Positions 1 through 64,000 of a DNA stretch of 64,000 bases are shown here, one piece after another (the stretch's first letter is position 1; each line of letters starts with the position of its first letter). The DNA lies in assembly GCA_013180625.2 (NCBI GenBank), contig SNVD02000262.1, positions 62,001-126,000 of the forward strand. Direction: 5' to 3'. Source of the stretch: Boswellia sacra. Lineage: Eukaryota > Streptophyta > Magnoliopsida > Sapindales > Burseraceae. The notes below the pieces were generated by a model that was given only the letters and a program-made list of their open reading frames with translations, searched no databases and had not been told where the DNA came from. A program made the translations under genes and the position numbers.

Positions 1-1542
1 TGGTGGGCCTTTTCTAGCCCATTTTCTAGCCATCCATTTGTTGGCAAACGAGTTTGATGGCGTAGGCTTCTCCTTGATGGGTGTCACTTCAACGGTTCTT
101 CCTCTTCTTGCTCACTAAGATTCATAAGTTCAGGTTCTAAGCTTCGCTTGACCCTTTTGACTACAATGTTGGCCCATGCATCTTTCATGGTGTGAATTTT
201 GGCTGCCAAAGGAACAGGCTCATTTTCTACCCTCTCAATGATCTCCTTAGGCTCATCTTCTTTAGGCTTCTTTGTCGAGGTCGTATTTCTAGCGATTTAT
301 TCTAGCTTGGACTTCTCCTTTCTTTTGGCTCTCTCGGCCTTATTTGATCTACACTCCTCGAAGGAATTCATGACTTGCTCCTCAGTCAAGGCCGATCCAA
401 TCATGTTGGTCGATAGAGAAGGCACCCTGTTGTGGTTAGGCAATTGGTTACTCTTTGTGTTGGGCTCGTATGTCTATGGGTTAGGAATCTGGCCTTTGTC
501 AATCAAATCTCAGATCTTATCGTGAAGGTGAGTGCAATCGTCAGTCTTATGGCCAGTCACTTGATGAAATTTGAAATTCTCATGGTACCTCCAATTCCTT
601 GATAGTGGGTTTGGAAGCTCTCTCAGTGGCAATGGTTGCAAGATCCCTTAAGCCCTCAATCTTGTAAAGACTTTGGAAATTGGCCTTCCCAAATTACTGA
701 ATCTTCTTTGTGGAGCAACTGCTTTCACCTCTACATGCTTCATGGTAGGACCACTAGGTTGGTGGTATTGCCCTTGATTTCTTCGAGGGTAGCCATGAGT
801 GCTTCTATTCTGTCTAAACTTCAATTCTTCTATTTGGATGCCTGAATCATACAAATCTTCAAATGTTTTGATAGGAAAACCCGCTAGTCTGTCACTGATG
901 AAAGCGTGGGCTCCATTGTTCACCATCTGAACCTGGTCATTTTGCGTTGGCCTGGTGTTCATTTTGGCTACTTTAGCCTTCCAACGAACTAGGTATTGTG
1001 GCGGTACTATTCTATGAATTGTTAAGAAAGTTCCTTCCAATCTTCTCGAACTCTCTTTGGTAGAGCATGGTACCATGCTACCGCATCATCTTCTAAGGAT
1101 AGCATGAAGTATGTTAGTATATACTCTTTTCTCAAAGGAGTAGTGGCCACTATGGCTGCATACTGCCTTAAGTGTGTTTTGGGATTCCCCTTTCCATTGA
1201 ACTTAGGTAGGTCTGGTAGATAAAACTTTGAAGGCAACTCTTGGTCTTCCATAAGTAAGATGTGGTCCAGGTCTTTGACCCCTTTCAGCCCTTTCTTCTT
1301 TAAAAGGTATTGGACCTTTTTCATGTCTTTGGCCTATTGTTTGACCGATTCAGGTTCTTCCCTCTATTTCTGCCTTGGTTGTTTTCACCATCACCATCAC
1401 CATTACCCTCAGGTGGTGACTAATTCATGCGGTTAGGACCATTTTGGAGTGCTTCAATGAGTTGGACCACTTGCTGTTGGAACGCGGTGATGTCAGCCCT
1501 CATTTGAGCCATTTCAGCATTGTTGGTATTTGGTGTAGCCAT
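1..1542 (-). pseudogene. Gag remnant of Tat/Ogre-type LTR element E1
   Basis: Decayed retrotransposon Gag, the structural protein of the virus-like particle, read on the minus strand. The start MATPNTNN at 1,542 is followed by a glutamine-rich helical stretch and an in-frame stop near 1,420, where the related element N1 has a sense codon. The core Gag domain lies at about 1,324-1,022 (LPKFNGKGNPKTHLRQY, then AVAWYHALP). It continues in another frame at 1,076-648 (IKTFEDLYDSGIQIEEL). Near 560-430 is a C-terminal stretch with GHKTDDCTHLHDKI, typical of Tat-lineage Gag. Several stops and frame changes break it. The element runs off the left edge, so no pol is visible. Family assignment rests on the Gag motifs and on close similarity to the N1 gag at 34,880-35,753 and 47,133-47,355. 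Confidence 0.8.
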
Positions 1543-2351
1543 CTCATCAATTAATTCTTCTTGTCTTGTCAAATGACCACCTGGTCTAAACCAAGCTATG
1601 ATGACTACAAAACAAAGGTGTTTATGCCATGCATGCATGCATGTATGCATGATATGATGCATGCTCATGCAAGGGCATAGATACGCTTTCAGCCTTCCAA
1701 CCTTATTCCTCCCACACACGTGAGGTTGAGTCTCTTTTCCTAGGATTTTAGGCTTTACTCCCAAGACATCATCATAGGATATGAAAACGCAAGATTCTCT
1801 CTCCTAATTCTAACATTCATGGTGATATTGGATTTTTCATGATTATCATAACATGGTTTTCAAAATGTCACGATAACCCTAACTCATAGCACATGTTCCC
1901 ATTTTTTGTTCTTATAGGTGACTTGACATGTGGCATTTGTTCATGGTTTCATAGGGTTTGAGTTGATGTTATTCTAATCATAAAAAATTTTCACATCCAT
2001 AGACATGCATTTTAACATGGGTTTTGGATATTCATCCTATTGGAAATTTTTAAAGTCATCTACATAGGCTTTAGTCTCAAGAGTCCAATGGTGTGGGCTC
2101 TTTCAAGCAAGAGATGCCCCCTTAGGCTGGTCTCTTTTTATACCAATTTAATAGTACGTGCTCAAAGGTGGTGACATCAACATGAGTCATCTAGGGGTCG
2201 AATGGAGCCAAAGACTTCTCATGCCAATACCATGCGGCTAGTTTTAGGCAATTCGTGCTCATTGTGTTCAAAAAGTGTTGTGATGTAAGGACTCGTTATA
2301 TCAACATAAGGTATTAAAATTTGGTATTCCCATCAGAATCAACTTCTCTTA
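1543..2351 (-). other. 5' leader of element E1 with ATGCATGC palindromes
   Basis: Untranslated region between the E1 primer-binding site and gag. It has no supported open frame. At about 1,628-1,672 lies a cluster of overlapping GCATGC/ATGCAT palindromes. The N1 leader has a matching cluster at about 47,441-47,482, so the feature is shared by the family. Confidence 0.65.
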
Positions 2352-2369
2352 TCCTCAATGGAGTCGCCA
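2352..2369 (-). promoter_or_regulatory. Primer-binding site of E1
   Basis: Read on the minus strand this is TGGCGACTCCATTGAGGA, one base inside the 5' LTR. The TGGCGACTCC start is what I associate with Tat/Ogre elements primed by tRNA-Arg. That tRNA assignment is from memory and unchecked. N1 has the equivalent site at 48,161-48,176. Confidence 0.6.
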
Positions 2370-2370
2370 C

Positions 2371-4010
2371 TATAGACAGGGCTTTCATCCTGCCAAAGCG
2401 TTTATGACTACGACACTGTGTCAAAGACTCTTTCGAGACTTAAGGGAATACAAACGAGCTATGGGCATGTCTGAAGAAAGGAGTTGTCACCCAATTATTC
2501 AATTGGGAATGAATGGAGACAATCTGATCTCTCACTTCGGGACCTAAACTACTCTCATCTCTTTAGAGATGGGTTTAGGAATTTAGGTACGACTCTTTCG
2601 ACCAGCCCAGATGTAAATCCGTCCTTCACTTAGGAAATACCAAGTAAGAATATCTCGTGTTATTACTTAATCCACTTAAATGGTTCATTTTATGTACACA
2701 TTCTCATTTTTATCTTCGTTAAACATATGAGGTGATTGTTCAATCAATGACAGTTGTATATTCATACAAAGAAAGAGGGAGGAGAATAGATTACATTTTC
2801 TTTCAAACATGGGGGAATGGGAAGAGGATTACATCATAAAATAATAAAATATTCCATACATTCGTATATTACATTCATTCTAAGTCATGGTCCCTCACCA
2901 TCAATGTGAGTCCACCATCACTTCATGGCATCGCACAATTACACTTCCCAATATATAAACAATCATACATGCATAAATCTTACAAAGCCATAATCTAATA
3001 TCATGGTTTTCTAGCATAGATTTGATAAATTCTATCATGGTATTCTACCTATTGCATTCTAGCATTATTCATATCAATTCATATATCATCATGGCATTTT
3101 TAGCCTAAAAGATAGCATCTGTGGCATATTCTAACCTAATTCATGTCATTTATGGCATATTCTAGCCTAATTCAAACAATCACCAATTATAGCATTCAAG
3201 GGTAAAATGATAATTCAACTATTCTATGCTATTTCCTAATTCATCAAAGAAAGTAAGTCTTCCGAGCATGGTTCTAATCATGTACTCTTAAGGATGATTC
3301 TAAGCATTCGCGAAGAAATTAATTCCTAAGCATGTTTCGAAAAAAGGAAAGCAAATATGACTTACCTTGATAAGCTTTTCCATCTTGCAAAATAAATTGG
3401 GCTAGCACAATTCATAATAACCCTAATCATGCTTCCAAGCATAAAAATAAAATCTAAACATGCTTTTTCTAAGCAAGAAAATAAAAGAAAATGGGAGGGA
3501 AGAGAGAATTCTGCTCTCAAGATGGACCATTTCCGGGTTTGACGCAATAGAACGCCTAAAAAAATACTGGGAAAGACTTCTCAGACTCTTGACCAACAGC
3601 CGATCGGCTTTCAGATGGTTGCACGACTGTCTTATATAGTCGGGCGACTGTCTGATGGCCAGGCAGCTAATTTCCTTTTGACCCTTTCCTTTACTATCAT
3701 CCTTCGATGTAGTCCTTTTGAACCTTTGCTCCTTCGATCACACATAAGTTTTGGAATTTAACTCTGATCTACGATTCCATAAATTTTTGTGGAAACTAGA
3801 CATTCATAGCTTCGCAACGGTATATGACTCGTCACCAGATTCTTCCCAAATTAATTTATGTGATTTTTCAAAGTCATGTGTTAGTTTTCCAAACGCTTCA
3901 CCAACTTCTTTTCACCCTTCTCTTCCTAACTCTCAATGGCATTTTGGTCATTTTCTTGCTCGACATTGATCTTCAGTTCATTCTCGAGCCTTAAAAATCT
4001 AGTGCTTATA
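2371..4010 (-). repeat. 5' LTR of element E1
   Basis: Long terminal repeat related to both LTRs of N1 (28,489-30,416 and 48,178-50,030) and, in inverse orientation, to 4,420-6,289. The left edge aligns with the N1 terminus TGTGAACG, here decayed to TATAGACA. The right edge aligns with the N1 terminus GTGTCTACA, here GTGCTTATA. Its position next to a PBS and upstream of a minus-strand gag makes it the 5' LTR. No functional promoter is claimed, because the termini are mutated. Confidence 0.8.
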
Positions 4011-4419
4011 AGTGGGCACCTCAGCCTTTGAATAGACATACTTACCTTAGCCAGGCACGTTCGCCCTTGGATGGGCACTTCAGCCCTTGAATGGGCACAC
4101 TCGCCTTAAGTAGGCACATTCACCTTTAGATAGTCATTTCAGCTCTTGAATGGGCACACTCACCTTAGGTAGGCACATTCGCCCTTGGATGGGCACCTCA
4201 GACTTTGAATGGGCACACTTGCTTTAGATAAGCACGTCCGCCCTTAGAGGAACACATTGACACTCGAATGAGTGCACCTTTTTATGGTAATAGAAAAAGA
4301 AAGAGAGATGACGAGGAAGTTTGATAGAAGGAAGACGAAGTTGAGGATGTGCAAAGACGAAGTTAGAATACTTTGTCGACTTTTGTGTCTCACAGACCTC
4401 TTGAAAGTAAGGGGTAAGC
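4011..4419 (+). other. 3' internal tail of element E1' with 59-bp tandem repeats
   Basis: Non-coding tail just upstream of a plus-strand 3' LTR. It begins with four tandem 59-bp units at 4,014-4,249. Each unit is built from three sub-units of about 20 bp (patterns GGGCACCTCAGCC, GGGCACACTCGCC and GGCACATTCGCCC). The rest (4,250-4,419) matches, on the opposite strand, the N1 tail at 30,417-30,600. Tandem repeats just upstream of the 3' LTR are a known habit of Tat-lineage elements. The remainder of E1' would lie left of the window if E1 inserted into it. Confidence 0.7.
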
Positions 4420-6289
4420 TATAAACATTGAATTTTTTAGGCTTGATGAAGGAATGAAGGTGAATACTGAGCAATAAAAATTATCAAAATACCCTTGGAG
4501 GCCAAGAAATGAAAGGTGAGAGGGAGTTGGCTAAAGGTCTCAAAAATTGACACATGACTTTGAAAAATCATCACAAAAACTAATCCAAGAGAAATTTGAC
4601 GATGAGTCATATACCGTTACGAAGCTGCAGATGTCTAGTTTTTGTAAAAATTTGCTGATCATTAATCTGAGTTGGACTTGAAAAGTTATACATGATTGAA
4701 GGATGAAGGTCTGAAGGGGCTGCATTGAAAGAAGACAAAAAAGGACAGGTTTGAATGGAAATTGATCAGTCAGCCATTATACAACTACCCAGCTATCCAA
4801 GACATCCGCCCGGTTATTGGCCAATGGACGGCCATCCATCAGATGGCCACCCTACTACCTGGAGATGGCCGTCGAACCCTTGGATGCTTATTTTTTAAAA
4901 CTTGTTTACAAACTTTCCTTTTCATCTTCACCCCTCTCTTATATAAACCCCCCTCATTTCACTTTGCAAGGCATACTGATTGCCAAATACAATCATCTCT
5001 TTCTCCCTCTTAAAGATATGCTCAAGAATTTGAGAAGTCTTTTCCAATATAAGTTTTTAGGTGTTCTATTGCTCTAAACCCGGAAATGGTACGTCTTGAG
5101 AGGAGAATTCTCTCCTCCCTCCTATCCTCTTTTATTTTTCTTGCTTAGAAAAAACATGTTTAGGACTTTATTTTTATACTTAGAAGCATGACTAGGGTTA
5201 TTATGAATTTTTCTAACCCAATTTGTTTTGCAAGATGGATAAGCGTGTTGAGATAAGTCCGCAAACTTTCTTTTTTTATAATCATGTTTAGGAGTTCAAT
5301 TTCTTTGCAAATGCTTAGAAACATGCTTAGGAGCACATGACCAGAATCATGCTAGAGAGAACTTATATTTGCTTTAATTTATGCTAGGAAATAATATATA
5401 ATGGGTAGAATTATCATTTTACCCTTGAATGTCTTGTTTGAAATAGAATAGCTATGATTGATTTCAATTGTTTGAATTAGGCTAGGAATGCTATGATTGG
5501 GCTAGAATATGCCATGATAACCATGATAAGGCTAGAAATGCCATGATTCTTAGGAAATTGATATGAATTATGTTAGAATAGTAATAGGTAGAATACCATG
5601 ATAGAATTTATCAAATCTAGGCTAGAATATCATGACACTACATTATGGCTTTGTTTAATTTATAATTTGTTTACTTATGAATGTACAAATTTGTGTATAT
5701 TATGAAGTGTAATTGCGTGATACCATGAAGTGATAGTGGACTCATATTGACGTTGAGGGACCATTACTTAGAATGAATATTCAAATATATGAATGTATGA
5801 AATATTTTATTATTGTTGAAAAACAAATGATGTAATCCTCTTCCCATTCCCCCATGTATGATGAAAATGTAATCTATTCTCCTCCCTCTTTCTTTGTATA
5901 AATATACAACTATTTTGATTGAAGAAACACTTAACAAGCTTAATAAAGATAAAAATGAGAATGTGTACATAAAATGAACCATCTAAGCAGACTAAGTAAC
6001 AACACGAGATATTCTTATCTGGTGTTTCCCAAGTGGAGGCCGGATTCACATCCAGGTGAGTCAAAAGAATCTTACCTAACTTCTTGAACCCATCTCTGAA
6101 AGGATGAGGGTAGTTTAGGTCCTGAAGTGAGGGATCGAATTGCCCTATTCATTCTCAATTGAATAATTGGATGGCACTCCTTTCTCTATACGTGCCCATG
6201 GCTCGTTTGTGTTCCCTTAAGTCTAAAATAAGGCTTTGACATAGTATCGTGGTCGCAAACGCTTTGGCGGGATGAAAGCCCCGTTCACA
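4420..6289 (+). repeat. 3' LTR of Tat-type element E1'
   Basis: Long terminal repeat in plus orientation. It begins TATAAACATT (N1 has TGTAGACATT) and ends CGTTCACA, exactly as N1 does. A TATA box (TTATATAAACCC) lies near 4,938-4,949. It is the inverted counterpart of the LTR at 2,371-4,010, so the two make a large imperfect inverted repeat. The short open frames inside it on both strands are chance frames. Confidence 0.8.
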
Positions 6290-6709
6290 CTTTTGTAATT
6301 GTGCTTTTTTAAATTTGTTGTAATAATACCATTTAGTAGGGAAGATTTATAATCTCAATCATAAAATTCACACACTTTTTCTTACATTGCTCATTTTTAT
6401 GAATATTCCAAATCAATTACAGAATTTAGGAAACTCAATCGATGTATTCAAACTGTTAAATACATGCATGATCTTACAACTTAGACAAACAGCCGTAATT
6501 ACTTAGTTTGTTATATCCTATAAAGTGATAAAAAATAATAGCTAATTTAATTTACGAGATTCTCATCAAAATCGTCAGTTAATTTTACAGAATGATCTTG
6601 ATTATTTATAATCTTTATTAATCATTAAATTTAAATAGGATTATTAATTAGTGGGCTATGTTTATCAATTAAGATTTGCAAAATATTATGTTTTTTTTCA
6701 AAAAGTTTA
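6290..6709. other. Unassigned AT-rich spacer
   Basis: Sequence between the E1' 3' LTR and the T1 element. I see no gene, repeat unit or regulatory site in it. Confidence 0.5.
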
Positions 6710-7487
6710 TGTTACATGTGTTTGTCTTGTTAGAATATTAGACAACATAGGATCTGTTTCTAGATTAAAATTAAAACAAACTGAAATTTGTATCAAACTA
6801 TGAAGTTGAGTTTGATTATAATTTGTTTTAATTAAAATAATTTAGGTGACTCATAGTTAGATAAGGAAACTGAAATAGGAAGAGTTTTAGTTGCACTTCT
6901 AGTCTAAGAATCATGGCTATACTAGGAACAAGACTCTTGGCCCTATATAAAGCCTTGTATAATGAGTGGACATATATAGCAAACAATACGCAAGAGGCTA
7001 TATGGGAAAAAGGACTGGTTAAACATTTTAGGAGCCTTGGGAGTTGGCAAGGACGTCAACGTTTGGGGTGATCCGGGAATCTATGATTTGGCCTATTAAT
7101 CTTGAGCAGGATCGTGTCTTGAAAGCTAGCTATGGTTTAGGATTGTAAACCATGAGTATAGATCGTGTACTCATGGGAGTTCTTCTCTGTTAGTCTTTCC
7201 TTGAGGCATACATTAAAGATTGGTGTTATCTTATCGGTATGCATAAGGAGGATGTAAGGTTAAAACCTTATTGTTGCAGTTTTGATATTCTTGTATTTCT
7301 CCATTATTGTTAATTTGAATAAAAGCTGCTGTAAGATCTTCAAAGTGGGCTCGATTGGCTAAACCATTATAAATCTGGTGTTCCTATCTTCTTTATTTTC
7401 TTGTTTGATTTCTTACTTGTGGTTTCATTGTAATTTAGTCAATATCTCAGATTGAACGCTTCTGCAGAAGGCATGAAATTCACAACA
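6710..7487 (+). repeat. 5' LTR of T1
   Basis: LTR of 778 bp running from TGTTACATGTG to TCACAACA. A clear TATA box (CCCTATATAAAGCC) lies at about 6,941-6,954, and AATAAAAGC at about 7,318 could serve as a polyadenylation signal. The matching copy is 8,071-8,852. Confidence 0.9.
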
Positions 7488-8070
7488 AATTGTTATCAAA
7501 GCTTTTCGGTTCTAGAATATGAGATGGCTACAGCAAAATTTAAGAAGGAATGGTTTAATATCAAGGGTGGTGTAGTAGGAAAGAGCGATTTGAGATTAAG
7601 GTGGAGTACTACTCAGATCGTGATCCAAAGACCAATGGAATAGATGGAGAACACAAATAGATTTATGAGGAAAAAGTGCTGGGAAAATCTGGTATGACAG
7701 CTTGCAGGTTTAAGCATGGCTTGGACTTGGATCAAATCAAATACATGCGGTGCCTTGAGGGGTTGATGGAGAGCAGCAGCTGAATCAAAGAAAGAAAGTT
7801 TGAAATCAGATTTGAAGAGGTTGCACACCCAAGTAAGATTAATTGCGCTCCTGCGCAAGTCTACCAAGAAGGAGGCGCTGCCATGCAAATGTGTGGCATT
7901 TCTGTGCAAGTCTTACACTCCTATGCCAGATGGGTTGCGCTGTTGCACAACATTCGTAGTTTGTACAACACTTCACATAGAGAGTTGGTGCTCTTGCATG
8001 ACATGGTGAACTGGAATCCTTCTGCAATGTGGAATCAATAATGGTCGAAGACAAAAACAAGGTGGAGAAT
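7488..8070 (+). pseudogene. T1 internal region: PBS, possible gag start, polypurine tract
   Basis: The PBS TGTTATCAAAGC (7,491-7,502) resembles the tRNA-Met-type site TGGTATCAGAGC common in plant copia elements. An open stretch at 7,452-7,643 reads MATAKFKKEWFN after the PBS. It sits where copia Gag normally begins, but it ends within about 40 codons and no other domain follows. The polypurine tract AAGGTGGAGAAT (8,059-8,070) directly precedes the second LTR. The rest is non-coding. Confidence 0.65.
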
Positions 8071-8852
8071 TGTTATGTGTGTTTTTGTCTTGTTAGAATA
8101 TCAGGAAATATAGGATTTTTTTTTTAGATTAGAATTGAAACAAATCGGAATTTGAATCAAACTATGAAGTTGAGTTTGATTATAATTTGTTTTAATTAGG
8201 ATAATCTAGGTGGCTCATAGTTGGATAACGAAACTGAAATAGGAAGAGTTTTAGTTGTGCTTCTAGTCTAGGAATCATGGCTGGACTAGAAACAAGACTC
8301 TTGGCCCTATATAAAGCCTTGTATGATGAGTGGAGATATATAGCACACAATAGACAGTAGGTTGTGTGGGAGAGAATACTGGTTAAACGTTTTAGGAGTG
8401 TTAGGTGTCAAAAAAGATGTCAACATAGGGGGTGATCCAGGAAGCAATGATTAGGGCCATTAATAGTTAGCAGGATCGTGATCTTGGAAGCTAGCTATGA
8501 TTTGGGATTCTGAATCATGAGTATAAGTCATTTACCCATGAGAGTTCTTCTCTGTTAGTCTTTCCTTAAGGCATACATCGAAGATTGGTGTTATCTTGTC
8601 GGTATGCATAGGCTATAAGGTTAAAACCTTGTTGTTGCAGTTGAGATTCTCGTATTTCTCCATTATTATTGATTGGAATAAAAGCTGCTGCGAGATCTCT
8701 AAAGTGGACATAGGCTTGATTGACCGAGCTACTATAAATCTGATGTTCCTATCTTTTTTATTTTCTTATTTGATTTCTTGCTTGTGGTTTTATCGTAATT
8801 TGGTTAATATCTCGGATCGCACGCTTCTACGAAAGGCACAAAATTCACAACA
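8071..8852 (+). repeat. 3' LTR of T1
   Basis: LTR of 782 bp, a direct repeat of 6,710-7,487. It has the same TATA box (CTATATAAAG near 8,308) and ends CACAACA just before the GTTTA target duplication. Confidence 0.9.
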
Positions 8853-9684
8853 GTTTATTCCATTAATCTTATAACTATTGAGATTTGGAATTTTAAATAA
8901 GATAGTTAATATAGTAATGAGCAAGATTTCTAGGCTAGCTTGATGAATGGACACTAAAGTATGGAAAAGAAAAAGAGAAGCACTAGGTACTCACTAATAT
9001 AATTTTTGACTGGCGAAAGCAAGAAGGAAGGATATATATGCTGTAAAAATCAAAGTGAAAGCTGATCACCAGGATGTTAGAAAATTCGATGCTTCAAATG
9101 TGATTTGGCATTATTTATTTATATTTACACGGATGATAAAAGATCCATTAATTATCATGAATATGAAAGAGCGTAAGACTACGAACAACACATATGATAG
9201 TTCGACCTCATGTCTAATAGACTTGACTTATATTCGTGTTTAAACCACTCTTTTAATTTACTTTATATCTTGTAACGGACGTATCTCGTGCAACCCTACG
9301 CTTTTAGCTTTCTTCAATAATTAGATATATTTTCAAACTCTATAAATAATTACCATTAATTAACATAACTACACAAGAATATAAGAATGCATCGAAAACA
9401 TTTATCTCTTATAAAATTCAAAACTTCTACTCCTTGTATATATCTCATTTCTTGTTCTTCTAGCTTTTCTACTTTGCAGAGATTTTAAGTTGCACAAGCA
9501 AATGAGATTCATTAATGACATAAAACTAGACTACAATTAAGTTTGAAACAGTATGATAAAAAAAGTGAATATGGATGCAAGCCCTATCTATAAATCCAAT
9601 AGTCTAATTAATATATATATATATAAATATAGAATTATCTCTCTCTCTCTCTCTCTCTCTGTCTCTTTCTATATATATGTATAT
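8853..9684. other. Unassigned AT-rich spacer with microsatellites
   Basis: No supported gene. It contains an (AT)n tract at 9,610-9,624 and a (TC)n tract at 9,638-9,660 just before A1. A 62-codon frame at 9,055-9,243 has no recognisable domain or homologue in the window and is treated as chance. Confidence 0.5.
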
Positions 9685-11090
9685 TGACACATCCGAAAAA
9701 GGATTATCTCCCAAGTATAGGAGTGTCGAAGTAATAAACCCAGTGAGACCGGGGTCGACCACGAGGAAGGGGATTTTAGCGCTATAAATTAAAAGGTAAG
9801 CAAATATGATATGAATAATCAAGATGATATTAACAAAAGGTGGTAAAACTATCCATGAAAATACGAGGTAAAACCTACAATAACAAATGAAAGAACAATT
9901 TCATAAGCAATAAATAAGAATAATTAAAGAACAAAAGTTAGAGGAATTAACACAATAATAATGAAAGCTAAGGTTATGGGATTCACCCTTGATATATCAA
10001 ATAAGGATAAGTAGCCCATTTTAGTTATACGAATTATGTTTGCTTCGTTAAAAATATTTATACCACATCTTGTAAATGGGTTCAAGCATCCAATGTGTCA
10101 ATCACCATATGTCTACAACAAATCAAGGTTCCTAACTAGACTTTTGTTGGTAAGGAAGAACCATACGACATCTAGAAAGGATCTAAGCATTTGATGCGCC
10201 AAGAATTGTCTACAATTGATCAAGACCTCCACTTTACGAGCGGTGTCAAGATTAATTAAGAAAATAAATATAAATCATATAAAATAAATAACAAAAGATT
10301 GCAATTATTAAGCACATATCAAATGGTTAGAAAATCCTTATTCTCATATCAAGGGTTTCACCATCTCACATTAGCAAGATAGAATTTAGCAAGACATTAA
10401 CCAAGAAAGAAAATAAATTGCAAGAAAAAGAAGACTTATTAATAACATAAAAATAAGAGAGAAAAACACAATCACAAGAGATCCCAGCCAAGTCGAAGAT
10501 GCTCTAATGGGTCACAAGGCACTTCTATTTATAGATACATTCAAGGGCAAACTTGTCAAATTACAAAGGAACAATTGTCAAATATTTTGTTGGCAATTGG
10601 GATCATTAGGTGCACCAATTTTGACCACCGATTTTGTCACTAAATTATTGAGAATTTTGATCACATGTATTCATGAAAGTTGTAGATATTTCTCTCAGCT
10701 TTCTAGAACATTTTGATTCATATGATTTGGATATGTATATCAAGAGATATGGTCAAAATACTAAGGCATAGTCAGGCTGGATCGAAACTGCAAATGGTTT
10801 CACTTTAAGCCTTTTTTTGGTCCACTAAGAGCCCGAATTTGATGATACTTGTGAATACAATCTTGTAGATAATTTAATCAGCTTTCCAAAACATCCAGAT
10901 TTGCATCATTTAGATAAATAAATAGAAACGTATGCCCATTTTACCGAACCTATAATAAAACCAAAATGAAGAGAAAGTTAATTTAAAAGATGCAAAGACT
11001 ACAAATATGCTTAAGTTGAGTTTAATGACACTATTAATGCAATATGATAAATTAAGCTCTTATTACATCTACATATTTATGAGTTCATCA
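9685..11090 (-). repeat. 3' LTR of A1
   Basis: About 1.4-kb LTR. On the plus strand it begins TGACACATCC and ends GTTCATCA. Read in element orientation it begins TGATGAAC and ends GGATGTGTCA. A TATA box (TCTATAAATAG on the minus strand) lies at 10,525-10,535. It is shorter than the LTRs of A3 and S1 because it lacks the extra GGTGGTA-rich segment near the R/U5 side. Confidence 0.9.
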
Positions 11091-12343
11091 CACCCACCAA
11101 CCAGCTTATTGCTAGTCCCTTGCAATTAAAGCGTTATTATTTAGAAGTGATTTATAGAATTTTATATCCAAGGTGGTCATTGTTGCACTCTCCTTGATCT
11201 TATCCAAATAAACAAACTCTTAGCCGATTTTTTTTTAAATGACTAATGTACCCTTCAGTCAAGATATTAACAAACCTTCCTTTTGTGCTCAGTCGACACA
11301 TAACTATGGGGCTTATTAGAAAGAAGCCATATCAGTTTTAATATTTGTTAAGGCTAACAACCTTAGGTAGGGGGCATTCATTCATCATTATTTTTATTTA
11401 CATATATTTTTTTCTTCTTTTTTTTTGAAAAAATGCATCTTTAACCCATGTAGCGAGTCTTAGGCTAATGACTCCCTGACCAGTTGGCCTTAGGGCATTA
11501 GGTGTTAAGACACCCCTACGAGCTTAACGACTCGAGTTGCCGATGCTTTGTTTTGCTTAGAAACTTGTAGATAGTGCAATGTTCAATCCCATAAGCTTTC
11601 TCCCAAACCAATTGGTCTTAGGGTATTAGGTGTTGAAGCACCCCTTAGGCTTGATTACTAGAATTAAGGAGCCTACGAGACCAAACTTATCCACGATCGC
11701 CTTTCTTTTTACTTCATTTTTTTCACTTTTTTTTCTTTTACCTTTTTTTTTTACTTTCCCCTTCCTTTTGTTGTTATCCTGAACAAAACAAAAAAAATCA
11801 AATATTGCAACATTTCATTTTGCAACCCACAATCATGCATCAAGGTATTTGTGTGTGCGAAGAAAGGTTCATGAATACTTGCTTAATGAGTACATAAGCA
11901 CACATTTTATTAAATGAAGTGAATGAGACTTCCTTGTTATAAAATTCAAAAATCACAACTAAATAATATCAAGTTAGTTAAAATAAGTCTTCAAAAATGC
12001 AAAAAACAAAATGACAAATTGGTTAGAGTGTATTTCAAGAGTTTAAACTGGCCCTCCTTACTCTGTCATTCCTTACCCAGAATGCATCTCAAAGGGAGTT
12101 GAACTCCTTACACTGCACTTTGAATCTAATTACTAACTCGTTTTTTTTTTTTGACAAAAACAAAATTTAAGACACACTTATGTCTACTATCCTTTCCCCC
12201 AACCAAATGAAACATTGTCATCAATGTTTAAATGTAGAGAGATAAAGTATAGGAGACATTACCTGAAGCTTCTGTTATTCAAGAGAGATGACCTGAAAGA
12301 CTCATAAAATAAAATGCCACAAATAAAATAAAAGACACAAAAA
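11091..12343 (-). other. 3' untranslated region of A1 with polypurine tract
   Basis: The purine-rich GGTTGGTGGGTG on the minus strand (11,091-11,102) touches the LTR and is the likely polypurine tract. Beyond it lie two diverged copies of a module of about 130 bp containing CAGTTGGCCTTAGGG-like text (about 11,450-11,660) and a pyrimidine-rich tract at 11,700-11,760. The same layout recurs in A3 (37,228-38,598) and A2 (59,191-60,506). I see no gene here. Confidence 0.7.
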
Positions 12344-12993
12344 TTACAAAAGGAGATTCAGATCCAATTTGTACTTTTTGTTTTGTCCCCCTGACCAATT
12401 AATTTGAGTTATAGCTGGGTCAGGTTCATACTTGACTGCTTGTAATTTATCAAGTAACTCACTAGCAGAAGTGGTAGAAACAAGGATATGTCGCACTGAA
12501 TGAGGGATAAAATTCTGTTCCATAATTGTATCAACAAACTTATCAAAGGATCAAGAAAATTTTTAACATTCAACAAACCTATGGGTTTTTTATGGAGATT
12601 CAGTTGAGCCCAATAAACAATTTGAAAAATTCCTTCAAGAGTACCAATGCCACTTGGTAAAGCAATAAAGGCATCTAAATTGATAAGCATATGTGTCATG
12701 CGTTCATGCATAGAAGAGACCTGTAACTCCTTCCCAACCGTTTTTCCTACGATGCTTTATACAGCCAAAGCTTTACGAATAACTCCTAAAACTTGACTAT
12801 CTCCTACATGTGCAGCTGTTGACACACAACCCATTAACCCGAGGCTACCTCCTCCATAAACCACATGAATCTTTCTTTCAGCTAATAGCCTACCAAGATA
12901 ATTTGCTACTTCTATAAACTCTTCACTTTTATCCAGTCGAGATCTACAAAATACACATATCCTTTGGATTCGACGTTTTGAAGTTTCCTCCAT
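12344..12993 (-). pseudogene. LOG-family phosphoribohydrolase gene carried by A1 (broken)
   Basis: LOG enzymes split cytokinin riboside 5'-monophosphates to release active cytokinin bases. The frame starts MEETSKRRIQRICVFC at 12,993 and has the family's usual length, about 217 codons. GGGSLGLMG, the nucleotide-binding loop, is at residues 47-55 and MHER at 95-98. The PGGxGTxxE signature reads PSGIGTLEG (residues 113-121), so the second Gly is Ser and the catalytic Glu is Gly. PIGLLNVKNF follows, and the C-terminus ends near TQINW. Breaks are an in-frame TAA at codon 79 and a one-base deletion near 12,540 that shifts the last third. No intron interrupts it, whereas plant LOG genes normally have several, so capture through RNA is likely. 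It lies 326 bp downstream of ORF-X on the same strand, before the 3' LTR. Confidence 0.88.
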
Positions 12994-13319
12994 GTCTATG
13001 CAACTCTCTAACTATGTGTGAAGAAGAGAACAAGGGATGTCATATTTATGGAGTGTAAGGTATTCGAATGATGACACCTAAATAGGTAGCTCGATTGTTT
13101 GTTGAAAAAAAGTTTGACAATAATGCATAGAAATACAAAAAAAGATGATGAAATAAGGCACCATAAATGCACAAGTCAAACAAAAGATACAAATTAAAAA
13201 ATGACAGTTGTAATGTATTAAAACTAAAAAATGATAGCACCCATGCATATGTACAGGTAGCTGTGACTGTGGCTCACATCTTCCTCTAGTTTTACGTCCA
13301 GAAATGGCTTAAACACCTT
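12994..13319 (-). promoter_or_regulatory. Spacer upstream of A1 LOG with TATA-like box
   Basis: Non-coding spacer between ORF-X and LOG. On the minus strand CATAAATATG (13,041-13,050) lies about 50 bases before the LOG start. In A3 the same place reads CTATAAAAATG, a better TATA box. A pyrimidine-rich stretch (TTCTCTTCTTCACACA) follows before the ATG. The spacing would suit an independent LOG transcript, but that is inference. Confidence 0.4.
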
Positions 13320-13868
13320 CTATGAGTTAGGGATATGCTTCCTATCCAGTTTTCTTATAAACTGATAAAAAGGGTCGTTTTGAGTTAGATTCCCAAGACT
13401 ATAACGTTCCTGCTCGTCCTGGAATTGTGTCCACAATTTAAAAATTTCACGTTGCACAAGTCCACAAGAATGCGTCTCAAGAGTCAATCGAATATCATCC
13501 AAAGACTCCTTACTGAGTCCATTTTTGATGAATTGTAACTTATCCTTTCGATTGTTAGACAAATATCCTAAGGAGCGGCAACGCTGGTTACAAATCCATC
13601 TTGCACATTTGTGACAAACTTGTAACCTTTTTGCTCTTCACTTTTTGGCGTAAGAGCTTTTTCCCAAACCTGGCATGTGAGAAACAAGATTATCTGAAAA
13701 CTCACAAGAAAATCGAACCTTGGCTTCAATTAACCATCCTAAATCAGCAGGAATACCCTTGCACATCAACACCCTTAGTCTTTTTGCGCGAGCTTTGTAA
13801 ATTTTAAGCAAATCATTTTGAGGAAGAGAGGGAAAACGTTTGTGTAGATTCGAGAGAATGGTATCCAT
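13320..13868 (-). pseudogene. ORF-X of A1: small basic Cys-rich protein (broken)
   Basis: Frame of 182 codons starting MDTILSNLHKRF at 13,868 and ending KHIPNS. The N-terminal half is helical (DLLKIYKARAKRL, GIPADLGWLIEAKVRFS). In the middle is MPGLGKSSYAKK, an in-frame TGA, then RAKRLQVCHKCARWICNQRC, a basic run followed by a C-x2-C-x4-C-x3-C cluster. The C-terminal half is charged (NGLSKESLDDIRLTLE). The same frame, with almost the same length, occurs in A3 (39,517-40,065) and A2 (58,289-58,834). The glycine/serine stretch, basic run, Cys cluster and small size recall the cysteine-rich nucleic-acid-binding proteins of plant betaflexiviruses. That resemblance is my judgement from memory, not a search result. 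Otherwise the protein is unknown. Confidence 0.7.
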
Positions 13869-13930
13869 GTGAAGAAAATGAGAGAGAAGAAAAGAAAATG
13901 AATGCAAGGTGAGCAAAATTTTTTAGGGAA

Positions 13931-13940
13931 CTGAAAAACT
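13931..13940 (-). promoter_or_regulatory. Acceptor-like TTTTTCAG upstream of ORF-X (A1)
   Basis: On the minus strand AGTTTTTCAG lies between the integrase stop and the ORF-X start. The same text is kept in A3 (40,128-40,137) and A2 (58,223-58,231). A splice acceptor here could make a spliced RNA for the downstream genes, as proposed for env-like genes of Athila elements. This is inference only. Confidence 0.3.
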
Positions 13941-13995
13941 GACTTTAAAAGTCACGGAGTACTGTGTTCGCCACTTGACAAAGAAAAATCAATCC

Positions 13996-15280
13996 TTAAA
14001 AAGGATCAACTAAAGCAATGGACTCTTCATTTCGATCAAAATTTTTAAAAAATGGTTTTAATCGTTGTCCATTAACTTTAAAAACATTACTATTCTTTTG
14101 GTTCTCAATTTCAACAGCTCCATGAGAGCAAACATTTTTAATAATGAAAGGCCCAGTCCAACAATCTTGAATCATACAAAAGAACCTTTTGTGAAGGTCC
14201 CAAAGATTTTCTAACAATGAATTTGTCATGAAAAACCTTCATTTTTTCTTTGTAGATTTTAGAATTTTCATAAGCCTCATTCCTGATTTCTTCAAGTTCA
14301 CTCAGTTAGAGTTTACGTAACTTGCAAGCGTCATTCAAACTTGTGTTAAATGTTTTAATGGCCCAATAAGCTTTATGCTCAATTTTCACAGGCAAGTGAT
14401 AAGGTTTTCCATAAACTAATCTATAAGGTGACATTCCCAATGATGTTTTGAAAGCAGTTCAGTAAGCCTAAAGTGCATGATTAAGTCTTAAAGACCAATC
14501 TTTACGATTTGGGTTAACCGTTTTTTCTAAGATTTGCATAATCTCCCTATTAGCTAATTCAACTTGTCCTTGTTTGCAAGTGATAAGGTGTAGAAACTTT
14601 ATAGGTTATTCCATATTTATTCATTAGAGTTTCAAATGGTTTGTTACAAAAATGTGTACCCCCATCACTAATAATGGCTCGAGGAATTCCAAATCTACAC
14701 AATATATTCTCTTTCAAGAATTTGATAACTATTTTGTGACCATTGTTTCGACATAGAATTGCCTCGACCCATTTTGAAACATAGTATACTGCAACAAGAA
14801 TGTACACAAAACCAAATGATGGTGGAAAAGGTCCCATAAAATAAATACTCCAACAATCAAAGATTTCAACAATAAGAATGGGATTCAAAGGCATCGTGTT
14901 TCGTTTAGAAATGGATCCCAATTTTTGACAATTTTCACAAGTTTTACAAAATGCATGTGCATCTTTAAATAAGGTGGGCAATAAAATCCACATTGCAAGA
15001 TTTTAGCAGCTGTTTTTTTAGATGAAAAATATCCTCCACATGCTTCGAAATGACAAAAATTAATGACACTACTTACCTCATTGTCAGGTATGCATCTTCT
15101 AATTATTTGGTCCGGACAATATTTGAACAGATATGGGTTATTCCAATAAAAATTTTTCACCTCCGTCAAAAATTTCCTTTTGTCATGAGCATTCCAATGA
15201 GGTGGCATTTCTCTTGCCGCAAGAAAATTTACAATGTTAGCAAACCAAGGTACTACAGCGACGAAGAATAAAAATTCATT
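13996..15280 (-). pseudogene. Integrase of A1 (broken)
   Basis: Integrase joins element cDNA to host DNA. The N-terminal HHCC zinc region reads CHFEACGGYF through CKTCENCQK, split over frames at 15,406-14,885 and 14,993-14,559. In the catalytic core the first Asp is lost (WSIYFMGPF; A3 has WGIDFMGPF) and the second is present in [14 protein letters not shown]. The C-terminus ends FFKNFDRNEESIALVDPF at 13,996. Frameshifts and stops separate the parts. It is followed after about 130 bp by ORF-X. Confidence 0.85.
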
Positions 15281-15700
15281 ATGATAAGAGTCATCGATAG
15301 GTGAAGTTTTAATTAATGTCTCTATCATTAATCTTGAAAGATGATCTGCAACGACATTTTCGGCTCCTTTCTTATCCTTTATTGTGATGTTGAATTCTTG
15401 GAGCAATAAGATCCATCATATCAATCTAGGTTTTGCATCCTGTTTAGACATTAAATATCTCATAGTTGCATGGTCAGTGTAAACAATTGTTGGAAAACCA
15501 ATTAAATAATATCAAAATTTGTCCAATGCAAATACTACTGCAAGTAGTTCCTTTTTAGTTGTTGTGTAATTCATTTGTGCATCATTTAAAGTCCTACTTG
15601 CATAGTATATCACATAAGGCTTACCTTCTTTTCTTTGACCCAAGATAGTACGAACGGCATAATGACTTGTATCACATGTCAATTTAAAAGGCAAGGACCA
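15281..15700 (-). pseudogene. RNase H domain of A1 (broken)
   Basis: RNase H removes the RNA template during reverse transcription. Visible text includes [31 protein letters not shown] split over frames; A3 has the expected [14 protein letters not shown]. The stretches [20 protein letters not shown] and DHLSRL are typical of gypsy elements. Broken by frame changes. Confidence 0.8.
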
Positions 15701-16717
15701 ATCGGGAGATTGTATAATTTGGAGCAGTTGTTAAAATTACAATTATCTTATCAAAGGCATTTTGACATTCTTGAGTCCATTCAAAAGAAGTGTCTTTTAT
15801 TAAGAGGTTACAAAGAGGTTTAGATATAGCACTGAAATTTCTTATGAACCTCCTACAAAATCTAGCATGACCTAAGAATGAACGGACCTCTTTAACTGTT
15901 TTTGGTGGAGACAAATGGGAAATTAATTCCACTTTTTCTTTATCCACTTCAATTCCCTTAGAAGGCACCACATGACCTAAGACAATTCCCGAAGTGACCA
16001 TATAATGACATTTTTTCCAATTCAAAATAAGACCTTTTTCTTCACACCTTTTTAGGACTTTTTCTAAGTTTTCAAGACAATTATCAAAAGAGTTTTCAAA
16101 AACATTTAAATCATTCATGAAAACTTCTAAACATTGCTTAACCATGTCACTAAAAATGCTTAACATGCATCTTTGAAAAGTGCAAAAGTGTCGAACGGGC
16201 ACGTGAACGTGGTCTTTTCTTGGTCTTCAAGTGCAATGGGAATTTGATACTAGCCTGAGTATCCATCGAGAAAGCAATAGTAAGAGTGTCCTGCTACTCT
16301 TTCTAGAATTTGGTCAAGGAATGGGAAGGGAAAATGGTCTTTTCGGGTGACAACATTTAATTTTCTATAATCGATGCACATCCTCCAACTAGATGAGACT
16401 CAAGTTGATAATGATTCACCCTCTTTATTTTTTACTATTGTAATTCCATATTTCTTAGATACTACTTGTATAGGGCTTACCCACTTGCTATCAGAAATAG
16501 GGTAGATAATTCCCACATCAAGCAATTTAAGAACTTCAGCCCTAATAACCTTTTTCATATGTGGATTCAATCTTCTTTGAGGTTGTTGGGATGTACAAAT
16601 CAAAGGGTTAATGCCTTTTATGGCTTTTAAAGTCCACTCGATTGCATTTTTATGCCCTTTAAGTACTTCTATCAACTTACCTTGTTGCTCGCTTGGGAGG
16701 GATAAAGAAATTACCAT
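15684..16717 (-). pseudogene. Reverse transcriptase of A1 (broken)
   Basis: RT of the Athila type, in the order VISLSLPSEQQGKLIEVLK, VIRAEVLKLLDVGIIYPISDSKWVS, then the palm. A deletion of nearly 50 bp relative to A3, near 16,185, removes the PFGLCNA segment. The catalytic FMDD reads FMND (VFMNDLNVF), which should abolish activity. The connection region (GIEVDKEKVELISHL, EVRSFLGHARF) is well preserved. Confidence 0.85.
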
Positions 16718-16834
16718 CGGATATGTCTAATTCTCCCCAAGATATGCATATTTCAGTCCTTCAGGTAAAGGCTTCAGTTCTAACTTGGGAGCTTCTTCTT
16801 CTTTGCTTTCATTCATTTGTCTCAATTATTCAAA

Positions 16835-17599
16835 TCATGTTTTTGAGCCTTTTTCCATTACCTGTGCACAATCCAATAAAGAACATATATCAGAAAGATC
16901 AGGCTCTAGTTCCATACTTGATTCTAATGAATTGACCAAACAGGTTTCTAAAGGGTCAGAAGAACTCCCTTTTTGGATGTGGTTTTTCACAATAGTTTCA
17001 ATCATATTAGCCTCCTCGATTTCATCATCTTCTTCATGTGGTTGTTTGCACATATTGAAAACATTAGGTTCCAATGTCATGTTCCCAAATGATAGCTTCA
17101 TGACTCCATTCCTACAATTAATTAAAGCATTAGAGGTAGCTAGAAATGGACGCCCTAAAATAACAAGAATTGGATTGTATACTTCCACTGGTTGTGTGTC
17201 TAAGACGATAAAATCCACTGGAAAAATGAATTTATCAACTTGAACTAACACATCTTCTACTACTCCTCTTGGTACTTCAATTGATCTATCAGCAAGCAAA
17301 AGAGTCACAGAAGTCGGTTTTAACTTACCTAGATTGAGTTTCTGAAAAACTAAGTATGGAAGTAAGTTCACACTAGCACCAAGATCAAGTAAAGCTTGTT
17401 CAATTTTATGGTCTCCAATAACACATGAAATTGTAGGACATCCTGGATCCTTATATTTCACTGTATTATTGTTTTGAAGAATAGCACTTACTTGCTCGGC
17501 TAGAAAGGCCTTCTTTTTCACAATCAATTTTCTTTTCACAGGGCACAAGTCTTTCAAAAATTTTACATAAGAAGGTACCTGTTTGATCATATCTAGCAA
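16835..17599 (-). pseudogene. Protease region of A1 (long open frame, N-terminal part of Pol)
   Basis: A 254-codon open frame, the longest of the A1 pol. Retroviral-type aspartic protease: active-site text LLDLGASVNLLPYLVF, then VTLLLADRSIEVPRG and the flap-side VILGRPFLATSNALINC. The following linker (EEDDEIEEANMIETI) leads to RT. The protease matures the Gag-Pol polyprotein. The A1 domain keeps the DLGAS motif, unlike A3 (DLAAS) and A2 (DLGGS), so it is the best preserved of the three. It is not a free-standing gene. Confidence 0.82.
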
Positions 17600-17677
17600 G
17601 GGAATGTTGACCTTTACCTATTTGAAAATTTCAAAGATTTCAGAATTGTGAGTTGGCTTCTTTTGTATGGCTAATGC

Positions 17678-18536
17678 TTAAGGAAATGGAGGCACAGATG
17701 AGGATTTGGTTTCTTCTTTGCTAGGTGTTGGTTTGGCAACCTTTTCTTGCTCTTTAGAGATCGATTGTTCTTCTTTCTCATAAGGGTTAGGAATTTGTTT
17801 TTCAACAACCTTACCATTGCGAAGGGTCATGACTGATTTGGCTTGGCCAAAATAATGGTTACTTAAACTCCCTGCATTTGTGTTAGATTGATCTTTAGGG
17901 TTTTGCAATGTTTGAGAATGGAATTTTCATCTTTCTTGGATGCTAAATGTGGATGCAAATTTTGCAAGAGTGTTTGACAAATTTGCTAATGTTTGAGCAG
18001 TTTGACTATTGAAAGTCTCTTGCTTTGTAATGAATGAATTCAAGTCTCTTCAAGGTCATTCATAGGAGGAGGACCATATGCATGATCAAGAGAATTTTGA
18101 AAACTTTGTCGTGTTTGAAAATGGACTTGTGAAGATTGTGCATGATTGTCATTTTTCCAACTAAAATTTGGATGATTTCTCCAACCAGAATTGTAGGTTT
18201 ATGAGTATGGATTGTGATTTGGCCTTTTGAAAGTGTTCAAGGCATTGGCTTGTTCATGGAGACATTCCCTAAAGGTAGGCAAAGTTAGGCACTCATCAGT
18301 AGAATGGTCATTATCATTACAAATGTGACAGACAGTTTCTTGAATAGAATTTAATTGACCGCTCTTTTTCATTTCTAAAGCCTCGACTTTTCTAGCTAGG
18401 GATGCAAATTTGGCTTGAAGGTCATGGTCTTCCCTGACGTTGTAAATGTCTCTATTGGATGTCGAGGTTGGGGCCTTGCTTGGTGCCTCATAGGTGCCAG
18501 CAGTGTCCCAAGTTTAGGCTTTATTTGCTAGGGAAT
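17678..18536 (-). pseudogene. Gag C-terminal half of A1, zinc-knuckle part
   Basis: Second part of the A1 Gag, separated from the N-terminal part by the solo LTR S1. It contains a CCHC zinc knuckle on the minus strand near 18,290-18,345 (CHICNDNDHS, matching C-x2-C-x4-H-x4-C in A3), then RPNHNP text. It ends with the acidic, proline-rich linker VMTLRNGKVVEKQIPNPYEKE at 17,908-17,678. Several stops are present. Confidence 0.78.
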
Positions 18537-20065
18537 TGACACATCCGAAAAAGGATTGTCTCCCAAGTATAGGAGTGTCGAAGTAATAAAACCCGGTGAG
18601 ACCGGGGTCGATCCACGAGGAAGGGAATTTAAGCGTTACAAATTATAAGCTAAACAAATGTGATATGGATAATTCAAAGAGGTGACATGATAATATCAAC
18701 AAGTATGTAAGATGGTAGGTGGTATTACCGACCATTCAAATATAAAACAAAAAGCAAGAGGAGGTAAAACCATCCATGGAAATAGGTGGTATAACCAACC
18801 ACAGTAAATTAAAGAACAATTTCATAAGGTGGTAGAACCTACCATAGTAAATAAAATAAAAAGTTCATAAACAATAGAATAATTAAAATACAAGAGGAAT
18901 TAACACAATAACAATGAAGGCTAAGGTTAGGGGATCCGCCCTTGATATTTCAAATAAGGATAATTAACCCATTTTAGTTATATGAATTATATTTGTTTCA
19001 TTACCAATATTTATACCACTTCTTGTAAATGGGTTCAAGCATCCAATGTGCCAATCACCATATGTCTACAACAAATCAAGGTTCCTAACTAGATTCGTGT
19101 CGGTAAGGAAGAACCATACATCATCTAGAAAGGATCCAAGCATTTGATGTGCCAAGGATTGTCGACAATGGATCAAGACCTCCACTTTACGAGTGGTGTC
19201 AAGATTGATTAAGAAATTAAATATAAATCATATTGAATAGACATTATAAGATTAAGATTATTAAGCACATATTAAGGGTTAGAGAATCCTTATTCTCATA
19301 TCAAGGGTTTCACCCTTTCACCTTAGCAAAAGAGAAATTAGAAGAACATTATAATAGAAAGAAAATAAAATGCAAGAAAAAGGAAATTCATTAATAACAT
19401 AAACACACAAAACACAATACAAGATCCTAGCCAAAGCCAAAATGTTCCAGCCAAGGCCAAGATGCCCTAATGGGTCACAAGGCACCTCTATTTATAGATA
19501 CATCCAGGGGCAAACTTGTCAAATTACAAGGGCATAATTGTCAAATATTAGTTGTAAATATCTTTGACAATTGGGATCATTAGGCACCGACTTTGACCAT
19601 CAATTTTGACATCGAAATGTTGTGAATTTTAATCACATGTCTTCATGAAAGTTGTAGATATTTCTCTCAGCTTTCTATAACATATTGATTTGCACAATTT
19701 GGATACGTATTTTGAGAGATACGGTCCAAATACTGAGGCCTGGTCAGACTGGGCCGAGACTGTAGATGGGTTCACTTCAAGCCCAATTTTGGTCCACTAA
19801 GAGCCCGAATTTGATGATGCTTGTGAAATGCAATCTTGTAGACAATTAAATCAGCTTTCCAAAACATTAAGAATTGCACCATTCTGATCTATAAATAGAG
19901 AGTTATGCCCATTTTACCGAACCTGTAACAAAACCAAAATTAAGAGAAATTAATTTCAAAGATGCAAATGCTACAAATATGCTTAAGTTGAGGAATTTAA
20001 TGACACTATTAATGCAATATGATGAACTAAACTCTTATTAAATATGCATATTTAAGTGTTCATCA
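18537..20065 (-). mobile_element. Solo LTR S1 of the Athila-LOG family inside A1 gag
   Basis: A lone LTR of 1,529 bp, TGACACATCC to GTGTTCATCA, with TSD GGAAT on both sides (18,532-18,536 and 20,066-20,070). Across the insertion the A1 gag lines up with the uninterrupted gag of A3 (near 44,810). Its sequence, including GGTGGTATTACCGACC, is nearer to the A3 LTRs than to those of A1. It formed by recombination between the two LTRs of a once complete element. Confidence 0.93.
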
Positions 20066-20709
20066 GGAATCTAGGTAGTCAATTGCTTCCTCAGGGTCTC
20101 TATCTCCAAATTCTCCATTGCACATTAGCTCCACTAGTTGCCTATCTCTCCCACCATTGGTAAAGGGTTTCCCCTTATTTTTGAGTGAAATTAGAGATTT
20201 CTCTTTTAAGAGAATTTGTTCTATGGGTAAGAAAAAAAATTTTAAAAAATTGTTGTTTCATCTCATCTCATGAATTGATGGAACTTGACCTCAAATTTTG
20301 TACCCATGTTCTAGCTTTATCTTTTAAAAAAAAAAGGAAAAAGCTTTAATCTAATGGTGTTTGTGCTACAATTTAGGCCATTGTAGGAGTTACACACCTC
20401 TTCAAAGATTTTTAAGTGCAAATATAGGTTCTCCATATCAAGGCCATGAAAGGTAGGTAAAAGTGGAACAAAACTTGGTTTGAAATTGAAATGGATTACA
20501 TCAGGAGGAGAAACTACACAAGATGGTGCACTAGTCCTTACCGGATTCATGTAATCTTTGAGGGTTCTTAGTTGGTTTTGATCATTTTGTTGGGAACGAT
20601 TGTCCCCTTCATCCATGAACCTTTCCACTTGATTGTCAGCCATATTTTCTAAGGAAGATGATGTTTCTCTAACAAGTCTACCACTAGATGTTCTTGACCA
20701 AATTTTCAT
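20066..20709 (-). pseudogene. Gag N-terminal half of A1
   Basis: Athila-type Gag. The likely start is MKIWSRTSSGRLVRETSSS at 20,709, and a second possible start is MADNQVERFMDEG at 20,643. RTLKDYMNPVRTSAPSC follows, then VIHFNFKPSFVPLLPTFHG, HLKIFEEVCNSYNGLNC and IRLKLFPFFFK. The frame is lost at about 20,320, before the region that S1 interrupts at 20,066. Confidence 0.82.
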
Positions 20710-20821
20710 GCAAGAAAGAGAAAAGAAAAAAGAAGAAAAGATGAACACACGACAAAGAAAAAAATTAAGATATAAAATGAGAAAAGAGAATACTTACAAT
20801 GTTGCATGCCTATTTTTACCT

Positions 20822-20839
20822 TCCCCGGCAACAGCGCCA
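20822..20839 (-). promoter_or_regulatory. Primer-binding site of A1 (tRNA-Asp type)
   Basis: On the minus strand TGGCGCTGTTGCCGGGGA, six bases inside the 5' LTR. This nearly matches the complement of the plant tRNA-Asp 3' end, the usual primer of Athila elements. Decayed forms are at 45,648-45,665 (A3) and 26,455-26,473 (A2). Confidence 0.88.
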
Positions 20840-20845
20840 AAAACT

Positions 20846-22262
20846 TGACACATCCGAAAAAGGATTATCTCCCAAGTATAGGAGTGTCGAAGTAATAAAC
20901 CTTGTGAGACTGGGGTCGATCCACGAGGAAGGAGATTTTAGCGCTAGAAATTAAAAGGTAAGCAAATATGATATGAATAATCAAGATGATATTAACAAAA
21001 GCTGGTAAAACCATCTATGGAAATAAGAGGTAAAACGTACCATAGCAAATGAAAGAATAATTTCATAAGTAATAAATAAGAATAATTACAGTATAAAAAT
21101 AAGAGGAATTAACGCAATAATAATGAAAGCTAAGGTTAGGGGATTTACCCTTGATATATCAAATAAGGATAAGTAGCCCATTTTAGTTATATGAATTATA
21201 TTTGTTTCATTACCAATATTTATACCACTTCTTGTAAATGGGTTCAAGCATCTAATGTGCTAATCACCATATGTCTGCAACAAATCAAGGTTCCTAACTA
21301 GATTTGTGTCAGTAAAGAAGAACCATATGGCATCTAGAAAGGATCCAAGCATTTGATGTGTCAAGGATTGTCTCCAATGGATCAAGACCTCCACTTTACG
21401 AGTCGTGTCAAGATTAATTAAGAAAATAAATATAAATCATATAAAATAAATAACAAAAGATTATGATTATTAAGCACATATCAAAGGATTAGAAAATCTT
21501 TATTCTCATATCAAGGGTTTCACCCTTTCACCTTAGCAAAATAGAATTTAGCAAGACATTAAGCAAGAAAGAAAATAAATTGCAAGAAAAAGAAGATTTA
21601 TTCATAACATAAAAATAAGAGCGAAAAACACAATCACAATAGATCTTAGTCAAGGCCAAGATGCCTTAATGGGTCACAAGGCACCCCTATTTATGGATAC
21701 ATTCAAGGGCAAACTTGTCAAATTATAAAGGAACAATTGTCAAATATTTTGTTGATAATTGTGATCATTAGGTGCACCAACTTTGACCATCGATTTCGAC
21801 ACCAAATTATTGAGAATTTTGATCATATATCTTCATGAAAGTTGTAGATATTTCTCTAAGCTTTCTAGAACATCTTGATTCATATGATTTGGATACGTAT
21901 TTCAAGAGATAAGGTCAAAATACTGAGGGATGATCAGGCTGGGCCAAAACTATAGATGGGTTCACTTCAAGCCCATTTTTGGTCCACTAAGAGCCCGAAT
22001 TTGATGATGCTTATGAAATACAATGTTGTAGATAATTTAATTAGCTTTCCCAAACATCAAGATTTGCACCATTCTGAACTATAAGTAGAAAGTTGTACTT
22101 ATTATACCGAACATACAACAAAACTAAAATTAAGAAAAAGTTAATCCAAAAGATGCAAAGACTACAAATATGCTTAAGTTGAGGCATTTAATGACACTAT
22201 TAATGCAATATGATGAATTAAGCTCTTATTAAGCATACATATTTAAGTTTTCATCATCATCA
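20846..22262 (-). repeat. 5' LTR of A1
   Basis: About 1.4 kb, from TGACACATCC to TTTTCATCATCATCA. The true edge is either 22,256 or 22,262 because of a CAT slippage; the second choice gives TSD TATAT. It shares small differences with the LTR at 9,685-11,090 against S1 and A3, as expected for the two ends of one insertion. Confidence 0.9.
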
Positions 22263-22867
22263 TATATATATATATATATATTTCTATCAATCTGCCTGAA
22301 AAGGAATAATGATGGACCTATTCTTGCGTACAGATTCTATTTATTTCCTCAAGCTCCATTCGCTAGCTTTAAGCATCTAAAGCAGCTAAAAGAAAAAGAG
22401 AAATATTTGCGCATGAATGCCATTCCACGGACTCTGAACCTGACCATAAATCCAGAGCTCTTGTCAATTGAATTCTCTCCATCAAATTTCCTCATATAGA
22501 AAAATAATGCATCTATTATTGCATTAAATGCTTAAGTTGAGGCATTTAATGACACTATTGATGCAATATGATGAATTAAGCTCTTATTAAGCATACATAT
22601 TTAAGTGTTCATCATATATATATATTTCTATCAATCTGCCTGAAAAGGAATAATGATGGACCTATTCTTGCGTACAAATTCTATTTATTTCCTCAAGCTC
22701 CATTCGCTAGCTTTAAGCATCTAAAGCAGCTGAAAGAAAAAGAGAAATATTTGCGCATGAATGCCATTCCACAGACTCTGAACCTGACCATAAATCCAGA
22801 GCTCTTGTCAATTTAATTCTCTCCATCAAATTTCCTTATATAGAACAATAATGCATCTATTATTGCA
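22170..22867. repeat. Tandem duplication of A1 edge plus flank (about 358-bp unit)
   Basis: Copy 1 (22,170-22,527) contains the last 93 bp of the A1 LTR, an (AT)n tract and about 240 bp of flank. Copy 2 (22,528-22,867) repeats all of it with a shorter (AT)n tract. The duplicated LTR edge in copy 2 reads TTCATCATATAT. The event must postdate the A1 insertion. The flank part is not recognised. Confidence 0.9.
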
Positions 22868-24174
22868 GTACCATTTCCATTTCTAGCCTATGGTTTCACC
22901 CACTAGCTTTTTGCACCCCAACCACCATTGATGGTTTTTCTAGTACCTTGCATGTGATCAATGGCCATACAATTGATGTCTGAATTGTATCAATTCAGGG
23001 GTTTATATATATATTCAGTAAAGTTAATCAATACACACATCAAGCTTGAAGAAGGCTATATGGATATTAAATTAAAGGCTTTCATAGTCAAGATAATGTC
23101 ATTCTGTAAAACTTATTGTCTTATCTTTAGCGAAACTTATTGATCAGATAATGCACATTGAGTTTCTATCATATATGTATGTAATTGATTTAGAATCATA
23201 GACATAAGCAACAACATGAAACTGCAAATACCATATGTAAAGAACCATGTTAAGTAATATTCATTTATAACGATAGGAAACAGTAACCTTGAGACCAAAT
23301 TAGTGACTTCCAATCTAGCAAATGATTATGTATGCAGCACGCTGTCCACTAATATGGCCCTAAATTTAAATCTAAAGCTCTTGTGCATTGGATTTTCTCC
23401 ATCAAGTTCCTAATATAGAAAATAATGGATTTACTCTCCAGCTTTGTTTTCGTTTATGGCTTCTGGTTCCACCCGCTAGCTTTTGCCTCACCACTACATT
23501 GGTTTGTCTTCTATCTTTGCATGTCTTAAATCAGTGGCAATTGACTTCACAACAGAGGGAATTCGTGTTTGGATTGAATTTTATTGATTTAATCTATACT
23601 TTTTTTTTACTATTTCTATCTTATTATTCAAATTGGAATCGCTAATAGAGATGAACCTTGAACGATGATAAGTTCAAATTGCTTACACAAGGAAGGTAGA
23701 ACTATTAATAAAAATTATTTCTTATTAATTAATTCAGGTTCTATTCAAGATAAAAACGAAATCAAAAAATGATTGGCTACTATTTTTATTACTTTATGAA
23801 ATTTTAATATAATTAATTAACTAAATTCATAATCTCATTAAGAAATGTTCAACTTTGGATTAATAATACTTATTTGATAAATCAGTCATGTTTGCTAAAG
23901 TCATTAGTTATATTTTCATGGCTTATGATTTGCCAAATGTATTACAAGTTATACATATTTCTTAAGATTGAAAATTTCATTGATACTAAGGTACAAAGAT
24001 TTTAATTAGTTTGAATATGAATTAAATTGATTCAAAATAATAAATTGATTCTCGTTAATATAATCAGCAACAGTATGTAAAACAAATGATTTTGATGGAA
24101 TGAGAAAATTTTAATTACATCATGTTAATGTAAATACTTCCAAAGTTTGATTTTGTGAGTTTTGTAATTAAAAT
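22868..24174. other. Unassigned DNA with a diverged direct repeat
   Basis: About 22,780-22,985 and 23,345-23,560 share diverged text (AGAGCTCTTGTC, TTTCACCCACTAGCTTTT, CTTTGCATGT-like), suggesting an older duplication of about 200 bp. An 85-codon frame at 23,388-23,645 lies inside the second copy and is not supported by the first. From 23,646 on the sequence is AT-rich with nothing recognisable. Confidence 0.45.
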
Positions 24175-24530
24175 TGTTAGAATCACCTGAAATTGTGTTT
24201 TAATTAATCAAATATATACACATCCCAATGCTAAAGCCTATCGTTTTAGGCTTGTTATCTAGGTCTCACAATAACCCCCTCCTGATGCTTATATATACCC
24301 TTCTAATCTTTGTTTAAGGTATGCACATTTCTCTAAACTCACTCTCACTCTCTCTCTTTAGAATTCTTTATTTTTGAGAGCTTCTCTCTTTAGGAAGCTC
24401 ACTTAAAGAATTATTATGTGCGAGAGACTGACTTGAGCACTAGAGAGTTCTCACCAGCATCAATGCTGACACCCTTGGTTATTGTCATTGTTTTTAGGAC
24501 CTTGACTTGTCAATCCAACTGAGCCTTAAC
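24175..24530 (+). repeat. Possible LTR fragment (gypsy type)
   Basis: Starts TGTTAGAATCACC. It has a TATA box (CTTATATATACCC, about 24,289), a CT-rich start region and the text GAGACTGACTTGAGCACTAGAG. A stretch like TGACTTGAGCGTCGGAG is a common landmark downstream of the TATA box in plant gypsy LTRs. No partner LTR or TSD was found, so this is a fragment at best. Confidence 0.4.
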
Positions 24531-24914
24531 TTGTTTTTTTTTTTCGTCATCCAAAAATCATGCATCAATAAAAATCTTTCTATAAATCGTGCAGTACTAT
24601 AGGCATCCAGTGATGATTAAATCTTTAAGAAGAAAAGGTTTAGATTGTTTTCATGTACTATTGTGATTTAAGATTGTAAAAGATCTTAGTAGTAAAAATT
24701 TCAAAGCTAGATACATAGATTCTAATTACTCACCATTAAAATTGAGTAAACTTGTAAGTAATAAATTTGGAGATCCATAACCTTTTTAAATAAATTTATA
24801 AGTAATATTATATGAACAAAATTTGTATGCAAAGTTGACGTGGAACCACTTATTCAATGCCACATTACTCATCATCATTTGTTACATCGATTTTCTTATA
24901 TTTATCATTATATT
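24531..24914. other. Unassigned AT-rich spacer before A2
   Basis: No gene or repeat seen. A2 begins at 24,915 after ATATT. Its partner target duplication cannot be tested because the A2 3' end is missing. Confidence 0.5.
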
Positions 24915-26448
24915 TGATGAACACTTAAATGTGTATGTTTCATAAGAGCTTAATTCATCATATTATACTAATAGTGTCATTAAATTGCTTGACTTAAACA
25001 TATTTGTAATTTTTGCAACTTTTGAATTAGTTTCATTTTGATTTTAGTTTTTTATGCAGGTTTGGTAAAATGGGCGTAACTTTCTATTCATAGATTAGAA
25101 TGATGCAAATCTTGATTTGATGGAAAGTTGATTAAATTATTGACGAAATTATATTTCATAAAGATCATGAAATTCGGGCGTTTAGTGGACCAAAATTGGG
25201 CTTGAAAATAACCCATCTACAGTTTCAGCCCAACCTAACTATGCCTCCGTATTTTAACCTTATATCTTCAAATGCGTATCCAAATTGTATGAATCAAGGC
25301 ATTCTAGAAAACTAAGAGAAATATCCACAACTTTTATGAAGACATGTGATCAAAATTATTAATATTTCGACATCAAAATTTATGGCCAAAGTCGGTGCAC
25401 ATGATCATCCAAATTGTCAAGTGCCTCCTTTGTAATTTGATAATTTTGTCACTTAATTATGTCTATAAATAGATGAAGTTGTGACTCAAAGAGGCATCTT
25501 GGCTCTTGGCTAGGATCTTTTAACATTGTGGTTTCTCTCTTGTGTTTTGTTCTCTTAATATTATTAATAAATCCTTTTCTTCTTGCAATTTATTTCTTTC
25601 TTCCATAATGTCTTGCTAAATTCTCTCTTGCTAAGCTGAAAGGGTGAAACCCTTGATATAAGAATGAGGATTTTCTAACCCTTTGATATGTGCTTAAAAA
25701 TCATAATCTTGTGTTGTTTATTTTATATGTTTTATATTTATTTTCTTAATCAATCTTGACACCACTTATAAACTAGAGGTCTTAATCCATTATAGACAAT
25801 CTTTGGTACATCAAATGCTTGGATCCTTGTATGTTCCTTACCAACACAAGTCTAGTTAGAAACATTGATTTGTTATAGACATATGATGATTGGCACATTG
25901 GATGCTTGAACCCATTTACAATAAGTGGTATAAATATTGGTAATGAAACAAATATAATTCATATAACTAAAATGGGCTTAAATGAAATACCTTTCGATTG
26001 GAACCTTCCTGATGTGTGGATTCCAATTGAGTTATAATGGGTTTATTTATCCTTATTTGATATATCAAGGGCGGATCCCCTAACCTTAGCTTTCACTGTT
26101 ATTGTGTTAATTTATCTTACTTGTGTATTTCATTTATTCTCGTTTGGAAGCTTATGAAATTGTTCTTTCATTTGCTATGGTAGGTTTCACCACCTATTTC
26201 CATGGATGGTTTTACTACCTCTTATTTTTTATTTATATTTGACTAGTTGATTGTACTGCCTACCATCTTTACTTTTATTTGTTAATATTGTCTTATTCTT
26301 GTTTCTTATTTGAATTATTTATATCATATTTGCTCTTCTTTTAGTCTGTATTACTAAATCTCCTTCCTTGTGGATCAACACTGGTCTTATCAAGTTTATC
26401 AGTTTGACACTTCTATACTTGGGAGATAATCCTTTTTTGGATGTGTCA
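24915..26448 (+). repeat. 5' LTR of A2
   Basis: LTR of 1,534 bp from TGATGAACAC to GGATGTGTCA. A TATA box (TCTATAAATAG) lies at 25,462-25,472. It reads opposite to the LTRs of A1 and A3, matching the plus orientation of A2 pol. Confidence 0.9.
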
Positions 26449-26454
26449 AATTTT

Positions 26455-26473
26455 TAGCATCGTTGGCCGAGAA
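26455..26473 (+). promoter_or_regulatory. Decayed primer-binding site of A2
   Basis: TAGCATCGTTGGCCGAGAA aligns with the tRNA-Asp-type site of A1 (TGGCGCTGTTGCCGGGGA) with several mismatches. It sits at the same distance from the LTR. Confidence 0.6.
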
Positions 26474-26499
26474 GGCAAAATTTGGCGCACAAAATTGCA

Positions 26500-27565
26500 A
26501 ATATTCCTTTTACCAATGTTGGGATAGGTACAAAGAATTGCTTAGTACCTATCCCTACCATCAATTTGAAACTTAGAGATTGGTTTCAAATTTCTATGGA
26601 AGGTTAACACCTCGAGATAGGCAATTAGTAGAACTAATGTGTAATGGGTAATTTTGAGACAAAGGCCCAGAGGAAGCAATTGACTATCTGGACTTACTAG
26701 AAGAAAAGCCCAAAATTGGGACACTGTTGGCGACTATGAGGTACTTAGCAAAACCTTACCCTCGACATCCAGTAGAGGCATTTATAACCTTAGGAAAGAC
26801 CATGACTTTCATGCTAAATATGCATCTCTACCTAGAAAAGTCGAGGCTTTGGAAATGAAGGAAATGAAAAAGAGTAGTCAATTAAAGTCCTTTCAAGAAA
26901 CTATTTGTCACATTTGTCATATGTATGACCATCCTATTGATGATTATCCAACTTTGCTTGCTTTTAGGGAATGTCTATATGAACAAACCAATGTATTAAA
27001 CACTTTTAAAAGGCCTAATCACAATCCATTATTCACAAACTTACAATCTCAGTTGGAGAAATCATCCCAATTTCAGTCAGAAGATTGACAATCATGCACA
27101 ATCTTCACAAGCCCCCTTTCAAACACATAAAAAATTTAAAAATTCTCATGATCATGCATCATATGTTCCTCCTCCTAAAAAGGATCTTGAAGAAACATTG
27201 CATTCATTTACTATAAAGCAAAAGACCTTTAATACTCAAACTTCTCAAACATTAGCAAATTTGACAAGCACTCTTGCAAAATTTGCATCTACATTTAATA
27301 TCCAAGAAAAAGAGAAATTTCTTTCTCAAACATTGCAAAACCCCAAAGATCAATCTAAATCAAGGACAGGAAGTTCAAATAGCCATTATTTCGACAAAGC
27401 CAAATCAGTCATGACCCTTCGTAATGGTAAGGTTGTCAAAAAACATATTTTTAAACTTTATAAGAATGAAGATGAATCGATCTCTAAGGTAAGGAAGAGT
27501 TTAGTATGACAACACCTAGCGAAAAGGAAACCAAATCCCTACCTGTGTCACCATTTCCTTAAAAT
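26500..27565 (+). pseudogene. Gag remnant of A2, N-terminal two thirds deleted
   Basis: The leader jumps from GGCGCACAAAATTGC straight into the Gag region matching CWDRYKELL in A3 (here CQCWDRYK-like text around 26,510-26,560). The MKIWS start and the main Gag core are therefore gone. The zinc knuckle reads CHICHMYDHPIDDYPTL (26,849-27,088 frame); its last Cys has become Tyr. The linker VMTLRNGKVVKKHIF follows at 27,198-27,509. Stops interrupt every part. Confidence 0.78.
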
Positions 27566-27599
27566 TTACCACTCATAAGAAGCCAAACCACAACTCTAA

Positions 27600-28488
27600 A
27601 ATTTTTGAAATTTTAAAAGAGGTAAAAGTCAATATTCCTTTGCTAGATGTGATTAAACAGGTACCTTCTTATGCCAAATTTTTTAAAGATTTGTATACCG
27701 TGGAAAGAAAATTAAATGTGGAAAAAAAGGTTTTTCAAGCTGAACAAGTGAATGGTATTCTTCAGAATAATAATGCTATGAAATATAAGGATCCTGATTG
27801 TCCTACAATTTTATGCAGTATTGGAGAACATAAAGTTGAACAAGCTTTACTTGATCTTGGTGGTAGTGTGAATTTGCTTCCATATTCAGTTTTTAAAAAC
27901 TCAATTTAGGTGAGTTGAAACCAACTTTGTGACTCTTTTGCTTTCTAATAGATCAATTAAAGTCCCTGGAGGAATCGTTGAAGATGTGTTAGTTCAAGTC
28001 GATAAATTCATATATCCTGTGGATTTTATCATCTTGGATACACAACCGGTAGAAGTATGTAATCTAATTCTACTTATTTTAAGGTGTCCATTTTTAGTAA
28101 CTTCTAATGCTTTGATTAGTTGTAGGAATGGAGTCATGAAGTTGTCATTTGGGAATATGACATTGAGCTCTTTAATATGTGCAAGCAACCACATGAAGAA
28201 GAGGATGAAAATGAGGAAGCTAATATGATTAAAATTGTTATAGAAGACCATATCCAATTTTTCTAGCCCTTTGCAAACCTATTTAGTCAATTTATTAGAA
28301 TCAAGTATCAACTAAAGCATAATCTTTCTAATATATGTTCCTTACTCGATTGTACATAGGTAATGGAAAATAAAGGCCTAAAACCATGATTTGAAGAATT
28401 AGGACAAATGAATGAAATCAAGAAAGAGAAAGCTCCCAAGTTAGAATTAAAGCCCTTACCTGAAGGACTTAAATACCCATATCTTAGG
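27600..28488 (+). pseudogene. Protease region of A2, cut by N1
   Basis: Aspartic protease of Pol. The active-site region reads LLDLGGSVNLLPYSVF (27,640-27,909 frame; the usual Ala is Gly). A frameshift precedes VTLLLSNRSIKVPGG-like text (27,929-28,228). The linker ends ELKPLPEGLKYPYL at about 28,486, where N1 is inserted. The reading resumes at 50,031. Confidence 0.82.
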
Positions 28489-30416
28489 TGTGAACGAGGC
28501 TTTCATCTTGCCAAAGAATTTGCAACCATGGCATTATGTCAAAGCCTTTTTTCAGACTTAAGAGAACACATACGAGCCATGGGCACGTATAGAGAAATGG
28601 AGTCGCCACCTAATTATTTAATTAGGAATGAATTGGGGCAACCTGATCCCTCATTTTAGGACTCAAACTACCCTCAATCCTTCAGAGATGGGTTTAGGAA
28701 GTTAGATACAAGCCATTAACTTATCCTAGATCAAAATCTGACCTCCACTAGGGTATACCAAATAGGAATATCTCATTTAGATATATAGTCCACTTAGTGT
28801 TGTTCGTTTTATGCACACATTTCAAGTTTTATTTTCATTAATCATGTGAATTATATTCAACCAAAGTAGTAGTATATTCATATATAGAAAGAGGGAGGAT
28901 AATAGATTACATTTCCTTCAAACATGGGAGTGGAGGAAGAGGATCACATTACTTTGTTCTTCAACAATAATAAATTCGATAAAGAACACATTCAATCAAT
29001 TATAAGTGATGGTCCCTCACCACTAATGTGATTCCACAACCACTTCATGGCATCATATAATAGCGCTTCTAAACACGATACATATATATTCATTGCATAC
29101 TCACATGTTCATAAATCACTTAATTCAACATAAAGCCATAATCTAGTATCATGGCATTCTACTATAGATTTGATAATTCTATCACCATAATTCTATCTAT
29201 TACTTATTCTAGAACAATTCATATTAATTCATATTATCGTGGCATTTCTAACCTAAACATGGTTATCATGGCATATTATAGCATAATCATGACATTTCTA
29301 GCTTAATTTAAATAATTAAAGTCAGACAAGGCTCTTCTAGCCCAATCAAACCATTCAAATGTAATATGGTAATTCTGACCTATTATATTCTATTTCTCAG
29401 CATATACTAAAGCAAATATAAATTCTCCTAGCATGATTCCAATCATGTGCTCCTAAGCATGATTCTACGCATTCGTAAAGGAAATTAAATTCCTAAATAT
29501 TATTCTAATAAAGAAGGGATAACGGACTTGCCTCGACACATTTATCCATCTCACAAAACAAGAAAAAAGGTTAAACAATTCGTAAAACCCTAAACATGCT
29601 CCTAAGTGATAAAATAAATTCTCAACATACTTGTTCTAAGCATAAATAAACATGATCATGCCAATTCTAAGTGAGAAAAATAAACCAGAAGATAAGAGGG
29701 GGAAGAGATGACTGCTCTTAAGACGGACCCTTTTGTGATTTAGAGTAATAGAACGCTTAAAAATCTTTAAACTATAAAAGACTTCTCGAATTCTTGAGCG
29801 TGTCTTCAAGAGGTAAAAGAGATGATTATATTCAATCCGTGTGTCCTGAAAAAAGAGCCAAGGAGGGAGAGGGTTTATATAGTTGAAGGTTGAAGTTGAA
29901 AAAGGAATCAAAAATCAAAATAGGAAGGTTTATAATGAGATTTTCAAAAATTAGAGGGAGAACAATTAGGCAGCTATTGGCAAATCGTCGGATGACTGTT
30001 TGATAGCAGAGTAGTTGTCAATCGATAGTGGAGCAACTATTTGATAGTCAGGCAATGGTTGGTCAATAGTCGCACGGCTGTTCTCCTTCAATCTTTCCTA
30101 TGTTGGCACTTTGTAGTGCAGCCCCTTTTGACCTTCATCTATTTGATTGTGCATAACTTTTTAAGTTCAACTCTAATTCACTATCTATAAATTTTTATGA
30201 AAACTAGACATCCGTAGCTTCGTAACAGTTATGACTCATCAATAGACTCCTTTTGGATTAATTTTTGTGACTTTTTGAAGTCACATGTCAGTTTTTAAGA
30301 CCTATCATCAATTCCTTCTCGCCTTTTTTTTCTTGGCTTCTAAGGGCATTTTGATCATTTTTATTACTCGACATTCATCTTTATTTCATCATTGAGCATC
30401 AAAAATAATGTCTACA
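28489..30416 (-). repeat. 3' LTR of N1
   Basis: LTR of 1,928 bp, TGTGAACG to ATGTCTACA on the plus strand, which is TGTAGACAT to CGTTCACA in element orientation. A TATA box (CTATATAAACCC on the minus strand) lies at about 29,873-29,884. Confidence 0.9.
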
Positions 30417-30679
30417 GGTTACCCTCTACCTTAGAGAGGTTTGTGAGACACAAATGTCTACAAAGTATTCTCACCTCGTCTTTCCTTCTTCCATCTTCAC
30501 ATCTCTACCGTCATCTTCATTCTATCAAACTTTCTCGTCATCTTCTTTCTCTCCTTCTACTCCTACAAAAAGTGTGCCCATTCGAGGGCTGATGATGTGC
30601 CCATTCAAGAGCTAAGGTGCCCATTGAAGGGCTAATATGCCCAATTGAGGCCTAGAAAGTATCTTTATGATGATGTGAC

Positions 30680-31000
30680 GAAACACTCTTTACTACACCT
30701 ACTTCTTAGGATTTCTAACACTTTTCGGTACACCTACTTCCTAGGGTTTGGTAGCACCCTTTATTGCGCCTATTTTAAAGGCTTCAAACACTCTTACGTG
30801 CACTTATTTCTTAGAGTTTCCAACACTATGTAGTGCGCTTCTTCTTAGGGCTTATGCCGATTCTAAGGGCTTAAAATACTCTTAAGTACACCTACTTCTT
30901 AGGGTTTCCAACACTCTTTAGTGCACCTTTTCTTAAGGCTTCTGTCTATTCTAAAAGCTTAAAACACTCTTAAATGCATCTATTTCTTAGGGTTTCCTTC
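30680..31000. repeat. Degenerate array of about 36 bp in N1
   Basis: Repeats of the pattern GTGCACCTACTTCTTAGG followed by GTTTCCAACACTCTT, about eight or nine degenerate copies. Part of the N1 3' region. Confidence 0.7.
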
Positions 31001-31929
31001 TAATGCATGCCCACTGGAAAAACGTCTATCATGCATTGTTTCGCGATCTTTGGACCTCTTTATTCTTCATGCCTTCGGCTAAGTATTCCTCGTTCTTTCT
31101 TTGATATCTTTAGACTTTACATTCGTTGGGTTTCATGCCCTCTTTTGAGTATTCCTTTTTTCTTGATTTCTTTTTGTCCACTGGAGAAAAATTCTTGATT
31201 TGATATACTTTGGCATTCTTTATTCCTGTTCTCTTCAGATTTTACATTGTAGGGCCCTTCACTAGGGAATTCTCATCATGTTATTGATTCTTTGACTCAT
31301 TAGGGATCTCTCCATTGTTCGCCCAAGTTCCTGCAAAATGTCAAACATCTCTCGATAATTTCAAAATTAATTTAAATTTTATTTCATTCTACGTTTTCTT
31401 CAACAATCTACTTTCTAGTCTCTCGAGGAATTCTTCTATATGACTCCACTCGAAGATTCCATCAATTGATGTTACTCAACTTTCCTTGTGAGTTGCTAAG
31501 CCATGGCTGGGTGCTTATCACTGGCACATTAGAAAATTCTTTCAGTCCTAAGGTCAATGTCAATTTTTTCTTCTATTTTTTTTTCTTTTCTCTATTTTCC
31601 CTCTCTTCTTTTCTCTTTCCCTCACTTTTTTCTTGCCCTTCCAACTATCTAACAATAAATCTTCTTCTTTATTTTTTTCAAAGTGACCTTCTATTTTTAA
31701 GGGGATATTCTTTCTTTAAAGTGGATGCCTTCTTCAAGAGAGATGTTTTCTTTAAAGTAAACATCAAACTTGAACTTCCTCTTTCAAAATAATGTTCCTC
31801 TTTGATTGTCTTTAACTATGGCAGTTCTCATTTTTATGGTACTCTTCATCATATTATTATTTGTTTTAGGCATCTTGTACATGGCACTACTTTAATTGTT
31901 TGAACATGTCATGCTGCTTCAGGTGATCA

Positions 31930-32188
31930 AGATGGAGTTGCCTTCGCATATTGTCCTATTTAAGGGAAATTTCATCGAGATGGCAGATGGTGCTGCTTAC
32001 GGGAAGTCTCATCAAGATAGAGCTGACTTTGCACATCGTGCTACTTGAGAGAAATCTCATTGAGATCAAGCTACCTTTGCACACCACGCTTCTTGAGATA
32101 AGTCTTATCAAGACTAAAGTTATCTTTTTACATTGTGCTACTTGAGAGGAGTCTCATCGAGACTGAGCTATTCGATCCATGCTGCTTG
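31930..32188. repeat. Degenerate array of about 45 bp in N1
   Basis: About five copies of GCTACTTGAGAGAAATCTCAT plus a variable half (GAGATCAAGCTGACTTTGCA-like). It grades into the next array through the shared words CATCGTGCT and CTTGTACATC. Confidence 0.65.
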
Positions 32189-32507
32189 TACATCGTGTTG
32201 AATTAAGGAGCCTAATCTAGGTGATTGCATATCATGCTAAACTGACGAGCCTTATCCAAGTGGTTTGCACATCGTACTAAACTGACAAGCCTGATCCAGG
32301 TGGCTTGTACATCATGCTGAACTGACGAGCCTGACCCAGATAGCTTGTACATCATGTTGAACTGACGAGCTTGACCCAGGTGGCTTGTACATCATGCTCA
32401 ACTAACGACCTTGATCCAGGCGGCTTGCACATCATGTTGAATTGATAAGCTTGATCTAGGTGGCTTGTAAATCATGCTAAACTGATGAGCCTGATCCATG
32501 CGGCTTG
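32189..32507. repeat. 40-bp tandem array in N1, eight units
   Basis: Eight units (first 39 bp, then seven of 40 bp). A typical unit starts TACATCATGCTGAACTGACG and ends CCAGGTGGCTTG. Unit starts fall at 32,189, 32,228, 32,268 and so on, every 40 bp to 32,508, which indicates slippage or unequal exchange. Confidence 0.88.
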
Positions 32508-32546
32508 TACATTATGCTATTTTGACTAGGTATCATTGAGGTTGAC

Positions 32547-32850
32547 TTGCACTTTGTGCTACTTCAATTGGATTCCATCAAGACTGTCTTGCACATCATG
32601 TTGCTTCGATTTGGTCTCATCAAGACTGATTTGCACATCGTGCTGCTTTAATTGGGTCTCATTGAGACTAACTTGCACATTATGCTACTTCGATTGGGTC
32701 TCATCAAGAATGATTTGCACATCGTGCTACTTTGATTGGGTCTCATTGAGATTGTCTTGCACATTATGCAACTCGATTGGGTCTCATCAAGACTGACTTG
32801 AATACCGTGCTGCTTCAATTAGGTCGTATCGAGACTGATTTGCACATGTT
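32547..32850. repeat. 42-bp tandem array in N1
   Basis: About seven units of 41-43 bp. The pattern starts CTTGCACATCGTGCTACTTC and continues GATTGGGTCTCATCAAGAC. Because 42 is a multiple of three, one frame stays open for 86 codons (32,536-32,796) as a 14-residue repeat. I treat that frame as a by-product of the array. Confidence 0.82.
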
Positions 32851-34879
32851 ACTGCTATTACTATTCTCCTAAGTGTTGAGCCCATTTCTATTGCGGTTAC
32901 CCCCACTATTTCATACTGTATTATCATTCCATAGAACTCAATAACTTTTTGACTATGCTTCATTTTGGATTATGCTTCCTATGAGAAAAGAATTTATGAT
33001 TCATGCATGCGTGCTACATGCTAACGCCAAATATGTATGCTTTTTGGGCTAGACAATCATAAAGGGCACAAATTGACCCTGGCCCAGCTTGTTTTTCTTA
33101 TGAAAGGATAATGAAGATGACTTAGTGACGAGCAAGGGGGAAATTTCGGTACTATAGACTCATGCAAATGAATCTTCAAATGCTCAAAACAATCTTTTAG
33201 CAAATAGTTAGTCTGCCTATTTCAGGCACCACTTCTTACACTTCCCTCGAGATAATTGAGGCAATTCTATCTATCATGATTTTCAAGATGGTTAGGGCAA
33301 CTCTTTACCCCCTTGCTTCTTTTCTTTCTCAAGATAATGGGCAATTCTTTACCCTCTGTTTCTTCTCACTCCTCAAGATGAATGGGCAATTCTTTGCCTC
33401 TTGTATGAAGAGTTTAGAACTATCTTGGGAATTTCTTCATTTAGTTTTAAGCGCATTATTCCTCCTTATTGGAAGACATCCTTGTTGGATGAAATGGCTA
33501 GTTTCGTCTATATATCTTGGTTCATCATTATCGGTGGCAAGGTTGCCCTTTTTTAATATTCTTGGTGGGAACTATTGGCAAATTTTCTTCTTCCTGACAA
33601 TGTTTTCAACACACCTAATAGCCTTCAATAATAAGTTGAAATGCTAAATGTGAGTTGTGTATCAATTTGATTCACATTTGAATTCTTCAAAGATTTCTCA
33701 AATTCAATAGCTCAAAGGTATTGCATTGACATTGTGACTGTTCACAATTTCGACTTTAATGCAGAATTATTTCATTCAAGATTCTTCATGCGTGTGTGTG
33801 TGTGTATAGGCAATCATGCTTCACACTTTGAAACTCGATAGCTTTATGCGAATAAGAGCCCAATCTCTAAAGAGAAAAGGACTACCATAAGCCCCTTTTT
33901 CACACCACTCTCTACTAGTATAGGCTGATCAAAACATCAAGGATCATTACAGCTTTTTCAAGCTTGCACTGTCAGGCTTGGGTCAAGATATGATAAGGGA
34001 AATTATAAAGTTAACACATGTAGTCATACAACCATTCTAGGTGGTAACTGAGAGCATCAACTCATTTTCAGTAGCATGTTTATTACAATTTTGAATGCCC
34101 ACACCTCCACCACATTTGCTTTGCTTTCAATTTTGAGTGGCTACACCTCTAAACTTGATGAGCGATAGGATTAGCACTCTTTTCTTATTTTCTATTTTTC
34201 TTTTTCTTTTTCTTTTCTTTTCTTCTTTTTTCTTTTTCTTCTATTTTCTTTCTCTCTCTTTTTTTTTTTAACTCAAAGTTGCACAAAACTTGTCAAATTT
34301 CTTTCATCCTTTCATAAGCATGACTCTCAATGCCCTTTTCTAGAGTGTTCATATGTTATGAGTGAAGGGTACTAAATAGGAAAAATTTTCTAGTAGTAAG
34401 ATAAAATTTGTGGTTTGACAAAGAAAAGGCTTGATTAGGCTCAATGGGATACACTATAAATTTTGTGGTTTGACAAAGAAAATGCTTGATTAGGCTCAAT
34501 GGGGTAGACTAGGGAAATAAATCATAATTAGGTGTGCTTGCAAGTTCCATCTATCTAAAGGAGGCCTAAATCTTCCCTCGTATTGTGAAGCCTAGGATTT
34601 CGCCTCGACTAGTGATCAAACAAGTTCTAGAGTCTTATAAGATCTCAACACATAACTCTATTAATATAAAGTTTCTCTAAGTGATATATAAAGTTCCATA
34701 TTCATGCTACTGTGCTCAAATGATTGAACAATCAAGAATGAAATTCATCTAGCAAAAAGAGTCAAGCATGCAAACAACACAATCTCATGTATTATCATGA
34801 CTTTATCAATGATCATCAAAAGAACACATAACTCACAAACATAATATTCTTAAACAAAGTATTTCAAAACATCATTATT

Positions 34880-35753
34880 CTTTTTTCAGGTCGAGAATTT
34901 TTCCTTTGTCAATTAAGTCTTGTATCTCATGTCGAATGCGATGACATTTTTCGATGATATGGCCAGTTTGTCGGTGGAAATCATAATATTCTGTATGGAG
35001 GCTTTGGTGTCAATCAGAACAACACAAATGGGACACAAAGCTCCTTAAATAATTTAAATAAAGGTTGTCCCAATTGACTGAACTTCCTTGGATGATGTTG
35101 TTTTACATCCTCATTGTCTGTCCTATTGGTTTGTCATAGTGCCCTTGATTTCTTTTAGGGTAGTTGTTATTCTTCTTCTGTTTGGTCTCCAAATCTTCTA
35201 TTTGAATGCTCAAATCATGTAAGTCTTCAAATGTTTTGATTGCAAAGCTCGTAACTCTATCACTAATGGAAGCATGTGCTCCATTAATCACCATACGGAC
35301 CTAGTCCTTTTCTGCGGGCCTTATGATCATCTTGGTAGCTATGGCCCTCCAACAAAGTAGGTACTCCGAAAAAGTCTCATTGGGCTTTTTGCGAGTCATC
35401 TCTAAATCCCTAAAAGTTATCCCTAATAAGCTATTATGGCTATATTGCTCCACAAATTGTTCAGACAATTCCTCCCAATCTTCTTTGACTCCTTTGGGAA
35501 GGTCACGGTACCATATTACTGTATCATATTCTAAAGATAGCATGAAGTACTTCAATATCTACTCATTTGACAAATGAGTGGTGGCTATGACAGCTAAATA
35601 TTGTCTCAAATACGTCTTTAGGTTACCCTCTCCATTGAACTTGGGCAAGTCAGGCAGACGAAACTTTGGAGCCAAATCACTGTCCCCTATAATCAAGATG
35701 CCATATAGGTCTTCGACCCCTTTTAACCCCTTCTTCTTCAAAAGGGATTGAAC
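34880..35753 (-). pseudogene. Gag of N1, main part (Tat/Ogre type)
   Basis: Minus-strand Gag from the A3 insertion point leftwards. It reads SLLKKKGLKGVEDL, then LPDLPKFNGEGNLKTYLRQY, then IWYRDLPKGVKEDWEELSEQ, HNSLLGITFRDLEM, ETFSEYLLCWRAIATKMI and GAHASISDRVTSFAIKTFED. A C-terminal TGH...C segment like that of E1 follows near 34,900-34,990. Domain order matches E1 gag at 1-1,542. Frame changes near 35,560 and 35,300 and stops near 35,100 show decay. The N-terminal part is at 47,133-47,355. Confidence 0.85.
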
Positions 35754-35758
35754 CTTCT

Positions 35759-37227
35759 TGGCACATTCAAAAATAGGATCATCTCCCAAGTACAAAAGTG
35801 TTAAAGTAATAAACCTGGTGAGACCGCGATCGATCCATAAGGAAGGGGTTTTAGCCTTACAAACTATAAAATGAGAGAATAAGATATGAATAATGTAAAT
35901 AAATGCTAAGATGATGTTACCAAAAAGATGGTAGGTGGTAGTACTGACCATTCAAATGTAAAACAAAAAGCAAAAGGTGGTAAAACCATCCATGAAAATA
36001 GGTGGGAAAACCTACCATAGCAAATTAAAGAACAAGTTCATAACAATAGATGAGAATAATTAAAATATACAAGTAAAAAGAATTAACACAATAATAATGA
36101 AAGTTAAGGTTAGGGGATCCGCCCTTGATATGTCAAATAAGGATAAGTAGCCCATTTTAGTTATATGAATTATATTTGTTTCGTTACCAATATTTATACC
36201 ACTTCTTGTAAATGGGTTCAAGCGTCCAATGTGTCAATCACCATATGTCTGCAACAAATCAAGGTTCCTAACTAGACTTCTGTCGGTAAGGAAGAGCCAT
36301 ACGACATCTAGAAAAGATCCAAGCATTTGATGTGCCAAGGATTGTCGACAATGCATCAAGACCTCCACTTTACGAGTGGTGTCAAGATTGATTAGGGAAA
36401 TAAATATAAATCATACAAAATAAATAACAAAGATTATGATTATTAAGCACATATCAAACGGTTAAAAATTTCTTATTCTCATATCAAGGGTTTCACCCTT
36501 TCACCTTACCAAGAGAGAAATTAGAAAGATATTATAAAAGAAAGAAAACAAATTGCAAGAAAAAGAAGATTTATTAATAGCATAAAAACACAAGAGAGAA
36601 AAATACAATAACAAGTGATCTCAGCCAAGGCCAAGATGTGCTAATGGGTTACAAGGCACCTCTATTTATAGATACATTCAGGGGCAAACTTGTCAAATTA
36701 CAAAGGAGCAATTGTCAAATATTTTGTTGACAATTGGGATCATTAGGTGCACCAAATTTGTTCACCAATTTTGGCACTGAATTATTTCGAATTTTGATCA
36801 CATGTCTCCATGAAATTTGTAGATATTTCTCTCAGCTTTCTAGAACATCTTGATTACTACAATTTGTATACGTAAATCAAGAGATATGATCAAAATACCG
36901 AGTCATGGTTAAGTTGGGCTAAAACTGCAAATGGGTTCACTTCAAGACCATTTTTGGTCCACTAAGAGTCCGAATTTGGTGATGCTTGTGAAGTACAATC
37001 TTGTAGATAATTTAATCAACCTTCCAAAACATTAAGATTTGCACCATTCGGATCTATAAATAGAAAGTTATGCCTATTTTACCGAACCTACAATAAAACC
37101 AAAATTAAAAGTTAATTCAAAAGATGCAAATACTACAAATATACTTAAGTTGAGGAATTTAATGACACTATTAATGCAATATGATGAATAAAGCTCTTAT
37201 TAAGTATACATATTTAAGTGTTTATCA
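35759..37227 (-). repeat. 3' LTR of A3
   Basis: LTR of 1,469 bp. The outer edge has decayed to TGGCACATTC (TGACACATCC elsewhere). The inner edge ends GTTTATCA. A TATA box (TATAAATAGAGG on the minus strand) lies near 36,660-36,672. Confidence 0.9.
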
Positions 37228-38598
37228 CACCCCCCAATCAGCTTATTGCTAGTCCCTAGCAATTAAATCACTATTATTTAGAAGTGATTTATAGAATTTT
37301 ACATCCAAGGTGGTCATTATTGCACCCTTCTTGATTTTATCCAAATGAACAAACTCTCAACCGATTTTTTTTTAAATGACTCATTTATTCTTCAGTCAAT
37401 ATATTAACAAATCTTGTTTTTGTGCTAAGTCGATACATGATTATGGGGCTTTTTAGAAAGAAGCCATGTCCGTTCCAATATTTGTTAAGGCTAACAACCT
37501 TAGGTAGGGGGCATTCATTCATCATTATTTTTATTTATATATATCTTTTTCTTCTTTTTTTTCTTTTGAAAGAATGCATCTTTAACCCATTTAGTGAGCC
37601 TTAGGCTAATGACTCCCAGACCAGTTGGCCTTAGGGGTGTTAAGACACCCTTACGAGCTTAACAACTCGAGTTGCCGATGCTTTATTTTTGCTTAAAAAC
37701 TTGTGGATAGTGTAATGTTCAATCCCATTAAGCTTTCTCCTTAATCCATGTAACGAGTTTTGGGTCAATAGCTCCCAAACCAGTTGGTCTTAGGGTATTA
37801 GATGTTAAGGCACCCCTCAGGCTTAATTGCTCGAATTAGGGAGGCTACGAGACCAAACTTATCCATAATTGCTCTTTTTTTCCTTTCACTTTTTTTCTTT
37901 TCTTTTTTTTTTGAACTTTCCCTTTCCTTTTGTTTTTATCCTAAACAAAACAAAAGAACTCATATATTACAAAATTTCATTTCGCCACCCACAGTCATGC
38001 ATCAAGGTATGTGTGTGTGTGAAGAAAGATTCACAAATACTTGCTTAACAAGTACAAAAGCACACAGTTTATTAAATGATAAGGTTGTGAGAGTTCACAG
38101 ATTTGAATAATTCAAAGTGAAATGAATAAGACCTCCTTGTTATAAAATTCAAAAATCAAAACTAGAGAATATCAAGTTAGCTAAAATGAGTCTTCAAAAA
38201 TGCAAAATCAAAACAAAATAACAAATTAGTTAGAATGTGTTTCAAGAGTTCAAACTAGTCCTCTTTACTCTGCCATTTCTAGCCCAGAATACGTCTCAAG
38301 AGGGTTTGAACTCCTTATACCACAATCTGAATCTAATTACTAACTCGTTTTTTTTTTCCTGCAAGAAAAGGAAAATTTAAAACATACTTATGTCTACTAT
38401 CCTTCCCCCCCAACCAAATCAAACATTGTCCTCAATGTTTAAATATAAAGAGATAAAGTATAGGAGACATTACCTGAAGCTTCTACTATTCAAGAGAGAC
38501 GACCTAAAAGACTCATAAAATAAAATACTAAAAATAAAATAAAAGACAAGAAAAAATTACAAACGAAGATTCAGATCCAATTTGCACTTTTTGTTTTA
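37228..38598 (-). other. 3' untranslated region of A3 with polypurine tract
   Basis: ATTGGGGGGTG on the minus strand (37,228-37,238) touches the LTR and is the polypurine tract. The rest parallels A1 11,091-12,343, including the CAGTTGGTCTTAGGG modules (37,615-37,815) and a pyrimidine tract near 37,868-37,915. No gene. Confidence 0.72.
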
Positions 38599-39186
38599 TC
38601 ACCCTAACCAATTAATTTGAGTTTTAGATGGGTCAGGTTCATACTCGACTTCTTGTAATTTATCAAGTAACTCACTAGCAGAAGTGGCAGAAATAAGGAT
38701 CTGTCGCACCGAATGAGGGATAAAATTCTGTTCCACAGCTGCATCAACAAAACTTATCAAAGGATCAAAGAAATTTTTAACGTTCAACAAACCTATGGGT
38801 TTTTTATAGAGATTCAGTTGGTCCCAAGAGGCAATTTGAAAAATTTCTTCAAGAGTACCAAAGCCACTTAGTAAAGCAATAAAGGCATCTGAATTGATAA
38901 GCATATGTGCCATGCGTTCATGCATAGAGGAGACCTGTAACTCCTTCCTAACCATTTTTCCAACGAGGCTTTCTACAGCCAAAACTTGACTACCTCCTAC
39001 ATGTGCAGTTGTTGACACACAACCCTTTAACCAGAGGCTACCTCCCCTATAAACCACATGAATCTTTCTTTCAGCTCATAGCCTACCAAGATAATTTGCT
39101 ACTTCTACAAACTCTTCACTTTTGCCCGGTCGAGATCCACAGAATACAGTTATCCTTTGGATTCGACGTTTTAAAGTTTCCTCCAT
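38599..39186 (-). pseudogene. LOG-family phosphoribohydrolase gene carried by A3 (broken)
   Basis: Second copy of the captured LOG gene. It starts MEETLKRRIQRITVFCGSRP at 39,186. An in-frame TGA after NYLGRL stops it near codon 37. From 39,057 to 38,599 a 152-codon frame stays open. The nucleotide loop is damaged (RGGSLWLKG). The signature reads LSGFGTLEE: the two Glu are kept, the Pro is Leu and the second Gly is Ser, the same Ser as in A1. A 21-bp deletion removes seven residues before AVESLVGK. The C-terminus is intact (VRQILISATSASELLDKL, TQINWLG). No introns. Same position as in A1, downstream of ORF-X. Confidence 0.9.
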
Positions 39187-39516
39187 GTCTATGCAACTCT
39201 CTAACTATGTGTGTGAAGAGAAGAACAAGAGATATCATTTTTATAGAGTGCAAAAAGGTATTCTAATGATAACACCTATATATGTAGCTCGACTATTAGT
39301 TGAAAAAGTTTAACAATAATGCATAAAAATTAAAAAAAAAATGACAGAAATAAGACACCATAAATGTATAAGTCAAACAAAAGCTATAAATTTAAAAATG
39401 ACAGCTGTAGGGCATTAAAATTAAAAAATGATGGCACACATGCATATGTACAAGTAGTTGTGATTGTAGCTCACATCTTCCTCTAGTTTTACGTCCAGAA
39501 ATGGCTTAAGCACCTT
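39187..39516 (-). promoter_or_regulatory. Spacer upstream of A3 LOG with TATA box
   Basis: Non-coding spacer with CTATAAAAATG on the minus strand (39,236-39,246), about 50 bases before the LOG ATG. TCTTCTCTTCACACACATAG lies between them. Homologous to 12,994-13,319. It may be a promoter for LOG, taken with the gene or evolved in the element. Confidence 0.45.
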
Positions 39517-40065
39517 CTATGAGTTGGGGATATGCTTCCCATCCAGTTTTCTTATAAACTGGCAAACAGGGTCGTTTTGAGTCAGATTCCCAAGACTATA
39601 ACGTTCCTGCTCATCTTGAAATTGTGTCCACAATTTAAAAATTTCACACTGCACAATTTTACAAGAATGCGTCTCAAGAGTCAATCGAATATCATCTAAA
39701 GACTCCCTACTCAGTCCATTCTCGATGAATTGTAGCTTATCCTCTTGATTATTAGAAAAATATCCCAAGGAGTGGCAACGCTAGTTACAAGTCCATCTTG
39801 CACATCTGTGACAAACTTGTAACCTTTTTGCTCTTCGCTTTTTGGCGTAAGAGCTTTTTCTCAAACCTGGTATGTTAGAAAGAAGATTATCTTAAAACTC
39901 ACGAGAAAATCGAACCTTGGTTTCAATTAACCATCTTAAATCAGCAGGAATACCCTTGCACATCAACATCCTTAGTCTTTCTACGCGAGCTTTGTAAATT
40001 TTAAGTAAATCATTTTGAGGAAGAGAGGGAAAATGTTTGTGCATATTTGAGAGAATGGTATCCAT
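39517..40065 (-). pseudogene. ORF-X of A3: small basic Cys-rich protein (broken)
   Basis: The frame spans 549 nt, the same as in A1. It starts MDTILSNMHKHFPSLPQ and ends KHIPNS. The centre reads SSYAKKRRAKRLQVCHRC then ARWTCN, a stop, RCHSLG. Here the basic run is complete, with an Arg codon where A1 has a stop. The C-terminal part has GLSRESLDDIRLTLE and KLWTQFQDEQERYSLGNL. The Cys cluster and basic run are the conserved core among copies. Function unknown; the same viral-type resemblance as noted for A1 applies. Confidence 0.7.
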
Positions 40066-40192
40066 TTGACGAAAATGAGAGAGAAGAAAAGAAAATGAAT
40101 GCAAGGTGAGCAACAGTTTTTAAGGAACTGAAAAACTAACTTTAAAAGTCACGGAGTACCGTATCCGCCACTTGATCGGAAAAAATCAATCC

Positions 40193-41415
40193 TTAAAAAG
40201 GATCGACTAAAGCAATAGACTTTTCATTTCGATCAAAATTTTCAAAGAATGGTTTTAACCGTTGTCCATTAACTTTAAAAACATTACCATTCTTTGGGTT
40301 CTCAATTTCAACAGCTCCATGAGAGAAAACATTTTTAACAATGAAAGGCCTAGTCCAACGAGACTGAAGTTTACCAGGAAACAAATGCAATCTCGAATCA
40401 TACAAAAGAAATTTTTGTGAAGGTTCAAAAGATTTTCTAACAATGAATTTGTCATGAAAAACCTTCGTTTTTTCTTTGTAGATTTTAGAATTTTCATAAG
40501 CCTCATTCCTAATTTCTTCGAGTTTACTCAGTTGGAGTTTACGTAACTTGCAAGCATCATTCAAATTTGTGTTAAATGTTTTAATGGCCCAATAAGCTTT
40601 ATGCTCAATTTCCACAGGCAAGTGACAAGGTTTTCCATAAACTAATCAATAAGGAGACATTCCCAATGATGTTTTGAAAGTAGTTCAGTAAGCCCAAAGT
40701 ACGTCATTAAGTCTTAAAGATCAATCTTTACGATTTGGGTTAACCATTTTTTCTAAGATCTGTTTTATCTCCCTATTAGCTAATTCAACTTGTCCACTTG
40801 TTTGCGGGTGATAAGTTGTAGAAATTTTATGGGTTATTCCATATTTCTTCATTAAAGTTTCAAATGGTTTGTTACAAAAATGAGTACCCCCATCGCTAAT
40901 AATGGCTCGAGGAATTCCAAATCTACACAAGATATTCACTTTCAAGAATTTGATAACTATTTTGTGATCATTGTTTCGACATGAATTGCCTCAACACATT
41001 TTGAAACATAGTCTGCTGCAACAAGCATGTGCATAAAACCAAATAATGGTGGAAAAGGTCCCATAAAATCAATACCCCAACAGTCAAAATTTTCAACAAC
41101 AAGAATAGGATTCAAAGGCATCAAGTTTCGTTTTGAAATGGATCCTCATTTTTGACAATTTTCACAAGTTTTACAAAATGCATGTGCATCTTTAAATAAG
41201 GTGGGCTAATAAAATCCATATTGCAAGATTTTAGCAGCTGTATTTTTAGATGAAAAATGTCCTCCACATGCTTCAGAATGACAAAAATTGATGATACTAC
41301 TTACCTCATTGTCAGGTATGCATCTTCTATTTATTTGGTCTGAACAATATTTGAACAGATATGGGTCATCCCAATAAAAATTTTTCACCTCAGTCAAAAA
41401 CTTCATTTTGTCTTG
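40193..41415 (-). pseudogene. Integrase of A3 (broken)
   Basis: The zinc domain begins RRCIPDNEVSSIINFCHSEA and CGGHFSSKNTAAKILQYGFY. The catalytic core has WGIDFMGPF with the first Asp kept, then [20 protein letters not shown], then [20 protein letters not shown] with the acidic third residue. The C-terminal domain is at 40,621-40,193 and ends KPFFENFDRNEKSIALVDPF. The DDE residues are present but frames are split at about 41,200, 40,950 and 40,700. Confidence 0.87.
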
Positions 41416-41547
41416 AGCATTTCAATGAGGTGGCATTTCTCTTGTTGCAAGAAAATTTACAAAGTTAGAAAACCAAGTTACTAAAGCAACGAAAAATAAA
41501 AATTCATCAGGAAAAGAGTCATCGATAGGTGAAGTTTGAATTAATGT

Positions 41548-41990
41548 CTATGTCGGTAATCTTGAAAGATGATTTACAACGACATTTTCGGCTCCTTTCT
41601 TATCCTTTATTATGATGTTGAATTCTTGGAGCAATAAGATCCACTGTATCAATCTAGGTTTTGTATCCTGTTCAAACATTAAATATCTCACAACTGCATG
41701 GTCAATGTAAACAATCGTTGGAGAACCAATTAAATAAGATCGAAATTTGTCCAATGCAAACACTACTACAAGTATTTCTTTTTCAGTTGTTGTGTAATTC
41801 ATTTGTGCATCATTTAAAGTCCCATTTGCATAGTATATCACATAAGGCTTGCCTTCTTTTCTTTGTCCCAAGACAGCACCAACGGCATAATCACTTGCAT
41901 CACACATCAATTCAAAAGGCAAAGACCAGTCGGGAGATTGCATAATTGGAGCAGATATTAAAAGTCCAATTAACTTATCAAAGGCATTTT
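41548..41990 (-). pseudogene. RNase H domain of A3
   Basis: Part of a 234-codon open frame (42,252-41,548) that also covers the RT connection region. RNase H text: [51 protein letters not shown] and NHLSRLP. The Asp and Glu residues expected for catalysis are visible. It is the best preserved RNase H in the window. Confidence 0.85.
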
Positions 41991-42850
41991 TACATTCTTG
42001 AGTCCATTCAAAAGAAATGTCTTTTATTAAGAGGTTAGAAAGAGGCTTAGATATAACGCTAAAATTTCTTATGAACCTCCTATAAAATCTACTATACCCT
42101 AAGAATGAATGGACCTCTTTAACTGTTTTTGGTGGAGGCAAATGGGAAATTAATTTCACTTTTGCTTTGTCCACTTCAATTCCCTTAGAAGACACCATAT
42201 GACCTGAGACAATTCCTGAAGTGACCATATAATGACATTTTTCCCAATTCAAAATAAGACATTTTTTTACACACCTTTTTAAGACTTTTTCTAAGTTTCA
42301 AGACAATTCTCAAAAGAATTTCCAAAGACAGTTAAATCATCCATGAAAACTTCTAAACAATGCTCAACTGTGTCACTAAAAATGCTTAACATGCATCGTT
42401 GAAAAGTGACTAGGGCATTACAAAGTCCAAAAGGCATCATTCTAAATGCAAAAGTGTTGAAGGGGCACATGAATATGGTCTTTTCTTGGTCTTCAAGTGC
42501 AATGGGAATTTGATAATAGCCTGAATATCCATCAAGAAAGGAGTAGTAAGAGTGCCGTGCTACTCTTTTTAGAATTTGGTCAATGAATGGTAAGGGAAAA
42601 TGGTCTTTTCTGGTGACAGGATTTAATTTTCTATAATCAATGCACATCCTCCAACTATATGAGACTCAAGTTGGCAATGATTCACCCTTTTCATTTTTGA
42701 CTACTATAATACCAGATTTCTTAGGTACTACTTGTGTAGGACCTACTCACTGACTATTAGAAATAGAGCAGATAATTCTCACATCAAGTAGTTTGAGAAC
42801 TTCAGCCCTAATGACCTTTTTCGTGTGGGGATTTAATCTCCTTTGAGTTG
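41991..42850 (-). pseudogene. Reverse transcriptase of A3 (broken)
   Basis: The RT palm reads MCIDYRKLNPVTRKDHFPLP, SFLDGYSGYYQIPIALEDQE, FRMMPFGLCNALVTFQRCM and VFMDDLTVFG. The catalytic FMDD is intact. A frameshift at about 42,290 separates this frame (42,647-42,291) from the connection region that continues at 42,252. Stops near 42,690-42,850 cut off the N-terminal RT part. Confidence 0.87.
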
Positions 42851-44000
42851 TTAGGTTGTTTTGGTGTTTTCTTCTAAATGTATTTTATGTGTACAAACCA
42901 AAGGTTTAATGCCTTTTGTGTCTTTTAAAGTCCATCCGATTGCATTTTTATGCCTTCTAAGTACGTGTATCAACTTAACTTGTTGCTCGCTTATGAAGGA
43001 TGAAGAAATTACCACCGGATATGTCTGATTCTTACCAAGATATACGTATTTTAGTCCTTCAGGTAAGGGCTTTAGTTCTAACTTAGGAGCTTCCTCTTCC
43101 TTGCTTTCATTCATTTGCCCCACTTCTTCGAATCTTGGTTTTAAGCCTTTTTCCATTACCTGTGCACAATTCAGTAAAGAACATATATCAAAAAGATCAG
43201 GCTCTAGTTCTACACTTGATTCTAATGAATTCACTAAACAAGTTTTCAAAGGGTCAGAAGAACTCCCTTTTTGGATGTGGTCTTCCATAATAGTTTCAAT
43301 CATATTAGCCTCTTCAATTTCATCATCTTCTTCAAATGGTTGGTTGCACATAATTAAAAACATTAAGTTCCAATGTCATGTTCCCAAATGATGGCTTCAT
43401 GACTCCATTCCTGCAATTAATCAAAGCAATAGAGGTAGCTAGAATTAGACGCCCTAAAATAACAGGAATTGAATTGCATACTTCTACTGGTTATGTGTCC
43501 AAGACGATAAAATCCACTGGATAAATGAATTTACCAACTTGAAGTAACACATCTTCTATTACTCCTCTTGGTACTTTAATTGATCTATCAGCAAGCAAAA
43601 GAGTCACAGAAGTTGGTTTTAACTCACCTAGATTGAGTTTCTGAAAAACTGAGTATGGAAGCAAATTCACACTAGCAGCAAGATCAAGTAAAGCTTGTTC
43701 AATTTTATGGTCTCCAATAACACATGAAATTGTAGGATAACCTGGATCCTTATATTTCATTATATTATTATTTTGAAGAATAGCACTTACTTGCTCAGCT
43801 AGAAAGGCCTTCTTTTTCACATTCAATTTCTTTTTCACAGTGCACAAGTCTTTCAGAAATTTTGCATAAGAAGGCACCTGTTTGATGACATCTAGCAAGG
43901 AAATGTTGACCTTTACTTGTTTAAAAATTTCAAAGATTTTAGAATTGTGAGTTGGCTTCTTTTGTATAGGTAATGCTTGAGGAAATAGAGGCACAGATAA
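42851..44000 (-). pseudogene. Protease and linker of A3 (broken)
   Basis: The protease lies in the 262-codon frame 44,279-43,491. The active site reads LLDLAASVNLLPYSVF, where Ala replaces the Gly of DLGAS. VTLLLADRSIKVPRGVIEDV follows. A stop at 43,491 precedes the flap region. The linker to RT is open at 43,363-42,851 (EEDDEIEEANMIETI, LKPLPEGLKYVYLGKNQTYP). The substitution and the stop both argue against activity. Confidence 0.83.
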
Positions 44001-45469
44001 GGATTTGGTTTCTTCTTCGCTAGGTGTTGGTTTGGCAACCTCTTCCTGTGCTTTAGAGATCGATTCTTCTTCTTTCTCATAAGGGTTAGGAATGTGTTTT
44101 TTAGCAACCTTACCATTTCGAAGGGTCATGACTGATTTGACGTGGTCAAAATAATGGTTACTTGAACCCCATGCATTTGAGTTAGATTGATCTTTGTGGT
44201 TTTGCAATGTTTGAGAAGGAAATTTCCCTTTTTCTTGGATGCTAAATGTAGACTCAAATTTTGCAAGAGCGTCTGACAATTGAAAGTCTCTTGCTTTGTA
44301 ATGAATGAATGCAATGTCTCTTCAAGGTCATTCCTAGGAGAAGGAGCATATGCATGATCGTGAGAATTTTAAAAATTTTGTCGTGTTTGAAAAGGGACTT
44401 GTGAACATTGTGCATGATTGTCATTTTTTCAACTAAAATTTGGATGATTTCTCCAACCAGGATTGTAGGTTTGTGAGCATGGATTGTGATTTGGCCTTTT
44501 GAAAATGTTCAAGGCATTGGCTTGTTCATGGAGACATTCCCTAAAGGCAGGCAAAGTTGGGCAATCATCAGTAGAATGGTCATTATCATTACAAATGTGA
44601 CAGACAATTTCTTGAATAGAATTCAACTGACCACTCTTTTTCATTTCTAAAGCCTCGACTTTTCTAGCCAGGGATGCATATTTGGCTTGAAGGTCATGGT
44701 CTTCCCTAAGGTTGCGAATGCCTCTATTGGATGTCGAGGTTGGAGCCTTGCTCGATACCTCATAGGTGCCAGCAGTGTCCCAATTTTGAGCCTTGTCTGT
44801 CAAGGAATCTAGGTAGTTAATTACTTCCTCAAGGTCTTTATCTCCAAATTCTCTATTACACATTAACTCCACTAGTTACCTATCTTGAGGTGTTAACGCT
44901 TCATAAAAGTGTGCAACTATTCTCTAAGTTTCAAAACCATGGTGAGGACAGGTGTTAAGTAGTTCCTTATACCTATCCCAACATTGGTAAAGGGTTTCCC
45001 CTTGTTTTTTAGTGAAATTGGAAATTTGTCTTTTAAGAGAATTTTTGCTACGGGTAGGAAAAATTTTTTTCAAAAATTGTTGTTTCATCTCATCCCATGA
45101 ACTGATGGAATTTGACCTCAAATTTTGTAACCATGTTCTAGCTTTATCTTTTAAAAAAAAAGGAAAAAGCTTTAATCTAATAGTGTTTATGCTACAATTT
45201 AGGCCACTGTAGGAGTTACACACCTCTTGAAAGATTTTTAAGTGCGAATATGGGTTCTCCATATCAACGCCATGAAAGGTGGGTAGAAGTCGAACAAAAC
45301 TTGGTTTGAAATTGAAATGGATTGAATCAGAAGGAGAAACTACACAATATGGTGCACCAGTCCTTACCGGATTCATGTAACCTCTGAGGGTTCTTGGTTG
45401 GTTTTGATCATTTTGTTGGGAATAATTGTCCCCTTCATTCATGAACCTTTCTACTTCATTGTCGACCAT
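44001..45469 (-). pseudogene. Gag of A3 (Athila type, broken)
   Basis: The main frame 45,469-44,924 starts MVDNEVERFMNEGDNYSQQN and has RTLRGYMNPVRTGAPYC, FNFKPSFVRLLPTFHG, LKLFPFFLKDKARTWLQNL, SISSWDEMKQQFLKKIFP and TLYQCWDRYKELLNTCPHHG. An upstream MKIWSRTSSGRLVRKTSSS (45,535) is cut off by a stop. The second frame (44,872-44,429) holds the CCHC knuckle CHICNDNDHSTDDC. A proline- and acid-rich tail follows. Uninterrupted by insertions, it serves as the reference for A1 and A2 gag. Confidence 0.87.
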
Positions 45470-45647
45470 ATTTTATAAGGAAGATGATGTTTTCCTAACA
45501 AGTCTACCACTAGATGTTCGTGACCAAATTTTCATGCAAGAGAGAGAAAAGAAAAAAGAAGAAAAGATGAACACACGACAAAGAAAAAAATTAAGATCTA
45601 AAATGAGAAAAGAGAATACTCACAATTTTGCACGCCAATTTTTACCT

Positions 45648-45665
45648 TCTCCAGCAATGGCGTCA
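45648..45665 (-). promoter_or_regulatory. Primer-binding site of A3
   Basis: On the minus strand TGACGCCATTGCTGGAGA, a decayed form of the tRNA-Asp-type site in A1, six bases inside the 5' LTR. Confidence 0.75.
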
Positions 45666-45671
45666 AAAACT

Positions 45672-47127
45672 TGACACATCCAAAAATAGGGTCATCTCCC
45701 AAGTATAGAAGTGTCGAAGTAATAAACCCAGTGAAACCGGCGTTGATCCACGAGGAAGGGGTTTTAGTGCTACAAACTATAAAATAAGAGAATAAGATAT
45801 GAATAATGTAAATAAATGACAAGACGATGTTAACAAAAAGATGGTAGGCTGTACTACCGACCACTCAAATGTAAAACAAAAAGCAAAAGGTGGTAAAACC
45901 ATCCATGGAAATAGGTGGTAAAACCTACCATAGCAAATTAAAGAACAAGTTCATAACAAAAGATGAGAATAATTAAAATACAAAAGTAAAAGGAATAAAC
46001 ACAATAACAATGAAGGCTAAGGTTAGGGGATCCGCCCTTGATATGTCAAATAAGGATAAGTAGCCCATTTTAGTTATATGAATAATATTTGTTTCGTTAC
46101 CAATATTTATACCACTTCTTGTAAATGGATTCAAGCATCCAATGTATCAATCACCATATGTCTACAACAAATCAAGGTTCCTAACTAGACATGTGTCGGT
46201 AAGGAAGAACCATACGACATCTAGAAAGGATCCAACCATTTGATGTGCCAAGGCTTGTCGACAATGGATCAAGACCTCCACTTTACAAGTGGTGTCAAGA
46301 TTAATTAGAGAAATAAATATAAATCATATAAAATAAATAAATTAAGCACATATTAAACGGTTAGAAATTTCTTATTCTCATATCAAGGGTTTCACCCTTT
46401 CACCTTAGCAAGAGAGAAATTAGAAAGACATTATAAATGAAAGAAAACAAATTGCAAGAAAAGGAAGATTTATTAATAGCATAAAAACACAAGAGAGAAA
46501 AACAAATAACAAGTGATCCCAGCCAAGGCCAAGATGCCTTAATGGGTCACAACACACCTTTATTTATAGGTACATTCAAGGGAAAGCTTGTCAAATCACA
46601 AAGGAACAATTGTCAAATATTTTATTCATAATTGGGATCATTAGGTGCACCAACTTTGACAACCAATTTCAACATCGAATTATTTAGAATTTTGATCATA
46701 TGTTTGCATGAAAGTTGTAGATATTTCTCTCAGCTTTCTATAACATCTTGATTCATACAATTTGAATACCTATATCAAGAGATATGGCCAAAATACTGAG
46801 GCATGGTCAGGCTGGGATGAAACTATAGATGAGTTCACTTCAAGCCCATTTTGGTCCATTAAGAGCCCGAATTGGATGGTGCTTGTGGAATATAATCTTG
46901 TAGATAATTTAATTAGCTTTCTAAAACATCAAGATTTGCACCATTCTGATCTATGAATAAAAAGTTATGCCCATTTTACCGAACCTACAAAGAAACAAAA
47001 ATTAAGAGAAAGTTAATTCAAAAGATGCAAAACTACAAATATGCTTAAGTTGAAGAATTTAATGACACTATTAATGCAATATGATGAATTAAGCTCGTAT
47101 TAAGCATACATATTTAGGTGTTCATCA
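45672..47127 (-). repeat. 5' LTR of A3
   Basis: LTR of 1,456 bp, TGACACATCC to TTCATCA, followed by TSD CTTCT. A TATA box (TATAAATAAAGG on the minus strand) lies near 46,558-46,570. Confidence 0.92.
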
Positions 47128-47132
47128 CTTCT

Positions 47133-47355
47133 CCATGTCCTTGGCCAATTGCTTGACCGATTTGGGATCATCTAGATCTCTACCTTGGTTGGTCTTACCC
47201 TCATTTTCACCATTACCCTCAGGTGGCGACTTGTTCATGCATTTGGGCCTATTTTGGAGTGCTTCAACAGGTTAGGCAACTTGATGTTGGAGTGCGGTCA
47301 TATCAGCTCTCAACTTGGCCATCTCCTAATTGTTGTTGTTGTCGAGTATGGCCAT
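47133..47355 (-). pseudogene. Gag of N1, N-terminal part
   Basis: Minus-strand start MAILDNNNN at 47,355, then an early stop and EMAKLRADMTALQHQVA. This is homologous to the E1 start at 1,542. PPEGNG and KSVKQLAKDMEK follow before the A3 insertion at 47,132. It continues at 35,753. Confidence 0.78.
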
Positions 47356-48177
47356 TTCAATGAATGGTTCTCCTTGCCTTGTTGAATGACCACCTTGTCT
47401 AACCCAAGCTATGATGGCTACAAAACAAAGGTCTTAATATTATGCATGCATGCATGTATGCATGATATAATGCATGCTCATACAAGGGCATAGAGAATCT
47501 TTCAGCCTTTTAACCTCATCTCTCCCACACACGTAGAGTCAAGTCTTTGTTCCCAGGATTTTGGGCCTCATTCCCAAGACATCATCATAGGATGTGGAAA
47601 TGCGAGATTCTCTCACCTAATTCTAGCATGCAAATTGATGTTGGATTATACAATATTATCATAAAATGGCTTTCTAAACATCATGCTAACCTTAACTCAT
47701 GGCACATGTTCCCATTTCGTTCTTATAGGTGACTTGACATGTGGCATTCGTTCATGGTTCCATGAGGATTGAGTTGATGTTATTCTAATCATGTAGAATT
47801 TACATCCATAGACATGCATTTTAACATGGGTTTTGGACATTCATCCTATTAGAAATTTTTAGATCCTTCTAAATGGGCTTCAGTCTCAAGGGTCCAATGG
47901 TCTGGGCTCCTTCAAGTAAGAGATACCCCCTTGGACCAGTCTTCTTTTATACTAATACAATGGTATGTGCTCAAAGGTGGTGACACCAACAAGAGTCGTC
48001 TTGGGGTCAAATGGAGCCAAAGACTTCTCATGTCAATGCCACACGGCTAGTTTAGGCAGTTCGTGCTCATTGTGTGCAAAATTATAATAATGCAAGGACT
48101 CAAAATATCAACATGAGATATTAGAATTTGGTATCCCAATCAAAATCAACTTCTCTTATGCCTAGTGGAGTCGCCAC
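47356..48177 (-). other. 5' leader and primer-binding site of N1
   Basis: Non-coding leader homologous to E1 1,543-2,370, including the ATGCATGC palindrome cluster at about 47,441-47,482. The PBS TGGCGACTCCACTAGG on the minus strand is at 48,161-48,176, one base from the LTR. Confidence 0.7.
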
Positions 48178-50030
48178 TGTGAATGAAGCTTTCACCCTAC
48201 TAGAGTGTTTGTGACCATGACACTATGTCAAAGCCTCTTTTGAAACTTAAGGGAACACAAACGAACCATAAGCGTATCTAGAGAAATGGAGTCGCCACCC
48301 AATTAGTCAATTAGGAATGAAAGGGGTAATCTGATCCCTCGTTTGAGGACCTAGACTACCCTCATCGCTTTAGAGATGGGTTTAGGAGGTTAGGTATAAG
48401 CCATTCGCCTCTCCAGAATCAAAATCAGGCCTCCACTAAGGTATACCAATAGGAATATGTTATATATATCTATACAGTCCACTTAGTGTTGTTCGTTTGA
48501 TGCACACATTTTAAGTTTTATCTTCATTAATCATGTGAGGTATATTCAACCAAAGCAGCAGTATATTCATACATAGAAAGAAGGAGTATAATAGATTACA
48601 TTTTCTTCAAACATTGGACTAGGGGAAAAAGATAACATTGCTTTGTTCTTCAACAATAAAATAAATTATATAAAGAACACATTCATCCAATTATAAGTGA
48701 GGGTCCCTCACCATTAATGTGAGTCCACCACCACTTCATGGCATCATACAATAGCACTTCTAAAATGGTATATTCATGGTATATTCACATATTCATAAAT
48801 CAATTAATTCAATATAAAGCCATGATCTAGTATCATAGTATTCTAACCTCGATTTGATAATTCTACCTATTGATTATTCTAGCACAATTCATATTAATTC
48901 ATATTATCATGGCATTTCTAACCTAAACACGGTTATCATGGCATATTCTAGCCTAATCATGGTATTTCTCGCTTAATTCAAACAATTGAAGTCATAAGGC
49001 TCTTCTAGTCCAATCAAAGCATTCAAAGGGCAATATGATAATTTTGAACTATTCTATGCTATTTTCTGGCATATAATCAAAGAAAATATAAATTATCCTA
49101 GCATGATTCTAATCATGTGCTCCTAAGCATGATTCTAAGCATTCGCAAATGAAATTAAATTCCTAAACATGATTCTAATAAAGAAGGGATAGCAGACTTA
49201 TCTCGACACACTTATCCATCTCGCAAAACAAGCAAAAAGATTAAAAAATTCATGCAACCCTAAACATACTGCTAAGCATTAAAATAAATCCCAAACAGAA
49301 TTATTCTAAGTGTAAATAAACCTAATCATGCTCAATTCTAAGCAACAAACATAAACTAGAAGATAAGAGGGGGAAGAAAGGACTGCTCTCAAGACATACC
49401 CTTCATAGCTATAGAGAAATAGAATGCCTAAAAATCTTTAAACTAGGAAAGAATTCTCGAATTCTCGAGCATGTCTTCAAGAGGGAGAAGAGATGATTAT
49501 ATTCAATAATCGATATGTCTTGAAAAGTGAGCCAAAGAAGGGTTTATAGTTAAAGTTGAGAAATGAATCAAAAATCAAAATAGGAGGGTTTATAATGAGA
49601 TTTTTCAAAATTAGAGGGAGAATAGACAGGCGGCTATTGGGCAACCATCGGGCAACTGTTTGACATACAGGCGATGGTTGGTCAATAGCCGGGTGGTTAT
49701 TCTCCTTTGGTCCTTCCTATTTTGGCACTTTGAGTGTAACCCCTTCTGATTTGTTTGATCATGCATAACTTTTTGAGTTCAACTCCAATTCACCATCCAT
49801 AAATTTTTATGAAAACTAGACATCTATAGCTTTGTAACGGCATATATTCATCAATAGACTCCTTCTAGATTAATTTCTGTGATTTTTTGAAGTCACATGT
49901 CAGTTTTCGACACCTTTCATCGATTCCTTCTCTCCTTTCTTTTCTTGGCTTCCAAGCACATTTTGATCACTTTCATTACTTGACATTCATCTTCATTTCA
50001 TCATTGAGCCTTAAAATTCCAGTGTCTACA
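48178..50030 (-). repeat. 5' LTR of N1
   Basis: LTR of 1,853 bp, TGTGAATG to GTGTCTACA on the plus strand. It has small deletions against 28,489-30,416. The A2 pol resumes immediately after it. Confidence 0.9.
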
Positions 50031-51065
50031 TTGGGGAAAATCAGACTTATCCAGTAGTAATTTCTTGTCCCTCATAAGTGAGCAACATGGTAAGTTGATA
50101 AAAGTACTTAAAATGCATAAAAATGCAACTGGGTGGACTTTAAAAGACATAAAAGGCATCAAACCTTTGATTTGTACACATATAATACATTTAGAAGAAC
50201 ATGTCAAAACATCCCAACAACCTCAAAGAAGATTAAATCCATATATGAGAGGGGTCATTTGGGCTAAAGTTCTTAAACTACTTTATGTGGGAGTTATCTA
50301 CCCTATATCGGATAGTAAGTGGGTAGCCCTATATAAGTAGTACCTAATAAATCTGGCATTATAGTAGTCAAAAATGAAAAGGTGAATCATTACCAACCTG
50401 AGTCTTATCTAGTTGGAGGATGTGCATTGATTATAGAAAATTAAATGTTGTCATCATAAAAGACCATTTTCTCTTACCATTCCTTGACCAACTTTTGAAA
50501 AAGTAGCAAGGCATTCCTACTACTGCTTTCTCGATGCTGCTCAGGTGATTACCAAATTTTTATTGAACTTGAAGACCAAAAAAAAACCATATTCAGATGC
50601 CCTTTCGATAGTTTTGCATTTAGAAGGATGCCTTTTAGACTTTGTAATGCTCCAGCTACTTTTCAAAGATGTATGTTAAGCATTTTTTGTGACATGGTTG
50701 AGCATTGTTAAGCATTTTTCATGGATGATTTAACTATCTTTGGAAATTATTTTGATAATTGTGTTGAAAACTTAGAAAAATTCTTAAAATGTTGTGAAGA
50801 AAAAGGTCTTATTTTGAATTGGGAAAAATGTCATTATATGGTTACCTCAAGGATTGTCTTAGGTCATGTGGTGTCTTCTAAGGGAATTGAAGTAGATAAA
50901 GCAAAAGTGGAATTGATTTCCCATTTGCCTCCACCAAAAGCAGTGAAAGAGGTTCGTTCATTCCTAGGGCATGCTGGATTTTATAAGAGGTTTATAAGAA
51001 ATTTCAGTGCTGTATCTAAGCCTCTTTGTAACCTCTTAATAAAAGACACTTCTTTTGAATAGACT
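50031..51065 (+). pseudogene. Reverse transcriptase of A2 (broken)
   Basis: Resumes the A2 Pol after N1 with TTGGGGAAAATCAG, which encodes the GENQTYP equivalent. Parts seen are YMRGVIWAKVLKLLYVGVIY, degenerate palm text at 50,400-50,700, then FMDDLTIFG near 50,720. The connection region [40 protein letters not shown] follows and ends in a stop after TSFE. The catalytic FMDD is kept but several stops precede it. Confidence 0.84.
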
Positions 51066-51520
51066 CAAGAATGTCAAAATGCTTTTGATAAGTTAATTGG
51101 ACTTTTAACAACTGCTTTAATTATGCAATCTTCTCATTGGTCCGTGCCTTTTGAATTGATGTGTGATGCAAGCGATTATGCTATTGGTGCCTTCTTAGGG
51201 CAAAGAAGAGAAAGTAAGCCTTATTTAATATACTATGCAAGTAGAACTCTAAATGACGCACAAATGAATTACACTACAATTGAAAAAGAACTACTGCAGT
51301 AGCATTTGCATTGGACAAATTTCGATCTTATTTAATTGATTTCCCAACTGTTGTTTACACTAACCATGTTGTTGTGAGAGATTTAATGTCCAAACAGGAT
51401 GCAAAACCCAGATTGATATGGTGGATCTTATTGCTTCAAAAATTCAACATCACAATAAAGGATAAGAAAGGAGTCAAAAATGTCGTTGCAGATCATTTAT
51501 CAAGATTGACAACAGAGGCA
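51066..51520 (+). pseudogene. RNase H domain of A2 (broken)
   Basis: [20 protein letters not shown], then [15 protein letters not shown], then a frameshift near 51,298 into [20 protein letters not shown] and ADHLSRLTTEAS. One catalytic Asp (YIDH in A3) has become Asn. Confidence 0.82.
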
Positions 51521-52180
51521 TCGTTTGGAACCTCACTTTTCAATGACTTTTTTCCCAATGAATTTTTATTTTCAATTGCTATCAATGACTTTTTTCCCGA
51601 TGAATTTTTATTTTCAATTGCTATAGTACCTTGGTTTGCTAACATTGTAAATTTTCTTGCAACAGGAAAAATGCCACCTCACTGGAGTGCCCAAGACAAA
51701 AATAAGTTTTTAACTGAGTGAAAAATCTTTATTGAGAATGATCCATTTCTGTTCAAATATCATCCTAACCAAATACTTAGAAAATGCATACCTGACAATG
51801 AGGTAAGTAGTATTATTAATTTTTGTTATCCTAAAGCATATGGTGGGCACTTCTCATAAACAAAAACAGCTGCAAAAATCTTACAATGTTGATTTTATTG
51901 GCCCATCTTATTTAAAGATGCACATGCATTTTGTAAATCTTGTGAAAATTGTCAAAAATTGGGATCTATTTCAAAACAGAACATGATTCCCTTGAATCTC
52001 ATTCTTTTTGTTGAAATTTTTGACTGTTAGGGTATTGATTTCATAGGACTTTTCCACCATTGTTTGGTCTTGTTTACAATCTTGTAGCAATAGATTATGT
52101 CTCAAAATGGGTCGAGGCAATTCCATGTTGAAACAATGATCACAAAACAATTCACAAATTCTTGAAAGAGAATATCTTGT
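51521..52180 (+). pseudogene. Integrase N-terminal part of A2, cut by CACTA element
   Basis: Linker and zinc domain (CIPDNEVSSIINFC, CENCQKLGSI-like text) up to LKENIL, with stops. A 42-bp in-frame tandem duplication at 51,541-51,582 and 51,583-51,624 doubles NDFFP(N/D)EFLFSIAI. A1 and A3 have it once. The frame breaks off at the CACTA insertion. Confidence 0.8.
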
Positions 52181-53250
52181 CATTACAAGAAAAACAGTTT
52201 TTTGCGACAAAATTTTTTGCGACGAAATAAAATTCGTCCCAAAAAGTGGCCTGTTGCGACAAAATTATTATTTAGTCACAAAAGTTAGCATTTAAAAAAA
52301 AAGATATTTTACGAGGAACTTTTTGTCGCAAAATAAAACCTTTAGCGATAAATATTCATTTCCTCGCTAAAAACTCGACTGACTAATTTGGGAAGCATTT
52401 TTTGCGACGAAATAAAACCTATTGCTACAAACTTTTCATCGCAAAACGTATTACACAAAGACGGGATTTTGTGACAAAAATTTTATAGCAACATGAATAT
52501 TTTTTGCGACAAAATTATGTTTCTCGCGAAAAAAGACCTTTTGCGACAAAAAATTCCTCACTAAAGGCCATTCTAATTTACCATCCATTTATGGCAATAC
52601 TTGACATTTTGCGACGAAAAAATAATTCCTCGCAAAATGTGACCTTTTGCGAAAAAATTTTTCTCGCAAAAAATCTATTTTTTTGCAACAAAAAATTTCG
52701 CGTGAAAAACTATTTTAATTTACCATGCACACGTGGCAATACTGGACGTTTTGTCACAAAAACGTGATTCCTCGCAACATGTGACATTTAGCGAGGAATT
52801 TTTTGTCACAAAAGGTCTATTTTTTGCGACAAAAAATTCCTCGCGAAAAGCCATTTAATTTACCATGCACACGTGGCAATACTGGGTATTTTGCGACAAA
52901 AACGTGATTCCTCGCAAAATGTGACTTTTTGCGAGGAAAATTTTCTCGCATAAAGTCACATTTTGCGACAAAAAATTCCTCGCGAAAAGCCATTCTAATT
53001 TGCCATGCACACTTAACAATATTTGATATTTTGCGACGAAAATTTGATTCGTCGCGAAATAAGACCTTTTTCGACAATAAATTCCTCGCAAAAAAGTCAA
53101 CCTTTTGCGAGAAAAAATTTCTCGCGAGAAGCCCGTCTAACTTATTATGGTACGTGACAATACTGGACATTTTGCGACGAAAATATATATTCCTCACAAA
53201 ATATGATCTTTTGCGAGAAAAAATTCCTCGCAAAAAGTTATTTTTTTAAA
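52181..53250. repeat. Left subterminal repeat array of the CACTA element
   Basis: Dense direct and inverted copies of TTTTGCGACAAAAAATTCC and TCGCAAAA. From about 52,545 to 53,250 they sit in a higher-order unit of about 141 bp repeated five times. It is marked by TAATTTACCATGCACACGTG starting near 52,574, 52,715, 52,855, 52,996 and 53,137. Frames open here on both strands are by-products. Confidence 0.85.
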
Positions 53251-53551
53251 ATTAAAACTTAATAACTTTCCTCTTTTGTTTCCTTCTCTTTGTTCGTGGT
53301 TCGTCTAATATATAAGTCTTTGTTTAAAAAATAAAAAAAAGAATAAAGAAAGTATTAAAAATCTAATTTGATTTTATATAAATTGACAATTTTTAAATAT
53401 AGTAGGGTCATTTGGATATTCATACAAATTTTTATTAAAAAAAAAGACCCTTTGTGATTCCATTTATGCTTTTAAATGTGAAAAACTATTAAGATATTCT
53501 AAATTTAGTGTTTGTAAAAGAGATAAATAATTAAAATAAACTCTCTATATG

Positions 53552-53658
53552 TGTGTGTATGTGTGTGCGTGTGTGTGTGCGTGTGTGCGTGTGTGCGTGT
53601 GTGCGTGTGTGTGTGCGTGTGTGCGTGTGTGTGTGCGTGTGTGCGTGTGTGTGTGTGA
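53552..53658. repeat. (GTGTGC)n microsatellite in the CACTA interior
   Basis: Roughly 100 bp of GTGTGT and GTGTGC alternation. The surrounding 53,250-55,300 is very AT-rich with no gene. Confidence 0.9.
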
Positions 53659-55310
53659 TATGAATCGTTAATAATCTAATAATCAAGCATAAAATTTATT
53701 GCTAATTATTTATATATAATCTAATTTATGTGTGATTTATATATGTCTAACTGCTAAATTACAATTATGATAAACTTATTACCACGACTAATTTTTAATT
53801 GATGAAAACGAGATTGGAAAAAAAATCTAACTTCTAAAAATCTAATTTATTTTTCAACGTTTAATTATATGTCAAATAAACATAAATAAATAAATAATTA
53901 ATAATCATGTAATGTTGCCTATAATTATGTTTTTTATTTTTTTGTTATAAAGTGTATTAATTTAGATAATATATTTCTCTTAGACTTTTAATTTTTATCG
54001 TATAGCTTTGAGTAATTGTTGAGATATTTTAAACAATTGTTAGAGTTTATTTTAAGAGAGATAAATAATTAAAATGAACTCTATAACAAAAAATAAATAC
54101 ATTTGTTACATATTGATTACTATATGAATAATTAATTATTTACTCGTAAATGACAAAAATTAATTTTCAATTCGTAATACATATGATGCTTGTAACATAT
54201 GTATATATATATATGTCTAATAATTAAATTACTTATATGAAAAAAATATTTTTATAATTGTAAAAAATATTTTTAATAATTGTTATTTTTATAAAAAAAT
54301 GGATAATTAATTTAAAGGCATTTTATACTTGAAAATAAATGCAATTTTGTTACATTTTTATATAATTATAATATGAATAAGTAATCATTTACTAATCAAA
54401 TTAGAAAAGCTTATTTTCAATTTCTTATAATAACAAATATGACATATATAGATATCTAATTATTAAATTATAACTATTACAAACTTATGGTTTGCATTTG
54501 TCAAGATATTTTAAATATTAATTGTTAGCATCTGTAAAATGAATAAATAATAAAAAAATATTTACTAAAAGTAAATGCATTTGTTACATAATAATTATAA
54601 TATGAATATTTGATCATTTATTTATTAAAGTATTAAAAACTTATTTTCAATAACTCACACATGACAATTATGTCATATGTATAGATGTTTAAGCATTATG
54701 CATTTATTAATGATAGTTGACTTGTGTGTATTTTGTTAACACTTTAATACATCTGACAATTATGACATATGTTTATATGTTAATAATTAAATTATCTCCA
54801 TCACAAATTAATTTTTTAAATTTGTAAAACATATTTTTAGTGTTTTTAAAAGAAATAGATAATTAAAATAAATTATAGCTAAAATGAATAGAATCTTTTT
54901 GTTACATATATGATTATAATATCAATAATTAATTATTTATTGATCACTAAAGAAATTTTTTTTTGTAATTCCTCGTATAACAACTATGACATATGTATAA
55001 ATGTCTAACTATTGTTTACATTTGTTAAATAATTCTTGAGTTGTTGTACCTATTTTATTAACATTTTAATACTCAATAAAAAATAATTAAATACCATATA
55101 ATGTTTTATATTTCTATTGTATATGGTTGTTATATTATTTATTAATTTGTCATCAAATTATTTAATACCAATCCAATATTATATAAATTTAATTACGGAT
55201 GAAAATTTAATTAATAAATAAACTTATAATTATCCAAGTCTAAGTATGGTTTTTTTAAATATTTTTAATTTTAGATTTAGATTTTAATTTTAATATTTTT
55301 TTAAAGACTT
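53659..55310. other. AT-rich CACTA interior, no gene seen
   Basis: Loose repetition of TATGACATATGTATAGATGTC and TTATTTTCAATAACTC-like phrases about every 200-300 bp points to an old internal duplication series. No coding potential. Confidence 0.5.
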
Positions 55311-57429
55311 ATAGTGACAAAAATTTTATCGCAAAAGATTAGCATTTTGTCGCTAAAGATTAGCATTTTCGACTTTTAACGACCACTTTAAAATTCCTCG
55401 CAAAATGGAGTCTTTTGCGAAGAAAATTTAAATTCAAATTCGTCGCAAAAACTAAATTTTAGGCGGACTTTTTCCCGCCTATTAAATTTCAAAATTTTTA
55501 CACCTTTAGCGACAAAAACTTTTTTCAATGGCTCGCACATGATAGTTATGCCATATGTATAGATGTCTAACTATTTTACATTTGTTAATTATTGTTGACT
55601 TGTATGTATTTTGTTAACACTTTTATCCTCAATTAATTAAAACTAACTAAATACCATGCAATAATTTTATATATCGAATGTATGTGGTTAATACATGATT
55701 AATTAATTGACATTAAATTATTTAATATTAACCTAATATTAAATAAATTTAATTATGTTGGATAAATTTATAATTATCAAAGTCCAAGAATGATTAATTT
55801 CAAAATCTTCTTAGTTTTTTATTATAATTTTCACATTTGTATACTTTTTATGACAAATAAAAGAGTCTTTAACATTTTTTTTTTAAGATTTTTAGTGAGG
55901 AAATTTTCGTCGCAAAAAGATTAATATTTTGTCGCAATATATGATGTTTTGCGATGATTTAATTTAATCGCAAAATGAGGTTTTTTGCGACGAAATACGA
56001 ATTTATATTCGTCGCAAGAAATAAAATTTAGGCTGACTTATTCCCACTTGAGAATTTTGAAAATTTCAAGTTCTTTAGCGACGAAAAATTTGTCGCTAAA
56101 GATCAAAATTTTTGTCGCAAAATGAAATTTGGGCGGACTTTTTCCCGCTCTTGAAATTTCAAAATTTTGAAACTCTTTCTCGACGAAAATTTTATCGCAA
56201 AATATCAAAATTTTGTCGCAAAAAAAATTTTTGGCGAACTTTTTCCCGCTTTCATTTTTTTCATAATTTTAAAAACTATTTCGCAACAAAATTTTCGTCG
56301 CTAAAGGTTAAAATTTCGTCGCAAAATATCGAACTTTTATTATATATACATGGGTTAATTTTTTGGATTGTTTCATTTTCTTCTATCACTTCCAATTCTC
56401 TACTCCTTTTCTTTTCCCAACATTTGGTAAATACTTTTACTCTTTCTTTTACTTTTCTGTTGTAATATATTTTCTTTAATAGTTTAATATATTTTTATTT
56501 ATTTTAATATTTGATTGATATTATTGTCTTTTGTTTGATAGGTATTTTTAAAGATGGAATACAACTCAACATCCTCAACATTCTCAAATTCTTTGCTTCT
56601 TCAACATTGTTTTTTTCATAAACTCATTTTTTATGCTTTAATTATTACTTAACATTTTATTTTTATTTTTTTGTTTTTAATAGGTATTTTTGAAGATGGG
56701 TTGTACTTGAAGATTTGAGGATTCATACAAAGTCAACAACAAAAGAATTTTTGGAGGATGAAGTTTTGTATTTTTCTTTCTCTTTTTTGTATTTTTTTTA
56801 TAATTTTGCTATGTACAAAGGTTGATATATTGTAAAAATATATTGTGATAAATTTTTTGTAATTTGTTGTTAATTAATGAAATTATTAATATAAAGAATT
56901 AAGTTGTGTAATGAGACATGTCATTTAATCTAAAATTTATAACTAATTAAAAAATAAAATCTGTAAATTCTTAAAAAATAATCAATTTTCGTGTTAAAAA
57001 TTTATTGCGACGAATTTTTTGTCGCTAAAGGTAGTATTTAGCGAGAAAAAATTGGTCGCAATAAACTTTTTTAACTAAAATAATTTTATTAAAAAATGAG
57101 TTGTTTTCTAACAATTTGCGCCAATATTGGAATTCATCGCAAAAGATACTCTTTTGCGACAATTTTTATTTTGTCACAAAAAGTTGACGTTATGTGATCT
57201 TTTTTGTGACGAAATATTTGTCGCAAAATACCACTTTTTGTGAGAAAAATTTTGTCGCAAAAAGACTTTTTGCGAGGAATTCCATAATCATCGCAAAAAA
57301 ACCTATTGCGACTCACATATTGCGACTGGAGAGCGACGAATTTATTTTTGTCGCAAAAACTTATTGCGACGAAATTTTAACTTTTTGCGACGAAAAATTT
57401 CATCGCAAAAAGTCATTTTTCCCGTAGTG
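55311..57429. repeat. Right subterminal region of the CACTA element
   Basis: GCGACGAAAATT motifs are clustered at 55,311-55,540, 55,890-56,340 and 56,995-57,420. They often occur with GGCGGACTTTTTCCCGC. Between them, 56,340-56,900 lacks the motif and looks exon-like (TTGATAGGTATTTTT, TTAATAGGTATTTTTGAAGA), possibly a relic of a transposase transcript. Confidence 0.7.
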
Positions 57430-58160
57430 TGTCTTGATTTGGAATCCCTCGAGCCATTATTAGTGACTAGGGGACACATTTTTGTAACAAATCATTTGAA
57501 ACCTTAATGAAGAAATATGGAATCACCCATAAAGTTTATACTCCTTATCACTTACAAACAAGTGGACAAGTTGAATTAGCAAACAGGGAGATAAAACAAA
57601 TTTTAGAAAAACGGTTAACCCAAACTGCAAAGGTTGGTCTTTAAGACTTAATGATGCACTTTGGGCTTATCGAACTTCTTTCAAAACATCACTGGGTATG
57701 TCTCCTTATAAAGTAGTTTATGGAAAACCTTGTCACTTGCCTGTGAAACTTGAGCATAAAGCTTACGGAGCCATTAAAACATTCAATACAAATTTGGATG
57801 ATGCTTGCAAATTATGTAAACTCCAACTGAGTGAACTTGAAGAAATTAGGAATGAGGCCTATGATAATTCTAAGATCTACAAAGAAAAAATAAAGGTCTT
57901 CCATGACAAACACATTGCTAGAAAATCTTTTAATCGTTCACAAAAAGTTCTTTTGTATAATTCATGATTACATTTGTTTCCTGGTAAACCTCAGTCTCAT
58001 TGGACTGGACCTTTCATTGTTAAATTTTTTTCTTCTCATGGAGCTGTTGAAATTGAGAACCCAAGGAATGGTAATGTTTTTAAAGTTAATGGATAACGGT
58101 TACAACCATTCTTTGAAAATTTTGATTAAAATCAAGAGTCTGCCACTTTAATCAATCTTT
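57430..58160 (+). pseudogene. Integrase C-terminal part of A2
   Basis: Continues after the CACTA element with GGAATCCCTCGAGCC (GIPRAI region) and [24 protein letters not shown] text. The open frame at 57,698-57,967 reads [40 protein letters not shown] and [20 protein letters not shown]. Frame changes follow, then NGNVFKVNG and KPFFENFD-like text to about 58,160. Same end as A1 and A3. Confidence 0.83.
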
Positions 58161-58288
58161 TTAAGGATTTATTTTCTTTACCGGTCAAGTGATGAATACA
58201 GTACCCGTGGCTTTCAAAGTCAATTTTTCAGTTTCCTAAAAACTGTTGTTTATTCTACATTCATTTTCTTTTCTCTCCTTTTTTTCAA

Positions 58289-58834
58289 ATGAATACTATT
58301 CTTCAAATCTAAAAACACATTTTCCCTCTCTTTCTCAAAATAATTTGCTTAAAATTTACAAAGCACGAGTACAAAAACTAAGAATGCTGACCAAATACTA
58401 TTCCTATTGATCTAAGATAGTTAATTGAAGCCAAGGTTCGATTATCTTGTGAATCTCCAGATGGTTTTGTTTCTTATATGCCAGGTTTAGGAAGAAGCTC
58501 ATACACTAAAAAAGGAAGAGCCAAAAGATTACAAGTCTGTTACAAATGTGCAAGATGGACTTATAAACAATGTTGCCGCTCTTTGGGTTTTGTGTTTAAC
58601 AATCGAGAGGATAAGCCTCGATTAATCAAGAATGGTTTGAGTAGCGAGTCTTTGGACAATGTCATATTGACTCTTGAGATGCATCCTTGTAAAATTGTGC
58701 AACGTAAAATCTTGAAACTATAAATCCAATTTAGAGAAGATCATGCACAATACAGTCTCGGGAATTTGACTGAAAACGACTATGTTTGCCAGTTTATAAG
58801 AAAATTGGATGGGAAGCACATTTCCAACTCATAG
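58289..58834 (+). pseudogene. ORF-X of A2: small basic Cys-rich protein (broken)
   Basis: Third copy of the element gene. It starts MNTILQI at 58,289 and soon meets a stop. The frame 58,478-58,723 reads MPGLGRSSYTKKGRAKRLQ, VCYKCARWTYKQCCRSLGF, then GLSSESLDNVILTLEMHPC and a stop after KILKL. It ends KHISNS at 58,834. Across the basic run and Cys cluster this copy has no stop. The third Cys is Tyr but an adjacent Cys is gained. Length matches A1 and A3 within one codon. Confidence 0.7.
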
Positions 58835-58878
58835 AAGGTCTTTAAGTCATTTCTGGACGTAAAACTAGAGAAAGATGT

Positions 58879-59190
58879 GGCTTTGGTACTTTCCAAGAAA
58901 TTTTTCGAATTGCATCTTTGACCCAACTGAATCCCCATCAGAAACCCATAGGTTTGTTGAATGTTAATAATTTCTTTCATCCTTTATTACATTTTATTGA
59001 TGAAGTTGTGGAACAAAATTTTATCCCACACTTGGCACGACGAATCCTTGTTTCTATTACTACTTTCGAGGAACTGCTTGACAAATTAGAAGCAATTGAT
59101 TATGAACCTAACCAAGCAATAACTCAAATTAATTGGTTAATAGGACACAACAATAAGTTTAAACTGGATCTAACGTTCGTTTGTAATTTT
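58879..59190 (+). pseudogene. LOG-family gene of A2, 5' half deleted
   Basis: Only the C-terminal half of LOG remains. It starts inside the signature (GTFQEIFRIAS), followed by TQLNPHQKPIGLLNVNNFF, EQNFIPHLARRILVS and ELLDKLEAIDYEPNQAITQI. A deletion joins GATGTG of the ORF-X downstream spacer to the LOG middle, removing the start, the TATA spacer, GGGSLGLMG and MHER. A one-base change at the end loses the A1-type stop. This fragment cannot be an enzyme. Confidence 0.87.
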
Positions 59191-60506
59191 TCTTGTCTCC
59201 TATTTTATTTTACATTTATTAAGTGTCTTCCAGCTTGTTTCTTTTGAATAACTGAAGCTTCAGGTAATGCCTCGTAAATGTTATCTCTCTGCATTTAAAC
59301 ATTGAGGACAATGTTTCAAACTAGTTGGGAGGGAAAGGATAGTAAACATAAGTGTGTTTTTCATTATGTTTTTCATGTTCTTTTTGTATTTCCTTAAAAA
59401 TAAAATTAGATAATTAGATTCAGAGTGGCTATGTAGGGAGTTCATTTTCTCTTGAGACGCATTTTGTGTTTCTTAGATCAAGAATGGCATAGCGAAAGGA
59501 TACAATTTTGAGCTCTTGAAACGCATTCTAATTGACTTGTTATTTTGTCTTGATTTTGTACTTTTCAGACTAATTTTGGCTAACTTGTTATTATTTAGTT
59601 TTGATTTTTGGATTTTATAACGAGGTTGTCTTATTCATTTCTCTTTGAATTATTCAAATTTATGAACTCTCATAACTTTTTCATTTAATAAACCATTTGC
59701 TCATGTACTCATTAAGCAAGTGCTTATGAACCTTTCTTCAGACACACACATACCTTGATGCATAATTGTGGGTTATATAGTGAAATGTTGCAATATTTGA
59801 GTTCTTTAGTTTTGCCTGGGATAATGGAAGGGGAAATGTTAAAAAAAAAAAAGAAGAAGAAAGAAAGAAGAGTAAAAAAGGAAGAAGAAAAAGAAATAAA
59901 TAAATAAGTAATTGTAGATAAGTTTGGTTTCGTAACCTCCTTAATTTGAGCAATTAAGCCTGAGGGGTGCCTCAACACGTAATACCTTAAGACCAACTGG
60001 TTTGGGAGCTATTAGACCAAAGCTTACTACATGGATTAAGGAGAAATCTTAAAGGGATCAAACATTGCACTATCCACAATTTTCTAAGCAAAAATAAAGC
60101 ATCTACAACCCCAGTCATTAAGGTCATAGAGGTGTCTTAACACCTAATGCCCTAAGGCCAACTGATCTAGGAGTCATGAGCCTAAGGCTTCTTACATGGG
60201 TTAAGGATGCATAGTTTCAAAAAGAATGAGGAAACGATGAGTGGCCCCTATCTAAGGAAGTTAGCCTTGCAAATATTAGAACCGATAGGGCTTCTTTCTT
60301 AAAGCCCCATAGTCATGTGTTGACTAAGCACAAAAAAATGCTTGTTAATACTTGACTGAAGGGTATAAAAGTCACTAAAAAAAAGATTTTGAGATTTTGT
60401 TTATTTGAATAGAATCAATGAAAGTAGAATGATGACCGCCTTGGATGTAAAATTCTATAAATCACTACTGAATAATAACGCTTTAATTGCTAGGTACTAG
60501 CAATTA
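59191..60506 (+). other. 3' untranslated region of A2, ends without LTR
   Basis: Homologous to A1 11,103-12,343, including the CCAACTGGTTTGGGAG modules (59,930-60,200) and a purine-rich tract near 59,840-59,910. Homology stops after ACTAGCAAT at about 60,506, short of the polypurine tract and LTR. No gene. Confidence 0.75.
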
Positions 60507-60614
60507 ATTGCTTCTGAGGTGGATGGACTCTTGCTTATTTAGATAAGACTTTTCCTATACTTTTAGTAGACTAGACTCAAATTAATTGAAATATTAGTGC
60601 CAATGAAGCTATTT

Positions 60615-60794
60615 TATACAATTTTGTACACAATTTTTGAACCAGTGAATCTAGCATTTTGTTGAGTTGAGATTAAACGTTGGATGCACAATTGATACAT
60701 CTTCAAAACTACATATGAGAGATTTAATTTCAACCATCCAAATGCTTAGATTTAATGATCCAAAGTTGTGTGAAACTTATGTAAAATTGTATAC
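60615..60794. mobile_element. MITE-like element, copy 1
   Basis: About 180 bp. The left end TATACAATTTTGTACACAAT is matched in inverse at the right end (AAAATTGTATAC). It is related to copy 2 at 60,848-61,013 through shared phrases (TTTTTGAAC, GAGATTAAACGTT/GAGATTAGACGTT, ATGATCCAAAGTTGTGT/ATGGACCAAAAATTGTGT). Confidence 0.5.
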
Positions 60795-60847
60795 GGTTTT
60801 TTGTACATAACCCTACATGTAGGGTAATAAAAATTTTTGGCGTAATA

Positions 60848-61013
60848 GTTTTTTACACAATTTTTGAACTATTAAATCAAATCACTTTGATGCCTTGAGA
60901 TTAGACGTTATTTTCATAATTAATGAATCTTGAAGATAATATAATAGATACAATCTCAAACATCTAGTTTAAATGTAATGGACCAAAAATTGTGTCAAAA
61001 CTTAGTGTAAAAA
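60848..61013. mobile_element. MITE-like element, copy 2
   Basis: About 166 bp with the left end TTTTTTACACAATTTTTG and an inverse right end (CAAAAATTGTGT, GTGTAAAAA). It lies about 50 bp from copy 1. Superfamily not determined. Confidence 0.5.
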
Positions 61014-63610
61014 GAATTATAGGGCTCACAATTTTGTAGCATAACGTATAGAATATAAACCGGGTTCCATCTTGTTATAAAATTATAATAAAAATAATCT
61101 TTTAAAAAAATGATAGCTTATGGTCTTTTAAACGTAAGAGTAATTCTAGATATATAACTAACCTAAACAATCAAATCTATTTAATTTGGTATGATACAAA
61201 TTCACTGGATAAGTAAAAACGAAAAGAAAATTATGAAATTTTTAATAAATAAAGTGGGATTCACATATCCAATAAATTTGTATCCAATCAAATTGTATGA
61301 ATTTTGGTTATTTAAGTTGATTGTATATCTAGAATTATTCTGAATAAAATTGTCGCTTGTAATCATCAATCAAATGCAATACCATGTTTTCATGATTAAT
61401 TGTTTGACTACTTTCTTTATTTTACATATAATCAGCAGATTCTAGTTTCCTTTATAGGTGATTAAAATATACATGATATTTTGTGCTATAGATAAGGACT
61501 GTACAATTCAGTATTATAGATTATCAATAGCATTTTTTATGTTTATTTTAAAGAAATAAAAGAGGAAATAAAATTAAAATTAAAACAAATGAAAAGTAGG
61601 AAAAATAAATCAGGAGAGAATAAGTCGAAGTCAATAGTACCATGTCTAGGTGAATTTGTAACAAAACTCAGCTAGCTTTGCTGCCTTTGCTCATGAAAGG
61701 CTAAATCAAGGGGCAGCAGACTTCCAAGGAAGCAAGAAGCTTGCTTCCAAGTAGATGTCAAGCACGAAGGAAAGCAGCAGATCATGTTTTGATTTCACGG
61801 CAGGCTGATGGCTACATTATCTTCCCATCATTTTTTCTTATCCATTTTTTGCTCTCTCTACATCAGTTTCTAATAAATGAAAAAAAAAATACTTCTTATC
61901 AAACGAATGACGTACGTGAGATTGTGTCATCAACCAAATAACATGGATGTGGAACCCTACTGAGCAATAGACACAAAAACTGTGGCATATTTTTAATATT
62001 TTTTGCTCCGACGATATTTAGTTAGACATTATAGCTTATAAATTGAAGAGCTATATTAATCTAGTAAAGTTAGGAGATTTTATACTATAGTATGACGCTT
62101 AACCATTGTACATATACATGCTAAAAATCACAAAATCATTAGCAACATCTGTCATCTGTTTCCTATATCTAGGAATCTCATGATAGTTCGTTCGTTATCT
62201 CCTGGTTTCAAAGAGGTTGTGGGTTGAAGGTACTTATTGATCATCTGAAAAAATAAGAAACAGGTTTAAGTTTGAGAAGATTGAAACTAGCTAGGAGATG
62301 CATATAAGATTATTCATGGTCTTGTACAACTTGGTGCAATTATGCATATAAGACTTCTGGCACTTAGTGGCCACAACGCTTTCATGACATCGTTCGTTAA
62401 TAAGGTTGATGAAGATTTGCGAAAATAAATCCAGTACCATGATGCACTATTACACGTGTGTATGAGATTATAAATCATTTATTTGGATGAAATAAAATTA
62501 ATAAATAAAAGTTGTTTTAATTGTTGCCACTTCTTACAAATTTCAATCATTATTGGTTCGATAAAAAAAATTTCTCTTGAAAATGAATCAGGAGTTTTGT
62601 CATTATAATTTCTTCTTTAATTTGTTTTAAATAATTAAATTGTTTTACTCTAATTTGTTTTTAGTTCTTTTGTAGTCAATACGTAGGGTTTAATTCTAGT
62701 CGCACATTTCTGAGCTCTCTATAATTTTTTTTGTCTCTTCCTCTTTTGGGTCTTGCTAAGGAGTAAATTTGCTCAAGAGGCACTACAGGTGCAGTGGCCA
62801 GTGGGGTGAACAATTGTTGATGTTCTACTATCATGTTAAGTTTGTTACTTTTCTAAAAACGTAAACTTATATATGCAGGTTTAACATTTATATGTTCTTT
62901 CATATTAAGCTTGTAGATGTGAGCTTAATGTTTATATTTATTCTTTAATTTTGTATTTTAAAAAAAATGTGAACATTTATAAGATAAATAAGTAACTAAC
63001 GGTTAAAAACTGGCAAAAAAATAGAGAGAAGCTGAAAACTTTTTTACAGGTATAAGATGATGTCCTTTACTGATCAAGCGAATGTGTTATTATTTACTAG
63101 ATGGAACATTGTGTAACTAGTTCAATAAAATATTATGTTTATTTTTGGATCGGACTCAAACAATGATGGTATTTTCAAAACCGTTATTTTTCTTTATCAT
63201 CTTTCTTGGATTTTGATAATCTACCTCAAATTTTGTCTCAGCTATAAACCTATACAATTGCAAACAGCCAAATAGTTATTTTTGTTGATAAGTAGTAGTT
63301 GTAAGTGATGTCGGCCTTTCTGCTACTCTCATTTGCTGAATCATCGGTTCGTACTTTTCTAGTTGTTAAGTAGTAGTTGTTGAGCAGCCACGTTTTACGC
63401 AAGCATAGATTGCCTAAATTTGTTGTGTGTAGTTGACATTAAAAAGAAAAAAGAAAAAAGAAAAAATATATATATATATATAATAATTTTAAACGTACAA
63501 ACTCTTCATTTACTTAAACCAATTTAAATAAATTGATGTAACATGACATTAATTAAAGAATAAAATTTTAGGAAAAACTTACTAAAATTAAATAGATAAC
63601 TAAATATAGT

Positions 63611-63738
63611 AAAATCTCGATAAATTAATATTGTTGGACTATAAAAATTATTATTTTATCAAAGTTATTTATTTACTGATAAATGAATAATTTATTAATT
63701 TATCGATAAATGAATAATTATTAATTTAACAAGATTTT
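63611..63738. mobile_element. MITE-like element with AT-rich inverted ends
   Basis: About 128 bp. The left end AAAATCTCGATAAATTAATA and the inverted right end AAAATCTTGTTAAATTAATA form imperfect 20-bp terminal inverted repeats. ATAAATGAATAATTTATTAA is repeated inside. No clear target duplication. Confidence 0.45.
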
Positions 63739-64000
63739 TATGTTTTAATTATTTGTAATTTATCATTTTTTTAATCAAAATTCATGTTTGTGTTATAAAT
63801 AAAAATACAATAAATCAACGTGATCAAAATTTAATTGATTACGTAAAGTCATTTATGCTTTATACTAGGTTAAGCACATTTTGATTTATCCCATAGGAAA
63901 ATGATGCATTGATGAAATCGCCTACTAACAAAGAGATTATTACAGTAATAGATATGCTAACTGATGATGATCATGATTCAACAGATGGTTGTGTCTTAGC

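Follow-up and report, generated by a model that had tools for sequence, protein, structure and literature searches.

An Athila-type retrotransposon family of Boswellia sacra carries, on the reading that we lean towards, a module of two accessory genes, one for a viral-type nucleic-acid-binding protein (NABP) and one for a nucleotide phosphoribohydrolase derived from LOG, which it acquired once and has kept for its own multiplication. Three members of the family lie in the window, the whole 64-kb stretch of DNA that we analysed (G000:C139:62001-126000 of the 638.6-Mb assembly in 7431 contigs that we scanned). A1 and A3 have both LTRs and A2 is truncated, with NABP and an intronless LOG placed between the integrase and the 3' LTR. 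The features are the following:

9684..11090, minus strand: A1 3' LTR, 89.8% identical to the A1 5' LTR
12374..12993, minus strand: A1 LOG (subfamily II), broken by one frameshift (two pieces) and one stop; tblastn and Pfam
13243..13412, minus strand: A1 conserved island, made of the NABP 3' end and the spacer start, with a donor-like GTGAGCC; core at 13284-13301
13326..13868, minus strand: A1 ORF-X, a viral-type NABP with one stop; search for relatives and tblastn, Pfam on the relatives
14559..15406, minus strand: A1 integrase pieces; PF00665 on 14559-14993, 45.9 bits (cut-off 32.6)
15684..16202, minus strand: A1 reverse transcriptase piece; Pfam PF00078
20822..20839, minus strand: A1 primer binding site TGGCGCTGTTGCCGGGGA, presumably tRNA-Asp-like; read from the sequence
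20845..22256, minus strand: A1 5' LTR; comparison of the LTR pair
24915..26449, plus strand: probable A2 5' LTR, an LTR-like stretch on the A2 strand; LTR comparison
35757..37228, minus strand: A3 3' LTR, 89.2% identical to the A3 5' LTR; CTTCT flank
38560..39186, minus strand: A3 LOG (subfamily II) with three stops, a 152-aa ORF remaining at 38599-39057; tblastn and Pfam
39440..39609, minus strand: A3 conserved island
39523..40065, minus strand: A3 NABP with two stops; tblastn
40193..41406, minus strand: A3 integrase pieces; rve at 30.1 bits, slightly below the cut-off of 32.6
41548..42647, minus strand: A3 reverse transcriptase and RNase H; Pfam PF00078, PF17917, PF17919
44924..45469, minus strand: A3 gag piece; Pfam PF03732
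45670..47128, minus strand: A3 5' LTR; comparison of the LTR pair
58303..58828, plus strand: A2 NABP in two pieces with two stops; tblastn
58853..58870, plus strand: A2 island core, identical to the A1 and A3 cores
58879..59178, plus strand: A2 LOG, C-terminal half only; island GAT joined to GTGGC, which follows an AG inside the subfamily II LOG

The tblastn coordinates confirm the order given for A1, A3 and A2 in an earlier note on this DNA, ORF-X and then LOG after the integrase; both genes are also present in A2, as that note had it, but only half of LOG is left there. LOG and NABP are broken in all three window copies alike (tblastn). A1 and A3 are separate insertions, each with its own LTR pair, and on this point too the note was right. 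The target duplication of A3, read from the flanking sequence, is CTTCT at both ends; A1 has TATAT at both ends, a weak target duplication because the surroundings are TA-rich and a CAT repeat precedes it. The pieces of A2 are scattered over the plus strand (24915-28489, 50039-52180, 57430-60504), with A3 and other DNA in between, which makes A3 probably the younger element, inserted into A2. The A1 gag region contains a solo LTR of the same type (18536-20065), and 52520-53149 is occupied by tandem repeats of about 140 bp whose copies are 62-75% alike.

Pfam matches and ORF coordinates in the window elements follow the Ty3/gypsy order gag-PR-RT-RH-INT, the protease match being below its cut-off (20.2 bits against 24.3). 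The A1 primer binding site may be of the tRNA-Asp type, which is a feature of Athila. A Pfam scan of ten pieces for a second RNase H (aRH) gave no further RNase H family match, and in A3 about 140 nt separate the end of the RNase H ORF (41548) from the next ORF (41406). There is thus no room between RNase H and integrase for an aRH, which is described as a mark of the Tat lineage (PMC6317226), so that the elements are more readily placed in Athila than in Tat. Domain order and the absent aRH together speak for the Athila lineage within the OTA group of Ty3/gypsy.

The recurrence of the module elsewhere in the genome excludes chance. We scored the best 150 of 10198 (PF03641), 13697 (NABP) and 13084 (AtLOG3) first-look candidates, numbers that are unconfirmed and do not represent copy numbers. 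Stop-free sequences made up 150/150, 133/150 and 142/150 of these best matches for the PF03641, NABP and AtLOG3 queries, respectively, and the best 150 matches of AtLOG3, a query meant to reveal host exons, were all intronless (51-57% identity), so that no host gene with introns showed among them. The best 49 of the 150 LOG matches, minus one at a contig start, form a set of 48 LOG-picked loci. In 45 of them tblastn placed NABP upstream on the same strand; it did not find it at L001, L024 and L034. Against the LOG bias of this set, we also sampled the 150 NABP matches at every seventh row (1 to 134), which gave 20 loci; LOG lies downstream in all 20, with only its first 105 residues aligned in one. 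Many LOG copies are open: a frame of 205-230 aa is intact at 27 of the 48 LOG-picked loci, a sample biased to intact LOG, and one of at least 211 aa at 7 of the 20 NABP-picked loci. NABP is open at 6 of the 48 and at 19 of the 20, the latter being a biased sample.

The copies fall into three subfamilies, with 43 (I), 19 (II) and 9 (III) of 71 copies, the window copies being in II. A match to the window-type LTR occurs at five loci. At four of these, all of subfamily II (L016, L023, L028, L029), it starts 1.3-1.4 kb past LOG, as in A3, and at L024 it lies elsewhere, on the opposite strand. LOG and ORF-X are common to the three subfamilies, in line with the claim that the module spread with the family. 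As all three have it at other places in the genome, we rejected the view that the module arose by gene conversion among the window copies; LOG is neither confined to these copies through gene conversion nor always a neutral fragment.

ORF-X was correctly noticed but left nameless in the earlier note, which missed that its relatives identify it. Their Pfam relationship shows it to be a predicted NABP akin to the cysteine-rich NABPs encoded by carlaviruses and their relatives. With the A1 frame as query, 174 proteins were found at E<=0.001, and all 120 relatives listed have a precomputed PF01623, many with PF05515 in addition. Of 53 aligned relatives, 50 have a match to PF01623 (Carla_C4) and 48 to PF05515 (Viral_NABP) at E<=0.01. 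We scanned eight of the relatives with Pfam, seven with NABP and one LOG: P0121, P0122, P0140 and P0199 are above both cut-offs, P0179 is above that of PF01623 alone, P0228 stays under the cut-off and P0192 has no NABP match. All three open NABPs given from the genome itself pass both models, at 27.8-41.9 bits for PF05515 (cut-off 23) and 24.2-25.6 bits for PF01623 (cut-off 20.9). The match to PF05515 spans about 60-115 profile positions (110-224 of 227 for the NABP of L026), and the likeness is known from profile matches. The broken NABP pieces of the window gave no match to PF01623 or PF05515 in the Pfam scan, and when viral_contigs was scanned with the NABP alignment (two peptide patterns), none of the 38 stretches proved to be a relative. 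An AlphaFold model from that alignment (pLDDT 58.5, pTM 0.28) was too poor for a fold search.

The named NABP relatives come from Xanthoceras, Acer, Rhamnella, Citrus and Orobanche. Some of their gene models carry neighbouring genes: P0179 (Rhamnella) is integrase-like in its N-terminal part, with NABP after it, and P0192 (Rhamnella) and P0228 (Citrus) fuse NABP to LOG. P0001 (LOG) and P0122 (NABP) are both listed with a longest contig of 8723, which suggests that they lie on one contig. In the Boswellia genome, NABP matches are found inside long open frames of 870 aa (G000:C3305:11775-12317) and 563 aa (G000:C3673:81383-81925), and NABP may therefore be in frame with the upstream pol in some copies.

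The second gene belongs to the LOG family. The A3 ORF at 38599-39057 (minus strand) matches AtLOG3 (2a33) at E 2.4e-34 and PF03641 at 96.5 bits (cut-off 27), and the A1 pieces match PF03641 and PF18306. Open LOGs of the genome itself reach 169-178 bits with TIGR00730 (cut-off 96) and 131-132 bits with PF03641 (cut-off 27); neither they (112-119) nor AtLOG3 (132) attain the cut-off of 300 of the equivalog NF058542. We built a tree from 24 element-type sequences, 20 plant LOGs (LOG8 types and Cryptomeria among them) and 2 bacterial LOGs. The element-type sequences form one side of a branch with 100/98 support, in agreement with an earlier tree of 65 sequences that included two Arabidopsis LOGs. 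Median identity is 62% inside this group, 47% to host LOGs and 83% among hosts. The element-type relatives, so called by their LOG sequence and not by the genomic setting of each row, have Diplodiscus, Reevesia, Populus, Parasponia, Melia and Primulina among their named sources. Many of the proteins P0006-P0113 (Diplodiscus, Reevesia, Populus), annotated as cytokinin phosphoribohydrolases or hypothetical proteins, are element-type by sequence, a possible annotation problem.

The active site of these LOGs has changed at one position. In the Corynebacterium LOG, Lys100, Glu121 and Met96 are assigned to the adenine site, and Arg99 and Glu122 are the proposed catalytic residues (PMC4979012); we equated AtLOG3 K103 with Lys100, and likewise the others, by motif and not by alignment. 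At the K103 position all 120 host LOGs have Lys, against 2 of 120 element-type LOGs; the other element-type LOGs have Ile (44), Leu (41), Met (32) or Thr (1). Around it, in AtLOG3 numbering, the element-type LOGs keep R102 in 113/120, E125 in 118/120, E124 in 118/120 and T122 in 120/120, together with the phosphate motif PGGxGTxxE (GGxGT). Two other positions invariant in the 120 hosts have changed, L127F in all 120 and E164Q in 98. The copies of the genome itself have the catalytic Arg in 68/70, the catalytic Glu in 69/70 and the adenine-site Lys in 0/70; the K103 position is Ile in 40/43 copies of subfamily I, Met in 17/18 of II and Ile in 9/9 of III. The loss of this Lys in 118/120 puts plain cytokinin activation in doubt, and the element LOG may have been re-tuned or crippled as an enzyme. 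The description of LOG as a hormone-activating gene in the earlier note is weakened by the missing Lys.

The ratio dN/dS of LOG and NABP was estimated by simple pairwise NG86 on aligned codons of open and broken copies, an estimate that approaches saturation when one member of the pair is of subfamily I. It is 0.75-1.16 in the youngest pairs and drops to 0.18-0.33 between subfamilies. For LOG over all loci it is 0.75 at dS<0.03 and 0.20 at dS>0.3, and in the NABP-picked loci 1.16 (dS<0.03) and 0.33 (II-III). The values between subfamilies are well below 1, which speaks for the interpretation in the earlier note. Median dS and dN of LOG are 1.19 and 0.24 (I-II), 1.23 and 0.22 (I-III), and 0.63 and 0.21 (II-III); against subfamily I, the window copies give 0.97 and 0.28 (A1) and 1.23 and 0.27 (A3). 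NABP in the LOG-picked loci has 0.84 at dS<0.03 and 0.19 between I and II (medians), and a high value within subfamily II (0.63, 10 pairs). Integrase dS is saturated between I and II and gives no usable control. The fall with distance indicates that both genes were selected during the spread of the family, and it is the pattern expected if copies decay neutrally once inserted while replicating lineages stay constrained. These codon estimates show purifying selection on both LOG and NABP.

The 3' end of NABP and the start of the spacer form an island conserved also at synonymous sites. In two copy pairs of subfamilies I and II, 40-nt windows are 82-97% identical across the 80 nt that end NABP and some 70 nt of spacer, while elsewhere in the same pairs identity is mostly 50-85% in NABP and mostly below 60% in the spacer. 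In the three subfamily pairs, NABP pS is 0.12-0.25 over codons 157-182 and 0.48-0.71 over codons 1-156, single 13-codon windows outside the island also dipping to 0.25 and 0.35. The island is present at 65 of 68 loci, 62 with an exact GTGAG, and was not found at L022, L024 and L037. An AG stands 10-22 nt before the LOG ATG at all 63 loci where this ATG was located, AG alone being weak evidence; the recurring contexts are CAAG or ATAG and then (A/G/T)TTAG or TTAG. From this we infer a putative intron, with LOG expressed from a spliced RNA through the GT of the island. In A2 the sequence is missing from the GT of the island as far as an AG within LOG, and the junction has a 3-nt microhomology; either splicing of the copy or a simple deletion may explain this. 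RNAalifold gave weak structure for the island, where covariation cannot be judged because the copies are near-identical. A SAM riboswitch candidate at L008:1646-1738, on the strand opposite LOG, was rejected as probably a chance match (19.4 bits against a gathering threshold of 44.4 in Rfam).

That the genes are a neutral passenger, pieces of transduced genes amplified by the element and functionless, is very improbable. Every copy in the window is broken, and plant elements do transduce genes, Bs1 being an example (PMC7264820), but the dN/dS between subfamilies largely contradicts this reading, and the same LOG type is found in relatives from several plant families. If LOG is functional, it could be an ordinary cytokinin-activating enzyme, promoting cell division or meristem identity at the sites where the element moves, and the purifying selection, the kept Arg and Glu, and the GGxGT phosphate site would suit such an enzyme. 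We nevertheless hold this to be rather unlikely: the adenine-site Lys, invariant in hosts, is replaced in nearly all element-type LOGs, and in Corynebacterium alanine at AMP-contacting residues, S19A excepted, leads to a near-complete loss of activity (PMC4979012). The same Lys change, with L127F and E164Q, could instead mean a catalytically dead LOG that works as a binding or scaffold protein. This seems improbable, as the two residues proposed for catalysis, like the phosphate loop, belong to the best-kept positions.

The viral affinity of the other gene has its own alternatives, namely that ORF-X is a convergent basic/zinc protein or that the gene moved from a retroelement to a virus. The similarity is short, but two curated Pfam models are passed and the L026 protein covers the stretch of PF05515 given above; we regard these alternatives as unlikely.

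Reportedly, two Athila-like elements with similarity to LOGL4 were described by Steinbauerova in 2011, and the Athila4/Calypso endogenous retroviruses by Wright and Voytas in 2002. The former work is cited for LOG-domain elements in PMC9289625, which itself gives a YgdH/LOG domain for Gypsy consensuses from two Citrus species, C. sinensis and C. clementina, and also from Populus trichocarpa when the filter was loosened. The capture of LOG is hence not new, and the statement in the earlier note that no such family was known to be described does not stand. These elements resemble ours in having a LOG-type domain in a plant Ty3/gypsy element and are probably the same family, because we found relatives in Populus and Citrus. 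They differ in that the LOG section of that paper has no test of selection and mentions neither a changed active site nor a conserved island, and "nabp" and "carla" have no occurrence in its main text. It also presents an orchid Gypsy element with an AlkB RNA demethylase, likewise an added enzyme domain (AlkB is also found in Betaflexiviridae), but with another enzyme, a dual RNase H and a tRNA-Arg primer binding site, and with no NABP mentioned in its description (PMC9289625). Athila4/Calypso likewise have an extra ORF between integrase and 3' LTR (PMC7264820), an env-like ORF in the place where our family has NABP and LOG. The carlavirus NABPs, or cysteine-rich proteins, share with the element NABP a basic motif followed by a Cys cluster and the two Pfam models (PMC8839810); the latter differs in its length of 182 aa, its long conserved C-terminal part and its location in a retroelement. 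A literature search of titles, abstracts and passages, without supplements, found no report joining a carlavirus-type NABP to a plant retrotransposon, and none on the pairing of the two genes, the selection acting on them or the loss of the lysine. As far as we have seen, what is new is the viral-type NABP partner, the fixed two-gene module, the selection on both genes, the clade-wide loss of the adenine-site Lys and the conserved island.

The earlier interpretation is thus partly supported. In the reading that we favour, NABP and LOG would have been acquired once by the element and retained since they help it to multiply; that both are under selection suggests that the element uses them to manage the host cell. 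Carlavirus NABPs have a nuclear signal and a C4 cluster and are described as weak silencing suppressors, and that of one virus raises a transcription factor tied to cell proliferation (PMC8839810). By analogy, the element NABP would bind nucleic acid and either damp silencing or alter nuclear transcription of the host. LOG, made from the putative spliced RNA, would act on a nucleotide signal, which could be a cytokinin nucleotide or, since the base pocket has changed, a different 5'-monophosphate, and its activity would make the cell permissive. Both genes may thereby act on cell proliferation or defence. More tentatively, the whole could be a virus-like cassette for host manipulation, with a NABP that suppresses silencing or changes transcription, a LOG re-tuned by the Lys loss, spliced RNAs and a conserved RNA element, the two genes being the halves of one programme of counter-defence and cell reprogramming.

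The finding identifies two accessory genes, both kept by selection, in one retrotransposon family, and it names a residue and RNA sites for testing, the loss of the adenine-site Lys offering the sharpest test. It raises the possibility that retrotransposons encode many of the plant proteins now annotated as LOG enzymes, and it ties together RNA-virus counter-defence, hormone or nucleotide signalling and the spread of retrotransposons.
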